Origin: Bisporella sp. PMI_857
Taxonomy: Eukaryota > Ascomycota > Leotiomycetes > Helotiales > Helotiaceae
NCBI GenBank assembly: GCA_021307315.1
Contig: JAJSPD010000098.1
Location: 1 to 64,000, forward strand
DNA length: 64,000 bases
Reading direction: 5' to 3'
Position numbers and translations under genes: made by a program. The notes under the pieces are model-generated. The model was not told the origin of the DNA. It did not search any database and saw nothing but the letters and a program-made list of their open reading frames with translations. Below are positions 1 through 64,000 of this stretch, one piece after another (position 1 is the stretch's first letter; every line of letters begins with the position of its first letter).

Positions 1-1547
1 TCGTCTCGCTCACAAAATTCGACAGCGCATCTATGGACGTCGGAGGTGTTTATTATTCTGCGAAATTGTCGCACAGGAGTTGCTAGGCGCGTAAAATGCC
101 GTGGTGACTCCTTATCTCGTATCTCGCTGTACCCTAACTGGCTGCAAAGGGCTCTGACGCCGGTATCTCTGGTTGGCTTTCTGAATGACATGATTAGATG
201 AACGCCGTAGTGTAACAGACTCTAGGAAATAAAAGAACAATATCAAATGAAAGAAAAACGAAAGCGCACTTTTTACGACTAGAGGGGAGTCTGCCACGAA
301 CTAAAGGAGCTGGATGGATGGATTGCGGCGCGTACATGACGAATCAGCGAGCTAACCAAAGCATCGGAATCTCAATGTCCAAATCTGGCAGCCGCGCCCA
401 GAACCATGTGGATCTTAAAACGTACGGCAGCGTTGCTTCTTCATTTGTTGGTCACAGCGCAAGGACGGGCAGTTTGACATCTTGCGTGACCTTGATACAC
501 ACCATCCGTGACATAGGATCGAGGCACAAAGTCAATATTTAGCGCGGGTTCAGACTCCGACTCCAGAAATCAGGCAAATGACACCCCATACCCCGCTTTT
601 TTTGTTGGTGACAGGGCTATATTTGTGCATTAGCGTAACCTTGCCCGCATTGATTTCTAGTCACATGTTCGTTAGTAGCTGAGTCCGATGACATGTACGT
701 TATCTTGATCGCCTTGAAATTGGTCTAACCTTGCTCTATAGCTCTTTCCCAACTTGTGCAATATACCTGGCATGGGTAAGCTCAATTATCTTGTGAAAGC
801 GCGAGTTCATTCGCTATCTCATTTCCCGATAGCTTGGTACGGCCTTGACCTTGCAAAGCCATTTTTGGCAGTGACAGTCACATTTTGACTTGGCTTTAAA
901 ATGGCCCCTCCATGCAAGTAATCTTTCATGGGCACGTTACGTAAACGGTTGCCAGTAAATAGCTGTTGTTTTATAGCACCCGCAACTCTCGTGCTGTCCG
1001 CTTTTGGAGTGTGGTGTTGCTAACTGACTTTGGCACTCGTTTAAGGCTAACCTTATATAGGTTAGCACAACACCGGGATAGAAGTGCTACAAGTGATCTC
1101 AATTGAAACCATTTCGATTTCTAGCCTTACTGTACATACTGTACTGTAGAAACAAAACTAGATCGAAAACATTTTTGCAGACACAGTGCATGCGATAAAT
1201 GCATTATAAACATGACAGGCAATACGCAAGTGGCTCCTATATCTAGGATGTCTTAGGACTTGAGTTCGCTTCGATTGTTCTTAACAAATAGTGCCAATAA
1301 TATTGGCACTCTATCGTTGTACAAGAAGGTCCAATATGCGCATCGATACTACTACTTTCAGTGAACTGTGTACTACTGTATTGAGCATGAATTCATATGA
1401 GAAAATCTATTATTTGTCATTGAGCTTCGCAGACTTTTTTTGCAGAAAATTATTGATTTGACTAGCCTCCAGACTACCGAGAGGCATCATTTACGCCAGC
1501 ATTCACTCATTCCGTCGAGAAGCTATCTATCTTCAAGCAATTTGGAA
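1..1547. other. intergenic, no gene recognised
   Basis: No reading frame longer than about 75 codons has any recognisable protein character on either strand. The DNA is moderately AT-rich and carries no obvious inverted or tandem repeat. The last few hundred bases probably hold the promoter of the oxygenase gene that follows, but I cannot assign a specific site. Confidence 0.5.
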
Positions 1548-2720
1548 ATGAAGCTCACAGCCTTTACACTTGCAACGTTCAAACTTGCATCAATCGCAAA
1601 TGCGCATATGAGATTGAAAGAGCCAGCGCCATACCCTGATCAAAACGATCAGAACGGTCCCCTCGCCGTAGATGGCAGTGACTACCCTTGCAAAAATAGC
1701 ACATACACTGGAGGCTCAGCTACTCAAATGGCTATTGGCTCTACACAACAACTCTCCACCATCGGTTCAGCAACCCACGGTGGTGGCTCGTGCCAACTCT
1801 CCATCACGTACGATGCTAAGCCCGATAAAAGTAGTGTATTCAAAGTCATCCATTCTATTATTGGAGGATGCCCTATTATAAATAATACAGGCAATACAAG
1901 GGATGATGCGGCCATCACCGCGAAGGACAAGTATTCATATATTATCCCTAAAGGTCTCCCAACAGGCTCAGCAACCTTAGCTTGGACATGGTTTAACAAG
2001 GTTGGCAATCGCGAGATGTACATGAACTGCGCGCCAATTGAGATCGTTGCTTCTTCATTAAAGCGCATTAACAGCGATGAGTCTAACAGCGCCCAAGTCG
2101 TTAAGCGTATTAATTCATATGACAGCCTTCCCAATATGTTTAAGGCTAACATCAAAATCGAAGGTTCTGGATTCCCTGAAATGACAGAATCGCTAAATGG
2201 TGCAGACTTGGTATTCCCAAATCCTGGTGACTCAGTAGCAAAGCCTCAAGTCGCCACCATGTTCAACCCAAAGTTGCCGACTGAGACCAGAATTCTTGCA
2301 GCAAACGGAGGCTTAGGCTCAAGGTCAGGCTCAGGCCCGCGACCAAGCCCAACTTCATTATCAATAGCCGCTCCCGTGGAATACACCTCCAGCGTCTCAC
2401 TAGTTCAAACCGCTACATCGACCGTTCCAGGAGGTGTCTTTATCGCCGCCTCAACACCATCCCTAAGCGGTGCATCCAGTAATAGCCTCACTACGGCTGG
2501 TTCAGCTTGCTTTGTTGAAGGAGCGTGGATCTGCACGGACGGCTCGTCTTTCCAACGCTGCGCAAGCGGTGTCTGGTCCGCGGTGCAGCAACTCTCCGTA
2601 GGGACAAAATGCACGGTCGGCATCTCAGATTCTATTGCCATCACTACCATTACTACCCAACCTAAGCGTGCCATTCGCTTTTCTTATGAGCACTTCAAGA
2701 GACACTTTCATGCTTCTTAA
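1548..2720 (+). CDS. secreted AA11-like lytic polysaccharide monooxygenase with C-terminal chitin-binding-like module
   Basis: 390 residues, single exon. The ATG at 1548 is chosen because it opens a clean signal peptide (residues 1-19, ending in ANA). Cleavage would leave His20 at the mature N-terminus (HMRLKEPAPYP), as copper-dependent LPMOs require. The second histidine of the copper brace is His77 in ATHGGGSCQ, and Tyr158 in NREMYMNCA fits the axial tyrosine, a pattern typical of AA11-like fungal proteins. A Ser/Thr/Pro-rich linker (about 255-315) leads to a small Cys-containing module (about 320-355, CFVEGAWICTDGSSFQRC) like the C-terminal X278-type module of AA11 enzymes. Expected role: oxidative cleavage of chitin or a related polysaccharide outside the cell. 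The last 25 residues are basic and unlike the family, so the 3' end may be spliced differently. Family membership is fairly sure; the substrate is inferred. Confidence 0.8.
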   Translation: MKLTAFTLATFKLASIANAHMRLKEPAPYPDQNDQNGPLAVDGSDYPCKNSTYTGGSATQMAIGSTQQLSTIGSATHGGGSCQLSITYDAKPDKSSVFKVIHSIIGGCPIINNTGNTRDDAAITAKDKYSYIIPKGLPTGSATLAWTWFNKVGNREMYMNCAPIEIVASSLKRINSDESNSAQVVKRINSYDSLPNMFKANIKIEGSGFPEMTESLNGADLVFPNPGDSVAKPQVATMFNPKLPTETRILAANGGLGSRSGSGPRPSPTSLSIAAPVEYTSSVSLVQTATSTVPGGVFIAASTPSLSGASSNSLTTAGSACFVEGAWICTDGSSFQRCASGVWSAVQQLSVGTKCTVGISDSIAITTITTQPKRAIRFSYEHFKRHFHAS

Positions 2721-5187
2721 GCTCAATTCTATTCGACTTGAGGCATTGGATATGAGATTCTCGCCGTCTCGCCGTCTCGACCTATCTACTATTTCTTCCA
2801 TTTTGAGAAGCTGGCTGAAAAAAACCATTATATCCGCAGCGTAAGAACAGGAACAGGATCTAGCACGAAACTAAAACGTAGCATAAACGTAGCATATTCG
2901 GCCGTGCACTGATCGGCCGAAGTCTCCGCGCTATATTGTCAAATAGAACACATAAATATAACAGTAGTAGTTGAATAATATTGTCAATTGGTTAGTGATG
3001 TGCTTCCATACAGAAAGCAAGCTTCTCTGGTCACATAACTAGCCACTTATACGCATCGCGTGATATTTTGACATAGGAGAGAAACCAACCTCATCATAAC
3101 CGTCCCCTCCCTCATACGTACTCGCCTCGAGTACTAGAATAGTAAAGTTTCACGATCAGTTAGATCGAGCTCTTCCTCTCAAGCTTTTGCGCTATATATT
3201 GGTGATGCATCACGTGCCTCACCTCATAGCCTCGAGAGTGTATATCAACTTGCCTGGCCAGCGATAAAATATCGACTTCATCGCAACCCTCTTTCATCCT
3301 TTTCCACCTTACAACCTTCAGAACTCCTCAAGCCTCCAACTCCATACTTCGACCAGATTGAAGGTAATAGAAGCAAATAAGCTTTCAGCATAAGAGAATC
3401 GCAAAGTATTGAAGAGTATCTCTCCTTTGTACGCTTTCAATACGTTGACGTTGTGTAGATCGATCTCCAGATCGGCTTTTGTCTTCACCTTTGAATCATG
3501 ACCTCTCTCCGAACAACCTTCGAAGCTCCCTCAACTTCACAATCCTCTCTCGACTTCACAACTCCATAGCTGTCAATATAAAGCAGAGTTAAGTCGTTCC
3601 TTGCTCCTCGTTCATATTGCTAACTACTGACACCAGAAACAACTTCGTTTCCTCCTCGAACTCCTTCGAATCCTCTCGTACAAGGTGAATCTCTACGACC
3701 ATGCAATTGGGAATAAGGTCAAGGCTCGAGCAGGACAACAACACACTCCTCTTTTTTTCGAACAGCTCTCCGAATTCAAGGTGAAGCACCAAGGTAAGAA
3801 GCTTTTGTAATTAACAAGGTCGATACATGCTTCTGATGTTGTTGTAGCACGCGCAGGCCGTGGTGTCAAGAGCGTAGCCTGAAAAGACCTGACAGATCTG
3901 AACCCAGCGCCACGCTTCCGCCTGTACTGACTTCCCCCTCCTGACTAAGGTCACTGTGCGGTTTTCGGGTCCCTCCGCTGTTCCTTTAGGTCGGGGAACA
4001 CTGCCAGCATGAGTCTCCGCCATTGCTTTGATTGTCTCTTAGTTGCAGCGATCTCCTACCTGTACTCTACCTGCTTGGCGGTTATAGGGGAAGATACACC
4101 CACTCGACAGCCTGCCCAGTGTACACACTGTAACCAGCTTAAAGTGGACCAACGTGTTATTTTTTTGATAGCAGCGTTGAAGCTGTTCGGCTCTAGTAGT
4201 CGTGCAATTGTCCCATACTTGATGAGATCTCCTACCCGTAGCCTACCTTGTCTGTTATGCTTTCGCGCTGCTCTTGGCGGCAAAGGCGGAGATTCAACCA
4301 CTGGAGAGTTTGCTTGGGTGTATTGCATCATAAGTAAACTTTACGGTGTTTCAACGTGTTATCGCTTTCAATCGCAGCAGCGTTGGAGATCCAGGTAACT
4401 GCATCACGTGCATTCTGCCTAGTGGGGAACGGCTTGTGGATCATTGATCCTATATTACCGGATTGGATCTGGACCTGGCTCTCCTTGGCTTTCGGCTTCT
4501 GGTACTGGCTTTTCTGGAACTGGATTCTGGGACTGGATTGTAGCTCCGTTTGTGAAGTTGACATGCTGACTAGTACAGCCACGTTTCAACACTCATTCTA
4601 GCAATTCAACATTGTTAGAGCTTTTACTTCTTGGCCTATCTATGGGGATTGCGTACTATCTGTCGGTGCGATGGTTGCTGAAGCTTTTCCTCCCTGCATC
4701 TATGAGTGTCTAGGCCACAGCTACGACCCCTACCCAAGAAACGGGGTGCTGAATTGTGCGCGTCCTGGCTCACGAAAGGCAGAGATAGGGGAACTGTGGA
4801 AGTGACCGTCGCTGAGCCGGCGGGTAGGACGTATGGTAGTTGGTGACAACTGCTGTCGACGACCCGGTTTGGGACCCGTTGCATTGTCGGCCAAGACTCA
4901 CTCTTCTGGAAAGGGGTTTCTAGGCCGACGGCACATCGATTTGTTTGTTATTGAAGAATTGAACCATTAGGAAAAGAGACTCTTCTATATCAACACCATT
5001 TGTGATATCAAACGTTTTCAATTCCTGCAATGCATGCAGTAATACCGGTGGTAGTGTATCCAGAGAACTAGTCCGCTTAAATTTTCCATCATTTTCGTTC
5101 TTTCCAAAAGTCCCATGGTACAACACCACCATGAGTGCTAGTGGGTTGACTGACGGTGGACTCGTCCGGTGACAAAAGCATTCTAGC
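2721..5187. other. long gene-poor stretch
   Basis: Frames of 60-130 codons occur on both strands but read as random protein. From about 3160 to 3800 the + strand is rich in CT and has several donor- and acceptor-like sites (a GTAAGAAG near 3793 and TTGTAG near 3846), as a transcribed leader or an eroded gene might have. I cannot name a product. The right end approaches the decayed esterase at 5.2 kb and may include its eroded 5' part. Confidence 0.4.
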
Positions 5188-5812
5188 CGCAAGACTTGCT
5201 GCCTCTCGATATTCCTGAAGCACGTGTGATGACTTTCGGGTATAATGCTACTGCGGCATTTGGCAATACAACGGCAGATATTGTGGATCACGCCCGGGAT
5301 CTTTTATGGAGTGTTTTTGACAAACGAGAAATGGACGAAGAGCAGCGGAGACCGATTATATTCATTGCCCACTTTCTTGGGGGTGTTGTTGTGAAGCGGG
5401 TGTGCTTAAACTTTACATATACAGATCCGTCATCTAACAAGTCAGGCTTTACTTTCAGCTCGGATCGAATCGCAATACTCCTTAATCAACGAGAACACTG
5501 TAACTAGGAATCATCTTTTTTGCACCCTACATACTAGAAGCGGAAAAGAAACATATAGCAAAATTCTAAGAAGTGTTGCATCGATATGATCAATAAGCCG
5601 TCATCGAAGCTCCTCAGCGCTCTACAGAGTAATAGTGATATATTTGCCCGAGTTGCCTGCCTTTTTGAATCTAATCGCCTGTAGATCGTTGAGAAGCAGT
5701 CGGAATTGCTACAAGTGGCCGTAGAAGACCAACAGCCGATTAATGCTAATCATCGGGATATGTGCAAGTTCGCAGCTCGAGAGAAAAATTCTAGTGGGGC
5801 ATGTATGTAGCT
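5188..5812 (+). pseudogene. decayed SesB-type / DUF676-like serine esterase domain
   Basis: Reading in pieces gives DLLPLDIPEARVMTFGYNA, then IIFIAHFLGGVVVKR, then GIIFFAPYILEAE, then KLLSALQSNSDIFARV, then IVEKQSELLQVAVED and finally PINANHRDMCKFA. This is the order of the alpha/beta-hydrolase (SesB-like) domain found at the N-terminus of many fungal NLR and ankyrin proteins. The pieces are separated by in-frame stops and frame changes. The nucleophile elbow, normally G-H-S-L-G-G, reads AHFLGG, so the catalytic serine is lost. No nucleotide-binding or repeat domain follows before 5.85 kb. It is therefore a dead fragment of an NLR-type N-terminal effector or of a stand-alone esterase. Confidence 0.7.
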
Positions 5813-6338
5813 TCTATTCCTACTGAGATAGTTGGGTATGCTTATATTTCATCATAGCTTCTTGTGACGGGGTAAAATGGTACCACAGCACCATGCGACC
5901 AAAAGTGGATCCACTGATAGCCAACATGCTACAGTGAGATATAGGCCCCTAACTCTCCGTGACGCTTCTGATAACATATTGTCCCACATAATGTCAGCGC
6001 AAGTTTCACCGGAAGAGACGACGTGCGTGCTCAACTTCGAGACAGTTGTATTCTGTGTAAGCCCACTGGCACATAGCGTCGCTTTTTTCTAGCAGCGGAG
6101 ACCTGTGCCCAGTATAGGTAGCCCTCGATTGTGTCCTGGTTGACTCGAGTGGGATTTCTGCTATTTTGCGGATAGAGCGGGATTCTGACTAGCTCTGAGG
6201 ATGGATGGGGCGGGATTGTAGCGGGAGTTTGGAGGGCAGTAGGAGCCATTTAGAAGGCTGGCAATAGGTGGAGTGGGCTTTGTTGTGCATAGGTTTTTTA
6301 TACAACGTTAGTGAACCTGCGCCGCGATTTCTGTCAAA

Positions 6339-6929
6339 CTAACAATAATTGACCGAGATATCTTTTAAAATTCCGCAGGCCTGCTCGTGGTAAGCATTTC
6401 TTGGAAGGTCAGTTAAGACTATTCCCTCTATCTTGGGAAGCTGGCTGAAAAAATCCATTATATTCTTCTTAAGCAAGCTATTGTCTGTAGAGAACCCAGA
6501 TATTAATACTCGGCTTATAAGCTTTGTGTCAGTGATAAATCCTGAAATCTTGGTGTTCCTTTGCACATCCATTATTGTGATGCGGAGAAAGTCATATTTT
6601 GGATTGATGTACAGTACTCTCCAGCCTGCGACGCCTGGAATATGTATTGTAGTACGTCTAAGAATTTTCTTTGCGAACGATCGAGAACTGTGGCATACAT
6701 GCAAAGTTACTGGTATCAAGAAACGAATGAGCCTGCCGTACCACCATTCACGGAAGCAATCTTCTCCACCAATGGTACGTGGGCTTAACAAGGTGATTTC
6801 CCATATCATAATTTGAAGCTCGAGAGGCAATCTCGAAAACAAATTAAAGTGGCAAAGCATAATTGGTATGGCGAGAGTTAGGTCCAGGTTTCTTTCTATC
6901 CTAAATTCTGTAACTATAGAAACAAACAT
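6339..6929 (-). CDS. 2EXR-domain protein
   Basis: 196 residues, no intron needed, ATG at 6929. The core FNLFSRLPLELQIMIWEITL (about residues 28-47) followed by TLHVCHSSRSFAKKI and YINPKYDFLRI matches the fungal 2EXR family, an F-box-like leucine-rich start followed by a short alpha/beta region. These proteins are abundant in Leotiomycetes and their role is not established. The usual conserved landmarks are in order and the frame is intact, so it may be functional. The 23 residues before MLCHFNLF are not family-like, so the later ATG is an alternative start. Confidence 0.75.
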   Translation of the reverse strand: MFVSIVTEFRIERNLDLTLAIPIMLCHFNLFSRLPLELQIMIWEITLLSPRTIGGEDCFREWWYGRLIRFLIPVTLHVCHSSRSFAKKILRRTTIHIPGVAGWRVLYINPKYDFLRITIMDVQRNTKISGFITDTKLISRVLISGFSTDNSLLKKNIMDFFSQLPKIEGIVLTDLPRNAYHEQACGILKDISVNYC

Positions 6930-7872
6930 GAATATGGGCCAAAAAGAGATTTCGGCCGCTACTGTATAGCGACGAATGAATTACGGGCATAGAAAGTCTA
7001 TTTTTGGATTAGTTGTAAGCTATTTATTGCTCGCATTCCAAAAAGTTGCAAATACTCCGTTTTTGGCTTTGCTATAAGGTTTGTTATAGTTGCAGTGTGG
7101 CTCAGAGCTGGAGCTGAATACAGCACTAATATTTGTGGCTTAAGGGGAGCGGCGACGGAACTTGCAGAATAAAGTTTGACAACCAACACGAGCATAGGAT
7201 TATAGTAACCACCACAGCCACCGATTTGATTTTATTGCCGCGAATGCCGCTTGTCGTTATGAATGTTGGAAAATTCTCCGCACTCAGTGCACGGGCCTCC
7301 TGTCAAGTTACTGCTCACCAAGCATCAGGCGCTATCATCGAATGACTTTGGGTGGCCCATATTTAGGCTTAAACTTGATTGGTCCCAAGACATTGGTTTG
7401 GGCAGTTTTGGCGTGCTGATTGGTTTATGGTTACTGAAAGGTTGACCCAGCACAACGGTACTTGGATGGCACAGCCATTTAGAGTTTGGAATCAGTTGCC
7501 GGCATAACGGCTAGGGTAGAAAATCCAGATTCGACTGAAATAGTTGTGCCCTGTGTATTGTCCAGGCTGGGATCTTTCAAATGTTAGTTGATATCTCATG
7601 CCGCCGCGCTACTGCACTTGCAACCTGCTTCGACCACTCAACTGTGGAGAAAGACCAAAATGTAACCGCTTCCAGATTTGGTGACAGAGAGAGAATAGTC
7701 AGTGTTCAGGTAGTACAGTTTCATCGTTGTTAGTTGCAGAATTAATGACGGATCAGTATAAAGAGTCTACTCCATTTTTGTTTCTCAGGCATGCATCGCT
7801 ATTTCCCCTTTTCACACCTCCAACACCTACATTGTATCACATTTAATCAAAACGACCTCAAAACACACAACA
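6930..7872. other. intergenic, no gene recognised
   Basis: Only short random-looking frames. The final 150 bases carry CT-rich runs and TATAAAG near 7758, plausible promoter and leader sequence for the MYB-like gene that begins at 7873. That assignment is inference. Confidence 0.4.
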
Positions 7873-8754
7873 ATGCAACTTGCTTGTGACAGCTTGTCGA
7901 AAATGAGCATCACAATTATGTTGCAACACCCTTCCAGTGCTATTGACGTAGAGAGTATCGACGAAATCGCCAACAGCAACATCGGTAATGGAATGCCTGC
8001 TACCCATGGTGATGCAAATAGTCCCACCAATATTATGGCCATACCTACGTTACTGAACCCCCCTGAAGACACACAAGGAATGGCGGTATTGGCAGCTCCA
8101 GGGAGGATACCGGTGTTGCCTCCAATGAAGACTGAGCCTGTGGATAAAATGGACGTCTCTTATCTAGTTGGTAGTCACACAACAAGTCGACATTCGATCC
8201 CACTGCCCATTTATCCTTCATTAACTCCTCCACGGCATAATCCTAGTGACTGGATCCAGGTAGATGAGCACAACTTCCGCACACGCACGTCAAAGCGGCC
8301 TCGTACACGCTCAAAGTCGACGGGTCGTTCCAATAAACCTTATACTAGAGAACAAGTGGACTTTATTCGGTATTTCAAGGAAGACTGTCGCATTTCTTTT
8401 GCCGACCTCGGACCACTGTTTATGAAAAAATTCCCAGATACGTTACGAGAGACTGATCAATGTTTCTCTTCTCGGTACTATCGAGCAAACATCGTACCGC
8501 GTCGAGACCAAAATGGTCGGCCAACGTTCGACGATGAAGGGAAAGTAGTTTGGGACACGGTCAAAATCCGGTCACGGTATACACTAGAAGGAGAAAGGTT
8601 ATCGATTCCTTATACGCTAGTGGATATGTATCCCTGGAGAGCAGTCAAGTATAATTGGGTATCCGAGGAGCACAAAAGAGTAGCAAGTCTTATTTTGCAT
8701 GGAATAGATCCGACAGATCCATCAGGCAGTATGTTCCCCAACATTCGAACTTGA
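7873..8754 (+). CDS. fungal MYB/SANT-like DNA-binding protein
   Basis: 293 residues in one exon. An acidic, low-complexity N-terminal half (1-135) is followed by a basic patch (TSKRPRTRSKSTGRSNK, about 137-153). Next comes a helix-rich block YTREQVDFIRYFKEDC...FADLGPLFMKKFP (about 156-190) with the spacing of a MYB/SANT-like domain, then SSRYYRAN and a conserved tail (IPYTLVDMYPWRAVKYNWV, HGIDPTDPSG) seen in a Leotiomycetes-expanded MYB-like family. Probable nuclear transcription regulator; targets unknown. MYB/SANT genes are among the accessory genes reported in Starship elements, which matters given the patatin, DUF3723, NLR and ferric-reductase genes further along. The frame is intact, with no sign of decay. 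Confidence 0.7.
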   Translation: MQLACDSLSKMSITIMLQHPSSAIDVESIDEIANSNIGNGMPATHGDANSPTNIMAIPTLLNPPEDTQGMAVLAAPGRIPVLPPMKTEPVDKMDVSYLVGSHTTSRHSIPLPIYPSLTPPRHNPSDWIQVDEHNFRTRTSKRPRTRSKSTGRSNKPYTREQVDFIRYFKEDCRISFADLGPLFMKKFPDTLRETDQCFSSRYYRANIVPRRDQNGRPTFDDEGKVVWDTVKIRSRYTLEGERLSIPYTLVDMYPWRAVKYNWVSEEHKRVASLILHGIDPTDPSGSMFPNIRT

Positions 8755-9516
8755 GGGGTGCTGACCAGAATCCCAGAGAAAGAAGCATGGCGAAGGATCA
8801 TTCGCGAATGTGAAGATTTGTCATAGGCTGCGAAATGGGTATCGATTCTTGCATGGGAGATTGAGAATAGTGCATTACTTAGTGGAGTCCTGGGACGGTT
8901 TTAAGGATATATCTCTATGGACTGAAAGCGTTGTAATCTAGTCTGCGAATGCCAAAGAAACTTCCCAATATCTTTCGTGATAACAATATCTTTTATGGCT
9001 ATCAAACGAAGAGTATTGTGTATTTCTCACTTACTAAAGAAAAAAAATACATGGGTATAACGTACATGAGCCTTCGTCTTTTTCAAACCCATTAAACAAT
9101 TTCCTACTGCACAACTTTAAACTTGGACCCAAAACAATACATACTGTAATCAAAGGTACAAACGGGGAGGCGCAGGCGGCGCACCAACTATTAAGTGATA
9201 GAAGCTTGGTAGTCGCATGCTTGGTAGTTGTGAGATGGGTATTTGCAAGGTTGGTAAATGCAAGCTTGTAGTACTCCATAATGGAATTTGCCGTAGACTT
9301 TGAGCCGTAGAGAATGATTTACGCGGCTTGTAATACAGCGCGGTCGAATTTCCGTAAATCATGCATGATTCACCGTTTTGGATGGCCATTTCCACATAGC
9401 AATCGTCTGCTGCTCCTTGCTTTGTATTAACTTGTTCTCTCGGACAGTCACGAGCTTTGAGTTCTACATCCTCGCTCCTATTTACCTATGGCTCTTTAGG
9501 ATATATTACATATGAC
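8755..9516. other. intergenic, no gene recognised
   Basis: No convincing coding signal. Around 9205-9265 there is a short imprecise repeat of a GCTTGGTAG-like word, too degenerate to call a tandem repeat. Confidence 0.4.
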
Positions 9517-10114
9517 TTAAAAATGACGGAGAATTACCAATTGCATAGCCCGAACCCTAGGCTCTTCCCTGTTGCTCAGTCGCGACATTCTACAAAAGCT
9601 TGTAGTGATGCTTGCCCGTACCAGTGTACCGTCAATAGTGGAAGGCGGGTCTAAGGGGCACGCTGTGACTGAGAATCGGAGCTGTTGGTAGCGGACTTCC
9701 GTGTTGTCTTTATCTGATGCATGAGAAGGTCCCTTCTCTGAGTCGCTTGTGCTCTCCAAAGAGCCTGCAACATCTACAGCACTGATACTTCCATGTGACG
9801 TGTTTGGGATGTTCAAAGTCACCCCAGCCATTGTCGAAGACACCATTTCGAAGCGACATCCAGTAGTTGGATTTCCGTTGTCGTCTTCGTAGGTGTCAAA
9901 CCGGCCTACAGATAACCCTGTGTCTACAACAATGAAGTCTCCAATCTCTTCATCAACAGTCCTGGGGGCCTGCCAGTCGCTTTTCGGACCCTTGGAGTTC
10001 AGGGCTTGGGCTCTATTGATTGCCCTCTGTAGATTATAAGCAAATATTTGGTTATGGAGCTAGGTTGATGGCTACCTGCTTAGACAACGTCCATCGCCTT
10101 TTCCGCCGGGCCAT
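9517..10114 (-). CDS. hypothetical two-exon protein
   Basis: Tentative model: exon 1 10114..10076 (MARRKRRWTLSKQ), intron 10075..10027 (49 nt, GTAGCC...CTACAG), exon 2 10026..9517, giving 182 residues. Exon 2 starts RAINRAQALNSKGPK, continues through an acidic stretch (TVDEEIGDFIVVDTG, FDTYEDDNGNP) and ends in ILRHF. The frame stays open well upstream of the first in-exon ATG (9846), which is why an intron is proposed. The product is basic at the N-terminus and otherwise unremarkable; I do not recognise the family. It may be the 3' end of a larger eroded gene, since open sequence (QLQSEEKAIQE) precedes exon 1. Confidence 0.3.
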
Positions 10115-11413
10115 TTCTTGAATTGCTTTTTCCTCTGATTGAAGTTGTGTTAAGAATCACTGAGAAGCAACTTTATCTACCGGATGATAATAACTTCTAT
10201 TGTGGCTCTGGTTCAATCCCCAGGGCCCAAGTCAAATCTCCCGCTACATGAGCAAGCTTGCGCTTGGAAACATTTTCCTGCCATGCTAAGGCTCATGGCT
10301 AAGCGCACAATTACTGGTCCGCGGTGGTGGAGTCACATCCGTATATCACATTACATTTTTAAAGCGGCCCTCCCATCACGATGACCCAATACCAATGAGC
10401 AAGTTTGGGGATGGAGGCGGAACTGATGATGCTGCCACAGCCCTCTATTGCCACAGACCCCTCATGGGCTTGGTTGATGGTTGCATGCTTACAGGCTGAC
10501 TAGTTTGTGGTCACAAAATCAAAGTTTGGCCCGTGGCAAATCATAGCGGCCTGCCAATTTAGAAAATGGCTTTAGGAAGTCCTTGATTCCATCCAATGGC
10601 TGCGCCATCCCGTTGAGTCGACATTTTAGCCGTAAGATATTGAATCTAGTCTCCAACCTTGCCCGGAACTTCCTTTGCCAGCAACACATGTGATTTAGCA
10701 GCCGTTTCTTGAGGTGACCACCTTCAGTCCGTGCGTGTCCCGACAGTTTGGTACACCATGCTTGGTGCTGACTCAGTGCAACCCCGTGCTTGCTTTTGAC
10801 CCGACAGTCCGGTACCTTCGATTATTGGCGCACAGGTAGCAAGGAGTGGACCCTAGCATGAGTTTTAGCGCCGAAAATTGATTCCTATACGTAACTTTAA
10901 TATCCAAAAGTCCTGGTTCTCGTTCATGATTTATCCGATCGAACCAACTAAGCCACTAGACACTTTTTATCGTTGTTTGATCACGCCAATTAGACATGCA
11001 GTATTAGCGAAGTAGCCAGGGTACTGCATTTCGATCCTCCAGAGGGCCGAAATGCACAGCGGACGATTTGAAGCCCCAAATATAGACGCGACTATGGAAT
11101 CCTGCTCAGCTTAGCCCACTGCCAACCATCAATTCAAACCCAGAAAATGGAGATAACTCAATTTTATTAATTACAACAGAAAGGTGTAAAACTGATAAGG
11201 CGCGTCCGCAAAGAACAAAGATAACACCCAGCCAGCTTATCGTTTCACGAAGGCACTAGAAGAGAAAGGGTGTTGAGGAATCGTAGCTTTGAGGCATTTA
11301 TTGTTTCAAATACATTGCGTTCTACCGTGTCTTAGCTAAAATTACAATCAAGACTATCTAAAATGGAACGCCAAGTGATCTCGTGCTTTTGCGATTCAGA
11401 CTTCTAAATGGCC
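10115..11413. other. intergenic, no gene recognised
   Basis: About 1.3 kb without a believable gene. Short frames only. Isolated words resembling tRNA A and B boxes occur, but not with tRNA spacing. Confidence 0.45.
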
Positions 11414-11791
11414 TTAAGGGCTTTGATAGACGGGCTTTGTCCAAAATGCCACTGGCGGCGGTACTCGCCCCAACGGTTGATGTAGAGAGACCAATCTGCC
11501 TTTGCGATCTTCGGCTGGAAGCTCCACGTAGGCCGGCGACAGAGGTTCCGCTTCTTTACTCGCATGTGGCCTTGCATTGTGACACGCGCAAGAATGGTGA
11601 TAGTGATGAATTTCGTAAATCACAATATCCAAAGGCACAGAACACTTGCTCTCCCTCTTCATGCACCTTCGGCATATTCCTTGAGGTGGAGGAGGCTCTT
11701 CGGGTGGATGTTTTAGGTGGTACGTAGGTGATCTTCGTCTACCGCAGGCAATGCATCTATATCTTGGCAGCTTTACACTGCTCGTTGACAT
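11414..11791 (-). CDS. small cysteine/histidine-rich protein, putative zinc-binding
   Basis: 125 residues, single exon, ATG at 11791. It opens RCIACGRRRSPTYHLKHP (CxxC) and continues GICRRCMKRESKC (CxxC plus C). Two CxxC pairs about 25 residues apart suggest a single zinc-ribbon-like fold. This is followed by IVIYEIHHYHHSC, rich in His. I recall proteins with this C-A-C-G-R-x-R-S-P-x-Y-H start from Leotiomycetes genomes, without known function. The second half (Pro- and Lys-rich) looks unstructured. Real gene likely; role unknown. Confidence 0.55.
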   Translation of the reverse strand: MSTSSVKLPRYRCIACGRRRSPTYHLKHPPEEPPPPQGICRRCMKRESKCSVPLDIVIYEIHHYHHSCACHNARPHASKEAEPLSPAYVELPAEDRKGRLVSLHQPLGRVPPPVAFWTKPVYQSP

Positions 11792-12033
11792 ACCTCGACT
11801 CTTTTCTTGCGTAAATAATTTTGGAATTGCCTAAGGCTTTCTACCACTGGCGCTGTTACGGACGCTTGTATTTAAGAATGAAAAATTAGGGGCCACAAAC
11901 GGCTTTGGTTCACAAGTGGCTTCGCACATAACCCCATTAGCCAGCCTAAAAAGAGGGAGCAAGGGAGTGAATATAAGCGCAATTCCCAGAAGTCACAAAT
12001 GTCACCAAAATCAATTGTTTTCGTCCTGTTACA

Positions 12034-15000
12034 ATGCGGTATTGCAAGCATACACAATGGCTTGGCTTGGCCGTGAATGATGGAGACGTTCACCTACAGA
12101 ACACCGACAGACTCCAAACACTTCTGGAAGATCTTCCAGATCCCGATGAACAAAGCCCAAGTCTATTGGTATTTATTGGAAACAGATCTAAAGCAATGGC
12201 GATCAAAGAACTAGCCAAGACCTTCTCTCCCCCGCCGAGATATGGCCGTGACCCGAGCAGCCAGTCCCAGCACGATGATGAATCATGGAGAGACCAGACG
12301 AGGTTGTATGGTAGACGGTCACACGGCGAGATTCACCTGCATATTCATGCCACAAGCACCTTCGGCAGTAGGCCGGTTCTACTCGCTGAGGGCGACCTTC
12401 CTAGCCTCGACAAATCAAGAGCGTTGATTACCGAAAAGTGCCACGAAATGGCAAGCCGACCATTGAATACTGGGACTCTGGCTACCCCAACCTTGTCCGG
12501 ATCCGCTGACAACATTTACTTTAAGCTTCTATCGCCATTTACTGACGTATTCTGCTTCTTCGCAGATGATATTGGGGAATTGGAGCTAATCGTGCACCGT
12601 TTAGCCCTCTGGCTAGACATGGGCCAGCCGTCAACTCTGCCCAAATCGACGCGCCCCAAGGTCTTGGTCGTAATCGGACGGGGTGAGGATGTCCAAGGCA
12701 ACGACGAGTCAGATTCGAGAGCCTTCAGACGGATGTTAAGTGATGAGACAACGATAGATGTCTCCGAGCAGTTCTCAGACATTCGGATTCTCAGTCTATC
12801 GGCTCGTGACAGGAGCCTTTCAAACAAAGCACGCCACCGAAAGCTGTTCGAGCATCTCCTGAACTTCTCTGATCAGGTACGGGAAGCTAAGGTCAGTACA
12901 CAGACGCTTTTCTCTGCTCACCACTTTGCCGCCTTTTTTCACCATGCTTTGAATCACGTAGCAGCAACTTCAGTCGAGCCCTTCGATTTCATATCCGCGT
13001 CGCGAATCGACAGGCCAATCGCTAGAAATCTCTGCGGTCACCTTACAGACTTCCTTCACAATATCAAAACTCCAGAAAAGCTTTCGCAGTTTGCTATTCC
13101 TATCATTGCTTCCAGCTTCTTACTCGATGCCTACCCACTAGATATGCATTGTAAGTTGATTCCCATATCCCGACGTCGACTGATATGTATAGTCTTCAGC
13201 CCTTCCGAAGTTTTCTGCTCCCTTTACAAAGAGATTTGCCATCGAGTCTGCCGCACAGGAGTCCTCGCCCATGAAGGGTCAAACTACATTATTCTCCCAT
13301 CCGGCTTTATCCGATTACTAGAAAATGATTTTGTGCAGCAAGTGGAGGCATTTTCAAAGCTCACTGACACTTCCAGCGCCGTATGGCACCGGCAAAAGCT
13401 CTCTGCATCTAAGCACGACTGGCTCATCATCCATTCTTCGGAAACATGTTTTGTGTGCATAATGGCGAGACCGCAATATCGCCTCCCATGTGGACATATT
13501 TTATGCGAAAATTGTGTCCGGAGGCACGGAAAAAAGAGTGACCTCTGGACCTTCGATATTCCTCAGTGCCTCCTCTGTGAATTAGACACACAAGGGGTCA
13601 CAGTGAAAGTCAAGCCCCCAACAGCTACAGCCCGACTCTTGAGTATTGATGGAGGTGGCGTTAGAGGAATCATTCCCTTGATAATTCTACAAGCCCTGGA
13701 GGAGCGGGTTGGGCTGCCATACCCAGTTTATGGGAATTTTGATTTCATATTTGGCACGAGCGCTGGTTAGTTAGCCCGTATGAGTATATAAAAGGCAGAT
13801 GCTGACATACACCGAGGGGGGATTACTGCCCTCGCTTTGCGCATAGGATTGTCGATAGAGGACTGCATAGCACTTTATGAGCGAGTTGCTAAACAAGCAT
13901 TCGAACTCCACCTACTCTCATCGTACTTAGCAATATTGATCTCTTTGTTTACCGATGGCATCTACCCGACTCAAAATCTGGATGCGGCTCTACAGGAGGT
14001 CTATGGGAGTGACAAGACTATCCTTGACTGCTCAAGTGCAACAGCGATGGGCATCAAGATTGGGGTAGTTGCTTCTACGATGAAGCCAGAGCCATTCCTT
14101 TTTACTAACTACAACGGGTTGGGGGATCGAGAAGACAAGAAATATGAGAAGTATGGCGTTCTACTAGGTGATGCTCTAGTGTGGGAAATGTAAGACCAGC
14201 AATCTTTAGGCCGATCCTAAACTCACAGGCTCTAGCGCGAGATCTACGTCTGCTGCTCCAGGGTTCTTTACTCCCAAGAAGATCGCGGGCCTGGGAAAAT
14301 TTCAAGATGGGGGCCTTACACAAAACAACAACCCACTTAGGCTTGCTTTACAAGAAATAAAAGCATTGTTTCCCGATGATCCCTTCGCCAAAAGGTCTAC
14401 ATTGAAGGTGTCACTAGGGACTGGCAAGGCTCCTGACCGCGATCCTGATATGTATGGGTCCAGCTCTTGGTGGAGAGATATGTGGCTCTTCCGACTTGTT
14501 CGAGCCTTTTGGTCATCTATTGACGGCCGGGAGAGCAGCGATGCCACCCGTAGTAAGGAAGCAAGTAACTTTGAAGAGGAACCAAGAAATGTAAATAAGA
14601 GAAGGCGAGGGGAGTATTTCCGATTAAACGTGGAGTTTCGTAGCCGGCAACCCAGGTTAGACGATTCAAGCAAGATGCCTGAAATGAAGATCCTTGCACA
14701 AGAAGCAATGCTTCACTCAAAGCAGTTAGACCGACTTGCGCACTGTATTATTGCGGAGCTCTTCGTGTTCGAATTGGACCAGGACAGTCTTCCAAGAAAA
14801 GAGAATGGCCGATATTCATGTGTCGGTTATATTCTGTGTAGCCACCGCGCCAGTACTCCTGCATTTCATGTATTACTGGGAAGATTGACGAAGTCATTAG
14901 CGAAGTTCTTCATTCGGGGCCGTGCACTTCCCGGGTCCGTTCGAGATCGCTCATCTTTTTCAAGAGATGGTAATTTTAGAAAGAGGGTGTGTTTTGATGT

Positions 15001-15199
15001 TACGAGTAAAGAGGAGTTAGTCTCGCTTCATCTCCGTGAAAAGGGCTCCGAACCGTACAATATAAGCGGTTCTCCATTTTCCATCAACTGGTTGATAGAA
15101 GCACAAGAATTAAGACGACCGTTCGGTAGGCCAGATGGGGTGAAGAGAAAGCGAAAGGGTTATGTGGAGGGACTGCCAAGGAAGCGTCAACGTTCATAA
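12034..15199 (+). CDS. RING-finger plus patatin-like phospholipase protein
   Basis: Four exons: 12034..13150, 13193..13765, 13817..14189, 14236..15199 (introns 42, 51 and 46 nt), 1008 residues. The first intron (GTAAGT...CTGAT...ATAG) is a multiple of three and stop-free, so it could be retained. Residues 458-506 form a RING-like motif (CFVC, LPCGHILCENC, CLLC). The patatin domain follows: oxyanion loop DGGGVRG (525-531), nucleophile elbow GTSAG with Ser562 (split by intron 2), and the dyad Asp712 in FQDGGLTQNNNP. All catalytic residues are present, so lipid acyl hydrolase activity is expected, probably in the cytosol. The N-terminal 450 residues are family-typical and uncharacterised. Patatin-like proteins are recurrent Starship cargo and candidate effectors of fungal immunity. 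The start is the first ATG of the open frame; an extra upstream exon cannot be excluded. Confidence 0.82.
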
Positions 15200-15987
15200 G
15201 TACGAGATTAGCCGTAGCATAATTATAATGGAATATGTCCCGATAAGCGGGCATAACTCTACATCTCTGAAATTATGCAAAGTACAGTAACCAAGGACAG
15301 TGAGATCTGGAAGCTGATAGTAAATTTAAATCTAGGTGATCTCCGGTGCCCATAGGAATCAAAGATGCTTTTTAGTGGATAGATTTTAACCACATATATA
15401 TCGACATGTTTTCGCACATGAATCCATTGGCAATCATCTGCGAAGTATGCTCCCTTAAATTCTCACTTCCTACCGGCATTTACAATATGCTTAAAGTATA
15501 ACGAATTAACGATTATAAAGCAGAGGTGGACACTAAATAAACTTCCCAATACTAGCGGGAAGATCGTCCCATCCCAAGACATCACCCCGCTTGCAGTTTA
15601 AACCACGATCAGCTAAGCTCGATTCAAAAGCAAGGAACGCTATGACCTCCTACTATTTGTTACCACAAGAACCTGTATTTGGGCAATCATGGAGATGAAC
15701 TTGAAACAGCCTCTACTCCGCAAAGGCAAAAGAACGATAGCTCAATATCATCGGGGGCCTTCTTGCAAAACAAACTCCTGTTTCGTGAGCCACATGTAGG
15801 ATAATTGGTCGCTTCAATGCCAAAAATGCGACTTCCATAATTGGCTTCCGAAAAATGAATTGAGAGAAAGAGTAAATCGTGATTGTATGGTCCAGAAATG
15901 GACGCCGCCGGTTGTTTCCTTTTCGAGCTATCCAGTGTATAAGTGTCCCACTTTGCTCCAATATTCGCTACCTACAATTTATGCAGG
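15200..15987. other. intergenic, no gene recognised
   Basis: AT-rich spacer between the patatin gene and the MADS-like gene, with no coding signal on either strand. The last 100 bases presumably contain the promoter of the latter. Confidence 0.4.
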
Positions 15988-16995
15988 ATGGGTCGTAAAA
16001 AGTCGAAGAAACCGTCAAGAGAGCAAGCTCGCAACACAATGATCAAAAAACGGACAAAATCACTGTTCGGAAAGGCAGCGGAACTGGCGTCTAAGACTGG
16101 GGTCTTTGTTGGCTTATTTACTGTGGATGGACCCAAGTGTAGAACCTTGACGGCAGCTTCAGAAGAGTCCTGGTCACCGTTAATTGACATGCTGATAGTA
16201 TGATCTTTAGCTCCTGGAACAAAGAATTGAGCCAACACTGATAGCAAATAGAAGACATATCCAGATGGAGAACATACGCGTATAAACCTCCCAAGACTCA
16301 ATCGTACTGTGACTGAGGGAGAAGAGATAGTAATGAAAGAATTCTCAGAGGGAAACAAGGAAGAAAAGGAAGAAGCGGGCAACCAAATGGATGAGGAAGA
16401 AGAGTCGGGAAAGTTGGACCAATTTCATACTAGTGATAATATGTCTCGCACGCCTGCCCTAGGCAACTTGCCGGAGCCTATAATTACCTCAACAACTGCA
16501 AACCAGCCTAATGTTGTTATAACCGAGACATGCGAGGATCCTTACATATTTGATGCAGACAGCTGGCAGTGGGAATATCTGAGCATTACGGACTCGGCTT
16601 CCCAGTCTGGTGATTTATCATCCATTCAATTCAGGGATGAATCAATAAATTGGCAGGACAATGAGAAGAGTGGCGCTGACCCCGCCAACAAGATTCAGGT
16701 CGCGCCTGCCTGGGGTACCTTATCAAATCCTTGTAGTGAACAACAAAAAGTCAAAGCAAGAGAGCAACTCCAACCATACCTTAGTGGGGCTGGCCGAGCT
16801 TGGAGCCAGCTTTACTCTTCTATTCCTAGTGGAAATCATATAAAACCGGCATTGGCTATTATATCGCAACCGTCTAACGAGGCACAGTCCCAACAGGCCT
16901 GGGATTCGGCCGATCTCACGGCTGAGGGACGTACATGGGACCTGTTACCTGATCTCACCGGGCCAGAGCCACAACAAGAATGGTGCCAACTCTAG
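15988..16995 (+). CDS. MADS-box-like protein
   Basis: Two exons, 15988..16197 and 16252..16995, with a 54-nt intron (GTATGA, branch CACTGAT, acceptor AATAG); 317 residues. The ATG at 15988 starts MGRKKSKKPSREQAR. Residues 18-50 (MIKKRTKSLFGKAAELASKT then GVFVGLF) have the spacing of a divergent MADS box: basic helix, K-x-L-x-x-K-A-x-E-L, hydrophobic strand. The intron removal joins ...PLIDMLI to KTYPDGEHTRINLPRLNR, a sensible continuation. The rest is acidic and Gln/Ser-rich, as in a transcription activator tail, with three short Trp-containing repeats (AWGTL, AWSQL, TWDLL). Probably a nuclear DNA-binding protein. The N-terminal K/R motif is weaker than in Mcm1- or Rlm1-type proteins, so this is not one of the core fungal MADS regulators. 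Confidence 0.55.
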
Positions 16996-17413
16996 GAATG
17001 CGATCGAGAATAGTGTCATGCAGCGTATTTGTTGGATCGCGGTTGAGGGAGGTCAGCTGGAAAGTTGGGTTGTGATGTCTAAATAAGGCTATCGTGTTTA
17101 AATATCCAATTAAAGTGCCTATATTTTTTACACTCCGCAGGCTATTATTGGTTTGATTGATATATGCATGGGCCATGCAATACCCCGAGGCGAGATGCCA
17201 AACCATGCTGCCGGGTTCAATTCCAGCAATCTGGTTTGCACTGCCTCGCTTATATCCTTATTCGCGAAATTAGGCGCTTTGCTTTGCCGCCCTCCGGGCA
17301 GTGTTGTGGTGCATCATATCCAACTCAACCTGTTTTCATAGGGAGAGCAAATATTATATAGACACTGTCGGTTGCTCTAGGGTAGTATTACTTTGACTTA
17401 TCAGGATCTAATC
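16996..17413. other. intergenic, no gene recognised
   Basis: Short spacer with no coding signal or repeat that I can support. Confidence 0.4.
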
Positions 17414-18415
17414 ATGGAAACTTTTTCATTGCTTTATATCATTTATTTCGCAAAAGCTTGCACTCAGCTTGCTGTGTGCATCATTACGCAAACGAAATCA
17501 ATCTCGCAGTGTATTCCATATCTTGGAACAGCAGTAGTATTGTTTGCAATCGCCCCACTATTCCATCTCATCATCTACATCTGTTTCAAGAAGCCTTTCT
17601 CTTATTTATTCTTGGTTGCTTATTTCTGTTTCAGGTACTTGTTCTGCTTTACAAATGGTCAAGTGGCTAACTTTTATAGCTTTCCTCTGACTGGTCTTTG
17701 GTTTAAGCCAATTAAACAAGCTAACACCATGCTTTATTTCATATTAGCTACAACAATCGATCTCATCACATTACTGATTTTACTCCTTTTCATTGTTACG
17801 AGGCTTGTCTCACAATCCGAATCTGCTGATGATGTGGAGGAAAATTCTGTTGACATCCACCTTCAACAATCTCGGCCACTCCTTCCAACCATCGTCTCCG
17901 ATAATACTTCACAAGGCCAAGCAGAAACCATCGACATACAATCTATCCACCCTTTATATCGAAGGCACGCCTCCGTAACCATCTCACACCCTGTTGTACG
18001 TCTAGATGAACAGAGTGAGCATCAACACACCGACCATATCAATCAAAGTGGTCGTTCAGAGAATGACGTAGATCGATCAGCGTCGGAAGATGAGAGACAG
18101 ATTCCAGCAAATAACGGGGGCATTGTCGTGTTAAAGGAGCTGCCAGACATCCAGCCCGTAAAGAACAACAGCAGCGAAGGTGGGATTGACACTCTGCCTA
18201 GTCAACAACACTGGTTCAAGTCCCCAACTATCAAGTCCCCAACTATTCGAAGGCATCGTACTATTAAGGCACCGCGTCCAATGCTTCCTATAAGCTCCCA
18301 TATCTCAACATGGCACGCTTCTGGTCTCTCTAATGTTCCAGAAGACCGTCTCGCAGATGCAATTAACCCAGCTGAGGAGACACATGAACCAGTCTCACCG
18401 ATAAGTTCAGCCTGA
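17414..18415 (+). CDS. four-helix integral membrane protein with long cytosolic tail
   Basis: 333 residues from the ATG at 17414. Hydrophobic segments lie at roughly residues 4-26, 37-58, 63-83 and 104-130. They contain several Cys and aromatic residues but no transporter signature I know. From residue 135 the protein is hydrophilic, Ser/Asp/Glu-rich and low in complexity (about 200 residues), with a tandem KSPTIKSPTIRRHRTIKAPR stretch. No intron is needed. The layout resembles fungal proteins of unknown function with a short membrane domain and a disordered tail. I do not recognise the family. Confidence 0.5.
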   Translation: METFSLLYIIYFAKACTQLAVCIITQTKSISQCIPYLGTAVVLFAIAPLFHLIIYICFKKPFSYLFLVAYFCFRYLFCFTNGQVANFYSFPLTGLWFKPIKQANTMLYFILATTIDLITLLILLLFIVTRLVSQSESADDVEENSVDIHLQQSRPLLPTIVSDNTSQGQAETIDIQSIHPLYRRHASVTISHPVVRLDEQSEHQHTDHINQSGRSENDVDRSASEDERQIPANNGGIVVLKELPDIQPVKNNSSEGGIDTLPSQQHWFKSPTIKSPTIRRHRTIKAPRPMLPISSHISTWHASGLSNVPEDRLADAINPAEETHEPVSPISSA

Positions 18416-18537
18416 TTGGCTTTTTATTTCCACACCAATGACGTCATTTGTTTGGTATTGAAGGGGCTAGCACAATTACATATTAAGAGGTGTTCTTTAT
18501 TATGGAATGTAATTTAGAAGGAATAGCTTATAGGTTT

Positions 18538-21505
18538 TCATAGTATTACGTCATCTTCATTACTCTCTTCTGGCCTTTTTTTGGTATGATTTGGGTTCTT
18601 TATAAGCTTGCCTTGCTGGCTTGCTGGCCTTCTCATCTTGCCAGTCCGTTGCCTAATTCTGACCTCATCGCTTACAAAGCTCAATCCCATTCGCTCCGGA
18701 CCCCTAAAAATTTTGTCTCTATGAAGATCTGGTTGACTTGGCTCCAAGGGTCGTTGTGGCTGTTTCGGTAATGAAATTTCAAGCTTTGAGTAAGGTTGGA
18801 CTTGTACTTGAGGCAGCTCAGGAGTAAACTCCGTGCGTGCAAGTGTATGTTCTGCTGGCTTCTGTGCTCCGCTTTGAGCGGACGGTTTCATCATATAAAT
18901 CGTATGGTCGCCTTCTTTAGCAACCCTGTAGCATTCGTCAGCATCCAGTGCGACCAGGTTGCTATTGTAAGGTTTCCACTGCATCTCATGCCAAAACCAC
19001 TTCATTTTTTGTGCCACTGAATTGTGTGGATCATCGCCAGGCACTTCCATTGCTTCTATTGTATCCCAATCCCAGTATTCGGCTGGCTTTAATGCATCTT
19101 GGGAATCTCCGGTCCTTTTCTTTATGTATATAATAGTTGCGTCGGTATTAAGAATTTGTGAATTGGCGGCATTATCCATTTCAAGATTGAGCAGTGAATC
19201 CGTATCTTCGAGGGGAAGTCCAACGTTTTCTTCTAAATCCATCTGCATCGATGATTCTTTCTCGAGTTGCTGCATGTATTCATGGCCTTCCAGGCTGATA
19301 TCTGGAATCAAGAACAGAGTATTATTGTTCTCCACTCTGGTTGCGACGCTGTAGCACTCTTCAGCCGGGACATATTTCCTGTGTCTGTCACATATTCTCT
19401 TGCCCATGTTCCGAAAGTTCAGAACTTGTTGTGAAACATGTGAGGCCGGATCTGCAGGGTTTACGCGTAATTCATTAAAGTATCCTGTATATTCTTGGAA
19501 AGGATCTAATATATCGCCTTCATTGCCGCCTAGTTCTACGAAGCGTATCATGGTAGTAGGCTCGATGATTTCTCTTTGAAGTATAGAGTCCTGTAGCACT
19601 ATAGAAGGTTACTATGACGATTAGTTATTTCAAAAAGCCCTTACCAAAAAGTGCACTTTCCTTTAGCTGACTTTGGCGGTGTCTTGTCGCTGATCTCCCT
19701 GAAATATTTTGTTCGACCCCTCTCCTTTCATTGCTTACCCTTTCCGAAATTATATCTTGTGGTTCTTCTCCCATATCCACATCGTTAACATTAACATGTT
19801 GATGGAGGCTAGATACTTGAGACGATAACCACAGACCAAAGAATGCAATGAACCAGCATTTGAGAACGAAGAAGGAGGTGATGCCTTCGCCATGTTCTTC
19901 CTCCTCTTTGAATAAGTAATCTAAAAGAAGATACTTCCTGGCTCTGTTAAGGGTCTCGGTACGAGGAAGTCCAGACCTTCTTTCGACACTCTCTCCTTTA
20001 CCAGTTGTAACAGAGATAGATATATTTGTAAGTAATTGGGTACCTGTATTCGTGAGAGATATTGAGTCATCTTTTAGTGTCAAAATTTCGGGAGTTTCAA
20101 AGCCTAACTCCGCAGCCAAGGAAGCACAACGTTGAAGTACTCTTTGGTTTGCTTCGGCTCTTGGCATTTCTTTCAAATCGGCTTTGACGGGTGCTTTAGG
20201 CATATATTTGTAGTTACTCATTACAAATATGATCAAGTGCAAATAACCTAGCGTCATGCAATAATTTGCAGATCCCGTCACGGTTCGGCATGTGTTCTCG
20301 GATATTTGAATTAGCTGTGTTTCTTTCCGCTTCTTGTATGCATCTTTCAAAGTAGCGAAAGTGGATTTACCACGAGGAATAGTGACTAACCGCCTGATAC
20401 CATCCACGCAAGCTTGTAAGAAGAGGACATCGTTGAAGAATTTGGCTAGCGAAGGAATAATACCCCTATACGCAAGTATATTGTCCCATATTGTTGTGCG
20501 TTCTTGATAACTGAAGTCGCTAAAAAGGGTCCCTCCCAGAACAGGTCCATGCAATTCTTGTGCGTCGAAGGTTGATACCCCCGGTGCTTTAAATTCGAGA
20601 GCATTAACATCGCATTTATTAATCCTCTGCAATCCTTGGTCGATTCCATTCATGAAACCATCCCAAACTGCCTTAATATGGTTGATATAATGTTGTATCT
20701 CCTACGAATAGGCATGGTAAGCGTATGGCTTGGGGGTAGGCGTTGCACTGACCTCATAGCATGGATTTGCCATTACCTTGTGTAAAGTAGTAATCTTCAT
20801 ACCGGCATCAAAGAGCGCTGGTATTGTGCTCAAAGCATCGAATCCAGCTGCGAGCAGCGGATAATTTCTGAATAACCTTCGAAGCTTCTTCTCCCGGCTT
20901 TCGTGCAAATGAGCCCACCAAAGCATTTCAAAACTTACACATGTAGCAGGTGCAATGAGACAGTTAAGCTGGGTTGGCAAACGCTGGTATTCGCGAATTT
21001 TTCGATATATCTCACCATCACATCGCTTTTTTTCATTCGCGTATTCCTCGTGTAGCATGGTCTTCAACTCATAGCTAATGCCTGAAAGATACAAGTCCAC
21101 AATCCACCATTTTTCGACTGAAGGAAGCTCTTGACAAGCTTGGATTCTATGAAGCCCACGAAGGCACTCAATACCCTGTGGGAACTCAAGTTCTGGGTAT
21201 CCATCATCAGTATCGGTAGAAGTATAATTATTTGGTAAGGTCTTCCGTTGAGCGTGACTTAAAGCAGCATCTAGATGCTGTTGATCTACAAGGGCAGGTA
21301 TGTGATGATGTGGATCCAAAGGACGACATCCCGCTCTTTGAAAGATTCGTTTTATATGCGCCACACGGTCTCTATCCGGTTGACGCCTCGCCGCATTCCT
21401 TTTCGTGTATTCTGTCCACCTCAGATACTCAAACCTAACGAGGGCAGAGCCTTTGCATATCAGCCTGCGTTCACTCTCAAGACGTAAATCTTGATGCATA
21501 TTCAT
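18538..21505 (-). CDS. DUF3723-family protein
   Basis: Three exons on the minus strand: 21505..20753, 20701..19645, 19598..18538, with introns of 51 nt (GTCAGT...CGTAG) and 46 nt (GTAAGG...CTATAG); 956 residues. Exon 1 carries the DUF3723 hallmarks in order: IKRIFQRAGCRPLDPHHHIP, GLHRIQACQEL, WWIVDLYLSG, DGEIYRKIREY, WWAHLHESREKKL, FDALSTIPALFDAGMK and LHKVMANPCYE. Exon 2 starts EIQHYINHIKAVWDGF, which completes the domain. Exon 3 (353 residues) has two related blocks (ECYSVATRVENNNTLFLIP and ECYRVAKEGDHTIYMMKP) separated by an acidic linker and ends basic. The function is unknown. DUF3723 genes are among the most frequent accessory genes of Starship elements. It is divergent to the kinase-like gene at 21666, with 160 bp between the starts. 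Confidence 0.8.
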
Positions 21506-21665
21506 TCACTGGGCTATGATATGTTCGGATTCTTCCTGACTTATAGAGTGGGTCCGGTATTGACTAGCCAAAAAGTAGCCAAAACTGGCCTTGGTATATT
21601 TTGGATCTCGCAATCTTCTATATATTCACTACTTTCTGCATAACCAAGAAGGCGAAACGACGAAT

Positions 21666-22769
21666 ATGAATTTGCAAAGAAGTACTACTCGGTTCGGGCC
21701 TCCTTCTCGAAGAGAAGGAAGTCAGGGAGATTCAGTAAGCGATACAGGAAGCACCTCAAATAAATTAAGGAAGCGAAGCTGGAGTAGCCAAGATGATGAA
21801 ATGCCACTAAAAACTCGTCCAGACAACTTAGCAACAAATTCTGAAATTCACGAAGACGCATGGGAACGGCAACAACTTCGAAAACATTTTATTTTAAGCT
21901 TAGACAAATCGGTTGTGATTGCCAGCCAAAGGACTGGGAGGCTCGTTGCTGTAAGGAAACTGATAGGTCGTGAGGCAACGCGAGAAGTTCGTATGCTGGA
22001 ACGAATTGACAACAAAAGCTTTCTAGAATTTTTAGGTTTTTTCAACGCTGAAGGATCTTGTTATGTTATATTTGAGCACAAAGTTGTTAGAGGAGAGAAG
22101 TTTTCAGTTACGCTAAACCACTATGCCCTGATAGCGAAGTACCCCACGGAATCCCAACTTGCTATAATACTTAGACAGGGAAGCATGCAACTGAAAGTAT
22201 AAGCAGTTTTCTAATTTGGAACAGATTCTCGATGGGCTTGCGTATTTGGCGAGAATGAAGTTAGAACATGGCGCACTAACATGCAGGAATATTCTTATTA
22301 GTACTGAGGGATTGATTAAAATAGGTATGAAATTAATCTTTGTGGTTAGCGCCCAGTTGACATACAGATAGCCGGCCAGGAATGCTGCCGGGAAATTGTT
22401 TCAAATCGGGATTCTCGTTTGGATATTCGAAGTGTCGGTTACATCACAATGGGCCTTATGAATAAAGAAGCCAGATATGATGGACCTATGAAAGTGCGGG
22501 ATCTTAACCGCTGGCCGCTTGACTCTTTAGCAGTACGGTTTCTCTTATTAACAGAATCTGCATGCTGGATTAAAGAATTACAAGAGGTGATTTTACACTC
22601 TATCTTTTACGCCTATCCGCTGACAACAAAGCACCCCTTGCTAGGTTGTCCTGCCAAATGGTTTGATATGATCGATATCATGGCAAACGTATACGCGGCC
22701 GAGTTTTCGGTTTTTAGAGGGCATAATATTATGCCTCAGCATGGGCAGCCTTCGCAGCCTTTGCCATAG
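21666..22769 (+). pseudogene. protein-kinase-like gene with a damaged splice donor
   Basis: Pieces in order: VVIASQRTGRLVAVRKL, REVRMLERIDNKSFLEFLGF, CYVIFEHKVV, then after a gap ILDGLAYLARMKLEHGALTC, RNILISTEGLIKI, SVGYITMGLMNKEARYDGP and KELQEHPLLGC. This matches a fungal kinase-like family with a Lys in the beta-3 strand but an altered catalytic loop (HGALTCRNIL in place of HRDxxxxN), i.e. a pseudokinase. Exons: 21666..22178, 22225..22324, 22372..22586, 22632..22769. Introns 2 and 3 (47 and 45 nt) are canonical. Intron 1 would be 22179..22224 (46 nt, CTAAT branch, ACAG acceptor), but its donor reads GGAAGC where GTAAGC is expected. Unspliced, the frame stops at 22200. Either a mutated gene or a base error. 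The 5' start sits next to the DUF3723 gene, in the opposite direction. Confidence 0.55.
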
Positions 22770-23033
22770 TAGGGATTTGGTAATATGCTTATTTTTCTCT
22801 ACAAGATTCATAGAAACAGAGATTTGAGTAATTTAGCATGATTTTGGGCCACTTTTGGGCTAGCAAGGAAACAGTAGCCTGATACCTTCTACGCCATTTT
22901 TGGCATTTCGAGGTTGGTACGTCTAGAAACTACTCTCATTAGCATCGAAAAGGGCATGTTGTACCCGGGTTGACACAATGCACAACATTCTAACAGAAGT
23001 TGATATTTTGTACTGTAGTTTGTTTAATACAAA

Positions 23034-23741
23034 ATGTTTAGCTTACTAAAGTTCGAGGTTGTTGTTGCATTGTTACTAAACGCAATTATTTCATTTGCTG
23101 AAACAGCTCCACAGCAAAACAACGGGGAGGCGATTGTAATTAACAAGTGCAAAACCCCAGTGTTTTATGTTTCTATGGGAAACATAGGATTTTTCGGCGT
23201 TATTGAACCTGAGGGCGTTTATCGAGAGCAATACAAACTAAGATATCTTGGAAAGAAGACTACTGGAGAGGATGAGTATGGTGGTATTAGCATTATGCTG
23301 TCGCCTAACCAGACTATTGCAACAGCGGCCGACCAGAAACAGGCACTACTTCAAAGTACCGTTACGCAATTCGAGTATACATACCATCCTTTAAATTCCC
23401 CAGGGCTTTGGTACGATATCTCAAATGTCAATGGTTATGTATATAACTCGGTCAATGGCTGGAATGGAAAGCTGCCCTGGCCGTTCCAAACAACGGGCTT
23501 GGTTTTGGAAGGAACAAGCAAAGAATGTGCAACTGTGACTTGTCCAGGTGGCAACCCAAATGGGAATTCAACGTGTGTCGAAGCGTATACACACTCTGTG
23601 GATGACTGGGCGTCACATGGTTGTAGGAACGACAATTCTATTGTTTTAACACTTTGTTCTGAGACAAGCTTTCTGGGAGACGTTATCAAGAATGAATCTT
23701 TTGTGCACCGAAATAAAAACTTATGTAGCTGCTCTCCCTGA
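23034..23741 (+). CDS. secreted BYS1 / antigenic thaumatin-like protein
   Basis: 235 residues, single exon. Residues 1-22 form a signal peptide (MFSLLKFEVVVALLLNAIIS). The mature part starts with EAIVINKCKTPVFYVSM, then GISIMLSP, QFEYTYHP and LWYDISNVNGYVYNSVNG. This is the pattern of the BYS1 domain (blastomyces yeast-phase-specific, thaumatin-like). Eight Cys in the C-terminal half suggest disulfides. Extracellular or cell-wall location is expected; the biochemical role is unknown for the family. It lies 40 bp before the left inverted repeat at 23781 and outside the NLR element. Confidence 0.65.
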   Translation: MFSLLKFEVVVALLLNAIISFAETAPQQNNGEAIVINKCKTPVFYVSMGNIGFFGVIEPEGVYREQYKLRYLGKKTTGEDEYGGISIMLSPNQTIATAADQKQALLQSTVTQFEYTYHPLNSPGLWYDISNVNGYVYNSVNGWNGKLPWPFQTTGLVLEGTSKECATVTCPGGNPNGNSTCVEAYTHSVDDWASHGCRNDNSIVLTLCSETSFLGDVIKNESFVHRNKNLCSCSP

Positions 23742-24750
23742 ATAGAATTAGATCATTCACTAGAGCTAAATAATACGATTTAACGTCTATCCCTGCGTGC
23801 CGAGACGCACCCTGTAACGAGACAAAACGTAGGTACTTCGAGTTCAAGCGACTTAAAATCTGTGAACGAATAAAAACTTCTATTTATTTTTATTTCAGTC
23901 GTATTATATACCTCTCCCGAACACTCCTGACCGATTAATTCCGAGAATTCTCACCGCGTCGTCGCCGCCCACCTGAATTATAGAAAGCCTCTTATTATAG
24001 TGTGGTAGGACTCCTCGACCCGACACCACCATTAAGCTCTTTTCCTTTTTTAAACTCATGGAACAATTAGATATGGATTTCCGAGTTCTATCGCCATGCT
24101 AAAAAGTCAATGCCAGTGTTGTGGCGGCCAGAGCACGTTATGTCACACGACGTCGCCACAAAGGATGATACCTCCTCCAATCAAGCGATCAAGGATCCTG
24201 ATCAGCAACGGTGTGGTTATAGTAATCTCGGTAAAATTGTAATAAAATCTGTGGCTGCTAAACGTGTGGCTGCGACGTTTGTGGCTAGACAAGATATTGC
24301 CGGAAAATCCCGCTTCCCGACATCTTCCGAGCAGAGCAAAAAGTGGCCCGTGCGAAAGCAGTCCTTCTTTCAGCGACCTTGGATGCCTTCATAACCGTCC
24401 CGTCCCCTTAATCCCCACCTACAGCATCTTACTGCGCTTTAACTCTGTAGAAACCGGCATCTTAACAACAACGGACAATTTGCCCTAGAATCCAGTCTGT
24501 AGTGGATAAGGTTTCCAATAAAATGAAGCGTCCTTCGCGTTCTGTCTGCCTTCGCCATGCAAGTGGCTGGCTAGGTTACGCTACGATACAGCCTCGTCGG
24601 CGGCGCCTACAACCATGACTGCATATCCTTCTCACGCTCAGTTCTTCAACGTCCCGACCTTCAAACCGCAGTGCTTGCACCTATTTGCCGAATTAGTGAT
24701 ACAAGTCGCGCTTGCTATAAGATCGCTCGCGAACCTCCAGCATATCTCTT

Positions 24751-27700
24751 ATGCGCCTCTTGCAACGCAAACCCAACGGCGAGATCGTCTTTCGCGAACC
24801 TACCAGCGGCGAAGTCCCTGCCTACGCAATACTTTCTCATACCTGGGAAGAAGAGGAGGTCGTCTATCAAGACTTGAAGAAAGGCAAGGACAAGAGCAAG
24901 ACTGTGAACAAGGCTGGGTGGAGGAAGATACAGTTCTGCGCGAAGCAGGCCGCAGTAGACGGACTGGAATACTTTTGGGTCGACACCTGCTGCATCGATA
25001 AGAAGAATGCGGTCGAGCTTGGCGCGGCGATCAACTCCATGTTTCGGTGGTATCAGGACGCTGCGCGCTGCTACGTTTACCTTTCGGATGTCTCCAAGCC
25101 CGACACTGGGGTGGATGACCAGAGGGCATGGGGGGAAGCCTTCAGGAAGAGTCGTTGGTTCACTCGAGGCTGGACGCTTCAGGAGCTCATTGCACCAAGG
25201 CTGATTGACTTCTTTAGCTCGGAGGGTGGGCGACTTGGGAGCAAGTTGTCGCTTGAGTCTATAATATGCGAAATTACCGGCATCGCAAACAAAGCTCTCC
25301 GAGGTGATGCATTATCGAATTTTAGCATCAGAGAGCGGAGATCCTGGGCAGAGCACCGTAATACTACTATTGAAGAAGATGAAGCTTACTGCTTAATCGG
25401 GATCTTCGATGTGTCTATGGTCCCGAATTACGGCGAGAGAAGGGACCAGGCATTCAGGCGGTTGGAGGATAAGATTCACAGGATGTACAAGGGTCAGTTG
25501 TTTACATAAATGTGCTAACTAAAGCAACGAAACTGACTAGCACAGGGGTCGATTTCGAACAATTTGCCGTCGGGCTCAACCTCGCGTCATTTCCTGAAGC
25601 TACACAGTTTGTTGCTAGAGAGAAGGAGCTGTCGAAAATGCACGAGCTGCTTCAAGATCATAGTAGTCGATCCTGTGTCATTCTGCATGGTCTTGGGGGT
25701 ATGGGAAAGACTCAGCTAGCGATCACATATGCCAGACGACACAAGGAGAAATATACGGCGATCTTCTGGCTGAACGCGAATGACGAAGACTCACTCAAGC
25801 TGAGCTTTCGGGACGTCGCTCAGCAAGTGCTGAGACATCATCTTTCCAACAGTGTGCTATCCAGCGTAGACCAAGATAAAGACCTCGATCAAGTTGTCAG
25901 TGTAGTCAAAGTCTGGCTCGACTCCCCGCAGAACGCAAAGTGGCTAATGATCTACGATAACTTCGACAATCCTAAGACGCCTGGCAATACCGACGACTCG
26001 GCAGTCGACATACGTCAATTCCTCCCTCGGTCTGATCATGGCTCGGTTATCATCACGACACGGTCGTCGCAAGTCAGGCAGGGTATACGAATTCATGTTC
26101 AGAAACTGCCAGATATTAGGGAAGGTCTTCAGATTGTGTCTAACATGTCAGGACGTAAAGGCATTGAAAAGGGTATGTCGGTATAATTGATAGTAGGAGC
26201 AAAGACAATACTAATAAGGCAGATCCTGATGCTATAGCACTTGTCAAGGAACTCGACGGCCTACCACTTGCTCTATCTACGGCAGGGGTATATCTCGAGC
26301 ACGTAACGACGAGCTTCTCGGATTATCTTCAGCTCTATAAAACATCATGGTTGAAGCTTCAGACGACAAGTCCCCTGTTGGATTCCTATGAAGATCGTAC
26401 ACTACACACGACATGGCAGATCACTTTCGATCGGATCCAACAACAGAATACAGCATCAGCAAAACTACTCAAGCTATGGGCATATTTTGATCGACAGGAC
26501 CTGTGGTTTGACCTCCTTCGGCATGCAAACTTTGTAGACGATGAATGGATACAGAAGCTTACGAAGGACGAACTGAACTTTAATGAGGCTATCACTCTAC
26601 TATGTACTTTCGGACTGGTTGATCCAGACAGGTCTCCTCAGCAGCAGGTCGGGGCTAGAGGGTATAGTGTGCATAGTTGTGTCCACTCATGGATAGTTTT
26701 TGTGCTTAACAAGGAGTGGGACAAGAGCCATGCACGTCTGGCCTTAACCTGTGTGGCCTCGGAGGTTCCTGATACAAATGAGAAGAACTGGTGGCTCTTA
26801 CAACGGCGACTTCTTCAACATGCGACACGACAAAACGCTTTTATAGCAGATGATAAGTTAGATATAGACGGACTGGATTGGGTTTTTCACAATCTGGGTG
26901 ACCTTTATTTTGACCAAGGCAAGCTGGCAGAGGCCGAGGCAATGTACTTTCGAGCGCTAGAAGGCAAGGAGAAGGCACTTGGACCGGACCACACGTCGAC
27001 ACTCTCAACGGTCAACAACCTAGGCATCCTCTATTCTGACCAAGGCAAGCTGGCAGAGGCCGAGGCAATGTACTTTCGAGCGCTAGAAGGCAAAGAGAAG
27101 GCACTTGGACCGGATCACACGTCGACACTCTCAACGGTCAACAACCTAGGCACCCTCTATTCTGACCAAGGCAAGGTGGCAGAGGCCGAGGCAATGTACT
27201 TTCGAGCGCTAAAAGGCAAGGAGAAGGCACTTGGACTGGACCACACGTCGACACTCGATACGGTCAACAACTTAGGCAACCTTTACAAAAACCAAGGCAA
27301 GCTGGCAGAAGCCGAGGCAATGTACCTTCGAGCGCTAGAAGGCTGTGAGAAGGCGCTTGGACCGGACCACACGTCGACACTCTCAACGGTCAACAACCTA
27401 GGCATCCTCTATTCTGACCAAGGCAAGCTGGCAGAGGCCGAGGCAATGTACCTTCGAGCGCTAGAAGGCAAGGAGAAGGCACTTGGACCGGACCACACGT
27501 CGACACTCGATACGGTCAACAACCTAGGCACCCTCTATTCTGACCAAGGCAAGGTGGCAGAGGCCGAGGCAATGTACCTTCGAGCGCTAGAAGGCAAGGA
27601 GAAGGCACTTGGACTGGACCACACGTCGACACTCGATACGGTTAACAACCTAGGCAACCTCTACAAAAACCAAGGCAAGCTGGCAGAAGCCGAGGCGATG

Positions 27701-29167
27701 TACCTTCGAGCGCTAGAAGGCAAGGAGAAGGCACTTGGACCGGACCACACGTCGACACTCTCAACGGTCAACAACCTAGGCACCCTCTATTCTGACCAAG
27801 GCAAGCTGGCAGAGGCCGAGGCAATGTACCTTCGAGCGCTAGAAGGCAAGGAGAAGGCACTTGGACCGGACCACACGTCGACACTCGATACGGTCAACAA
27901 CCTAGGCAACCTCTACAAAAACCAAGGCAAGCTGGCAGAAGCCGAGGCGATGTACCTTCGAGCGCTAGAAGGCAAGGAGAAGGCACTTGGACCGGACCAC
28001 ACGTCGACACTCTCAACGGTCAACAACCTAGGCATCCTCTATTCTGACCAAGGCAAGCTGGCAGAGGCCGAGGCAATGTACTTTCGAGCGCTAGAAGGCA
28101 AAGAGAAGGCACTTGGACCGGATCACACGTCGACACTCTCAACGGTCAACAACCTAGGCACCCTCTATTCTGACCAAGGCAAGGTGGCAGAGGCCGAGGC
28201 AATGTACTTTCGAGCGCTAAAAGGCAAGGAGAAGGCACTTGGACTGGACCACACGTCGACACTCGATACGGTCAACAACTTAGGCAACCTTTACAAAAAC
28301 CAAGGCAAGCTGGCAGAAGCCGAGGCAATGTACCTTCGAGCGCTAGAAGGCTGTGAGAAGGCGCTTGGACCGGACCACACGTCGACACTCTCAACGGTCA
28401 ACAACCTAGGCATCCTCTATTCTGACCAAGGCAAGGTGGCAGAGGCCGAGGCAATGTACTTTCGAGCGCTAAAAGGCTGTGAGAAAGCACTTGGACCGGA
28501 CCACACGTCGACACTCGATACGGTCAACAACCTAGGCACCCTCTATTCTGACCAAGGCAAGGTGGCAGAGGCCGAGGCAATGTACCTTCGAGCGCTAGAA
28601 GGCAAGGAGAAGGCACTTGGACCGGACCACACGTCGACACTCGATACGGTCAACAACCTAGGCACCCTCTATTCTGACCAAGGCAAGGTGGCAGAGGCCG
28701 AGGCAATGTACCTTCGAGCGCTAAAAGGCAAGGAGAAGGCACTTGGACCGGACCACACGTCGACACTCGATACGGTCAACAACCTAGGCATCCTATATTC
28801 TGACCAAGGCAAGCTGGCAGAGGCCGAGGCGATGTACGAGCGGGCGCTGCAAGGCTACGAGAAGTCGCTCGGTGTAGAGAATATCACGACTTATATCCCG
28901 GCACTAAACACTATGTTTGCCTTTGGTGACCTCTTTTCGCAAACCGACCGGAAAGATATGGCAAAGGTAATATATAATCGAGCGCTGTCTGGATACACAG
29001 CCGTCCAAGGGCCTTCCTCGAAAAGGTGTAGGCAACTTGAAGATCGGCTTGAAGCGTTGCAAATTGCGTCTGCTGGGTCGAAAGTAGGCCAAAATGAGTT
29101 TACAGAGCCCGGAGCAGCAGAGTCGAGGTCTTTGAAGCGGAAACTCCCAAGCTGGGAAGGCGGCTGA
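24751..29167 (+). CDS. NLR-1: HET - NB-ARC - TPR receptor
   Basis: Three exons 24751..25492, 25546..26172, 26223..29167 (introns 53 and 50 nt), 1437 residues. The HET domain comes first: AILSHTW at 26-32, YFWVDTCCID at 74-83, GWTLQEL at 140-146. The NB-ARC follows: P-loop GLGGMGKT 296-303, Walker B-like WLMIYDN 379-385, GSVIITTRS 412-420, and GLPLAL just into exon 3. After a helical region come 16 TPR units of exactly 42 residues (681-1352) and a short tail. Fungal HET-NLRs mediate heterokaryon incompatibility, a regulated cell death, and probably recognition of non-self; the HET domain is the death effector and the repeats the sensor. All signature motifs are intact. The start is the ATG just ahead of the conserved MRLL opening. 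The gene lies between inverted repeats at 23781 and 30025. Confidence 0.88.
26894..28909 (+). repeat. array of 16 tandem 126-bp TPR-coding units
   Basis: Sixteen in-frame 126-bp units, each starting at LGxLYxxQGK and containing AEAEAMY. Most differ at only a few positions (SDQ/KNQ, MYF/MYL, GKEK/GCEK, GPD/GLD, TLS/TLD). Units 2-4 (27020-27397) and 10-12 (28028-28405) share the same rare variants, a 1,008-bp internal duplication. The last unit is divergent, as is usual at array edges. Confidence 0.9.
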
Positions 29168-29710
29168 TTATTAGATAAGCCATAAGGGCTTCTTTCTCAC
29201 GACTCTGCCATTAACTTGCACCTATTGATGTACCGTAACTAGAGGATAGATCAGACGTCTCTGTTAAACGGCCCAGCCTATTGGCCAGATTCGGTCTAGC
29301 CGATCTTGCATCATGACCCCTATTTTCATCACTCTAGATAGTTGATTCTATTAGCTCTACAATCAAATTCATATGCCCTATTCTACAACCTATTCTATGA
29401 TAAGATCACCTATTATCTATCAGTTTGACAGTCTCCTTTAACTTCTGGTCCAGAATCGACCACCGTTGTAATGACCCCGCACAGCCATTTTTTCCTCACT
29501 AGTGCCGAACAGTAGAAGCGTACTAACGTTAAGTTGTTACCACTCACGTGATAGGCCTGAGAATCATGGCTAAGAAAAATATAGCGAGCCCAGGCGTGAA
29601 CATAGTAAATTTTATTTAGGCTAATGTACGTTACTAAGCATTGAAACATGTGGACTTTCTCATCCCACCGGCGTAACTTCCGGACTGTATTCTTTTCCTC
29701 TCTGGGTGTC
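29168..29710. other. spacer after NLR-1, degenerate subterminal sequence
   Basis: No gene. Words such as CACGTGATAGGCC near 29547 resemble the subterminal CACGTG-containing parts of the inverted-repeat family, but too weakly for alignment by eye. Confidence 0.3.
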
Positions 29711-30025
29711 TTTAAAATTTAGAGCCATATTATTTGGTGACAGGACCTTTCCTCAAGTGCTCCGAATTTTGAAAAGACTTTAATAGTCGCGATTAAACAG
29801 GGGGGGACAGTGGAAGTGGCGATCCGTGGCGTGATTAAAACAATCGATAGCATAATTAACCGCACTCTTTTTCTTGTTGCTAAGTAGTCTCCTTAGGGAG
29901 AAATAGTTAAAGAAAGTAATATATTAATAACAACTTCATAGACTTACTAAGAAAAAGTTTGTGATTCCAAAACTAAAAGTTCGTCTCGTGACAGGGTGCG
30001 TCTCGGGACGCAGGGACGGACGTTA
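29711..30025. repeat. tandem subterminal repeat, copy 1 (uninterrupted)
   Basis: This 315-bp stretch, ending in the inverted-repeat end ...GGGACGGACGTTA, recurs 327 bp further on as copy 2. Landmarks AAGTGCTCCGAATTTT, GACTTTAATAGTC, CCTTAGGGA and TATTAATAACAACTTC occur in both in the same order. In this copy the TA at 29920-29921 is uninterrupted, providing the empty site for the NLR-2 insertion. Confidence 0.8.
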
Positions 30026-30037
30026 GACACTATGTAT

Positions 30038-30248
30038 CTTCAAATTTGGGAGCTATATTTTTTGGATATAAAACCTTTCCCCAAGTGCTCCGAATTTTAA
30101 AGAGACTTTAATAGTCCGATTAAGCAGGGGGGAACGGCTGAAGTGGCGATCGGTGGCGTCATTAAAACGATCGATAGCATGACTAACCACAATCTTTTTC
30201 TTATTGCCAAGTGGTTTCCTTAGGGACAAATAGTTATATAAAGTGGTA
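30038..30248. repeat. tandem subterminal repeat, copy 2, left part
   Basis: Left two-thirds of the second copy, broken at TA 30247-30248 by the NLR-2 element. The remainder resumes at 34651 (TATTAATAACAACTTC) and ends at 34754. The two parts sum to 315 bp, the length of copy 1. Confidence 0.8.
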
Positions 30249-30925
30249 ACGTCCGTCCCTGCGTAGCGAGAAACCCACCGTGCCGAGAAAAATGAAGGGT
30301 ACTTTGACTTCAAGCAATTCTAACTTTATATAAACATCGAAATTTACTAAGCTTTCTAATAGTCATAAACTATGACTGCTTCTAAATACTCCCTAAACTA
30401 GCTACCTAGAAATTTATAACTATCATCGTCGTCACGCCTAATTTATGGTGGGGTCTTATTTTATTGTATAACAGAGGTTTTCCACCACAATACCTATGTC
30501 AACCTTTTACCGCTGTTGTAATTTAAAAACCATTTTTATCCGAGCCTGTGAGGCCTTTAGAACTACTGAAAAGTTATTGCCAGCCTTGTGGTTGTTATAA
30601 TAGGCAAATTTCAGCAATACCGCCACGTGAATTGGTACCTCTCGACAAAGCGACCAACTAGTTTTGGTTAGTACAAAACAAGCCCAGTCAAGTCCAACTT
30701 ATGTAATCTTGTGGCTGCTACGAACTGTAGCTGACGCAAAGCTGCAGATCGGGTGTCAAGTTAGATCACACACACCTGGCTAGAGGTGTGCAGAGAACGG
30801 ACTAGAATATTCCAGACAACCGTTGAACATTAATGTAGAGTATATAGACATCAAGCTTCCCAAGCCTCTATTTATCAAAGTTATAAAATATATATACATA
30901 AAATCACAAGTACGTGACAAAAGAC

Positions 30926-33766
30926 CTACCTGAGCCTAGACTTGATTTTTTGGAATAGCTTATTGCGTTTTGACAACGCTCTCTTCTGAAGATCGTTAAT
31001 AGGCTCTTTGACTCTTGTGAGAACCTTGTTGTCCATCCTTTTATTCAAAGTGCGAAGTCTGTTCTCCACACTTCGAGAACTTGGATGGTCAAGTCCAACG
31101 ACTTTCTCAAAACCAGCTAAAGCCTTCGAATACATTATCCTAGCCTTAGGTATATCAGCTTGACTTTCGAGGAGAGAACCAAGTGCCCACATAGTATTCA
31201 ACGCTGGGATGTGAGTCTGAATATTCTCATCACCCAGAGCCTTCTCGTACCCAGCCAGCGCTTGCTCGTACATCGACTCGGCCTCTGCGAGCTTGCCCTG
31301 ATCTGCATAGAGAAGCCCCAGGTTGTTGACCGTGTTGAGCGTCGATATGTGCTCTGCGCCGAGCGCCTTCTCCTTCCCAGCCAACGCCCGCTCGTACATC
31401 GACTCGGCCTCTGCGAGCTTGCCCTGACTTTTGTAGAGGTTCCCCAGGTTGTTGACCGTGTCGAGCGTCGATATGTGCTCTGCGCCGAGCGCCTTCTCCT
31501 TCCCAGCCAGCGCCCGCTCGTACATCGACTCGGCCTCTGCGAGCTTGCCCTGATCTGCGTAGAGGAGCCCCAGGTTGTTGACCGTGTCGAGCGTCGATGT
31601 GTGCTCTGCGCCGAGCGCCTTCTCCTTCCCAGCTAGCGCCCGCTCGTACATCGACTCGGCCTCTGCGAGCTTGCCCTGATCTGCGTAGAGGAGCCCCAGG
31701 TTGTAATAAGCCCAGTCCATGCCATCGTCGGCAACCAGACCCTTTACAACGATATACGAGCATCTGGCTGCATGCTGGAGAAGTCGACGTTGCATCAACC
31801 ATGGCCGACCATCTTCCTCTCCAGGAACATGTGCTCCCACGGACTTTATAGCCAGTCTAGCTAGATCAAAATTCCACTCTCGGTTTAGAGCGTGAATGGT
31901 CCAAGAGTGAACGCATCCATGAATGCTGTACCCGTTGGACTCAATCCGCTGCTCTGAAGACGTGGCTACCTCCACCAGCCCATGGTCACTCAAGATCCGC
32001 ACCGCATCGTGGAAGCTTAACTCATCCGCAGTAAGCTCTCGTATCCATTCTGGATCATTAGAGTCGCCATGCCGAAGAAGTTCGAACCAAAGATCCTGGT
32101 TATCAAAATACGCCCACAAGCGAAGCAACTTTGCCGAGAGAAAGTTTCGCTGTTCGACGTGATCGTATGAGATCTGCCATGTAGAATAAAGCGTTCGGTC
32201 TTCGTAAGAGCCCAGCTTCGGACTCGTATTCTGGAGTTTCGCCCACGACTCCTTATATAGCCGAAAGTAGTCAGCGGAACTTATCGACACTTGATTCAAA
32301 TATGCTCCAGCGGTAGCAAGTGCCAGTGGAAACCCATCCAACTCTTTGGCCAGCTTTATAGCATCCGGATCTAGTACTGATGTTAAGGCTGAAACAATGA
32401 ATTCAGAGTATCCTTACCATTTACTAGTCCCTCTCGTCTAGAGGTGTATGACAGAATCTCAAGACTCTCCTGCACGTTACTTAGCTTCCGGAGGTGGAAA
32501 GGATAGCCGATGTCGACCTGCGACGATCGCGTTGTGACAATAACTGATCCTTGATATGCTTCGGGGAGAAATAGTTCGATATCCACAGCTGCCGGATCTC
32601 TATTGCCTGCTATTTTGGGGTTGTCGTAATTATCATAAATTAATAGCCATCGTGTATGGTCAGGAAGGCTCAGCCATGCCTTGACAGCATCTACTACCCG
32701 GTCTAGATTCTCGTTGAAATCTATATTGCTTACCCAACTAGCCGAGGGATGCTGTCGTAATATCTGCTTAGCAATCTTGATAAAGCTTTGCTTCAAAGAA
32801 TCCTTGTCCTTAATGTTCAGCCAGAATATTGCCGAGTAGTTGTCTTTGTGCCGCTTTGCATATGCAATACTTAGTTGTGTCTTGCCGATTCCGCCTAGAC
32901 CGTGAAGAACAATAGTCTTGCGGGAGCCATCACTTTTCAATTTTGTATGCATTTCCGCGAGCTCTTTCTCTCTTGCTACAAAGTTCTCGAGCTGAGGAAC
33001 ATCAAAGAGGCTAAAGGTGATTGAGAAGTCCTCGCGCTTAACTTCTGCTCTAGTCTTATCTCGGAGTCGCTTTAACGCTTTATCTCTCCCTTCGCCGTAG
33101 ATGATTGGCATACTGATATCCAAAATGCCGAGTAAAGAGTATGCCTGATCCTCTTCGCGTGTTGTCTTGCGCCTCCCTGCCCATGACATTCGCTCGGCGA
33201 TGGTAAAACCAAACAAGCTATTTCCTCGAAGAGCTTTGGCAGGAATCCCTGTTATTTCGCAGACGTGATGTTCTAGAATGGACTTGTCACCTAATAGCTC
33301 CCCTTCCTTCGAGAAGAACTCAACGAATGCCGGAGCAATGAGCTCTTGAAGCGTCCAGCCTCGAGTGAACCATTTGCTTTCTCGAAATGCCGATTCCCAA
33401 GCCAGGTCGTTAATCTTGACGACAGGTCTCGACACACCCGATAAGTAAACATAGCATTTCGTTGCCTCACGGTACCAACGAAACATAGAGTTGATGGCCT
33501 CCGTGAGCTCGGCGCTGCTCGATTTGTCGATGCAACATGTGTCCACCCAAAAGTATTGTAGGCCGTCACGCCTCGCCTGTTCTCCGCAGAACCGGGTCTT
33601 CTCATAGCCAGCCTTCTTCATGCCGCTACCATCTCGCAGATCTTCAAAGGTCACCTCTCTTCTCCCCATGTGTGCGAAAGTATGGCATATTCTTGGGGGT
33701 CTTATCGGCAAAGAACGTGGTCAGGCTGAGCTCGCCGTCGTTATTGTATCGAAGCAGGCGTATCAT
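30926..33766 (-). CDS. NLR-2: HET - NB-ARC - TPR receptor with frameshifts in the HET start
   Basis: Two exons: 33766..32418 and 32370..30926 (47-nt intron, GTAAGG...ACTAG). HET: DGLQYFWVDTCCID, GWTLQELIAP. NB-ARC: FVAREKELAEMH, P-loop GLGGIGKTQ, WLLIYDN, GSVIVTTRSS, GFPLALATAGAYL. Four 42-residue TPR units (LYADQGKLAEAESMY) end the protein, followed by a basic tail. Unlike NLR-1 it has no intron between HET and NB-ARC. The conserved YAILSHTW lies in a different frame from both its flanks. A G5 run (33695-33699 on +) and a GAGAG stretch (about 33655-33665) each shift frame within 40 bp, so the N-terminal 35 residues are disconnected. Translation could restart at the Met before GRREVTFEDL, giving a truncated HET. 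Everything downstream is intact, so the lesion is recent or a sequence error. Confidence 0.8.
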
Positions 33767-33894
33767 TCTGCCAGCACCGAGACGGCGAAAAGGACGAGTT
33801 CTCGGTGAGCCTTAGTAACTGAGTCGCATATGGTTGAAGTGTTTGTTAAATTAAAGAATATGTTGGATCGAGGATGTTGGATTAAAGCACTCAT

Positions 33895-34055
33895 GTCGAC
33901 TCAGCTGAACGCAGCCTCGTGGGAAGGTGGCATCGTTGTGCATTGCCGCAAGCGCGCAAGGCCAGTCACTGTAGGAGCTCATGGCTGGCTGTCTACGCCA
34001 CTTAATCCTCATGCGCCATTGCACCATAACCTGTTGTCGCCAAGAGATGTACAAT
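33895..34055 (-). promoter_or_regulatory. upstream block shared with NLR-3
   Basis: On the minus strand this block reads GGCGACAACAGGTTATGG, then GCGCATGAGGATTAAGTGGC, GTAGACAGCC and finally GGCTGCGTTCAGCTGAGTCG. The same series in the same order lies at 44308-44475 upstream of NLR-3. It ends about 130 bp before this gene's start codon and about 110 bp before that of NLR-3. Position and conservation suggest promoter or 5' leader; it could also be a fixed internal part of the transposable element. Confidence 0.6.
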
Positions 34056-34648
34056 GTTCTGATCATTTGGAGAAACAAAAGTGGATGACACAAGGATGGA
34101 GCCCAAATCTGCTTTGATAAATCACCCAGCAGGATTCTACTGCACGTGACCATATTACTAGATCGTATCAGCCACAGCCTGTAATCTTAATAGCCACAGG
34201 CTTGGCAAATGATTATAGTTCTGCACTAACCGAACCTAGTTAGTCACTTAGATGGGAGGTACCAGTCCACGTGGCGACATTGCACAAATTTGTATATCAC
34301 AACAATAATAAGGCTGGCGATGCCCTTTTCGTAGTCCTGAAAGACTCCCAGGCTCGGTTAAAGATGGTTTACAAATTGCGACAACGTAAAAGGTTAATTA
34401 TAGCGCTGTGATGGGAGAGCCCTATTCTGCCATGAAATAATACCCTCTGCAAGCCGGGCGCGAAGACGATGATGCGAATATAATTTTCTAAGAAGCCTGG
34501 TCAGAAGTGTTCAGGAGTGGTCAAAGCATATGATAATCACAAAATTCTGGGAACTTTCGGTGTTTGCATAGAGTTTGAATTGCTAGAAGTCGAGGTACCC
34601 TAAATTTTTCTCGGCACGCGGGGTTTCTCGCTACGCAGGGACGGACGT

Positions 34649-34880
34649 TATATTAATAACAACTTCGTAGACTTACTAAGAAAAGATTTATGATTCCAAA
34701 ACTATAAATTCGTCTCGTGACAGGGTGCGTCTCGCTACGCAGGGACAGACGTTATAGCGAGAAAATATCGTGGTCTTGGTTATCATTTTTTTCGGCACAC
34801 CGGTTTTTTCGGCACGCAGGGATGGACGTTACGGTTTGTCTCGTTACAGGGTGCGTCTCGGGACGCAGGGACAGACGTTA
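34649..34880. repeat. cluster of four inverted-repeat right ends
   Basis: Within 232 bp four copies of a right terminus end at TA positions 34649-50, 34753-54, 34830-31 and 34879-80 (CAGGGACGGACGTTA, CAGGGACAGACGTTA, CAGGGATGGACGTTA, CAGGGACAGACGTTA). The first closes the NLR-2 element and the second closes tandem-repeat copy 2. The third is of the GCCGAAAAAA subtype and the fourth of the CTGTAACGAGACAAA subtype seen at 23781. This is what serial insertion into older termini would leave. Confidence 0.75.
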
Positions 34881-35040
34881 ACGTCCTCCTTTAGATGGCG
34901 AGAAACCCACCGTGTCGAGAAAAACGCTAACTTAGGTGCTTTTACTTTAGGCAACTCAAACTCTATGCATACACCGATATGTTCCCGTGTCAAAAGCCTA
35001 TACAGTATAATTACTAATTATGATTAGAGAGTACCTAGAA
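34879..35040 (+). repeat. orphan left inverted-repeat end
   Basis: Sharing its TA with the preceding right end, this reads TAACGTCCTCCTTTAGATGG then GCGAGAAACCCACCGTG and the family's subterminal words (GGTGCTTTTACTTTAGGC, CTCTATGCATACACCG). No matching right end is visible before 38 kb, so it is truncated or pairs with one of the ends beyond. Confidence 0.6.
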
Positions 35041-35160
35041 GATATAGCACACATAGGATAATCCAGAAACATTAGCAAGTACAGGAAAAATAGAGCCACC
35101 TAAACCAAAAACCAATTTATGACCGTTAATAAGGAACTAACATAGTCACGAATCCGAAAA

Positions 35161-36522
35161 TTATTTTAATTTGCCGTTGGTCCAAAGATAGTCGAATTGA
35201 AACGCCAAGTCTGCCTCTTGTGTCGGTGATAGCTCAACATCAGCTCCTATTCGTTTGCGAGCACGATACTTCGCCTCGTAGTCTTCCCAAGCATTCCCGT
35301 ACGCATCGGCATCCAGTTTGTTGTCCTTCTTTTCTCCTTTATTCTTCTCTTCAGTTTTCTTTTCTCCTTTCTTCTTCTCTTCAGTTTTCTTTTCTTCGCT
35401 CTTATTCTCCTGTTCCAACTCTTCTTCGCCCTCCGAGCCCGAGTCGTCTTCTGGTGTATTCCTGGCTGTACTTGGTAAAGATACGGGAGACATAGTCCTT
35501 ATTTCCGATTTTGTCCTTCCTTCGGCATTTCTGTAAGCTTCTTCAAACTCTTTTGCCTTTTCGAACAAATACTGATCCGCAGTCTTCTTGAAAATGGTAC
35601 GACACCCTGATCTGCTTTCATAACTTATGAAAACTTCTTCTTCTTCGCCTTCCGGTATCATCCCTAGTTTCCATTGGAGAAACAGTTGCACTTCTGGTTG
35701 CTTTGGAATCGGTTTCCCCTTTTCCTTTAGATCGAATACCTCTTTATTCGTCAAAGGTTTTATCAATCTAACCAAATCTTCTGGGTTTCCCTTATATTTA
35801 GGCGGGATTTCAATCACAACGCCTAAGACAGCTGCGATATCCGATTTGTTCCATTTCTCTTTGGTTTGCCTATTTTTCACTTTTCCAGCACGTCTCCAAT
35901 TTATGATATCCGGGCAATTTGCCGGAGGCTCAACACCCGTTCGCATTCGAAAGATTTCCCGCTTTGGGACGCTGCGATCGACAATGATGACTTTTTTTGC
36001 AATTCCTCCTTTGTAACCAATAATTGCCTGCCCTTTGCCAAGGCCGATAGCTTGTATCTCAATCGTCTCAGTCTTTTCAGAAATACGCGCCCCCCTGAGC
36101 ATCTTTCCAATTCTATCCATTTCGTCAGTGGATTCTGCCAAATTAAGGTCATCGTCAGAGTCATGTTCGGCCTTGATCTCCTGATCATCATAAACATCCA
36201 TCATATCCGCATCTTTTTCTTCCGTTGCGAACTTTTTCTCTTCCTCTTCTGCGTCTCTCATCTCGCTGTCATCATTGTTAATCTCACTCTGAAGCTTTTC
36301 AAGTTCTTTTTTCTTAGCTTCTTTTTCGCTTTCTGATGTGGCAGCGGCGAGGAGCCTTTCCAATTCCGCAACACTTGTATTCTTTTCCGTAATCGCTTTT
36401 TTTTTCTCCTCTACTTTTTTGCGCGCATTGATTTTTCCTTCAACGGCCACTCTCCTCAACGCATCTTTTTCAGCCAGCTTCTTTTGATTCAGCACTTGAA
36501 TTGTATCTCTCGATGACCCCAT
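35161..36522 (-). CDS. coiled-coil, charge-rich protein of unknown function
   Basis: 453 residues from the ATG at 36522 (the frame is open further upstream, but only with a non-ATG start). Residues 10-130 are an almost unbroken Lys/Glu-rich coiled coil (EKDALRRVAVEGKINARKKV, LEKLQSEINNDDSEM). A compact middle part (about 165-330; IGLGKGQAIIGYKGG, GVVIEIPPKYKG) may be a folded domain. The tail is Ser/Glu-rich with EEKKKGEKKTEEK repeats. No catalytic motif or membrane segment. The family is not recognised. The clean open frame of 1.4 kb argues for a real gene. Confidence 0.6.
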   Translation of the reverse strand: MGSSRDTIQVLNQKKLAEKDALRRVAVEGKINARKKVEEKKKAITEKNTSVAELERLLAAATSESEKEAKKKELEKLQSEINNDDSEMRDAEEEEKKFATEEKDADMMDVYDDQEIKAEHDSDDDLNLAESTDEMDRIGKMLRGARISEKTETIEIQAIGLGKGQAIIGYKGGIAKKVIIVDRSVPKREIFRMRTGVEPPANCPDIINWRRAGKVKNRQTKEKWNKSDIAAVLGVVIEIPPKYKGNPEDLVRLIKPLTNKEVFDLKEKGKPIPKQPEVQLFLQWKLGMIPEGEEEEVFISYESRSGCRTIFKKTADQYLFEKAKEFEEAYRNAEGRTKSEIRTMSPVSLPSTARNTPEDDSGSEGEEELEQENKSEEKKTEEKKKGEKKTEEKNKGEKKDNKLDADAYGNAWEDYEAKYRARKRIGADVELSPTQEADLAFQFDYLWTNGKLK

Positions 36523-36727
36523 CTTGATCGATTTTTTAGAAATAGATGTGTGAAGTACCCGTAAGCCTGTGACTGAGGGGGCAAGTATAGTACTTATAGT
36601 AGTGAAATCAGCCAGTTTTAGCTTCAATAAGCAATTTCTGGCACTCCATTCTGTGCCAGTTATGGTTCTTTATATATGAAGACAGAATACTGCTGTAGAC
36701 TCCAACCCCAGTGTCTCGTTTTGAAAG

Positions 36728-37243
36728 ATGATTCCAAATCGAGCTTTACTTGGGTTCAGCTTCTTCATTGGTTATGGATTCGCCCAACTGGCCACTGCCA
36801 AGAGCTCTACGGGATCGCAAGCAGAAGCAACAGTCGAAATTAAGTATAATGATCGAGTTGGCTCAGGAGTCATTCTGCTGACAGGATATCCGGCATCGTG
36901 TGCGAGCGCAACTTTTCCGGGTTCGGGCGCGACGGCAACCAGGGCTGCACCAATAGTCAACAATCCAACATGGGAATCCTCAACCTTGGGCACTTCTTTC
37001 CATACGCCCCCAATATTCGGCGCTAGTCAAACACAGATATTCAATAATTCTACACGTCAATATCCAATTCCAACGGCTACAATCAGGATAACTAGCACCT
37101 CCACTGCTCAGAATCCGTCGAACTCTCATGCCCCAACACTTCATACCGGTCTTGTCGCTGGTTCAGGTACTCGGGTTGATGTCGCCTGGTCTCACGTGTT
37201 TCTTTGGGCAGGAGTGATAGAGATAATGCTAAGCTTTCTTTAA
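36728..37243 (+). CDS. small secreted, probably GPI-anchored, Ser/Thr-rich protein
   Basis: 171 residues. Signal peptide 1-24 (MIPNRALLGFSFFIGYGFAQ, then LATA), a Ser/Thr/Ala-rich, Asn-glycosylatable middle (NNST, TSTAQNPSNS), and a hydrophobic C-terminus (VFLWAGVIEIMLSFL) after a small-residue stretch (LVAGSGT), as in GPI-anchor signals. One pair of Cys would fit a short disulfide loop. No family recognised. It lies head-to-head with the coiled-coil gene, about 200 bp apart. Confidence 0.5.
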   Translation: MIPNRALLGFSFFIGYGFAQLATAKSSTGSQAEATVEIKYNDRVGSGVILLTGYPASCASATFPGSGATATRAAPIVNNPTWESSTLGTSFHTPPIFGASQTQIFNNSTRQYPIPTATIRITSTSTAQNPSNSHAPTLHTGLVAGSGTRVDVAWSHVFLWAGVIEIMLSFL

Positions 37244-37252
37244 TTTGAGTGT

Positions 37253-37996
37253 TTAGATAGTAGAAATAGACAGGACTATGTCATTAATATTCTGCACTTG
37301 AACTGGTAAACCACCCCTGGGCTCCATAACTACTTCTCTTTCTATTAATTCAGGGCTTTCTCCGTTCATTCCTAGGCACTCTGGCGGCGATGGCGCATTA
37401 GACCGATGAAAACTCGCCCTCTCTGAAGTTGATAAACCTTCGACTTCCTCAGGTGCAATAATTGCTTTTTTTCCGACTCTGATACATATGCTAGATCCCT
37501 CTTTATCACTATCCTCTTGAGACGAAAATTGTGCTTCATCAACATCAGACTCAGCAGAGGGTACATATGTCGCTTGGCTGTCTTCACTATTCTCACTATC
37601 GACACTCTTGTTGTCTTCGTCTTCGTCTTCCTCCTCTTCGTCTTCCTCCTCTTCGTCTTCCTCCTCTTCGTCTTCCTCGTCTTCCTCCTCTTCGTCTTCC
37701 TCCTCTTCGTCTTCCTCCTCTTCGTCTTCCTCGTCTTCCTCCTCTTCGTCTTCCTCCTCTTCGTCTTCCTCCTCTTCGTCTTCCTCCTCTTCGTCTTCGT
37801 CTCCCTCTTCCTCTCCCTCTTCCTCTTCCTCTTCCTCTCCCTCTTCCTCTTCCTCTTCCTCTTCCTCTTCCTCTTCCTCTTCCTCTTCCTCTTCCTCTTC
37901 CTCTTCCTCTTTCATGAAAAGCTTTGAATAGCCTGGCCCGCTCCTTAATTGCCTTTGCATAAGTTCGACTGATTTAGGTTTCACAAACGTGACCAT
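37253..37996 (-). CDS. extremely acidic repeat protein
   Basis: 247 residues, ATG at 37996. After 28 ordinary residues (MVTFVKPKSVELMQRQLRSG) comes a run of about 100 residues made only of Glu and Asp (EEEEEEEGEEEEEEEG, EEEDEEEEDEEDEEEE), then a Ser/Asp-rich C-terminal part. The run is encoded by a GAG/GAA/GAC microsatellite. It might be a nuclear acidic protein or histone-chaperone-like tail, but composition alone cannot show that. The opposite strand is open too, purely because of the repeat. Real expression is uncertain. Confidence 0.4.
   Translation of the reverse strand: MVTFVKPKSVELMQRQLRSGPGYSKLFMKEEEEEEEEEEEEEEEEEEEEEEEGEEEEEEEGEEEGDEDEEEEDEEEEDEEEEDEEEEDEEDEEEEDEEEEDEEEEDEEDEEEEDEEEEDEEEEDEDEDNKSVDSENSEDSQATYVPSAESDVDEAQFSSQEDSDKEGSSICIRVGKKAIIAPEEVEGLSTSERASFHRSNAPSPPECLGMNGESPELIEREVVMEPRGGLPVQVQNINDIVLSISTI
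37609..37914. repeat. TCCTCTTCG / TCTTCC microsatellite
   Basis: About 300 bp of near-perfect short tandem repeats: a block of TCCTCCTCTTCGTCT-type 15-mers with longer-order periodicity, followed by a TCTTCC block. It encodes the acidic run of the minus-strand frame. Prone to length change. Confidence 0.9.
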
Positions 37997-38491
37997 ATTG
38001 TCGCCAGTGGAGGATTTTTAATATATATATTTGGATGGCGCATCATCATTGTTTAAAGAGAGCGAGGTGCTATTATTCTTGGATAAAAAGAAGCATATAC
38101 TGTACAGTATGAGAGACACATAAAGAGGAAATATATTTGCAACCGAAACCGGACGACTACGGGAATGGCTGAAAACGGCGATTACAATAGTGAACATGTG
38201 ATTCTGAACATGAATTCCAGGGGTATACTGTAGATAAGTAGCTAGATCCCTCGTATCTTTCCTTCTGCACCTTCAATATTCCTATATTCTGTAAAGGTCA
38301 CGTGCTTATTGGTAGCCATATTTGTCGGTACAAAGTTTCTAGCACAGACCAGGAGCCATTTCCAGCGGTGACACCAGCTCTATAAGGCACTACGTTACAA
38401 GGTTATTACACAGTATAGTAGATAAAAGACCCTTCTCCTATTTACTTATCCACATAGCTAAAAGTAAAGCTTATTAGCTCCGAAAATAAAA

Positions 38492-38968
38492 ATGGCAACT
38501 AGTCAATGGGCAATCACTCTCCAGTTTGCTTTAAGACCAACTCAGCTACAATTCTGCCCTGATGGCTCTTACCTTGCAATCGCATGTTCAGGTGGTGTTT
38601 TCGTTGTTTTTCTAGACCCTGGAAATGCTGGGAAAGGGCTTGAATTTCATCGACACCTTTGCGACGTTACTAAAGGGATAACGTCAATTAAGTGGACTTC
38701 AAATGAGACGCTTCGAATTGATGACGAGGAACTCAAAATAACTAGGGCACCATTCCCATTAATTATTGAGAGTTACAAATCTCAAACCTGTTTTGTAAAC
38801 CACGCTCTGTACATAGAGAAGGGAAGACAGAGACCGGATTTTTTTACACCAAAGGGCTGTCAAAATATTACCGCAGAAAAAGAGCTACAAACAGGAGGTA
38901 CTATGTGCAAAGTAAGGGCAAACGATGGTGACGTTATACTTGAATTCTGTGAAGGGATTAACGGATAA
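38492..38968 (+). CDS. hypothetical protein with a beta-propeller-like start
   Basis: 158 residues, ATG at 38492 in context AAAAATGGCAAC. Residues 17-42 (TQLQFCPDGSYLAIACSGGV, then FVVFLD) resemble one WD40/propeller strand set (hydrophobic-x-F-x-P-D-G-x-x-L-A). The next repeats are not recognisable. No signal peptide. Possibly the leftover of a larger repeat protein, or a Leotiomycetes orphan. It stops 256 bp before the left MITE end at 39224. Confidence 0.4.
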   Translation: MATSQWAITLQFALRPTQLQFCPDGSYLAIACSGGVFVVFLDPGNAGKGLEFHRHLCDVTKGITSIKWTSNETLRIDDEELKITRAPFPLIIESYKSQTCFVNHALYIEKGRQRPDFFTPKGCQNITAEKELQTGGTMCKVRANDGDVILEFCEGING

Positions 38969-40697
38969 ATTTCAAATAGAAGAGATTGAAAAATCGAGGC
39001 AGGAATCTTATAGTACTGTAGTATAGTTATTCAAGAATGTCGATTTGTACGGTCAGTCATGTGCACAGTCTACTAAAATGTTTGTTCGTCTTGTGCTAGC
39101 TACTGCTAGAGCTTATTTTATCTCTTAAATTTTCTTCGCAGGATTCATGAGCACCTTTCAGAATATGAGTAGCTTAACTTTACCAAAGAAGTCACATCAT
39201 AGAAGCTTCTCGGATAACTTAGATAACGTCCCTCCCTGCGTAGCGAGACACCCTGTGTGCCGAGACAGACCAATCAAATCGCAAGAATTCCAATTTTTTC
39301 TTCGTAATATCTCTCTTAAACCAACTAACGTCCCTCCCTACGTGCCGAGAAACCCTGCGTGCCGAGAAAATTGAGGAGTACTTTGACTTTAAAGACTTTA
39401 AAATCCATGCACACGTCGAACTATCCTATACTATTATCTAAGCTGTATATCGTGGCTACTCCTGAACACTTTCGACCCCTCCTACTAGAAATTTCTATTC
39501 GCGTTATCGCCCTTGTACCTGATCTGCGGACAGTATCTTTTCACCACGCTAGAGTGTTCTTTAACTATAGCTCTACTAATAAGCTCTTATTACTCTTGAT
39601 ACTTATAAAGGGGCCTTATCTGATCTTTGAACCCTTCTTGCTAAGTTAGTAACCGTCATCATTTTTGGGGCAGCTTTAGACCGTAAATTTATACAAGGTC
39701 GTCGCACGGGACAGTACCTCGAATCGAAGCGACTAACGAGATTTGGTTAGGGTACGACCCCGCGATCTCGCCGCATTCTATGACGGACGGAATTAGAAAC
39801 CAATTATCGCCTAAAATTTAAGGCTAGACAATTTGAATATAGCAGGATTAGAAGCTCGGACACTAAAGATCGAAAGTGTTGAGAATTGGTGGTGTAGCCC
39901 ACCCGTAAGGCATGAGCCATACCCCATGTGATAGCTTAGTCATCAGTGAAAAGGGTTGCACCCCTTTTACTGAGCACCTCTGTAGAGCTCTACAATCAAG
40001 TCAATTTATTCTCCCTGAACCACAACTTAGCACACTTATTTCAATAGAAAGTAAGTTATTATGAAAAACCATCGCCGCATGTTGTTCTCACCAAGATTCT
40101 GGCTGAGCTAGGGGCCTTCCAGGCCAATAGTGACTGGATGATTCTCGGATCCAAGCTGTGCAGGTTTCACGCGATTGGTGTAGACTAGCTATTAGTGGGG
40201 CTACGTAACGGCTAAGCGGCCCTGAACAGCTAGTGCGAATAAATCAGATCAAATCAGAAAATACCAAGTGCATAGCCCCTGCGCAAACCGTATTGCGCCG
40301 ATACGAAAGAGGCTGGGCGCTTCCACCGTGTTGAGCAGGATAGGTCTAAGGACCATACCACCTGTAGGCACCAGTATGCACCTGTAGGCATCAGTGTGTT
40401 GACATGTGGGTATCACACCTCTATAAGTAGAGGGATTCTCTCCTGTAGTTTAGGTTCTACAACCTTCAGCAATTGACACTTGTTTGCCCTATACTCTCTG
40501 AAGGCCACGTGACTCTTTCTATTTGAACACACCGCCACCGCTAGAGTGGGTCCTCCAGCCCGACAGTATATTTCTTCAACTCATCCGTTCAGGATCATGA
40601 ACTCCATCGAAGGCAAACAATTATTACAACACCCCTTGCTACACGCTTAACTTCCGTTGTCCTGTCTGGTAACATCGAGAGCCTAATGTAATCCGCA

Positions 40698-41603
40698 ATG
40701 CGAGGTTTCCTGTCACGTTTGGCCAGAGTCCCATCTCGTCCAAACGAAACTCATCCCGAAGAAACTCATCCTGAGCCTTCCTCTGATGTGGACAGCGAGA
40801 AAAGTGTGGACGCGACAACAGGTGTCACCACCGAAGATGAAGATGATTCATCCAGCATCCGTACTGTCCAGCAGACGTACAAGTCTCAGATCTTGCGCCC
40901 ACTCTCTCCGACTCCGACCTATCATACGTTTGACGATCAACAGAGAGGTCGATCGTCCCCCCCAACCCCATTCTATCACACAGTGGATAATCAGCAAAGG
41001 AATCGCTCTCCTTCCCCTGCCCCGACCTATCACACAGTTGATGAGCAACTAGACGGTCTCCCTGCGTTTTATTCAAAAGTCTCAATAACCCGGCCCTCTG
41101 AGCGGGTCTGTGATAGACTGAAGGCTCCTGACTACATCGATACACTTTTTCAGGCCGTTAAGAGCGGGAACAAGGCAGTAATAGTACAGCTGTTAGAGAA
41201 AGGGGCAGACATCAACGTTACAGACTCTGGTGGGTGTACAGTACTGCACGGGGCAGTTAGATATCAGGACAAGAAAATAGTCGAGTTACTTCTAGAGAAA
41301 GGAGCAGACATCAATGCAGTTTCTGGTTGGGGGACCGCACTACAGTTGGCAGTTTTCATGAACTCTAAGGAGATGGTGGAATTGGTTTTAGAGAAAGGAG
41401 CAAACATTGATTTAGCTTTTAATGGGAGGACAGCACTGCAGTTGGCAGCTTCCCATAACCACAAAGGGATAGTGGAATTGCTCCTGGAGAAAGGGGCAGA
41501 CATCAATTTAGTTTCTTATCAATGGAAGACAGCACTGCAATTGGCAGCTTCCCATAACCATAAAAAGATGGTGGAACTCCTGGAGAAAGAGGGCAGACAT
41601 TGA
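40698..41603 (+). CDS. ankyrin-repeat protein, 3'-truncated by frameshift
   Basis: 301 residues. Residues 1-115 are disordered, with three imperfect SPTPTYHTFDDQQRGRS-type repeats (the others read PPTPFYHTVDNQQRNRS and SPAPTYHTVDEQ). A short linker with DRLKAPDYIDTLFQAVKSGN leads into ankyrin repeats with the LLLEKGADIN signature, about four and a half of them. The last repeat changes frame: the annotated end is ELLEKEGRH, while the next frame continues GADIDAQDFHKVVHVL before a stop. So a one-base change has clipped the array. Fungal ankyrin proteins often serve as sensor parts in NLR-like proteins. Lies inside element A. Confidence 0.65.
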   Translation: MRGFLSRLARVPSRPNETHPEETHPEPSSDVDSEKSVDATTGVTTEDEDDSSSIRTVQQTYKSQILRPLSPTPTYHTFDDQQRGRSSPPTPFYHTVDNQQRNRSPSPAPTYHTVDEQLDGLPAFYSKVSITRPSERVCDRLKAPDYIDTLFQAVKSGNKAVIVQLLEKGADINVTDSGGCTVLHGAVRYQDKKIVELLLEKGADINAVSGWGTALQLAVFMNSKEMVELVLEKGANIDLAFNGRTALQLAASHNHKGIVELLLEKGADINLVSYQWKTALQLAASHNHKKMVELLEKEGRH

Positions 41604-41821
41604 CGCTCAAGATTTTCATAAGGTGGTGCATGTACTTTAACTTATGTAGCTTTTATTACCCCTACTATATATGACAGAATCGTATCTAAGCTCTATAGCC
41701 TTATTATTAAGCTGGATATTGTTATTAGCTTTGTGGCTGCTGTGGCATGCAAATTCATGCTTGATCGCCACCCGTGTTAGTACTTCACAAGCGACCCAAT
41801 TTTCGGTTGGCGCGACCGACC

Positions 41822-42519
41822 CCAAGGCGTTCTCGAAGAGAAATATCACAGCTGCGTGGGCTGCATGTGGTTTGTTTCCAGATAACCCAGACAAAGTACT
41901 CAGAAACACACCGGAGCCCCCTACCCAACCGACCGGTCCAGAAACCGATGCAATGAAAGGGGCTGCTTATCTACAAGATGAAGCTGTACAAACACCTGTG
42001 TCAGCGAAGGGTCTCATGTCGCTCTATGACCTGATCCAACAGGATACTCAAAAACTCGATGCGACAAGTACACAGCGCCTGCCAAAGCGTGTACAGAAGC
42101 TTGCAAATGCCGCTCAAGTATCGTTTGCCGAATGTGCCCTCTTCAACAATCGAAACCAATTCTTGACCGAGGCAAACAATGAAACCAAGGTCAGCGGTTC
42201 TAGGGAAAGCAAAAGTTATGAGCTACCAGGATATTGAGGAAGTACGAGCAAAGCGTGCTGCGAAAGACGCTGTCAAAAGCAAGGGAAAACGTGGTCGAAG
42301 GCGTAAGAATACAGAGCCATAGGCGAGTGAGGCAGAGCTAGAGCCAGAAGTGGAAGTGGTGAGTAGTACGAAAGAGGTGAAAAATGGCAAGGGCATCGTG
42401 TCCGCCGGCGTAGAAGTGCTGCGCTAGAGGCAGGAGAGCCTGAAGCAGAGCAAGAACCACAGTCAGAGCCACAACGGGAGCCTGCGTCTTGGAAGGCACC
42501 AGTGGCGTGGATGTACTGA
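41822..42519 (+). pseudogene. pogo/Fot1-type transposase, C-terminal remnant
   Basis: Recognisable C-terminal pieces of a fungal pogo-like (DDE_1 superfamily) transposase: NITAAWAACGLFPDNPDKVL, TPVSAKGLMSLYDLIQQDT, LPKRVQKLANAAQVSFAECA, LFNNRNQFLTEANNE. After a frame change near 42210 come KVMSYQDIEEVRAKRAAKD, GKRGRRRKN and finally ASWKAPVAWMY before the stop at 42519. The DDE catalytic core and DNA-binding half are missing, and at least two frame changes and one stop interrupt it. pogo-type elements use TA targets, which matches the target sites of the inverted-repeat family here. Confidence 0.75.
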
Positions 42520-43614
42520 GCGCATGTTACTGTATCTCATTTCTGCTATCACCTAATGTATTGGTCATATCTCGTCTGGATACAGTAATTCACGTCCCCA
42601 AAGCTTCTTTGTTCCTACCGTAACACCTTCTGTTCTGGACTTGGCCGTTGTAGGTTCGATTCTTTAACTTCCCATTCGTTCCTTTCTCTACTCTCGCCAG
42701 ATCGTGACGTTCTGTTCGTGTGTGTGTGTGTCCCTATACATGCACGCTGTGCACCGCCGTCTCGAGGAGATGCAGCCAGGAATTGGACTCGTAAAGCCAA
42801 TTGCTTCTAACATTTGGGGTAGTCATCCTCTCAAAACCATGCCCGCCGACGGGCGCTGTACAAGTCTGCGAAATGCGTGTCGATATCGCTACTCGTAAGG
42901 TAACTTGGTCGAAGAAAGTGTTCAGGTTGGTAGGGAGGTAGGGACGTCAACAACGTTCGCGACGTTGCGTGCTTCTGTTGTCGGCATCTGGGTCAGCGTG
43001 CTTGATGAAGCTACGACTATAGAAGTTAGGGTTCTGCAAACAAAGTACATTGAGATCTTACCGGGAAGAGCTGTGTGAACAAGGCATTGCGTTAAATGCT
43101 ACTGCTGACCTGGTATTGTTGCTGACAGTGAAAGGCCTCACATCAAGAGCCACAAGCTTGCCTGTTGATTATATAAGCGGAATAACGGCGAAATTACCAA
43201 AGCTTTACGGGAGGTGCGGGGTCAGTCCTTTCTACAGTAGCCGAGAATCGTTAGTTCCGTCGATGAGAGGTACCAAACCGCGTGGCAGCCCTGCAACCGA
43301 TTGCGCGCCACAGCAGCCACAAAGCTTATGACGGTCTCGCACAAAAAAATATGGATCTGAAGCTCAGATAAGAACTTTTAAGATGTGTAAGGGATAATAA
43401 GAGCTCGCCAGTATAGCTGTGGCAGAGGACTCGTACTAAAGCCTAAATGGAGGCTTCTTATAAATCAGGCGAAAGGGCGACGATGCGAATATAAAATTTT
43501 CTTTGGATGGGGTCAAATTGCTAATAAATAGCTGTGTAATGCTACTGATCTTTTATTTTTATAGACTCATAAGCTGGTGTGGAGTTTGAGAAGCTTAAAG
43601 TCAAAGTACCTATG
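42520..43614. other. non-coding interior and right arm of element A
   Basis: No gene. From about 43240 on, the reverse strand carries the family's subterminal words (GGTACCTCTCATC, CCACGCGG, TTTGTGGCTGCTGTGGC), i.e. the right long arm of element A. Confidence 0.5.
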
Positions 43615-44307
43615 GATTTTCTCGGCACGCAGGGTTTCTCGGCACGCAGGGAGGGACGTTAACGTCCATCCCTGCGTGCCGAAAAACCCTGTGTGCCGAA
43701 AAAACTTCATGGTTTGGGGGTCTTAAATCTCCACCACGTAAATATATAAAGTTATAATCAGTTTGCTATTGTTCTTTAGCTATTTCTCTACAAGGGCTCG
43801 ACTAGCAGTTAGAAAAATACTGCGGTTTTAGCTATGTTGTCGATCGTCCTGTGCATAGCGTCAAAAGCTACTGTGGCTATCACCCCCTGCTCTATCATAA
43901 CTATTGACCTGTCCCCGAAATCCGGGGCCATGGCATAGAGCTTCTATTAAGTCCAAATGTAGCTTCAAGGTTTGAAGACACAGAGAACAAGAAAACCTAC
44001 CTGCCCGATTTATCCGGACAAAAGTGGGAGGTACACAAAATGCCAAGCATCTTAATAAGCGAGGAAGGATTTATCTCCTTTACCTAATGTTGTATTCATA
44101 GCCACGCTAGTCGTATTTTATTATACATTATATAAACGTCACGTGAAGGTGTGGCGTTCCTCTTGAGTGGCGCAAACCTCCCAATCAAAGTAACTAACTA
44201 TTCTTGGTTAGAGCAAAATGATATAATTTCACTTATGCCATCATTTGGCGACAGGGCAGAATTTCACGTGCAGCATAAGTACGGTTTCTACCACTTGTTA
44301 TACATGT

Positions 44308-44475
44308 CGGCGACAACAAGTTATGGCCCAACCACGCATGAGGGTTGAGTGGCGTAGACAGCCAACCATGGGCTTCTGCAGTGAACCCCCAGAGCTTGGC
44401 TGGCTTTGTGTGCATGCCTGCGACGATGAACAACGATACAACCATTCCCGCAAGGCTGCGTTCAGCTGAGTCGAT
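44308..44475 (+). promoter_or_regulatory. upstream block shared with NLR-2
   Basis: Reads GGCGACAACAAGTTATGG, GCATGAGGGTTGAGTGGC, GTAGACAGCC and AAGGCTGCGTTCAGCTGAGT. This is the same ordered series as 33895-34055 on the minus strand, ending about 110 bp before the NLR-3 start. Upstream of it both genes also have a CACGTGCAG and, further out, the GGTTAG subterminal word. Probable conserved promoter or leader of this NLR subtype. Confidence 0.6.
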
Positions 44476-44582
44476 TTGACCGCCAGCCCTCCATCCAACG
44501 CCCTCCCAACTCGACAATAACTTCGCGACGCAATATTCACCGATAATCCTTTTCTTTCGGCGCCTCGAATCTAGGCTGAATA

Positions 44583-47500
44583 ATGCGTCTTTTGGAATGC
44601 AAAAACGACGGCGAGTTCACCCTTACCAAGGATATTATCGATAACATTCCTCACTATGCTATACTATCACACACTTGGGGAGCGGATACAGAGGAGGTTA
44701 CCTTTAGAGACCTGATAAATGGCACGGGCAAGGACAAGACTGGCTATAGCAAGATCCGACTCTGCGGAGAACAAGCTAGGCATGATGGCTTACAATACTT
44801 TTGGGTGGATAGTTGTTGCATTGATAAATCAAGCAGTGCCGTGTTATCAGAAGCTATTATCTCCATGTTTCGTTGGTACCATAATGCAGTCAAATGCTAC
44901 GTATATCTCGCGGATGTTTCTCGACCTACCTTGGACGCCAACGGCGAGTCTACCCAGATCTTCTGGGAATCGACCTTCCAGAAAAGCAATTGGTTTACCC
45001 GGGGTTGGACTCTTCAAGAACTTCTTGCTCCAGCATCCGTTGACTTTTATTCTAAAGATTGGGAACATTTGGATGATAAGAGATCGCTAGAGCGACACAT
45101 TCATGAAGCAACAGGAATTCCTGTCAAAGCTCTTCAAGGTGGTCTTCTCTCAAGTTTCAGTATTGACGAGCGACTTCTTTGGGCAAAAGACCGCAATACT
45201 ACACGCGAAGAAGACAAGGCATACTCGCTTCTGGGCATTTTCAATGTCCAAATGCCGTCCCTTTATGGCGAAGGGAGAGAAAACGCATTTAGGCGGCTCT
45301 GGAAGGAGATCGACACTCCTTTAAAGGGCAAGTCTTATCCCTACGATTGATGTCTGACATATCTATTCAGGCTAGCGCTAACTAGCAGCTCAGGCCCTGA
45401 AAATGACCTACTTCGTTACCTACCGTATGCTGTTGAGGCGCCCTTCAACTCATACAACCGCCAACATGAACCTGCCTGCCTCCCTAACACACGCGTCGAC
45501 CTCCTACAACGGATATATAACTGGGCTGATGGAAAAGATAGACAGGGTGAGCAATGTATTTTCTGGCTGAACGGCCTAGCTGGGACGGGAAAGTCCACAA
45601 TCTCCCGCACCGTCGCCCGCAGATACAATGAGCAGAAGCGTCTTGGAGCCAGCTTCTTCTTCTCCAAGGGTGGCGGGGATGTAAGCCATGCTGGCAAGTT
45701 CTTTACAAGTCTTGCCGTGCAGCTCGCAAACAGTATACCATCTCTCCAAACCCATGTCTATGATGCTATAAGAGAGCGGAGTGATATTACGAGTCTGTCC
45801 CTCTTCGACCAGTGGCGCCAGCTTGTTCTCGGTCCCCTATCAAGGCTAGAGAGATCCCACCAGTCTTACGTTTTTGTTGTTGATGCGCTTGACGAGTGTG
45901 AGGGTGATAACAATGTCCGGATCATCCTAGAGCTCTTAGCTGAGGCTCGATCACTAAAGACAGTACGACTTCGAGTCTTTCTGACGAGTAGACCCGAAAT
46001 TCCAATCCGACACGGCATACACCGTATCCCACAAGCTGAGCACGAGGACTTCATACTCCACAACGTATCGCCTACGATTGTCAACCATGACATCTCTTTA
46101 TTCCTGGAATACAATCTAGGGACAATCAAGCAGGAGTGGGGTCTTGGAGCAGACTGGCCAGGCGAAGTAGTTCTAAGACAGCTGGTTCTCTATGCTAGTG
46201 GTCTATTTATCTGGGCAGCAACAGCATGTCGGTTTATCTGTGAAGGGAAGCGATTCGCACATAGGAGACTAGATGCAATACTTAAGAGCAACAGTGGCGC
46301 TACTACGGCACCAGAGAAGCACCTCAGCGAGATTTATATTACTGTCCTCGGGCACTCTATTTCTTCAAACTATACAGACAAAGAAAAGGAAGAGCTAGGC
46401 AGAATGTTGAAATACACTCTTGGAAGTATAGTAACCTTACGCTCACCTCTTTCTATCCTTTCATTGAGCAAGATATTACATCTCCAAAAGGAGGACATTA
46501 ACCAGGCACTTGAGGGTCTTCATGCGATCCTTGATATTCCTAAGGATCCAACTCACTTACTCCGCCTACACCACCCTTCATTTCGCGACTTCCTCCTTAA
46601 TAAAGATCAATGCGGAGATTTCTGGGTAGATGAGAAGCAAGCACATTATACATTAGCTGCTAGCTGTATACAACTAATGTCCCGGGCACTTAAGGAGGAT
46701 GTTTGCGAATTACATGCTCCTGGTTATCAAGCCAGCCAAGTTGAGAGCAGTCGTCTTCAGAAATGCCTTCCGCCCGAAGTTCAATACGCATGCCTCTACT
46801 GGGTTCAGCATCTACAAAAAAGTGGTTCTCAGGCTTACGACGGCAATGACGCCCACCAATTTCTGCAGGCTCATCTACTACACTGGCTTGAGGCACTTGG
46901 GTGGATGGGCAAGACGTCAGAAGGGATTCAAGCAATATTGTCCCTAGAGGCTCACGTTCTAGTAATTATCTATTTATTATTTATAAGAGTTTAATTAACT
47001 TATCCTTAGGTTAACGAAAGCCCGGATATGTACACATTTATCTATGATGCAAAGCGATTTGCCTTATATAACCGATCAGTGATTGAACAAGCACCTCTTC
47101 AATTATACTGTGCGGCTCTGCTCTTTGCCCCAGAGAATAGTATTGTCCGAAGGCGATTTAAGGATTGTATCCCACATTGGGTTCAGTTAAAGCGAAGCAT
47201 TGTTCGAAGGCGATTTGGGGATCGTATCCTACATTGGATTAAGTTAAAACCAAGAGTTCAAGCACATTGGAATGCTGCGCTGCAGACGCTCGAGGGCCAC
47301 TCTGCGTCCGTCAGGTCTGTGGCCTTCTCCCCCAACGGCAAGCAGGTGGTCTCGGGATCGGACGACGACACGGTGCGGCTCTGGGACGCCGCTACAGGGA
47401 AAGCGCTGCAGACGCTCGAGGGCCACTCTGCGTCCGTCAGCTCTGTGGCTTTCTCCCCCAACGGCAAGCAGGTGGTCTCGGGATCGTGGGATGACACGGT

Positions 47501-49043
47501 GCGGCTCTGGGACGCCGCTACAGGGAAAGCGCTGCAGACGCTCGAGGGCCATTCTGCCTCCGTCAGCTCTGTGGCTTTCTCCCCCAACGGCAAGCAGGTG
47601 GTCTCGGGATCGGACGATAACACGGTGCGGCTCTGGGACGCCGCTACAGGGAAAGCGCTGCAGACGCTCGAGGGCCACTCTGCGTCCGTCAGCTCTGTGG
47701 CTTTCTCCCCCAACGGCAAGCAGGTGGTCTCGGGATCGTGGGATGACACGGTGCGGCTCTGGGACGCCGCCACAGGGAAAGCGCTGCAGACGCTCGAGGG
47801 CCACTCTGCGTCCGTCAGGTCTGTGGCCTTCTCCCCCAACGGCAAGCAGGTGGTCTCGGGATCGGACGACGACACGGTGCGGCTCTGGGACGCCGCCACA
47901 GGGAAAGCGCTGCAGACGCTCGAGGGCCACTCTGCGTACGTCAGCTCTGTGGCTTTCTCCCCCAACGGCAAGCAGGTGGTCTCGGGATCGTGGGATAACA
48001 CGGTGCGGCTCTGGGACGCCGCTACAGGGAAAGCGCTGCAGACGCTCGAGGGCCATTCTGCGTCCGTCAGGTCTGTGGCTTTCTCCCCCGACGGCAAGCA
48101 GGTGGTCTCGGGATCGGACGATAACACGGTGCGGCTCTGGGACGCCGCCACAGGGAAAGCGCTGCAGACGCTCGAGGGCCACTCTGCGTTCGTCAACTCT
48201 GTGGCTTTCTCCCCCGACAGCAAGCAGGTGGTCTCGGGATCGGACGATAACACGGTGCGGCTCTGGGACGCCGCCACAGGGAAAGCGCTGCAGACGCTCG
48301 AGGGCCACTCTGCGTCCGTCAGCTCTGTGGCTTTCTCCCCCAACGGCAAGCAGGTGGTCTCGGGATCGGGGGATAACACGGTGCGGCTCTGGGACGCCGC
48401 CACAGGGAAAGCGCTGCAGACGCTCGAGGGCCACTCTGCGTTCGTCAACTCTGTGGCTTTCTCCCCCAACGGCAAGCAGGTGGTCTCGGGATCGTGGGAT
48501 AACACGGTGCGGCTCTGGGACGCCGCCACAGGGAAAGCGCTGCAGACGCTCGAGGGCCACTCTGCGTTCGTCAACTCTGTGGCTTTCTCCCCCGACGGCA
48601 AGCAGGTGGTCTCGGGATCAGACGATAACACGGTGCGGCTCTGGGACGCCGCCACAGGGAAAGCGCTGCAGACGCTCGAGGGCCACTCTGCGTCCGTCAG
48701 CTCTGTGGCTTTCTCCCCCAACGGCAAGCAGGTGGTCTCGGGATCGTGGGACGACACGGTGCGGCTCTGGGACGCCGCCACAGGGAAAGCGCTGCAGACG
48801 CTCGAGGGCCACTCTGCGTTCGTCAACTCTGTGGCCTTCTCCCCCGACGGCAATCTACTACCTACTTTACGTGTATCTGATTATTGGGTAATAGAAGGTG
48901 AAGCGAATATTCTCTGGCTACCTCCTGATTACCGATCTACGTGTGAAGCTATTTGGGATCAAAATGTCGTTTTAGGACATTCATCAGGGAGACTTTCATT
49001 TCTTCAGTTTAGACAAGGCCCAAAGCTTGTAGTATATAACTAG
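44583..49043 (+). CDS. NLR-3: HET - NACHT - WD40 receptor
   Basis: Exons 44583..45327, 45376..46961, 47010..49043; 1454 residues. Intron 1 appears to be GC-AG (GGCAAGT donor, CTGAC branch, GCTAG acceptor); a 39-nt GT-AG alternative (45332..45370) also keeps frame. Intron 2 is 48 nt. HET: AILSHTWG, YFWVDSCCID, GWTLQELLAP. NACHT: IFWLNGLAGTGKS with P-loop 315-322, then FFFSKGGGD, VFVVDALDEC (Walker B) and LTSRPE. Twelve full 42-residue WD40 units (867-1370) and a partial thirteenth follow, then the family C-terminus (ILWLPPDYRSTC, VLGHSSGRLSFL). Same architecture as the Podospora HET-D/HET-E incompatibility receptors, where the WD40 array recognises the partner. All motifs intact. Confidence 0.9.
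47277..48850 (+). repeat. array of 12 and a half tandem 126-bp WD40-coding units
   Basis: Units start at GCGCTGCAGACGCTCGAG and are nearly identical. Differences cluster at a few codons: ASVRS / ASVSS / AYVSS / AFVNS after LEGHS, PNGK / PDGK / PDSK, and SGSDDD / SGSWDD / SGSDDN / SGSWDN / SGSGDN. These match the surface positions reported as hypervariable in HET-D/E/R WD40 repeats. The array is GC-rich and open on both strands. Confidence 0.92.
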
Positions 49044-49054
49044 TATATAGTAAA

Positions 49055-49561
49055 CTCAGTGTAGGAAAATCAATTATAATCAATTTACTAGACCCGTAAT
49101 CATAATCATAATCAAAATAAAAAACTATAATCAAAATCAAAATCAAAATCAAGGATTATAATTGATTATAATTGATTTAAAAGTGGATCCGACACGTGAT
49201 TTCACTATTAAAATTTAATTTTATTATGAATCTGTTACAGCATACGCTGTGCATTTACAAATACAATAAACAACAGTAGTATAATACGAAAAAATTAAAG
49301 CTAAAAAAAAAAAGTGAAACTCGAAAAAAGCGGGATTTATATACGTGAAAAGCTCCGAGAGCTCGGCTACAGTAAGTCACGCGTTATTCAAGGATAAAAC
49401 GTGACACTATATATAAATAATCAAAATCAAAATCAAAATCAATGATTACAATTAAGTATAATCAAAATCAAATCGAAAATCACTAAATCAAAATCAAAAT
49501 CAAAATCAATAATTATAATTAATTATAATTGATTTTTTTGATTTTTTCTTACTACACTGAG
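49055..49561. mobile_element. 507-bp AT-rich MITE in the NLR-3 3' region
   Basis: Terminal inverted repeats CTCAGTGTAG...AAAATCAATTATAAT at both ends, flanked by a TAAA direct repeat (49051-54 and 49562-65). The interior is dominated by AATCAAAATCAAA-type hexamer runs and long A tracts. It starts 8 bp after the NLR-3 stop codon. No coding capacity. Confidence 0.7.
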
Positions 49562-50952
49562 TAAACTTTATAATAGTCTTTATATTATATCTCTTTTTCT
49601 TTTCATCTCTATTTCATAGAGGGTTCTAGGGGAACGCGTGGATATATAGTAATTAGTAATAGCCACTCAATTTCTAGAATCTTCTAGGTAAATCTACGTA
49701 TAGTACTGTATTGTGAGACGATGGCGATATCTGGGGGCACTACCAGCTACAGGGTCAGGGCGGAGATGGTCTGTGCTCACGTCAGCCATATAATCGAAAT
49801 TACAGCGTAAATATTGCGGGGTTATTTCGCACTAGCCGAAATCGTCACCCGCTTTGATCCGAGGTACAGATCCGCGTGGCGATCATGCATGAATTTGCGC
49901 GCCACAGCAGCCACAAGGCTGATAACGACTTCCTGCATAGGTGAGTGGCCTTAGAGCTCGGATAAGACCCCTTTATAAGTATTAGGGATAGTAAGAGCTC
50001 GGTGGTGGAGTTATAGTGGAGGAAGTCTATTACGCTATAAAAGGAGACTCTTTGCAAGTCAGGTGTGAAGGCGACAATGCGAACGTGATTTTCTAGTCGG
50101 AGGAGTTTAAGGTGTCCGGGAGTAGCCACGGAACATAACTTATAAAAAATTATAGGAGATATTGAGGTCTGCATAGATTTTAAGATACTCAAAGTCAAAG
50201 TACCTATCATTTTTTTCGGCACGCAGGGATTTTCGGCACGCAGGGATGGACGTTACAATAGAAAGTATTCATATTCAGGATTAGTAATATATTCGTCACA
50301 CTATTCCTCTGAATATAGCGATTTATTAATCTCGAAATTCATCCAATTTCATTGGTCTGTCTCGGCACACAGGGTGTCTCGCTACGCAGGGAGGGACGTT
50401 AACCACTTTTTAAATAATAAGAAGATATGGCTGCCGAACTATCAATATAAATCGTGGATCACGATTTGATAGCTATAGCAACCGTTATCTATGAAAGAGA
50501 CAACCTAATTAATCGTAGTCCAAATCAATTTTCCAAGGATTATAAAAATATTCCCCCCTGACTATTCTCCTCTTGCTCTTTTTGCTAATCCAAGAGGAGT
50601 TATTCCTCATTATATGCGTTGCGACCCTTTTCATAGCCCAATCTACAGTCGCGCACTTTCGTCATAACATCGCGTAATGCTGGCCGCTATATATCTGAAA
50701 TTAGCAACGATGTCTCCCAGCGACGAGATAATTTTGAGGTCTGTTGGGCGAATCTAGCGCCACATCCTGCGATGAAAGAAGCGTCGAACGAAAAATTCAC
50801 ATGATTTAGTGAAAGCAAAATTTAGGTAGCTTCTTTTGGCTGCCATTACTAAAGTTAATTTTCGGCTTATTGCTTTGCCTTAAATAAAATCTGTCGCAGA
50901 GGCTTTAAGGAATAATTTCGCTAACACTCTGCTACAGTACCCTCCCACTATC

Positions 50953-52895
50953 ATGGATATTATTTTAGGATATGCTATCGCTTTGAGCGGTATTGTCCTT
51001 GCTCGTATTCTTCTTGCTCCTTTGGTCATCAAACTTCGTTCTGGTTTTTTTCGGCTTATTCTAACGTGGATTATTTCGCTATTGCGATCTTCAGTCTTAG
51101 CTGTTTATCGGTATATTAAATATTTCAATGTCGTAGGTCGAAATGCGTTTTGGGGCCCGTGGACAATCACCGACATTATATTCCGCCTTGCGTATATTGC
51201 GGCCAACTCTTTCTGTATCGGCTTCCGAGTTTCCGTCACCGACTTCGCAAAGGCCGGATTACGCGCCGGTAACCTCTCGATAATAAATTTAATGCCTCTA
51301 TTCTTGGGCCCACATTTGAGCTTTACTGCCGACATCCTTGGTGTTTCCTTGACTACTTTACAAGCAATACATCGTTCCGCAGGGTTCGTGACTTTTGGTC
51401 TAGTACTTTTTCATGCAATTGTAGCCATATCCTACCAGAAGGAAATTGAGCTGCATAATCTTGCTCATGTCTCTGCGGTAGTTGTGAGATGCTCCTAATT
51501 TTAGCACGATGTGTCTATCTAATCATTTGTAGGGTGGATCATCCCTAGGCATGATTATTGTACTCTCATGGCCTTTCCTCCGCCGAAGATTTTATGAAGT
51601 CTTCCTCCGCCTTCACCAGTTCTTGGCAGCTGCCACTGCTGTATCTATACTGCTGCATATTCCATCCAAACCTTTCCCTAGGATGTACCTTTATATCACA
51701 GGAGGAATATTTTCAGTAACTACCGCTATAGAAGCGCTAATTTTTCTGTATTATAATGGACTATTCCAGCGTGGAAAAACCAGAAAAATGCCTAGGGTCG
51801 GAGAAATATTCAAACTACTGAACGAAGACGATAACGGACCTATTCAATTGACAATTGATACCCAGACGCCGTTAAAAATTGATGCTGGACAATACATCAA
51901 TATTTTTATTCCTTCGCTGGGCGTGAGATCGATCATACAAAGCCACCCATTTGTGGTGACGTCCTGGACAGGAAAAGAGCAGACAAAGCTGGAGCTTTTA
52001 ATTGAGCCCCGACGTGGGTGGACCAGAAAGCTTCAGTCTCGAGCTGTGGCAATGAGTAGGCAGAATGGGGGCCTAGGCCGAGTCCTGTTTACCGGGCCAC
52101 ATGGAGCTATTGTACCTATTGGTGACTATCAGTATATTCTTATGATTGCGACCGGGTACGGGATCACAGCACAACTTCCCCTTTTGGAGCGGCTAGTGCA
52201 AGGAACACTAGCTCGAGAGGTCAGAGCTCGTCGAGTTTGCTTAGTTTGGGAATTTGAAAATATTGGTAAGTCTAACTTGGGTCAAATGCAAACTTTACAT
52301 TTATAAAATGCTAGGAATCTTTAATGCGGTTCGCCCGCTGCTTAACTGGCTCTTACTTGAAGATAGTAAGCTAGGAAACAATTGCGTGAGTTTAACTACT
52401 TCTTTTTATCCTATATCTAAGTTCGCTAGGCTCTAGAGATCTCGCTTTTTTCACCTCACTTGCTTTCGAATCAGATTGGGCGACGAGCAAATATTTCAAC
52501 ACAAAGTTTATCTCTAGAAACAATTTTGAAATCCGAGATAGCACAGGTCCCAAAAGGAAATGGCAAGAAGATGAAGCAGTTGAAAAGGTGCAGGAAATGA
52601 GGCGCAGAGAAATAGAACGGTGCCGGGAGGAAAAAATTATGCTGCCGCTCAGCAAAGAAATAGGACGGGAGGAAAGTAAAGAGAATATCTATGAAGAAAC
52701 GCTACCCATATGTACTAAGTTACCACAAATGCTCATTACAAGTAAGTTCCCTGCTTCAAGCTTCCCTGAACTTGTATTAATAAACTTCAAGTATCTGCTT
52801 CAACAAAGATTAGAGATGAGCTGCGAACAAACCTGCGTCCTTTCGTCAAAACTGATATTACTTTAACGGAACTAGATTACCAGCCTGACGATTAA
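50953..52895 (+). CDS. ferric-reductase-like transmembrane protein (FRE/NOX superfamily)
   Basis: Exons 50953..51483, 51533..52265, 52315..about 52385, about 52437..52741, 52792..52895. Several membrane helices. Haem-ligand pairs: His in LQAIHRSAG and LVLFHAIV, and RLHQFLAA with LLHIP (13 residues between the His in each pair). FAD site HPFVVTSW; NAD(P)H site TGYGITAQLPLLERL. The C-terminus IRDELRTNLRPFV...LTELDYQPDD is typical, confirming the last exon. Introns at 51484 (49 nt), 52266 (49 nt) and 52742 (50 nt) are clean. The join between exons 3 and 4 (52386-52437) is one base out of frame with any GT-AG choice I can find, so it may be broken. Role in the family: reduction of Fe(III) or transfer of electrons across the plasma membrane. 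Ferric reductases are recurrent Starship cargo. Confidence 0.75.
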
Positions 52896-53639
52896 AGATC
52901 ACAATTATGAATTAGCTTATTTAAGCTATTAAATTCGCAGTAACAATTTTATTCAATTAGAATTAACCCTTATTCTTATTTCATATAAACGAGTTTAGAT
53001 TTCTTTTTGTTAAAAACATTTATCTCTAACATAATAGTCCTTTCAGGTTTATTTAAACACTGAAAAAGTAGGTTTAAGTTGATTTCTTTTTCAGAATTAT
53101 TTCGATAATTGAGCTTATCTTTTATTCGTTTCAGAAAGGCATTGCTCCAATAATATCTAAGCCGTCGAGCCATCATATTGTTTGACTAAATGATAAAATA
53201 ATGAAATGATGTAAACCAGTTTTCGTTCAGCCATATAAGAAAAATGTTTGCTAGGTCAGAAATAACTATCATGGCTTTTTGAGCCGCAATTGGCTAATAC
53301 TCCAACGCCAATACATGCCCTCTGGCACAGTAGAATTTGAAATCGGCTTCAGCTGAGCACTCAATAATTTTATGTTTGCTAAGTTAGAAAGATGGAACAT
53401 AATATTCGAATCTCTCTTCATCGATTGGATGACTTGGAACCCGTCGAAGTCTGGATGTTTTCGAGTGTTCAAAATGATACGCGCGGAGATGCTTTTTGCA
53501 AGAAGGGGTTTGTGGTAGCCTAATCTCTAGTGTCACTACTATTCAGAGCGACCTAAATCTCATTCCTAGACCTGGGTTCAGATATGGAATTAACTGCATA
53601 ACATTGCCCATGAACATTTACACCAAACTAAAAGCGTCC
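52896..53639. other. intergenic, no gene recognised
   Basis: AT-rich spacer between two converging genes. Short frames only. Confidence 0.4.
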
Positions 53640-54351
53640 CTAACTACCCTCTTTTTTCTCGACTTCGCTTTCAGCCTGAAACAATCTTTCGTGTTCCTCC
53701 TTCACACGCCTTAAATTCCAAAAATGATGAACAAAAAATAGAATCATCAATACGCTTGCGCAAGCTCCTGTAACAGCTGCCGTAACAATAGCTGTTCGAG
53801 ACCAGAATTTGTTCCGGGCAGTGTAGATATTGGTAATCGTGGCGGTAAGGCCGGCAAGCGAGTTTAGCATACCTGGTCTGCAGAGCTTAGCATCCATCTG
53901 TTTAGGGTTTCTGAAAGAATTACACAATGATCTTGTTGAGTAGCCACACATAATTCCTCCTCCATCTATACCAGAGCCAACCCATTCCAGAAACGCCTAT
54001 ACCGCAGCATATCGAAGCGACTAATAACACCGGCCATGTTTGAGCGGCTTTCACAACCGCTTTACCCGCAGCGCCGGATTCTTCTGAAAGCACCCGAGAG
54101 TTGCGAATAGTCGTGAATGCTCCTGGTAAGACAACATAGCCCGCGAGGAGGAGCCATGTGCACAAACTAGCAAGAATGTTATGCCACCACGGTATCTCAT
54201 CTAGCTGCAGGAGCATGGTTATGTATCGACTATATTTGGAGGGCGTCTGGGGAGCTGAATTATCTTGGGTTTCTGTCCCTGGCGCGCTTTTTCCGTCTTG
54301 GAGAGGACGAGGAACAGATATATCAATAGCATATCTCTGCCGAACTGACAT
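53640..54351 (-). CDS. small integral membrane protein
   Basis: Two exons: 54351..53924 and 53877..53640 (46-nt intron, donor GTAATT, acceptor CTGCAG), 221 residues. Start at the ATG giving MSVRQRYAIDISVPRPLQ. The conserved core runs SKYSRYITMLLQLDEIPWWHN, then ILASLCTWLLLAGYVVLPG (first helix), VLLVASICCGIGVSGMGWLW (second), VWLLNKIIVPGMLNSLAGL and IVTAAVTGACASVLMILFFV (last), then a charged tail. This pattern is widespread in Pezizomycotina as an uncharacterised multispan membrane protein. The intron is supported because it rejoins IIV to PGMLNSLAGL in frame. Confidence 0.7.
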
Positions 54352-54942
54352 TGTGTAGACCAAAATAGTAGAGAGTCGTTAAACAGTACGCCAATTGAGC
54401 GCAGTGTGGCGATTTATCAACGAAATCGCTCTTATAGCCCGCACATAAGCTTCTTTTGGACTACCTATTGCCCAGAAATAAGGCACCTCTATCCGAGGAC
54501 ATCGCTAGTCCCCCAGCCTGCCATTTTCGACCACGTCCGTTGGCGACCTCCATCTTGTTACGCCGTCCCACCACTGGGGTATGTAAGGAACATTTTTGGT
54601 ATCTTGAAACGATGGCTGACAGGTTCCGAACAGTAAAGCATGGGTGCGTTACCTAAGTTACTCTCTAATCTATACATATGCCTAAACTAGGCATCAGGTA
54701 AGTTAACTTATTCCTATTATTTAAGAAGAGAAGACACCACTCTTCACCATGACCCTTTGTAAAAGGTAACCTGAAGAACCTTTTTGCACCAGGTGGGTCA
54801 AGACGTGGGAGGAATCTCATATCGACACTAATTCCCGATCAAAAAGATGTGGTGGGAAATGGTTATTGTGAGTTGTCACATTACAGTATTTAAAAATATC
54901 TTATCTAAGAAATAATTCCAAAGTGAGCGCTAGTGGCGGCCG

Positions 54943-55809
54943 CTAGTGATTCGTCCCGTTCCGCCCCTTTTTCCACTTCCATCCGGTTAATCCCTTTCTA
55001 TCCGTAGACCAAATTTCATCTACTTCCCACTCCACACCTGGACGTAGAAAGTAGTGTTGCCTTGGGGGGTATTTCCTTGATTCCGTACTTGGAAGCCCGC
55101 TTGGAAAATACTTCATTTCTAGACCAAGAATATAGTTTGCGTTCTTTTTCGAGCTCTTCCCGATTCCTAGTATCTTTTTTGGTTTTATTTTTCGAACTTT
55201 AAAAGTATCGTCCTTCCAATAAAGGTAGGCCGAGAAGAGTTTAGGTACGATGAAAGGTTGGCCTACTAGCTCTCCTGGGTCCGATACAAGAGTGAAGCGA
55301 TTGCCGTACAAAGCATCGTGGGCGTTAAGAGTAAGTCCAAGCTTCGGGAAGTAGTATTCACTAACACTATTAATCCGAGCCACATGTGCGTCTCGAAGGC
55401 ACCGCCCAAGCAGGCCCGTCAATTCATCTAAACCAGGTTTCGAACGCCCACCATCTCCGTCATGTGCAAGAGCAAGAGCCAGATAATACCGCCCCTTGTG
55501 CCCTTTGTAAAAGCGCTCTATATCATACCCTATTAGGACAGGATTATAACCTAACTTAACTACCGCGCAAAGCCATGTGTCCTCCTTGAAAATTTTATTC
55601 CAAACGGTACTATGTTCCTCCACTTCGTCTTTCCTCCATAGTCGCCAGGCATGGGTTACTAAGTGTTTTGAAAGGTGTGGGAGAAAGGACCGAATGTGGA
55701 GGAAAAGTTCGTGAGGAAGTAGTTGCCGTTTCTTCGAAGTTAGTTCCATTTTGCCATGCTTAATATCTATTCTGGTGCATAGATATGACGACTTATATAG
55801 TACATTCAT
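54943..55809 (-). CDS. F-box-like protein of unknown function
   Basis: 288 residues; the ATG at 55749 (MELTSKKRQLLPHELF) is an equally likely start and gives 268. LLPHELFLHIRSFLP looks like a short F-box. The rest is a compact domain with RRYYLALALAHD-like and LTLNAHDALYGNRFTLV, FSAYLYWKDDTF and HYFLRPGVEWEVDEIW. I recall similar uncharacterised proteins from other Leotiomycetes. No intron. Possible SCF adaptor by analogy, untested. Confidence 0.5.
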   Translation of the reverse strand: MNVLYKSSYLCTRIDIKHGKMELTSKKRQLLPHELFLHIRSFLPHLSKHLVTHAWRLWRKDEVEEHSTVWNKIFKEDTWLCAVVKLGYNPVLIGYDIERFYKGHKGRYYLALALAHDGDGGRSKPGLDELTGLLGRCLRDAHVARINSVSEYYFPKLGLTLNAHDALYGNRFTLVSDPGELVGQPFIVPKLFSAYLYWKDDTFKVRKIKPKKILGIGKSSKKNANYILGLEMKYFPSGLPSTESRKYPPRQHYFLRPGVEWEVDEIWSTDRKGLTGWKWKKGRNGTNH

Positions 55810-55959
55810 AGCTATTTCTGGCTGCTAGGATTTTAACAGGATGCCAATTCTGGCCGATACATGAATAGAATCATACACTTACAATTTCAAATTTACTCTG
55901 CAATTTTAGTCTGAGCTCCACTATGAGCTGGTTTCAAAGTCCCTTTTTGGAGTAATTCA

Positions 55960-56190
55960 TGGAGCTCTAGTAGAAGGCGAAATGGGGGTCCATTTCCAGA
56001 CGCTTGTAGCTATGCACCCCTACACGGTTGTACTCCCAAAGTACCACTGCTGTTATTGTAAAGCAGAGCAAATTCTTGCCCCTTCTGCCTTACGCTTAGA
56101 GTAGAATTCGAATTCGGCTTCGTTTCCGAACATTCTAAGATTTGAAGTGACTCCGTATAGTCGCTTGCAAAATCGGCTTCGCCCTTTCGC
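55960..56190 (+). repeat. repeat copy matching the right arm of the NLR-4 element, followed by an A-run
   Basis: GTAGAAGGCGAA, GGGTCCATTTCCAGACG, TGCACCCCT, GTTGTACTCC, then TACCACTGCTG and AATTCTTGCCC, AATTCGGCTTCG. This reads in reverse along 59460-59040 with the MITE at 59151 removed. The TA at 56042-56043 is the empty counterpart of that MITE's target. It is followed within 10 bp by an 18-base A run (about 56193-56210). Confidence 0.65.
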
Positions 56191-57150
56191 TCAAAAAAAA
56201 AAAAAAAAAAGGGTGGGCACAGACCACCTCCTTCGTTTTTGGCGCTAACATAATATACCTCCTTTGCTATCCCGGGTACTCTGCACCTGAGTTAAACAGG
56301 GCTAAGTTTAAGCTGCTCAGTAACTAGTTGCAGCCACTTATTATTTCGAAATATTAGTCGCCAGATAACAGTATGTTTTTGGCGAGAAGGATCTAGCGAA
56401 AATCCAGAGACTTTTGAGGAGTCACAAGCCGACTATAGTAGCGGCTGGTTTGAGATTCACAAATGGCTATATTAATAGGAATAGTGTGAAGAACCTAATA
56501 AGTTACAGTAGAAGGCGAATTGGGTGTCGCTAATTTTTTTAGTTAATTATTTTAGCGGGGTCCATTTCCAGACACTTGTGGCTGTGCACCCCCTGCCCAA
56601 TTATACTCCAAGGTACGAAGTACAGTCAGCCATTTTTAGCACTGACACTGCAAGCGTTTATAGTAGTACCTAGTCACTACCTCGATCTTGGCACACGAAA
56701 TCGGCTTGCTCTCAAATCAGCTCTCCAGATTCTCAGCGCACGGACCTTCCGCTGTTTTGGCGCACTGCGATCTGTGCCCCGGAACGGATGTTGCCCTCGT
56801 CTGATCCATCCGCATCGTCACTGTCAACAACATGATATTTCAGGCTCGACGTCATCCCCATTTTCCCGTACACCCACTAGGGGAATCGACCCTTAGCGAC
56901 AAATTCTCTGCGCACAGACACTTCATCGCATTTAACTTATCATTTCATCGCTATCATCAAATAGATCACCATCAGACTCTTCCGAGTAGACTACGCCAGC
57001 TCTAATGGCGCCGCCACAGTTGTCTTGTGAGGCTCATTGGCAGCCAAGCGAGCCAGCCGCAGCGATCAGTCTATCCAGCTTCGCGACTACAGACAGCTGT
57101 CAACGTCCCTACGATAGCATCTCTTCCCGCCGAATGTCCTCATCGAAGCT

Positions 57151-58909
57151 ATGCCTGCGAAAGAGTTTAGAAAGCGTGCAAAGTGGTGGAATTTTTTCAG
57201 AGATCATAGCACAGTCGCCTCGCCAGCTCCGTCTCCTACGCAATCCCTAGGTATGTCAAGACGAATACCGAAGTTACAAACACTTCTAGAGACTCATAAG
57301 CCCTAGTGAAGGTCCAGTCTCCTGAGCAAGGGGATGTAGAACGTGGCACGAAAGCTCCCAGCGACGCAACAGAACCACATACTCCTTCCAAACTGTCTGC
57401 CGCTACTGATGTTCAGACGACTGGAGCTCGCACAGACGCAGGAGGTAAAGAGCCTCACCATCTAGCTGCGGCGTCCACCCTCGAAAATACCCCGAAATCT
57501 CCTCCTAGCGATGATGCGCAAACACATATCGTCCTGTCCATCGAACCTCGAGCCGAAGAGTCGCAGCCCGCAACAGATCCCACACAGCAACAGAGTCCTG
57601 CCCTTTCCACATCCCAGAGACTATGGAACGCCGCTTACGACAGGCGCGAGGAGGATAAAGACACTGCAGAGTTTGTCGGATCTTACGTGGAGACCTTAAC
57701 GAAAGTTCTCAGTGCCAACATTCCCAAGACCGTCGCTTCTGGAGCTGGTGACATCTCTGCCGAACTGAAAGACCCAGCCAAGCGACAGAAATACATGGAA
57801 GATCTGGTGAAGGAAGGTCAGTCCAAAGTTGCTACAGCGTCGAAGATTACAAAGGGAGTGGGTGACGTCGCCCAGTTCGTTCTTTTGGCCAAGGGAATGA
57901 TCGACGCGGCGATTCAGAACATACCGCAGGCTGCGCTTCCATGGGCCGGCGTGTGTATCGGATTACAGGTGAGTAATCATCCCTCGCAGTTGCCTAGCCT
58001 CCGTATCGACTAATCTCCATCTAGATTATCTTAAATCCTGCAAAAGCGTCGAAATCCAACCTTGCTGGCATCACACATGTTGTCTCTAGAATGGATTGGT
58101 ATTGTGTCCTCACCGAACATCTCCTAGACAAGAGCAACATCGAGATCGGAGATGAGTCCTTTGAATCAATCCTACTGCTGTTGGAAGAGAAGGTCATCGC
58201 ACTCTATAAGTCTCTTCTCCAGTATCAGATGAAGAGCGTCTGCTCCTACTATTATAGAAACCCAGCCTTTGTTTTTCTCCGTGGCCTTGCGAATCTAGAT
58301 GACTGGGACGGTGATCTGAAGAGTGTCACGGATGCAGAAGAGACTCTCCAAAAGGATTTGGACCGGTACAATAGCCAGCATATGAAGAACACCCTAGGGC
58401 AACTTGTTAAGCGTGCCAAAGAAAGGGAGTCAATACTTGGGGATATCCGTCAGGATATTCGACAGCTGATTGCTCAGCACAAAGCTGACAACGACGAAAA
58501 GTGCCTCCAAGACCTCTACGTGGTGGATCCCCAAGACGACATGGAGAAAATCGAGAAAAATAAGGACAAACTGCTCGACGGGGCATACAAGTGGATTCTC
58601 GACACGAAGGGGTATGCAGCGTTCACGAATTGGAGCAAGGATGTGTGTAACCAGCAGTCCCGTCGACTGATGTGGATTAAAGGTCATGCCGGTACAGGGA
58701 AGACTATGCTCCTGATCGGCGTCATTCGCGAGCTTTCCAGTCAATCCGCCAAGCTTGCACCCAGCGTGTCGCACTTTTTCTGTAGAGTTTATCATGGACA
58801 GCAGAGGCTGAACCGCCTCCCCACCCACCACCTATCCAAGTCAAGGTTTCTTTTATACACTTCATGGGAGGCGAAATGGCTTAGAAATTACAAGAAATTA
58901 GTAATATAG
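57151..58909 (+). CDS. NLR-4: N-terminal NACHT-NTPase domain, truncated after the P-loop
   Basis: Exons 57151..57250, 57307..57968, 58025..58909 (introns 56 and 56 nt). The start MPAKEFRKRAKWWNFFRDH is basic, as in the family. A Pro/Ser-rich linker leads to the NWD NACHT-NTPase N-terminal domain (STSQRLWNAAYDRREEDKD, ELKDPAKRQKYMEDLVKEGQ, ALPWAGVCIGLQ, IILNPAKASKSNLAGITHVV, SRMDWYCVLTEHLL). Next come a helical linker and MWIKGHAGTGKTML, an intact P-loop. After SHFFCR (near 58788) the sequence becomes unrelated and stops 40 codons later: no Walker B, sensor or repeat domain. So an NLR cut at the NACHT start, either dead or acting as an N-terminal-only protein. Lies within inverted arms at 56503 and 59516. 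Confidence 0.72.
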
Positions 58910-59150
58910 TAGATTTGAAATCAACAACTTTTGACGTTTGACGCATTCAAAGCCCAAAGTTTTTAAAATGAAATAATAGTCTTAGTCAGCAGTAATAGAA
59001 GTACTAGTTTACTAGAAGTGTGGGGCTAAAATAAAATCATAGAGTGTTCAGGACTGAAGCCGATTTCGAATGCGACTGTACTTGTAAACTTGAGCGTGAG
59101 GCGTAGAATGGGCAAGAATTGGCTCCGCTCTCCGATGACAATTAGCAGCG

Positions 59151-59401
59151 GTAACGTCCCTCCCTGTGTAGCGAAACACCCTGCGTGCCGAAACAGACCA
59201 ATGAAATTGAATAAATTTCGAGCTTAATAGATTGTTATATTAAAAAAATAGTCTAAAAAATATATTACTAATTTTAAATATGAATACTTTCTATTGTGGT
59301 TGGTTTAAAAGAGATATTACAAAAGAAAAAATCTAAATCCTTGCGATTTTATTAGTCGGTTTCGGCACGCAGGGTGTTTCGCTACGCAGGGAGGGACGTT
59401 A
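59151..59401. mobile_element. complete 251-bp MITE of the ACGTCC family
   Basis: TAACGTCCCTCCCTGTGT, AGCGAAACACCCTGCGTG, CCGAAACAGACCAAT at the left. The right end is the inverted copy ending GGGAGGGACGTTA. TA duplicated at both ends (59151-52, 59400-01). The interior is AT-rich and non-coding. It is the uninterrupted relative of the MITE split at 39224/50402, in opposite orientation. Confidence 0.85.
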
Positions 59402-60187
59402 CCTTGGAGTACAACTGGGCAGGGGTGCACAGCCACAACGGTCTGGAAATGGACCCCGCTAAAAATAATTAACTAAAAAACTAGCGACACCCAATTCGCC
59501 TTCTAAGTTACTGTAAGTTAATACTGTTGTAGAATACAAAATAAGGGGAACACTCAGGTCCCACACAGCTTGGATGCGCGCCAAGCGCACTAGCTGTATG
59601 GGGAAAGCTAAACGAGCCTCAGCTGCCTAGCATTCCCCGTGACCCTTGATGATTTTCAAGTCCCGGACTTCTTCACATTCTGGGGTGAGTCGCGGTTAGA
59701 ATTTTTAGTGGGTTGCAGAGTGTTGCAGAGAACGCACTGTTGTCACGCAAACGTTGTGCAAAAAGATGGCTGGTCTAATTTAACGTTGATCAAGTAGTTA
59801 ACTAACTTATCGATGAAATTTTATGTCTAAGCCAAAGCACAATCCTTGTGCTACAATATATCGAGCTTTCGATATAACTTACAAATTATCAATTAATATT
59901 GAGAAATTCCTAAGTTTAACCCTATTTTGCAAAACGAGAAAAAGATGGAGGGGGTTTCACATTTTGTCCAGAGAGCGGTGCTCCAAGACATGCTTGCCGC
60001 AGTTCACCTACAGTACAACTCTAAGTTAACGTTAAGTGATGAATATTTCTGCCTTACTTTGAAAGCCACTTCTGGCTCCTTTGAAGCAACTTCGTGCCTG
60101 TCGTGGTTGATTAAAACTCTGATTTCTAGGTTTCAATTTTCCGTGCTATCTTGATCTTAAGCTTACTCTGAAAATTCTACTCATCTT

Positions 60188-62048
60188 ATGATAATGTGCA
60201 AAATTTCATTCATTTTCATAATAGCCGTTGGAGTATACGGGATATCTAACCATGGAAACAACATTAGTAATGGCTACCTGTCTGTTGCATACTATGTTAA
60301 CTGGTAAAATAGCTTTATTAATTCACCGAACAAAGCTGATATCATTAGGGCGGTATATGGGCGAAACTATACGCCTCAAGATCTACCAGCGGACAAACTT
60401 ACGCATGTGCTTTATGCGTTCTCAAATATAAAACCCGATACAGGTGTAGTGTTAGTTTCTGCTGCTTTTAGCTCATTCTCGATATAATTTGTCCAACGGC
60501 TCGACGATGTTATAAAATTCTAATCGCGTATGCAGGTACCTGTCGGATTCTTACGCTGACACTGAGAAACGCTTCCCAAACGACTCCCTCAACGAGACTG
60601 AAAACAAGCTTCATGGTTGTCTGAAGCAACTCTATCTCCTCAAAAAAGGCAATCGGAATCTCAAGGTTCTTTTGTCTATAGGCGGCTGGAGCTACTCTTC
60701 GAATTTTGCGCTACCGGCATCTACAGTGTCCGGTCGCTCAGCCTTCGCTTCATCTGCAGTGTCTTTGTTAGCAAATTTCGGCTTTGATGGACTAGACATT
60801 GATTGGGAATATCCCGAAACTGAAGCACAGGCCATGGATATGGTTATGCTGCTCAAATCGGTCAGAGAGGCTCTTGATGATTACGCACAATCACTGGCCA
60901 TTCCTTATCATTTCAAGCTTACTGTAGCTGCACCTGCAGGGCCAACCAATTATCAAAGGTTACATCTAAGTGATATGGATCAATATATTGATTTCTGGAA
61001 TCTGATGGCTTACGACTATACTGGAAGTTGGTCTCCTGTAACTGGGAATCAAGCCAATTTATTCACGTCTGCTAATGATACGAAGAGTACACCATTCAAT
61101 ACAGAAAGTGTAATTAAATACTATACCTCGAAAGGGGTTGATGCTAAAAAGATTGTACTTGGTATGCCTCTGTATGGCCGGTCTTTTCAAGATACGGACG
61201 GCCTCGGAAAGTCATACAGTGGAGTTGGCGCCGGGACTTGGGAATCGGGTATTTACGACATTAAAGTGTTGCCATTAGCCGGGTCGATAACTTACTATAA
61301 CGAAGATACCGCGTCAAGCTATAGCTATGACAATAACACAAAAGAGCTGGTAAGCTACGATACCGTCGAAGTCGCAAAACAAAAAGCAGACTGGATTCGG
61401 CAGATAGGCTTAGGCGGCGCAATGTGGTGGGAGAGTAGTGCTGACAAATTAGGAAGCGGCAGCTTGATTCAAACTGTCAAAGAGGTTTTGGGCGGCGAAG
61501 ATGGTTCAGGCCTTGAGATGTCACTCAATCAGCTCTATTTTCCAAACTCCACTTACAGCAACCTTCAAGCCGGTATTCCGGATATTGCATCATTGAATCT
61601 ATCTTCTCAATCTGTGATTGTCTATGCAGCGCCCACTTCACTCGTGGCATCTACTACTTGTGCTGCGTTATCAGGTTTCCCATCCTCAACATTGCATGCC
61701 TCTTTTACAAAAACTATTACCTCTATCATAACACTGACAAGGACAAATACTTTCTCATGCAATACAACTGGCGCAAGCCTTAGCAGTTCACCAGTCTCTT
61801 CTCTTTCGCAGACCTTGAGCTTATCAACAGAACCAGGCACATCAGCCCATACCTTACAGTCTAATGTCATAACAATCGGAGGATTCCTAACCTTCACTGT
61901 CCCTATCCCTGGACAACGATGCCTCAGAACGATTTACATTACGAAGAGAAAATCTACGGTAGCAACACTTATCGGAAGTTCTGCAATACTGAACTATATG
62001 TCAGATATGCCTACATACACTCCGGCTCTCCCTCTCTGTACTTCGTAG
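60188..62048 (+). CDS. GH18 chitinase
   Basis: Exons 60188..60303, 60349..60450, 60536..62048 (introns 45 and 85 nt), 576 residues. Signal peptide MIMCKISFIFIIAVGVYG. The splices restore SVAYYVNWAVYGRNYTPQDL and KPDTGVVYLSDSYADTEKRF, both classic for fungal GH18. SIGGWSYS is followed by the catalytic DGLDIDWEYP (Asp157, Asp160, Asp162, Glu164). MAYDYTGSW, GMPLYGRSF and GAMWWESSAD complete the barrel. After about residue 450 the tail is Ser/Thr-rich without an obvious chitin-binding domain. Secreted endo-type chitinase acting on fungal wall or external chitin. Together with the AA11-like enzyme at 1.5 kb it gives two chitin-active genes at the window's edges. Complete and probably active. Confidence 0.88.
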
Positions 62049-62879
62049 GAGAAAAGATATAATCGTGACTTGTTCACTTTAAGTAGTATTTCGTGGCGTC
62101 TGTATTCTCTTTTACGACCCTAGTACGATGTGTTGTATTATTTGAAAAAGACTTCTTTATCTAGTCTTCTCATAAGTCTTAAGAAAGACTACGCGGCTGC
62201 TCACGCGTTACAGAGTATAGAGGATACTGTAGCACAAGGCCGGGAGCTAGCTTGCTTTCATGTAGATAGGGGAAACGAAAATTAAATGATATGCTCCAGC
62301 CGCAACACTCTCCGATTGAAATTAAATGGTAAATGGTACATTTCGTTGACGCGCTAAGTTAGTGCTTTTTTTAGTTTGCGAAGACCAGACCCTTGCTTAG
62401 TCTCAACCATCAAACTAATATCCGAAAATGGACTGGTCACTGTTGGTGAGGCCAACAGAAAGCGGGGTAGAGACTTTTTTAGCAATATATATGCAAACCG
62501 CACACAAGCATTCAAAAATAACATCTCCAAACCAGAGCTGACAACAAAGTTCCAAGGGCGTTGAGTCTACTTTGAAGAGTCCAGCTGATTGATACTTTTG
62601 ATCAGCCGAAGTCGATCGAGCCTTTTGATTATTCGATCGACTATCTCGCGCACTCGCTTTTACGGTGAACCTAGGAGACCATAATTCAACACTCTAAAGA
62701 GAGCAATCGTAGAGGAAATCGGCTTGGAATAGATTACACGGCCCGCAAGTCCCCGGCTCCTTCCTCGTTTGCCAGACGCTACTGCCAGTCCACAAACTTC
62801 ACAAAACCGGCGAAACACTTTTATTTCTCCTATCTAACTTCAGCGTTTCTGCAACCATCTCGCCAATCTAAGCACACGT
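62049..62879. other. intergenic, no gene recognised
   Basis: Spacer of about 830 bp without coding signal. A short palindromic run TCGATCGA sits near 62614 and 62635. Confidence 0.35.
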
Positions 62880-63077
62880 TTGGCAGTGGCAGTATCGAAA
62901 CCCAACGCTGTAGCTCTTCCGGCACAAGAAGTGATATACGTGCTCTACAAGTTAATAGAAGGAGATCTGGTGCTAAGCCCTACACGACAGTTTCACATAC
63001 CCAGCGACAGATTTAGCAGGCGACGCAGATTTCAAGTTTCGGATTTTAGCTTGCACTATTGTGGGACTTTACCATCA

Positions 63078-63503
63078 ATGGAAGAAGAAACGCAACAACG
63101 AGATCTGCGAGAGGATATCAAGTATCACTTCTCAGGTCTTAGTACACAAATCGAAGGACAAATAACGTTCACATCCGATTTCCAAAAAGTCGTAGCTTCT
63201 TCACATGGAGGACCTGTACTTGCAACTTTCTACAACTTCCTTCCTTTAAGACTAGCGATCGGAAAGCACGGTCCTTGGACGGTTGTGGATTACGAAACGA
63301 TTACTATTGCCTACAAAGCGGATAAGTTTCCTTCTAAAGAAGCAGCATTGAAATATTATCTGGACAACGAATCCTCTCTGGAATCCTTTGTGATAACTGG
63401 GTGTGTCTCCCTATCCATACGCTCTATCCGTCTAGCTTTCGATCGAGTTAACTCCATTAACCCTCAGTTATTAGTGCTAACTCCTAACAGCTCTCAGAAA
63501 TAG
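63078..63503 (+). CDS. hypothetical protein, start uncertain
   Basis: Open frame from about 62880; the first ATG is at 63078 and gives 141 residues (MEEETQQRDLREDIKYHFSG). The sequence between 62880 and 63078 has the same coding character (ALPAQEVIYVLYKLIEGDLV), so an upstream exon with the real start is likely. HGPWTVVDYETITIAYKADK and EAALKYYLDNESSLESF look like a folded domain. No motif or family recognised, no signal peptide. Confidence 0.35.
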   Translation: MEEETQQRDLREDIKYHFSGLSTQIEGQITFTSDFQKVVASSHGGPVLATFYNFLPLRLAIGKHGPWTVVDYETITIAYKADKFPSKEAALKYYLDNESSLESFVITGCVSLSIRSIRLAFDRVNSINPQLLVLTPNSSQK

Positions 63504-64000
63504 CCTAAGGTCGATTGCGCACGAAGACAAGCCGAGGAAGATCGCAACTACATAAGCACTTCTTTACAGGTTGGGGTTCATTTATGAATATTGCAGGTAC
63601 ATATCAACTGAAGTCGATCTTAGTGCTAGCCTGCTTTTACTTTCTAAGTGTCTTTTTCAACATCAATTACTTCGCAGAGGACCAACTGCACGAGTTAGCA
63701 ACTCATGCATTCTAATTTAGCCTCACGGACACTCCATTTTCGACCGCTGACTCCAGTTAATCTAAGTGTGGGGGTATGCATGGGTCTGATCAGCGCTAGC
63801 TAATAGGCACAAATTAAATCATAGTTTCGCAGTCTGTGCACTGTAGCTTTTTAGTTAACTACTTTTATCGGCTGTAAGGTAGGCCTGTGGCATGTGTGGC
63901 TTTGCAGATACTAGTAACAGGGGGGGTCTGGGGAGGCAGAATCGCGGACCACTACTCGTCCAGCCCGTCCAAGGGGCATCTGTCCTCCCATCACTTCTCC
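63504..64000. other. window end, no gene recognised
   Basis: Some short frames but nothing convincing. A gene could begin beyond the window edge. Confidence 0.35.

Follow-up and report, generated by a model that had tools for sequence, protein, structure and literature searches.

How does a single receptor gene of the NLR type come to lie between long inverted repeats, and has it travelled together with them? The question arises from the window, i.e. the whole stretch of 64,000 nucleotides of Bisporella sp. PMI_857 that was analysed, in which a 4,402-bp segment bounded by TA duplications had been predicted to contain NLR-2 as its only gene. We consider it highly probable that this segment is a non-autonomous Pack-type Tc1/mariner element, and that its family mobilises whole NLR genes in trans. 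Judged from the DNA, whole receptor genes of several kinds sit inside small cut-and-paste transposons and have been moved round the genome as cargo. We observed defined units, insertion at TA, empty sites, dispersed copies, common ends and an enrichment of NLR genes near these ends. The features of the window are compiled in Table 1.

Table 1. Elements, genes and target sites in the window, by position
Feature	Position	Strand	Remarks
NLR-1 element	23781..30025	+	6245 bp
NLR-1 gene	24721..29167	+	HET - NB-ARC - TPR (16 TPR_10 stretches); three open exon-like frames
Right end of NLR-1 element (copy 1 of the original prediction)	29706..30025	-	paralogous empty site
Left piece of interrupted target (copy 2 of the original prediction)	30034..30248	.	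orphan element end
NLR-2 element	30247..34650	-	4404 bp including TA at both ends
Left inverted arm of NLR-2 element	30247..30679	+	TAACGTCCGTCCCTGCG at its end; 433 bp, 74% to right arm
NLR-2 gene	30926..33720	-	HET (partial in frame) - NB-ARC - TPR; two open frames
Right inverted arm of NLR-2 element	34218..34650	-	pairs with left arm
Right piece of interrupted target	34649..34754	.	ends in its own TIR
Left half of 250-bp MITE split by ankyrin and NLR-3 elements	39224..39327	.	
Ankyrin-repeat gene element	39326..43661	+	adjoins NLR-3 element, TA in common at 43660/43661
NLR-3 element	43660..50255	+	6596 bp
NLR-3 gene	44580..49040	+	HET - NACHT - WD40
Right half of split 250-bp MITE	50256..50401	.	
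Intact 250-bp MITE, same TIR family	59152..59401	.	second empty site in the window

The 4404 bases counted for the NLR-2 element correspond to the predicted 4402-bp unit plus the duplicated TA, and the spacing figures given earlier (327, 4402 and 34754) are arithmetically right. Both ends read TA-ACGTCCGTCCCTGCG, giving inverted ends that start with ACGT. Inverted similarity of the arms, expected over about 430 bp, was measured over 433 bp at 74% identity, far past a mere 20 bp, and reaches 87% in the outer 99 bp. With up to 3 mismatches allowed, the window contains 15 occurrences of the 17-base end, compared to 0.04 expected from shuffles. By Pfam, the element's two long open frames encode HET, NB-ARC and TPR, whereas the remaining frames of at least 100 aa overlap or oppose them or are short (the Pfam scan covered the two long frames), in line with NLR-2 as sole cargo. 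The gene itself looks imperfect: the in-frame HET alignment reaches no further back than query residue 30, and the beginning of the gene lies out of frame. NLR-1, NLR-2 and NLR-3 all show the STAND receptor layout of an N-terminal effector, NB-ARC or NACHT, and a repeat sensor. Because no DDE_1 domain was found among the matches listed for the window contig (C283) or in the long frames of the NLR-2 element, the latter is regarded as non-autonomous.

Related members of the family carry a transposase. DDE_1, the domain of a kind of transposase which we take to be the one named Fot1, was detected in the elements on contigs C30, C62 and C80 and in a frame on C264, while HTH_Tnp_Tc5 exceeded the cut-off only in C80 and stayed below it in C30. 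These members have their ends in common with the NLR elements, at up to 92% over 416 bp: the left 416 bp of the NLR-3 element share 92.3% identity with the left end of the transposase element C62:10672-14994, and the NLR-1 element resembles the transposase element C30:64550-69015 at both ends (74% over 491 bp, 79% over 372 bp). No DDE_1 lies inside any NLR element among the matches listed. The DDE_1 region contains stops in all three transposase elements of which both ends are known. On C264, known from one end, an open 590-aa DDE_1 frame lies behind a related end; it shows 68% to a Rutstroemia protein named 'pogo transposable element protein' by the source. The accessible part of PMC4188875 describes TA duplication, ACGT ends, DDE and HTH_Tnp_Tc5 as marks of fungal Tc1-Mariner elements and ACGT ends in all families except TcMar-Pogo; in that scheme, the source name and the ACGT ends therefore do not indicate the same subfamily. 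A locus at C268:87257 was rejected as an autonomous copy, having one related end only, and two further frames on C63, one of them transposase-like by eye, gave no Pfam match. The transposase of the DDE_1 members most likely recognises the common ends and would thereby move the NLR elements in trans.

The cargo of the family was surveyed on 165 sites of the terminal inverted repeat (TIR), 23 of these solely from similarity to the NLR-2 arm, plus five added (170); the left end of the NLR-1 element (23781) was absent from the TIR matches listed. Of the 21 known pairs of 2-7 kb among these sites, including the two sharing the TA at 43660/43661, which were added by hand to the script-found pairs, 14 enclose NLR genes, three a DDE_1 transposase, two an ankyrin gene, one a BTB gene and one unread cargo; ten of the NLR carriers were read, and four (C146, C221, C25:13604 and C219) were counted by a HET match inside the pair, their DNA being unread. 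The family is spread over the genome; some of its members carry a DDE_1 transposase, and most of the known ones of 2-7 kb carry NLR genes of unrelated architectures. The N-termini of the NLR cargo range from HET and HeLo to DUF7708 with a weak Goodbye match, and the frames are open in some elements (NLR-1, C17). In one NLR copy, the changes are biased towards C-to-T/G-to-A, which suggests that duplicated cargo is handled by the genome like other repeats and is mutated.

The different N-termini, the open cargo frames and the strong NLR excess near element ends would also suit an NLR that is the element's own selfish module, a HET-type killer which renders carrier and non-carrier nuclei incompatible and so favours spread. 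We hold this to be distinctly unlikely, given that a number of cargo genes are disrupted or mutated, as expected for passengers, and that ankyrin and BTB cargo also occur. It is likewise unlikely, if conceivable, that the transposon family is specialised on NLR cargo; NLRs with death-inducing domains would then give the elements a drive through allorecognition, and the NLR repertoire of the host would partly be an arena for selfish receptor transposons, with jumping and repeat-induced mutation as sources of its diversity. With NLR genes as cargo of Tc1/mariner-type elements, the preferred reading, the elements may be active at present, and the cargo may bring a benefit or some effect on the host.

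Transposition of the unit was assessed at its target. According to the original prediction, the NLR-2 element breaks copy 2 of a tandem repeat, copy 1 of which is uninterrupted. Alignment of 29706-30025 with the rejoined flanks (274/319 columns, one gap column) bore out the intact copy 1 and the break of copy 2 at a TA, with a TA on each side of the element and a single TA at the insertion point of the empty target. The tandem repeat did not stand: 29711-30025 forms the right end of the element that carries NLR-1, copy 2 is an orphan end of like kind, and the empty site is therefore paralogous, not allelic. Element ends on C62, C30 and C63 also align with the rejoined flanks, without a break and through the same TA, at 78-80% over 320-323 bp. 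A genome search for further copies of the arms yielded a second full NLR-2 unit of 4472 bp at C13:682163-686634, with 97% identity in the ends and stops in its NLR copy, and a truncated unit on C252; L050, checked beside the latter, has no element end. Similarity of the C13 copy to the NLR-2 element stops exactly at both TAs, falling in 20-base blocks from 95-100% just inside the ends to 25-40%, the background, just outside. Its left flank is single-copy, and the genome accordingly yielded no empty site for the C13 insertion.

Instead of transposing, the NLR and its arms could have spread by segmental duplication or by recombination at ectopic repeats, in a region that is dense in nested repeats and with only these two copies, one full and one truncated, of the NLR-2 unit at high identity. 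However, the borders at the TA on both sides, the empty targets with a single TA and the unique left flank on C13 speak against it and leave it a slim chance. That the receptor moved as a transposon-borne unit is supported by the exact empty site, the three further ends and the C13 copy. It had, if anything, been understated, considering that NLR-1 and NLR-3 lie in elements too and that NLR genes are enclosed by 14 of the 21 known 2-7 kb TIR pairs. Past movement of the NLR elements is evident.

A similar situation was found further downstream, where the ankyrin element and the NLR-3 element together split a MITE. The rejoined MITE halves agree with the intact MITE in 216/249 columns; the latter reads CA where the insertion TA is expected, but otherwise this case also fits TA duplication. 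The end pairs 43660/50401 and 39224/43661 were rejected because the end sequences pair 43660-50255 and 39326-43661, which leaves 39224/50401 as the MITE ends. A copy of the ankyrin element at C51:36429-40840 is 99.0% identical and has unrelated flanks, pointing to recent movement.

Throughout the genome, an inward TIR lies within 2.5 kb upstream of at least 25/149 NLR-type HET exons (nearest end 559-1452 bp; listed TIR sites), 'NLR-type' denoting similarity to the NLR-3 HET exon, with the following NLR domains verified only in the elements read. Within 2.5 kb downstream, the TIR matches listed contain no inward TIR for any of the 149. A local-shift null gave a mean of 2.8 and a maximum of 10 in 2000; restricted to pattern-found TIRs (142 sites, without 28 others), the count was 17/149 against a null maximum of 8 in 2000. 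Upstream inward TIRs were found for 3/150 other HETs and 0/48 Copia reverse transcriptases as controls. A partner end within 9 kb is present, among the matches listed, for only 13 of the 25 TIR-linked exons. Twelve top-ranking NLR-type HET exons lacking a listed TIR were inspected over about 1.7 kb upstream: two had a TIR at 2 mismatches, one a doubtful TIR at 4, and nine none within 4 mismatches, so that most NLRs may lie outside such elements. The enclosed kind of gene thus also occurs outside these non-autonomous TIR elements (9/12 HET exons without ends), as in Pack-TYPE elements.

The TIRs might instead belong to separate MITEs beside NLRs in a repeat-rich region, the NLR never having moved with them, comparable to the Fusarium mimps. 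The matches listed do include eight pairs of TIRs that span only 239-251 bp, and mimp is reported in effector-gene promoters of Fusarium oxysporum in the part of PMC3599309 that was available. Separate MITEs should, however, show an outward end too, yet 20/149 exons have inward TIRs only and 3/149 outward only (8/149 have any outward TIR upstream, three of these without an inward one; matches listed). In addition, C13 bears a copy of the entire TIR-NLR-TIR unit that breaks off at the TAs, which refutes separate MITEs for NLR-2 and C13, and in the empty sites the gene is missing along with both ends. This leaves separate MITEs a very slight chance.

Concerning known systems, targeted literature searches, with subscription papers and preprints largely outside their coverage, contained no fungal NLR-bearing TIR element among the matches listed, and the portions consulted of PMC10799480 and PMC13317346 contain no NLR cargo. 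Plant Pack-TYPE elements, as described in the section available of PMC8903248, are likewise non-autonomous TIR elements with host coding DNA, show TA duplication in Pack-Mariner, and take up new DNA by neighbouring insertions that are mobilised together, which we count as a further likeness; in contrast to their short captured gene pieces, whole genes, mostly NLRs, are carried here, in a fungus. TA duplication, ACGT ends and a DDE and HTH_Tnp_Tc5 transposase in related members are common to fungal Tc1-Mariner elements, but those of Sclerotinia are mostly 1.8-2.3 kb long and include the transposase (PMC4188875, in part), whereas the elements described here are 4-7 kb long with NLR genes and no transposase. 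ToxhAT, too, belongs to the TIR DNA transposons of fungi and mobilises a selected gene amid nested elements and RIP-like decay; unlike the NLR elements, it is of hAT type, spans 14 kb with eight frames and an effector, and does not form a family of receptor carriers, as far as the excerpt of PMC6737239 goes. Starships, in the partial text of PMC9594970 and PMC12134995, are mobile elements of Pezizomycotina with reported NLR, HET and NACHT cargo, but they are huge, with a tyrosine recombinase and many genes, and the chance that the NLR elements are decayed or nested Starship parts is negligible in view of one receptor or receptor pair per small unit (4-7 kb; NLR-2 in 4.4 kb with a single gene), TIR ends, TA duplication, ends common to DDE_1 elements, and window elements in which, apart from the NLR or ankyrin genes, the sole long frame is an unassigned one of 195 aa. 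Pyrenochaeta lycopersici resembles our case in the expansion of HET, NB-ARC, NACHT, TPR and ankyrin in a repeat-rich fungus with 42 HET genes near repeats; what PMC6034849 reports in the part available is proximity, with no element defined by ends, target duplication or cargo.

The NLR genes were most likely turned into cargo of the Tc1/mariner-type elements when element ends landed on both sides of them, probably in regions of repeated nested insertion, and the resulting new end pair would then be used. Capture by new end pairs predicts ends of mixed subfamilies, as in the NLR-3 element and the C62 transposase element, whose left and right ends belong to different subfamilies. Small TIR elements with a single receptor each would offer a direct and testable route, the expected mutational cost of which is visible in one NLR copy. 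NLR clusters such as this window would then be transposon nests, and receptor presence-absence variation between isolates would become predictable from the element ends. As for the NLR itself, its best named match was from Icmadophila (69%), with many Leotiomycetes among the next.

An earlier reading held that NLR-2, one of three receptor genes in the window, is the sole cargo of a terminal-inverted-repeat (TIR) element that breaks the second copy of a tandem repeat. Its figures on the element and the empty site were correct: the element has the length given in the table with both TAs included, its arms pair in inverted orientation over 433 bp at 74%, and the rejoined flanks align with 29706-30025, the uninterrupted copy, in 274 of 319 columns; this alignment contains a single gap column, and one TA stands where the element was inserted. 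The rejoined flanks also align across the TA with the ends of elements on other contigs, namely C62 (80% over 323 bp), C30 (78%, 320 bp) and C63 (78%, 320 bp), so the target of the insertion was itself an element end. The tandem repeat of the original prediction has to be given up. Allowing up to three mismatches, the window has 15 occurrences of the 17-base end motif (0.04 expected), and since inverted motifs at 23781 and 30025 enclose NLR-1 (24721-29167), the uninterrupted copy is the right end of the NLR-1 element. The interrupted copy is an orphan end of this type and was the landing site of the NLR-2 element. Both genes carry TPR stretches as sensor repeats with high internal conservation, comprising near-identical units at 126 bp spacing (88-90%) in NLR-2 (31221-31704) and 16 TPR_10 stretches in NLR-1 (26168-29167).

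Table. Coordinates of TIR elements in the window
Feature	Position	Length	Remarks
NLR-2 element	30247-34650	4404 bases	TA at each end
Ankyrin element	39326-43661		part of nest 39224-50401
NLR-3 element	43660-50255		part of nest 39224-50401

The ankyrin and NLR-3 elements have one TA in common (43660-43661) and jointly split a 250-bp MITE. An intact MITE at 59152-59401, on the other strand, matches the rejoined halves in 216 of 249 columns (2 gap columns) and reads CA where the split halves carry TA. Because a single TA serves both elements, one of the two must have inserted precisely at the other's end.

There are 21 known TIR pairs in inverted orientation that span 2-7 kb (19 from the list and the two window pairs with the common TA), and 14 of them enclose NLR genes; ten of the 14 were read and four, on C146, C221, C25:13604 and C219, come from a HET hit within the pair. 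HET-NB-ARC-TPR genes are carried by the NLR-1, NLR-2 and C17 elements (Pfam) and, as assigned via similarity to NLR-2, by the C13 element, and HET-NACHT-WD40 genes by the NLR-3, C54 and C38 elements and by C283:83370-89836 on the window's own contig. In the C82 element, NACHT and ankyrin frames occur together with DUF7708 and with a Goodbye match that stays below its cut-off. The C156 element (L033, C156:214307-220298) has a HeLo gene in divergent orientation to two frames with NACHT and WD40, an effector and receptor pair within one transposon. DDE_1 transposases were found in three of the 21 pairs (C30, C62, C80), an ankyrin gene in two and a BTB gene in one (C63); the latter element (L031, C63:37177-42214) has a BTB_2 match and three further frames without Pfam match. 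The cargo of C25:47407 was not read, and this pair remains in the total. With pattern-found ends alone, NLRs lie in 11 of 18 pairs, that is, in 10 of 17 listed pairs (HET hit) and in C156, the ankyrin pair bringing the total to 18. TIR elements bearing cargo (PMC8903248, PMC6737239), NLRs in Starships (PMC9594970, PMC12134995) and HET genes close to repeats (PMC6034849) have been described. Among the matches listed, our full-text literature search found no family of fungal TIR elements that carry entire NLR genes.

The set examined comprised 149 exons that resemble the HET exon of NLR-3. In the 2.5 kb upstream, an inward TIR was found for at least 25 of them (nearest end at 559-1452 bp) and an outward one for at least 8, both being lower bounds from the TIRs listed. 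When each exon was shifted by 3-30 kb on a random strand, the inward upstream count averaged 2.8 and peaked at 10 over 2000 trials; pattern-found ends alone gave at least 17 inward and at least 7 outward (inward count in the shifted sets: mean 2.0, maximum 8). Within 2.5 kb downstream, no TIR in either orientation was found among those listed. The 150 best HET domains with zero overlap with the exon set, used as a control, had at least 3 inward and at least 2 outward TIRs upstream and the same downstream, and 48 Copia reverse transcriptases had none upstream and at least one outward downstream, among the TIRs listed. A listed partner end lies within 9 kb for 13 of the 25 TIR-linked exons. A TIR was also sought in about 1.7 kb upstream of the 12 top-ranking exons of this type without a listed one: none was found for nine, two have a TIR at 2 mismatches and one has a doubtful TIR, which speaks against full TIR coverage of these exons.

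Over its left 416 bp, the NLR-3 element shows 92.3% identity to the left end of the transposase element on C62. Both ends of the NLR-1 element have counterparts in those of the transposase element on C30 (74% over 491 bp and 79% over 372 bp), and when ends were clustered at 75% over 250 bp, three of the clusters contained transposase as well as NLR elements. The transposases on C30, C62 and C80 contain stops. On C264, a related end is followed by a DDE_1 frame that is open over 590 aa; no right end was found for this frame. Its relatives are frequent in the set of proteins found, and one of them (68%) is named pogo by its source. Fungal Tc1-Mariner families except TcMar-Pogo are described as having an ACGT start, a duplicated TA and the motifs DDE and HTH_Tnp_Tc5 (PMC4188875). 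Shared ends, DDE_1 transposases and Tc1-Mariner marks together suggest, as the best reading, that the NLR elements are mobilised in trans by the transposase of related elements.

Given that several NLR architectures occur within the family, we infer more than one capture. NLRs may have been captured through the use of ends belonging to neighbouring insertions, a route described for plant Pack-TYPE elements (PMC8903248). Mixed end pairs fit this route: the left end of the NLR-3 element clusters with transposase elements and its right end with NLR elements, and the C62 element has an NLR-3-like left and a C30-like right end.

Genome-wide, the end motif with up to two mismatches occurs at 110 and 114 sites, compared with 5 and 3 for the reversed pattern. 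A full copy of the NLR-2 element lies at C13:682163-686634 and a truncated one on C252 (97% over 3035 bp). In 20-base blocks, window and C13 are 95-100% identical just inside the ends but 25-40% just outside, and the left flank of the C13 copy occurs only once in the genome. The ankyrin element is identical to its C51 copy at 4294 of 4336 aligned positions (76 gap columns) with unrelated flanks, which shows recent movement of the family. With the window as reference, 36 of 42 substitutions in this pair (L051) are C to T or G to A, as are 207 of 250 in a 2816-bp piece of the C13 copy (L009; 21 reverse). The bias is weaker in the C13 pieces of 1332 bp (33 to 22) and 486 bp (10 to 2); the C252 copy has a slight bias in the reverse direction. 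Since the biased changes in the C13 copy, for which context was counted, are not mainly in CpA context, we call the mutation of the copies RIP-like only; in Podospora, NWD pseudogenes inactivated by RIP have been described (PMC1805685).

Element ends are crowded again at 34754-34880 of the window. A frame at 37253-38017, beside the nested elements, contains a very long low-complexity run that is acidic and rich in Glu. Eight TIR pairs are short (239-251 bp); they lie on C21, C226, C65, C283, C106, C156, C38 and C92 and are MITE-like, with ends of this same family.
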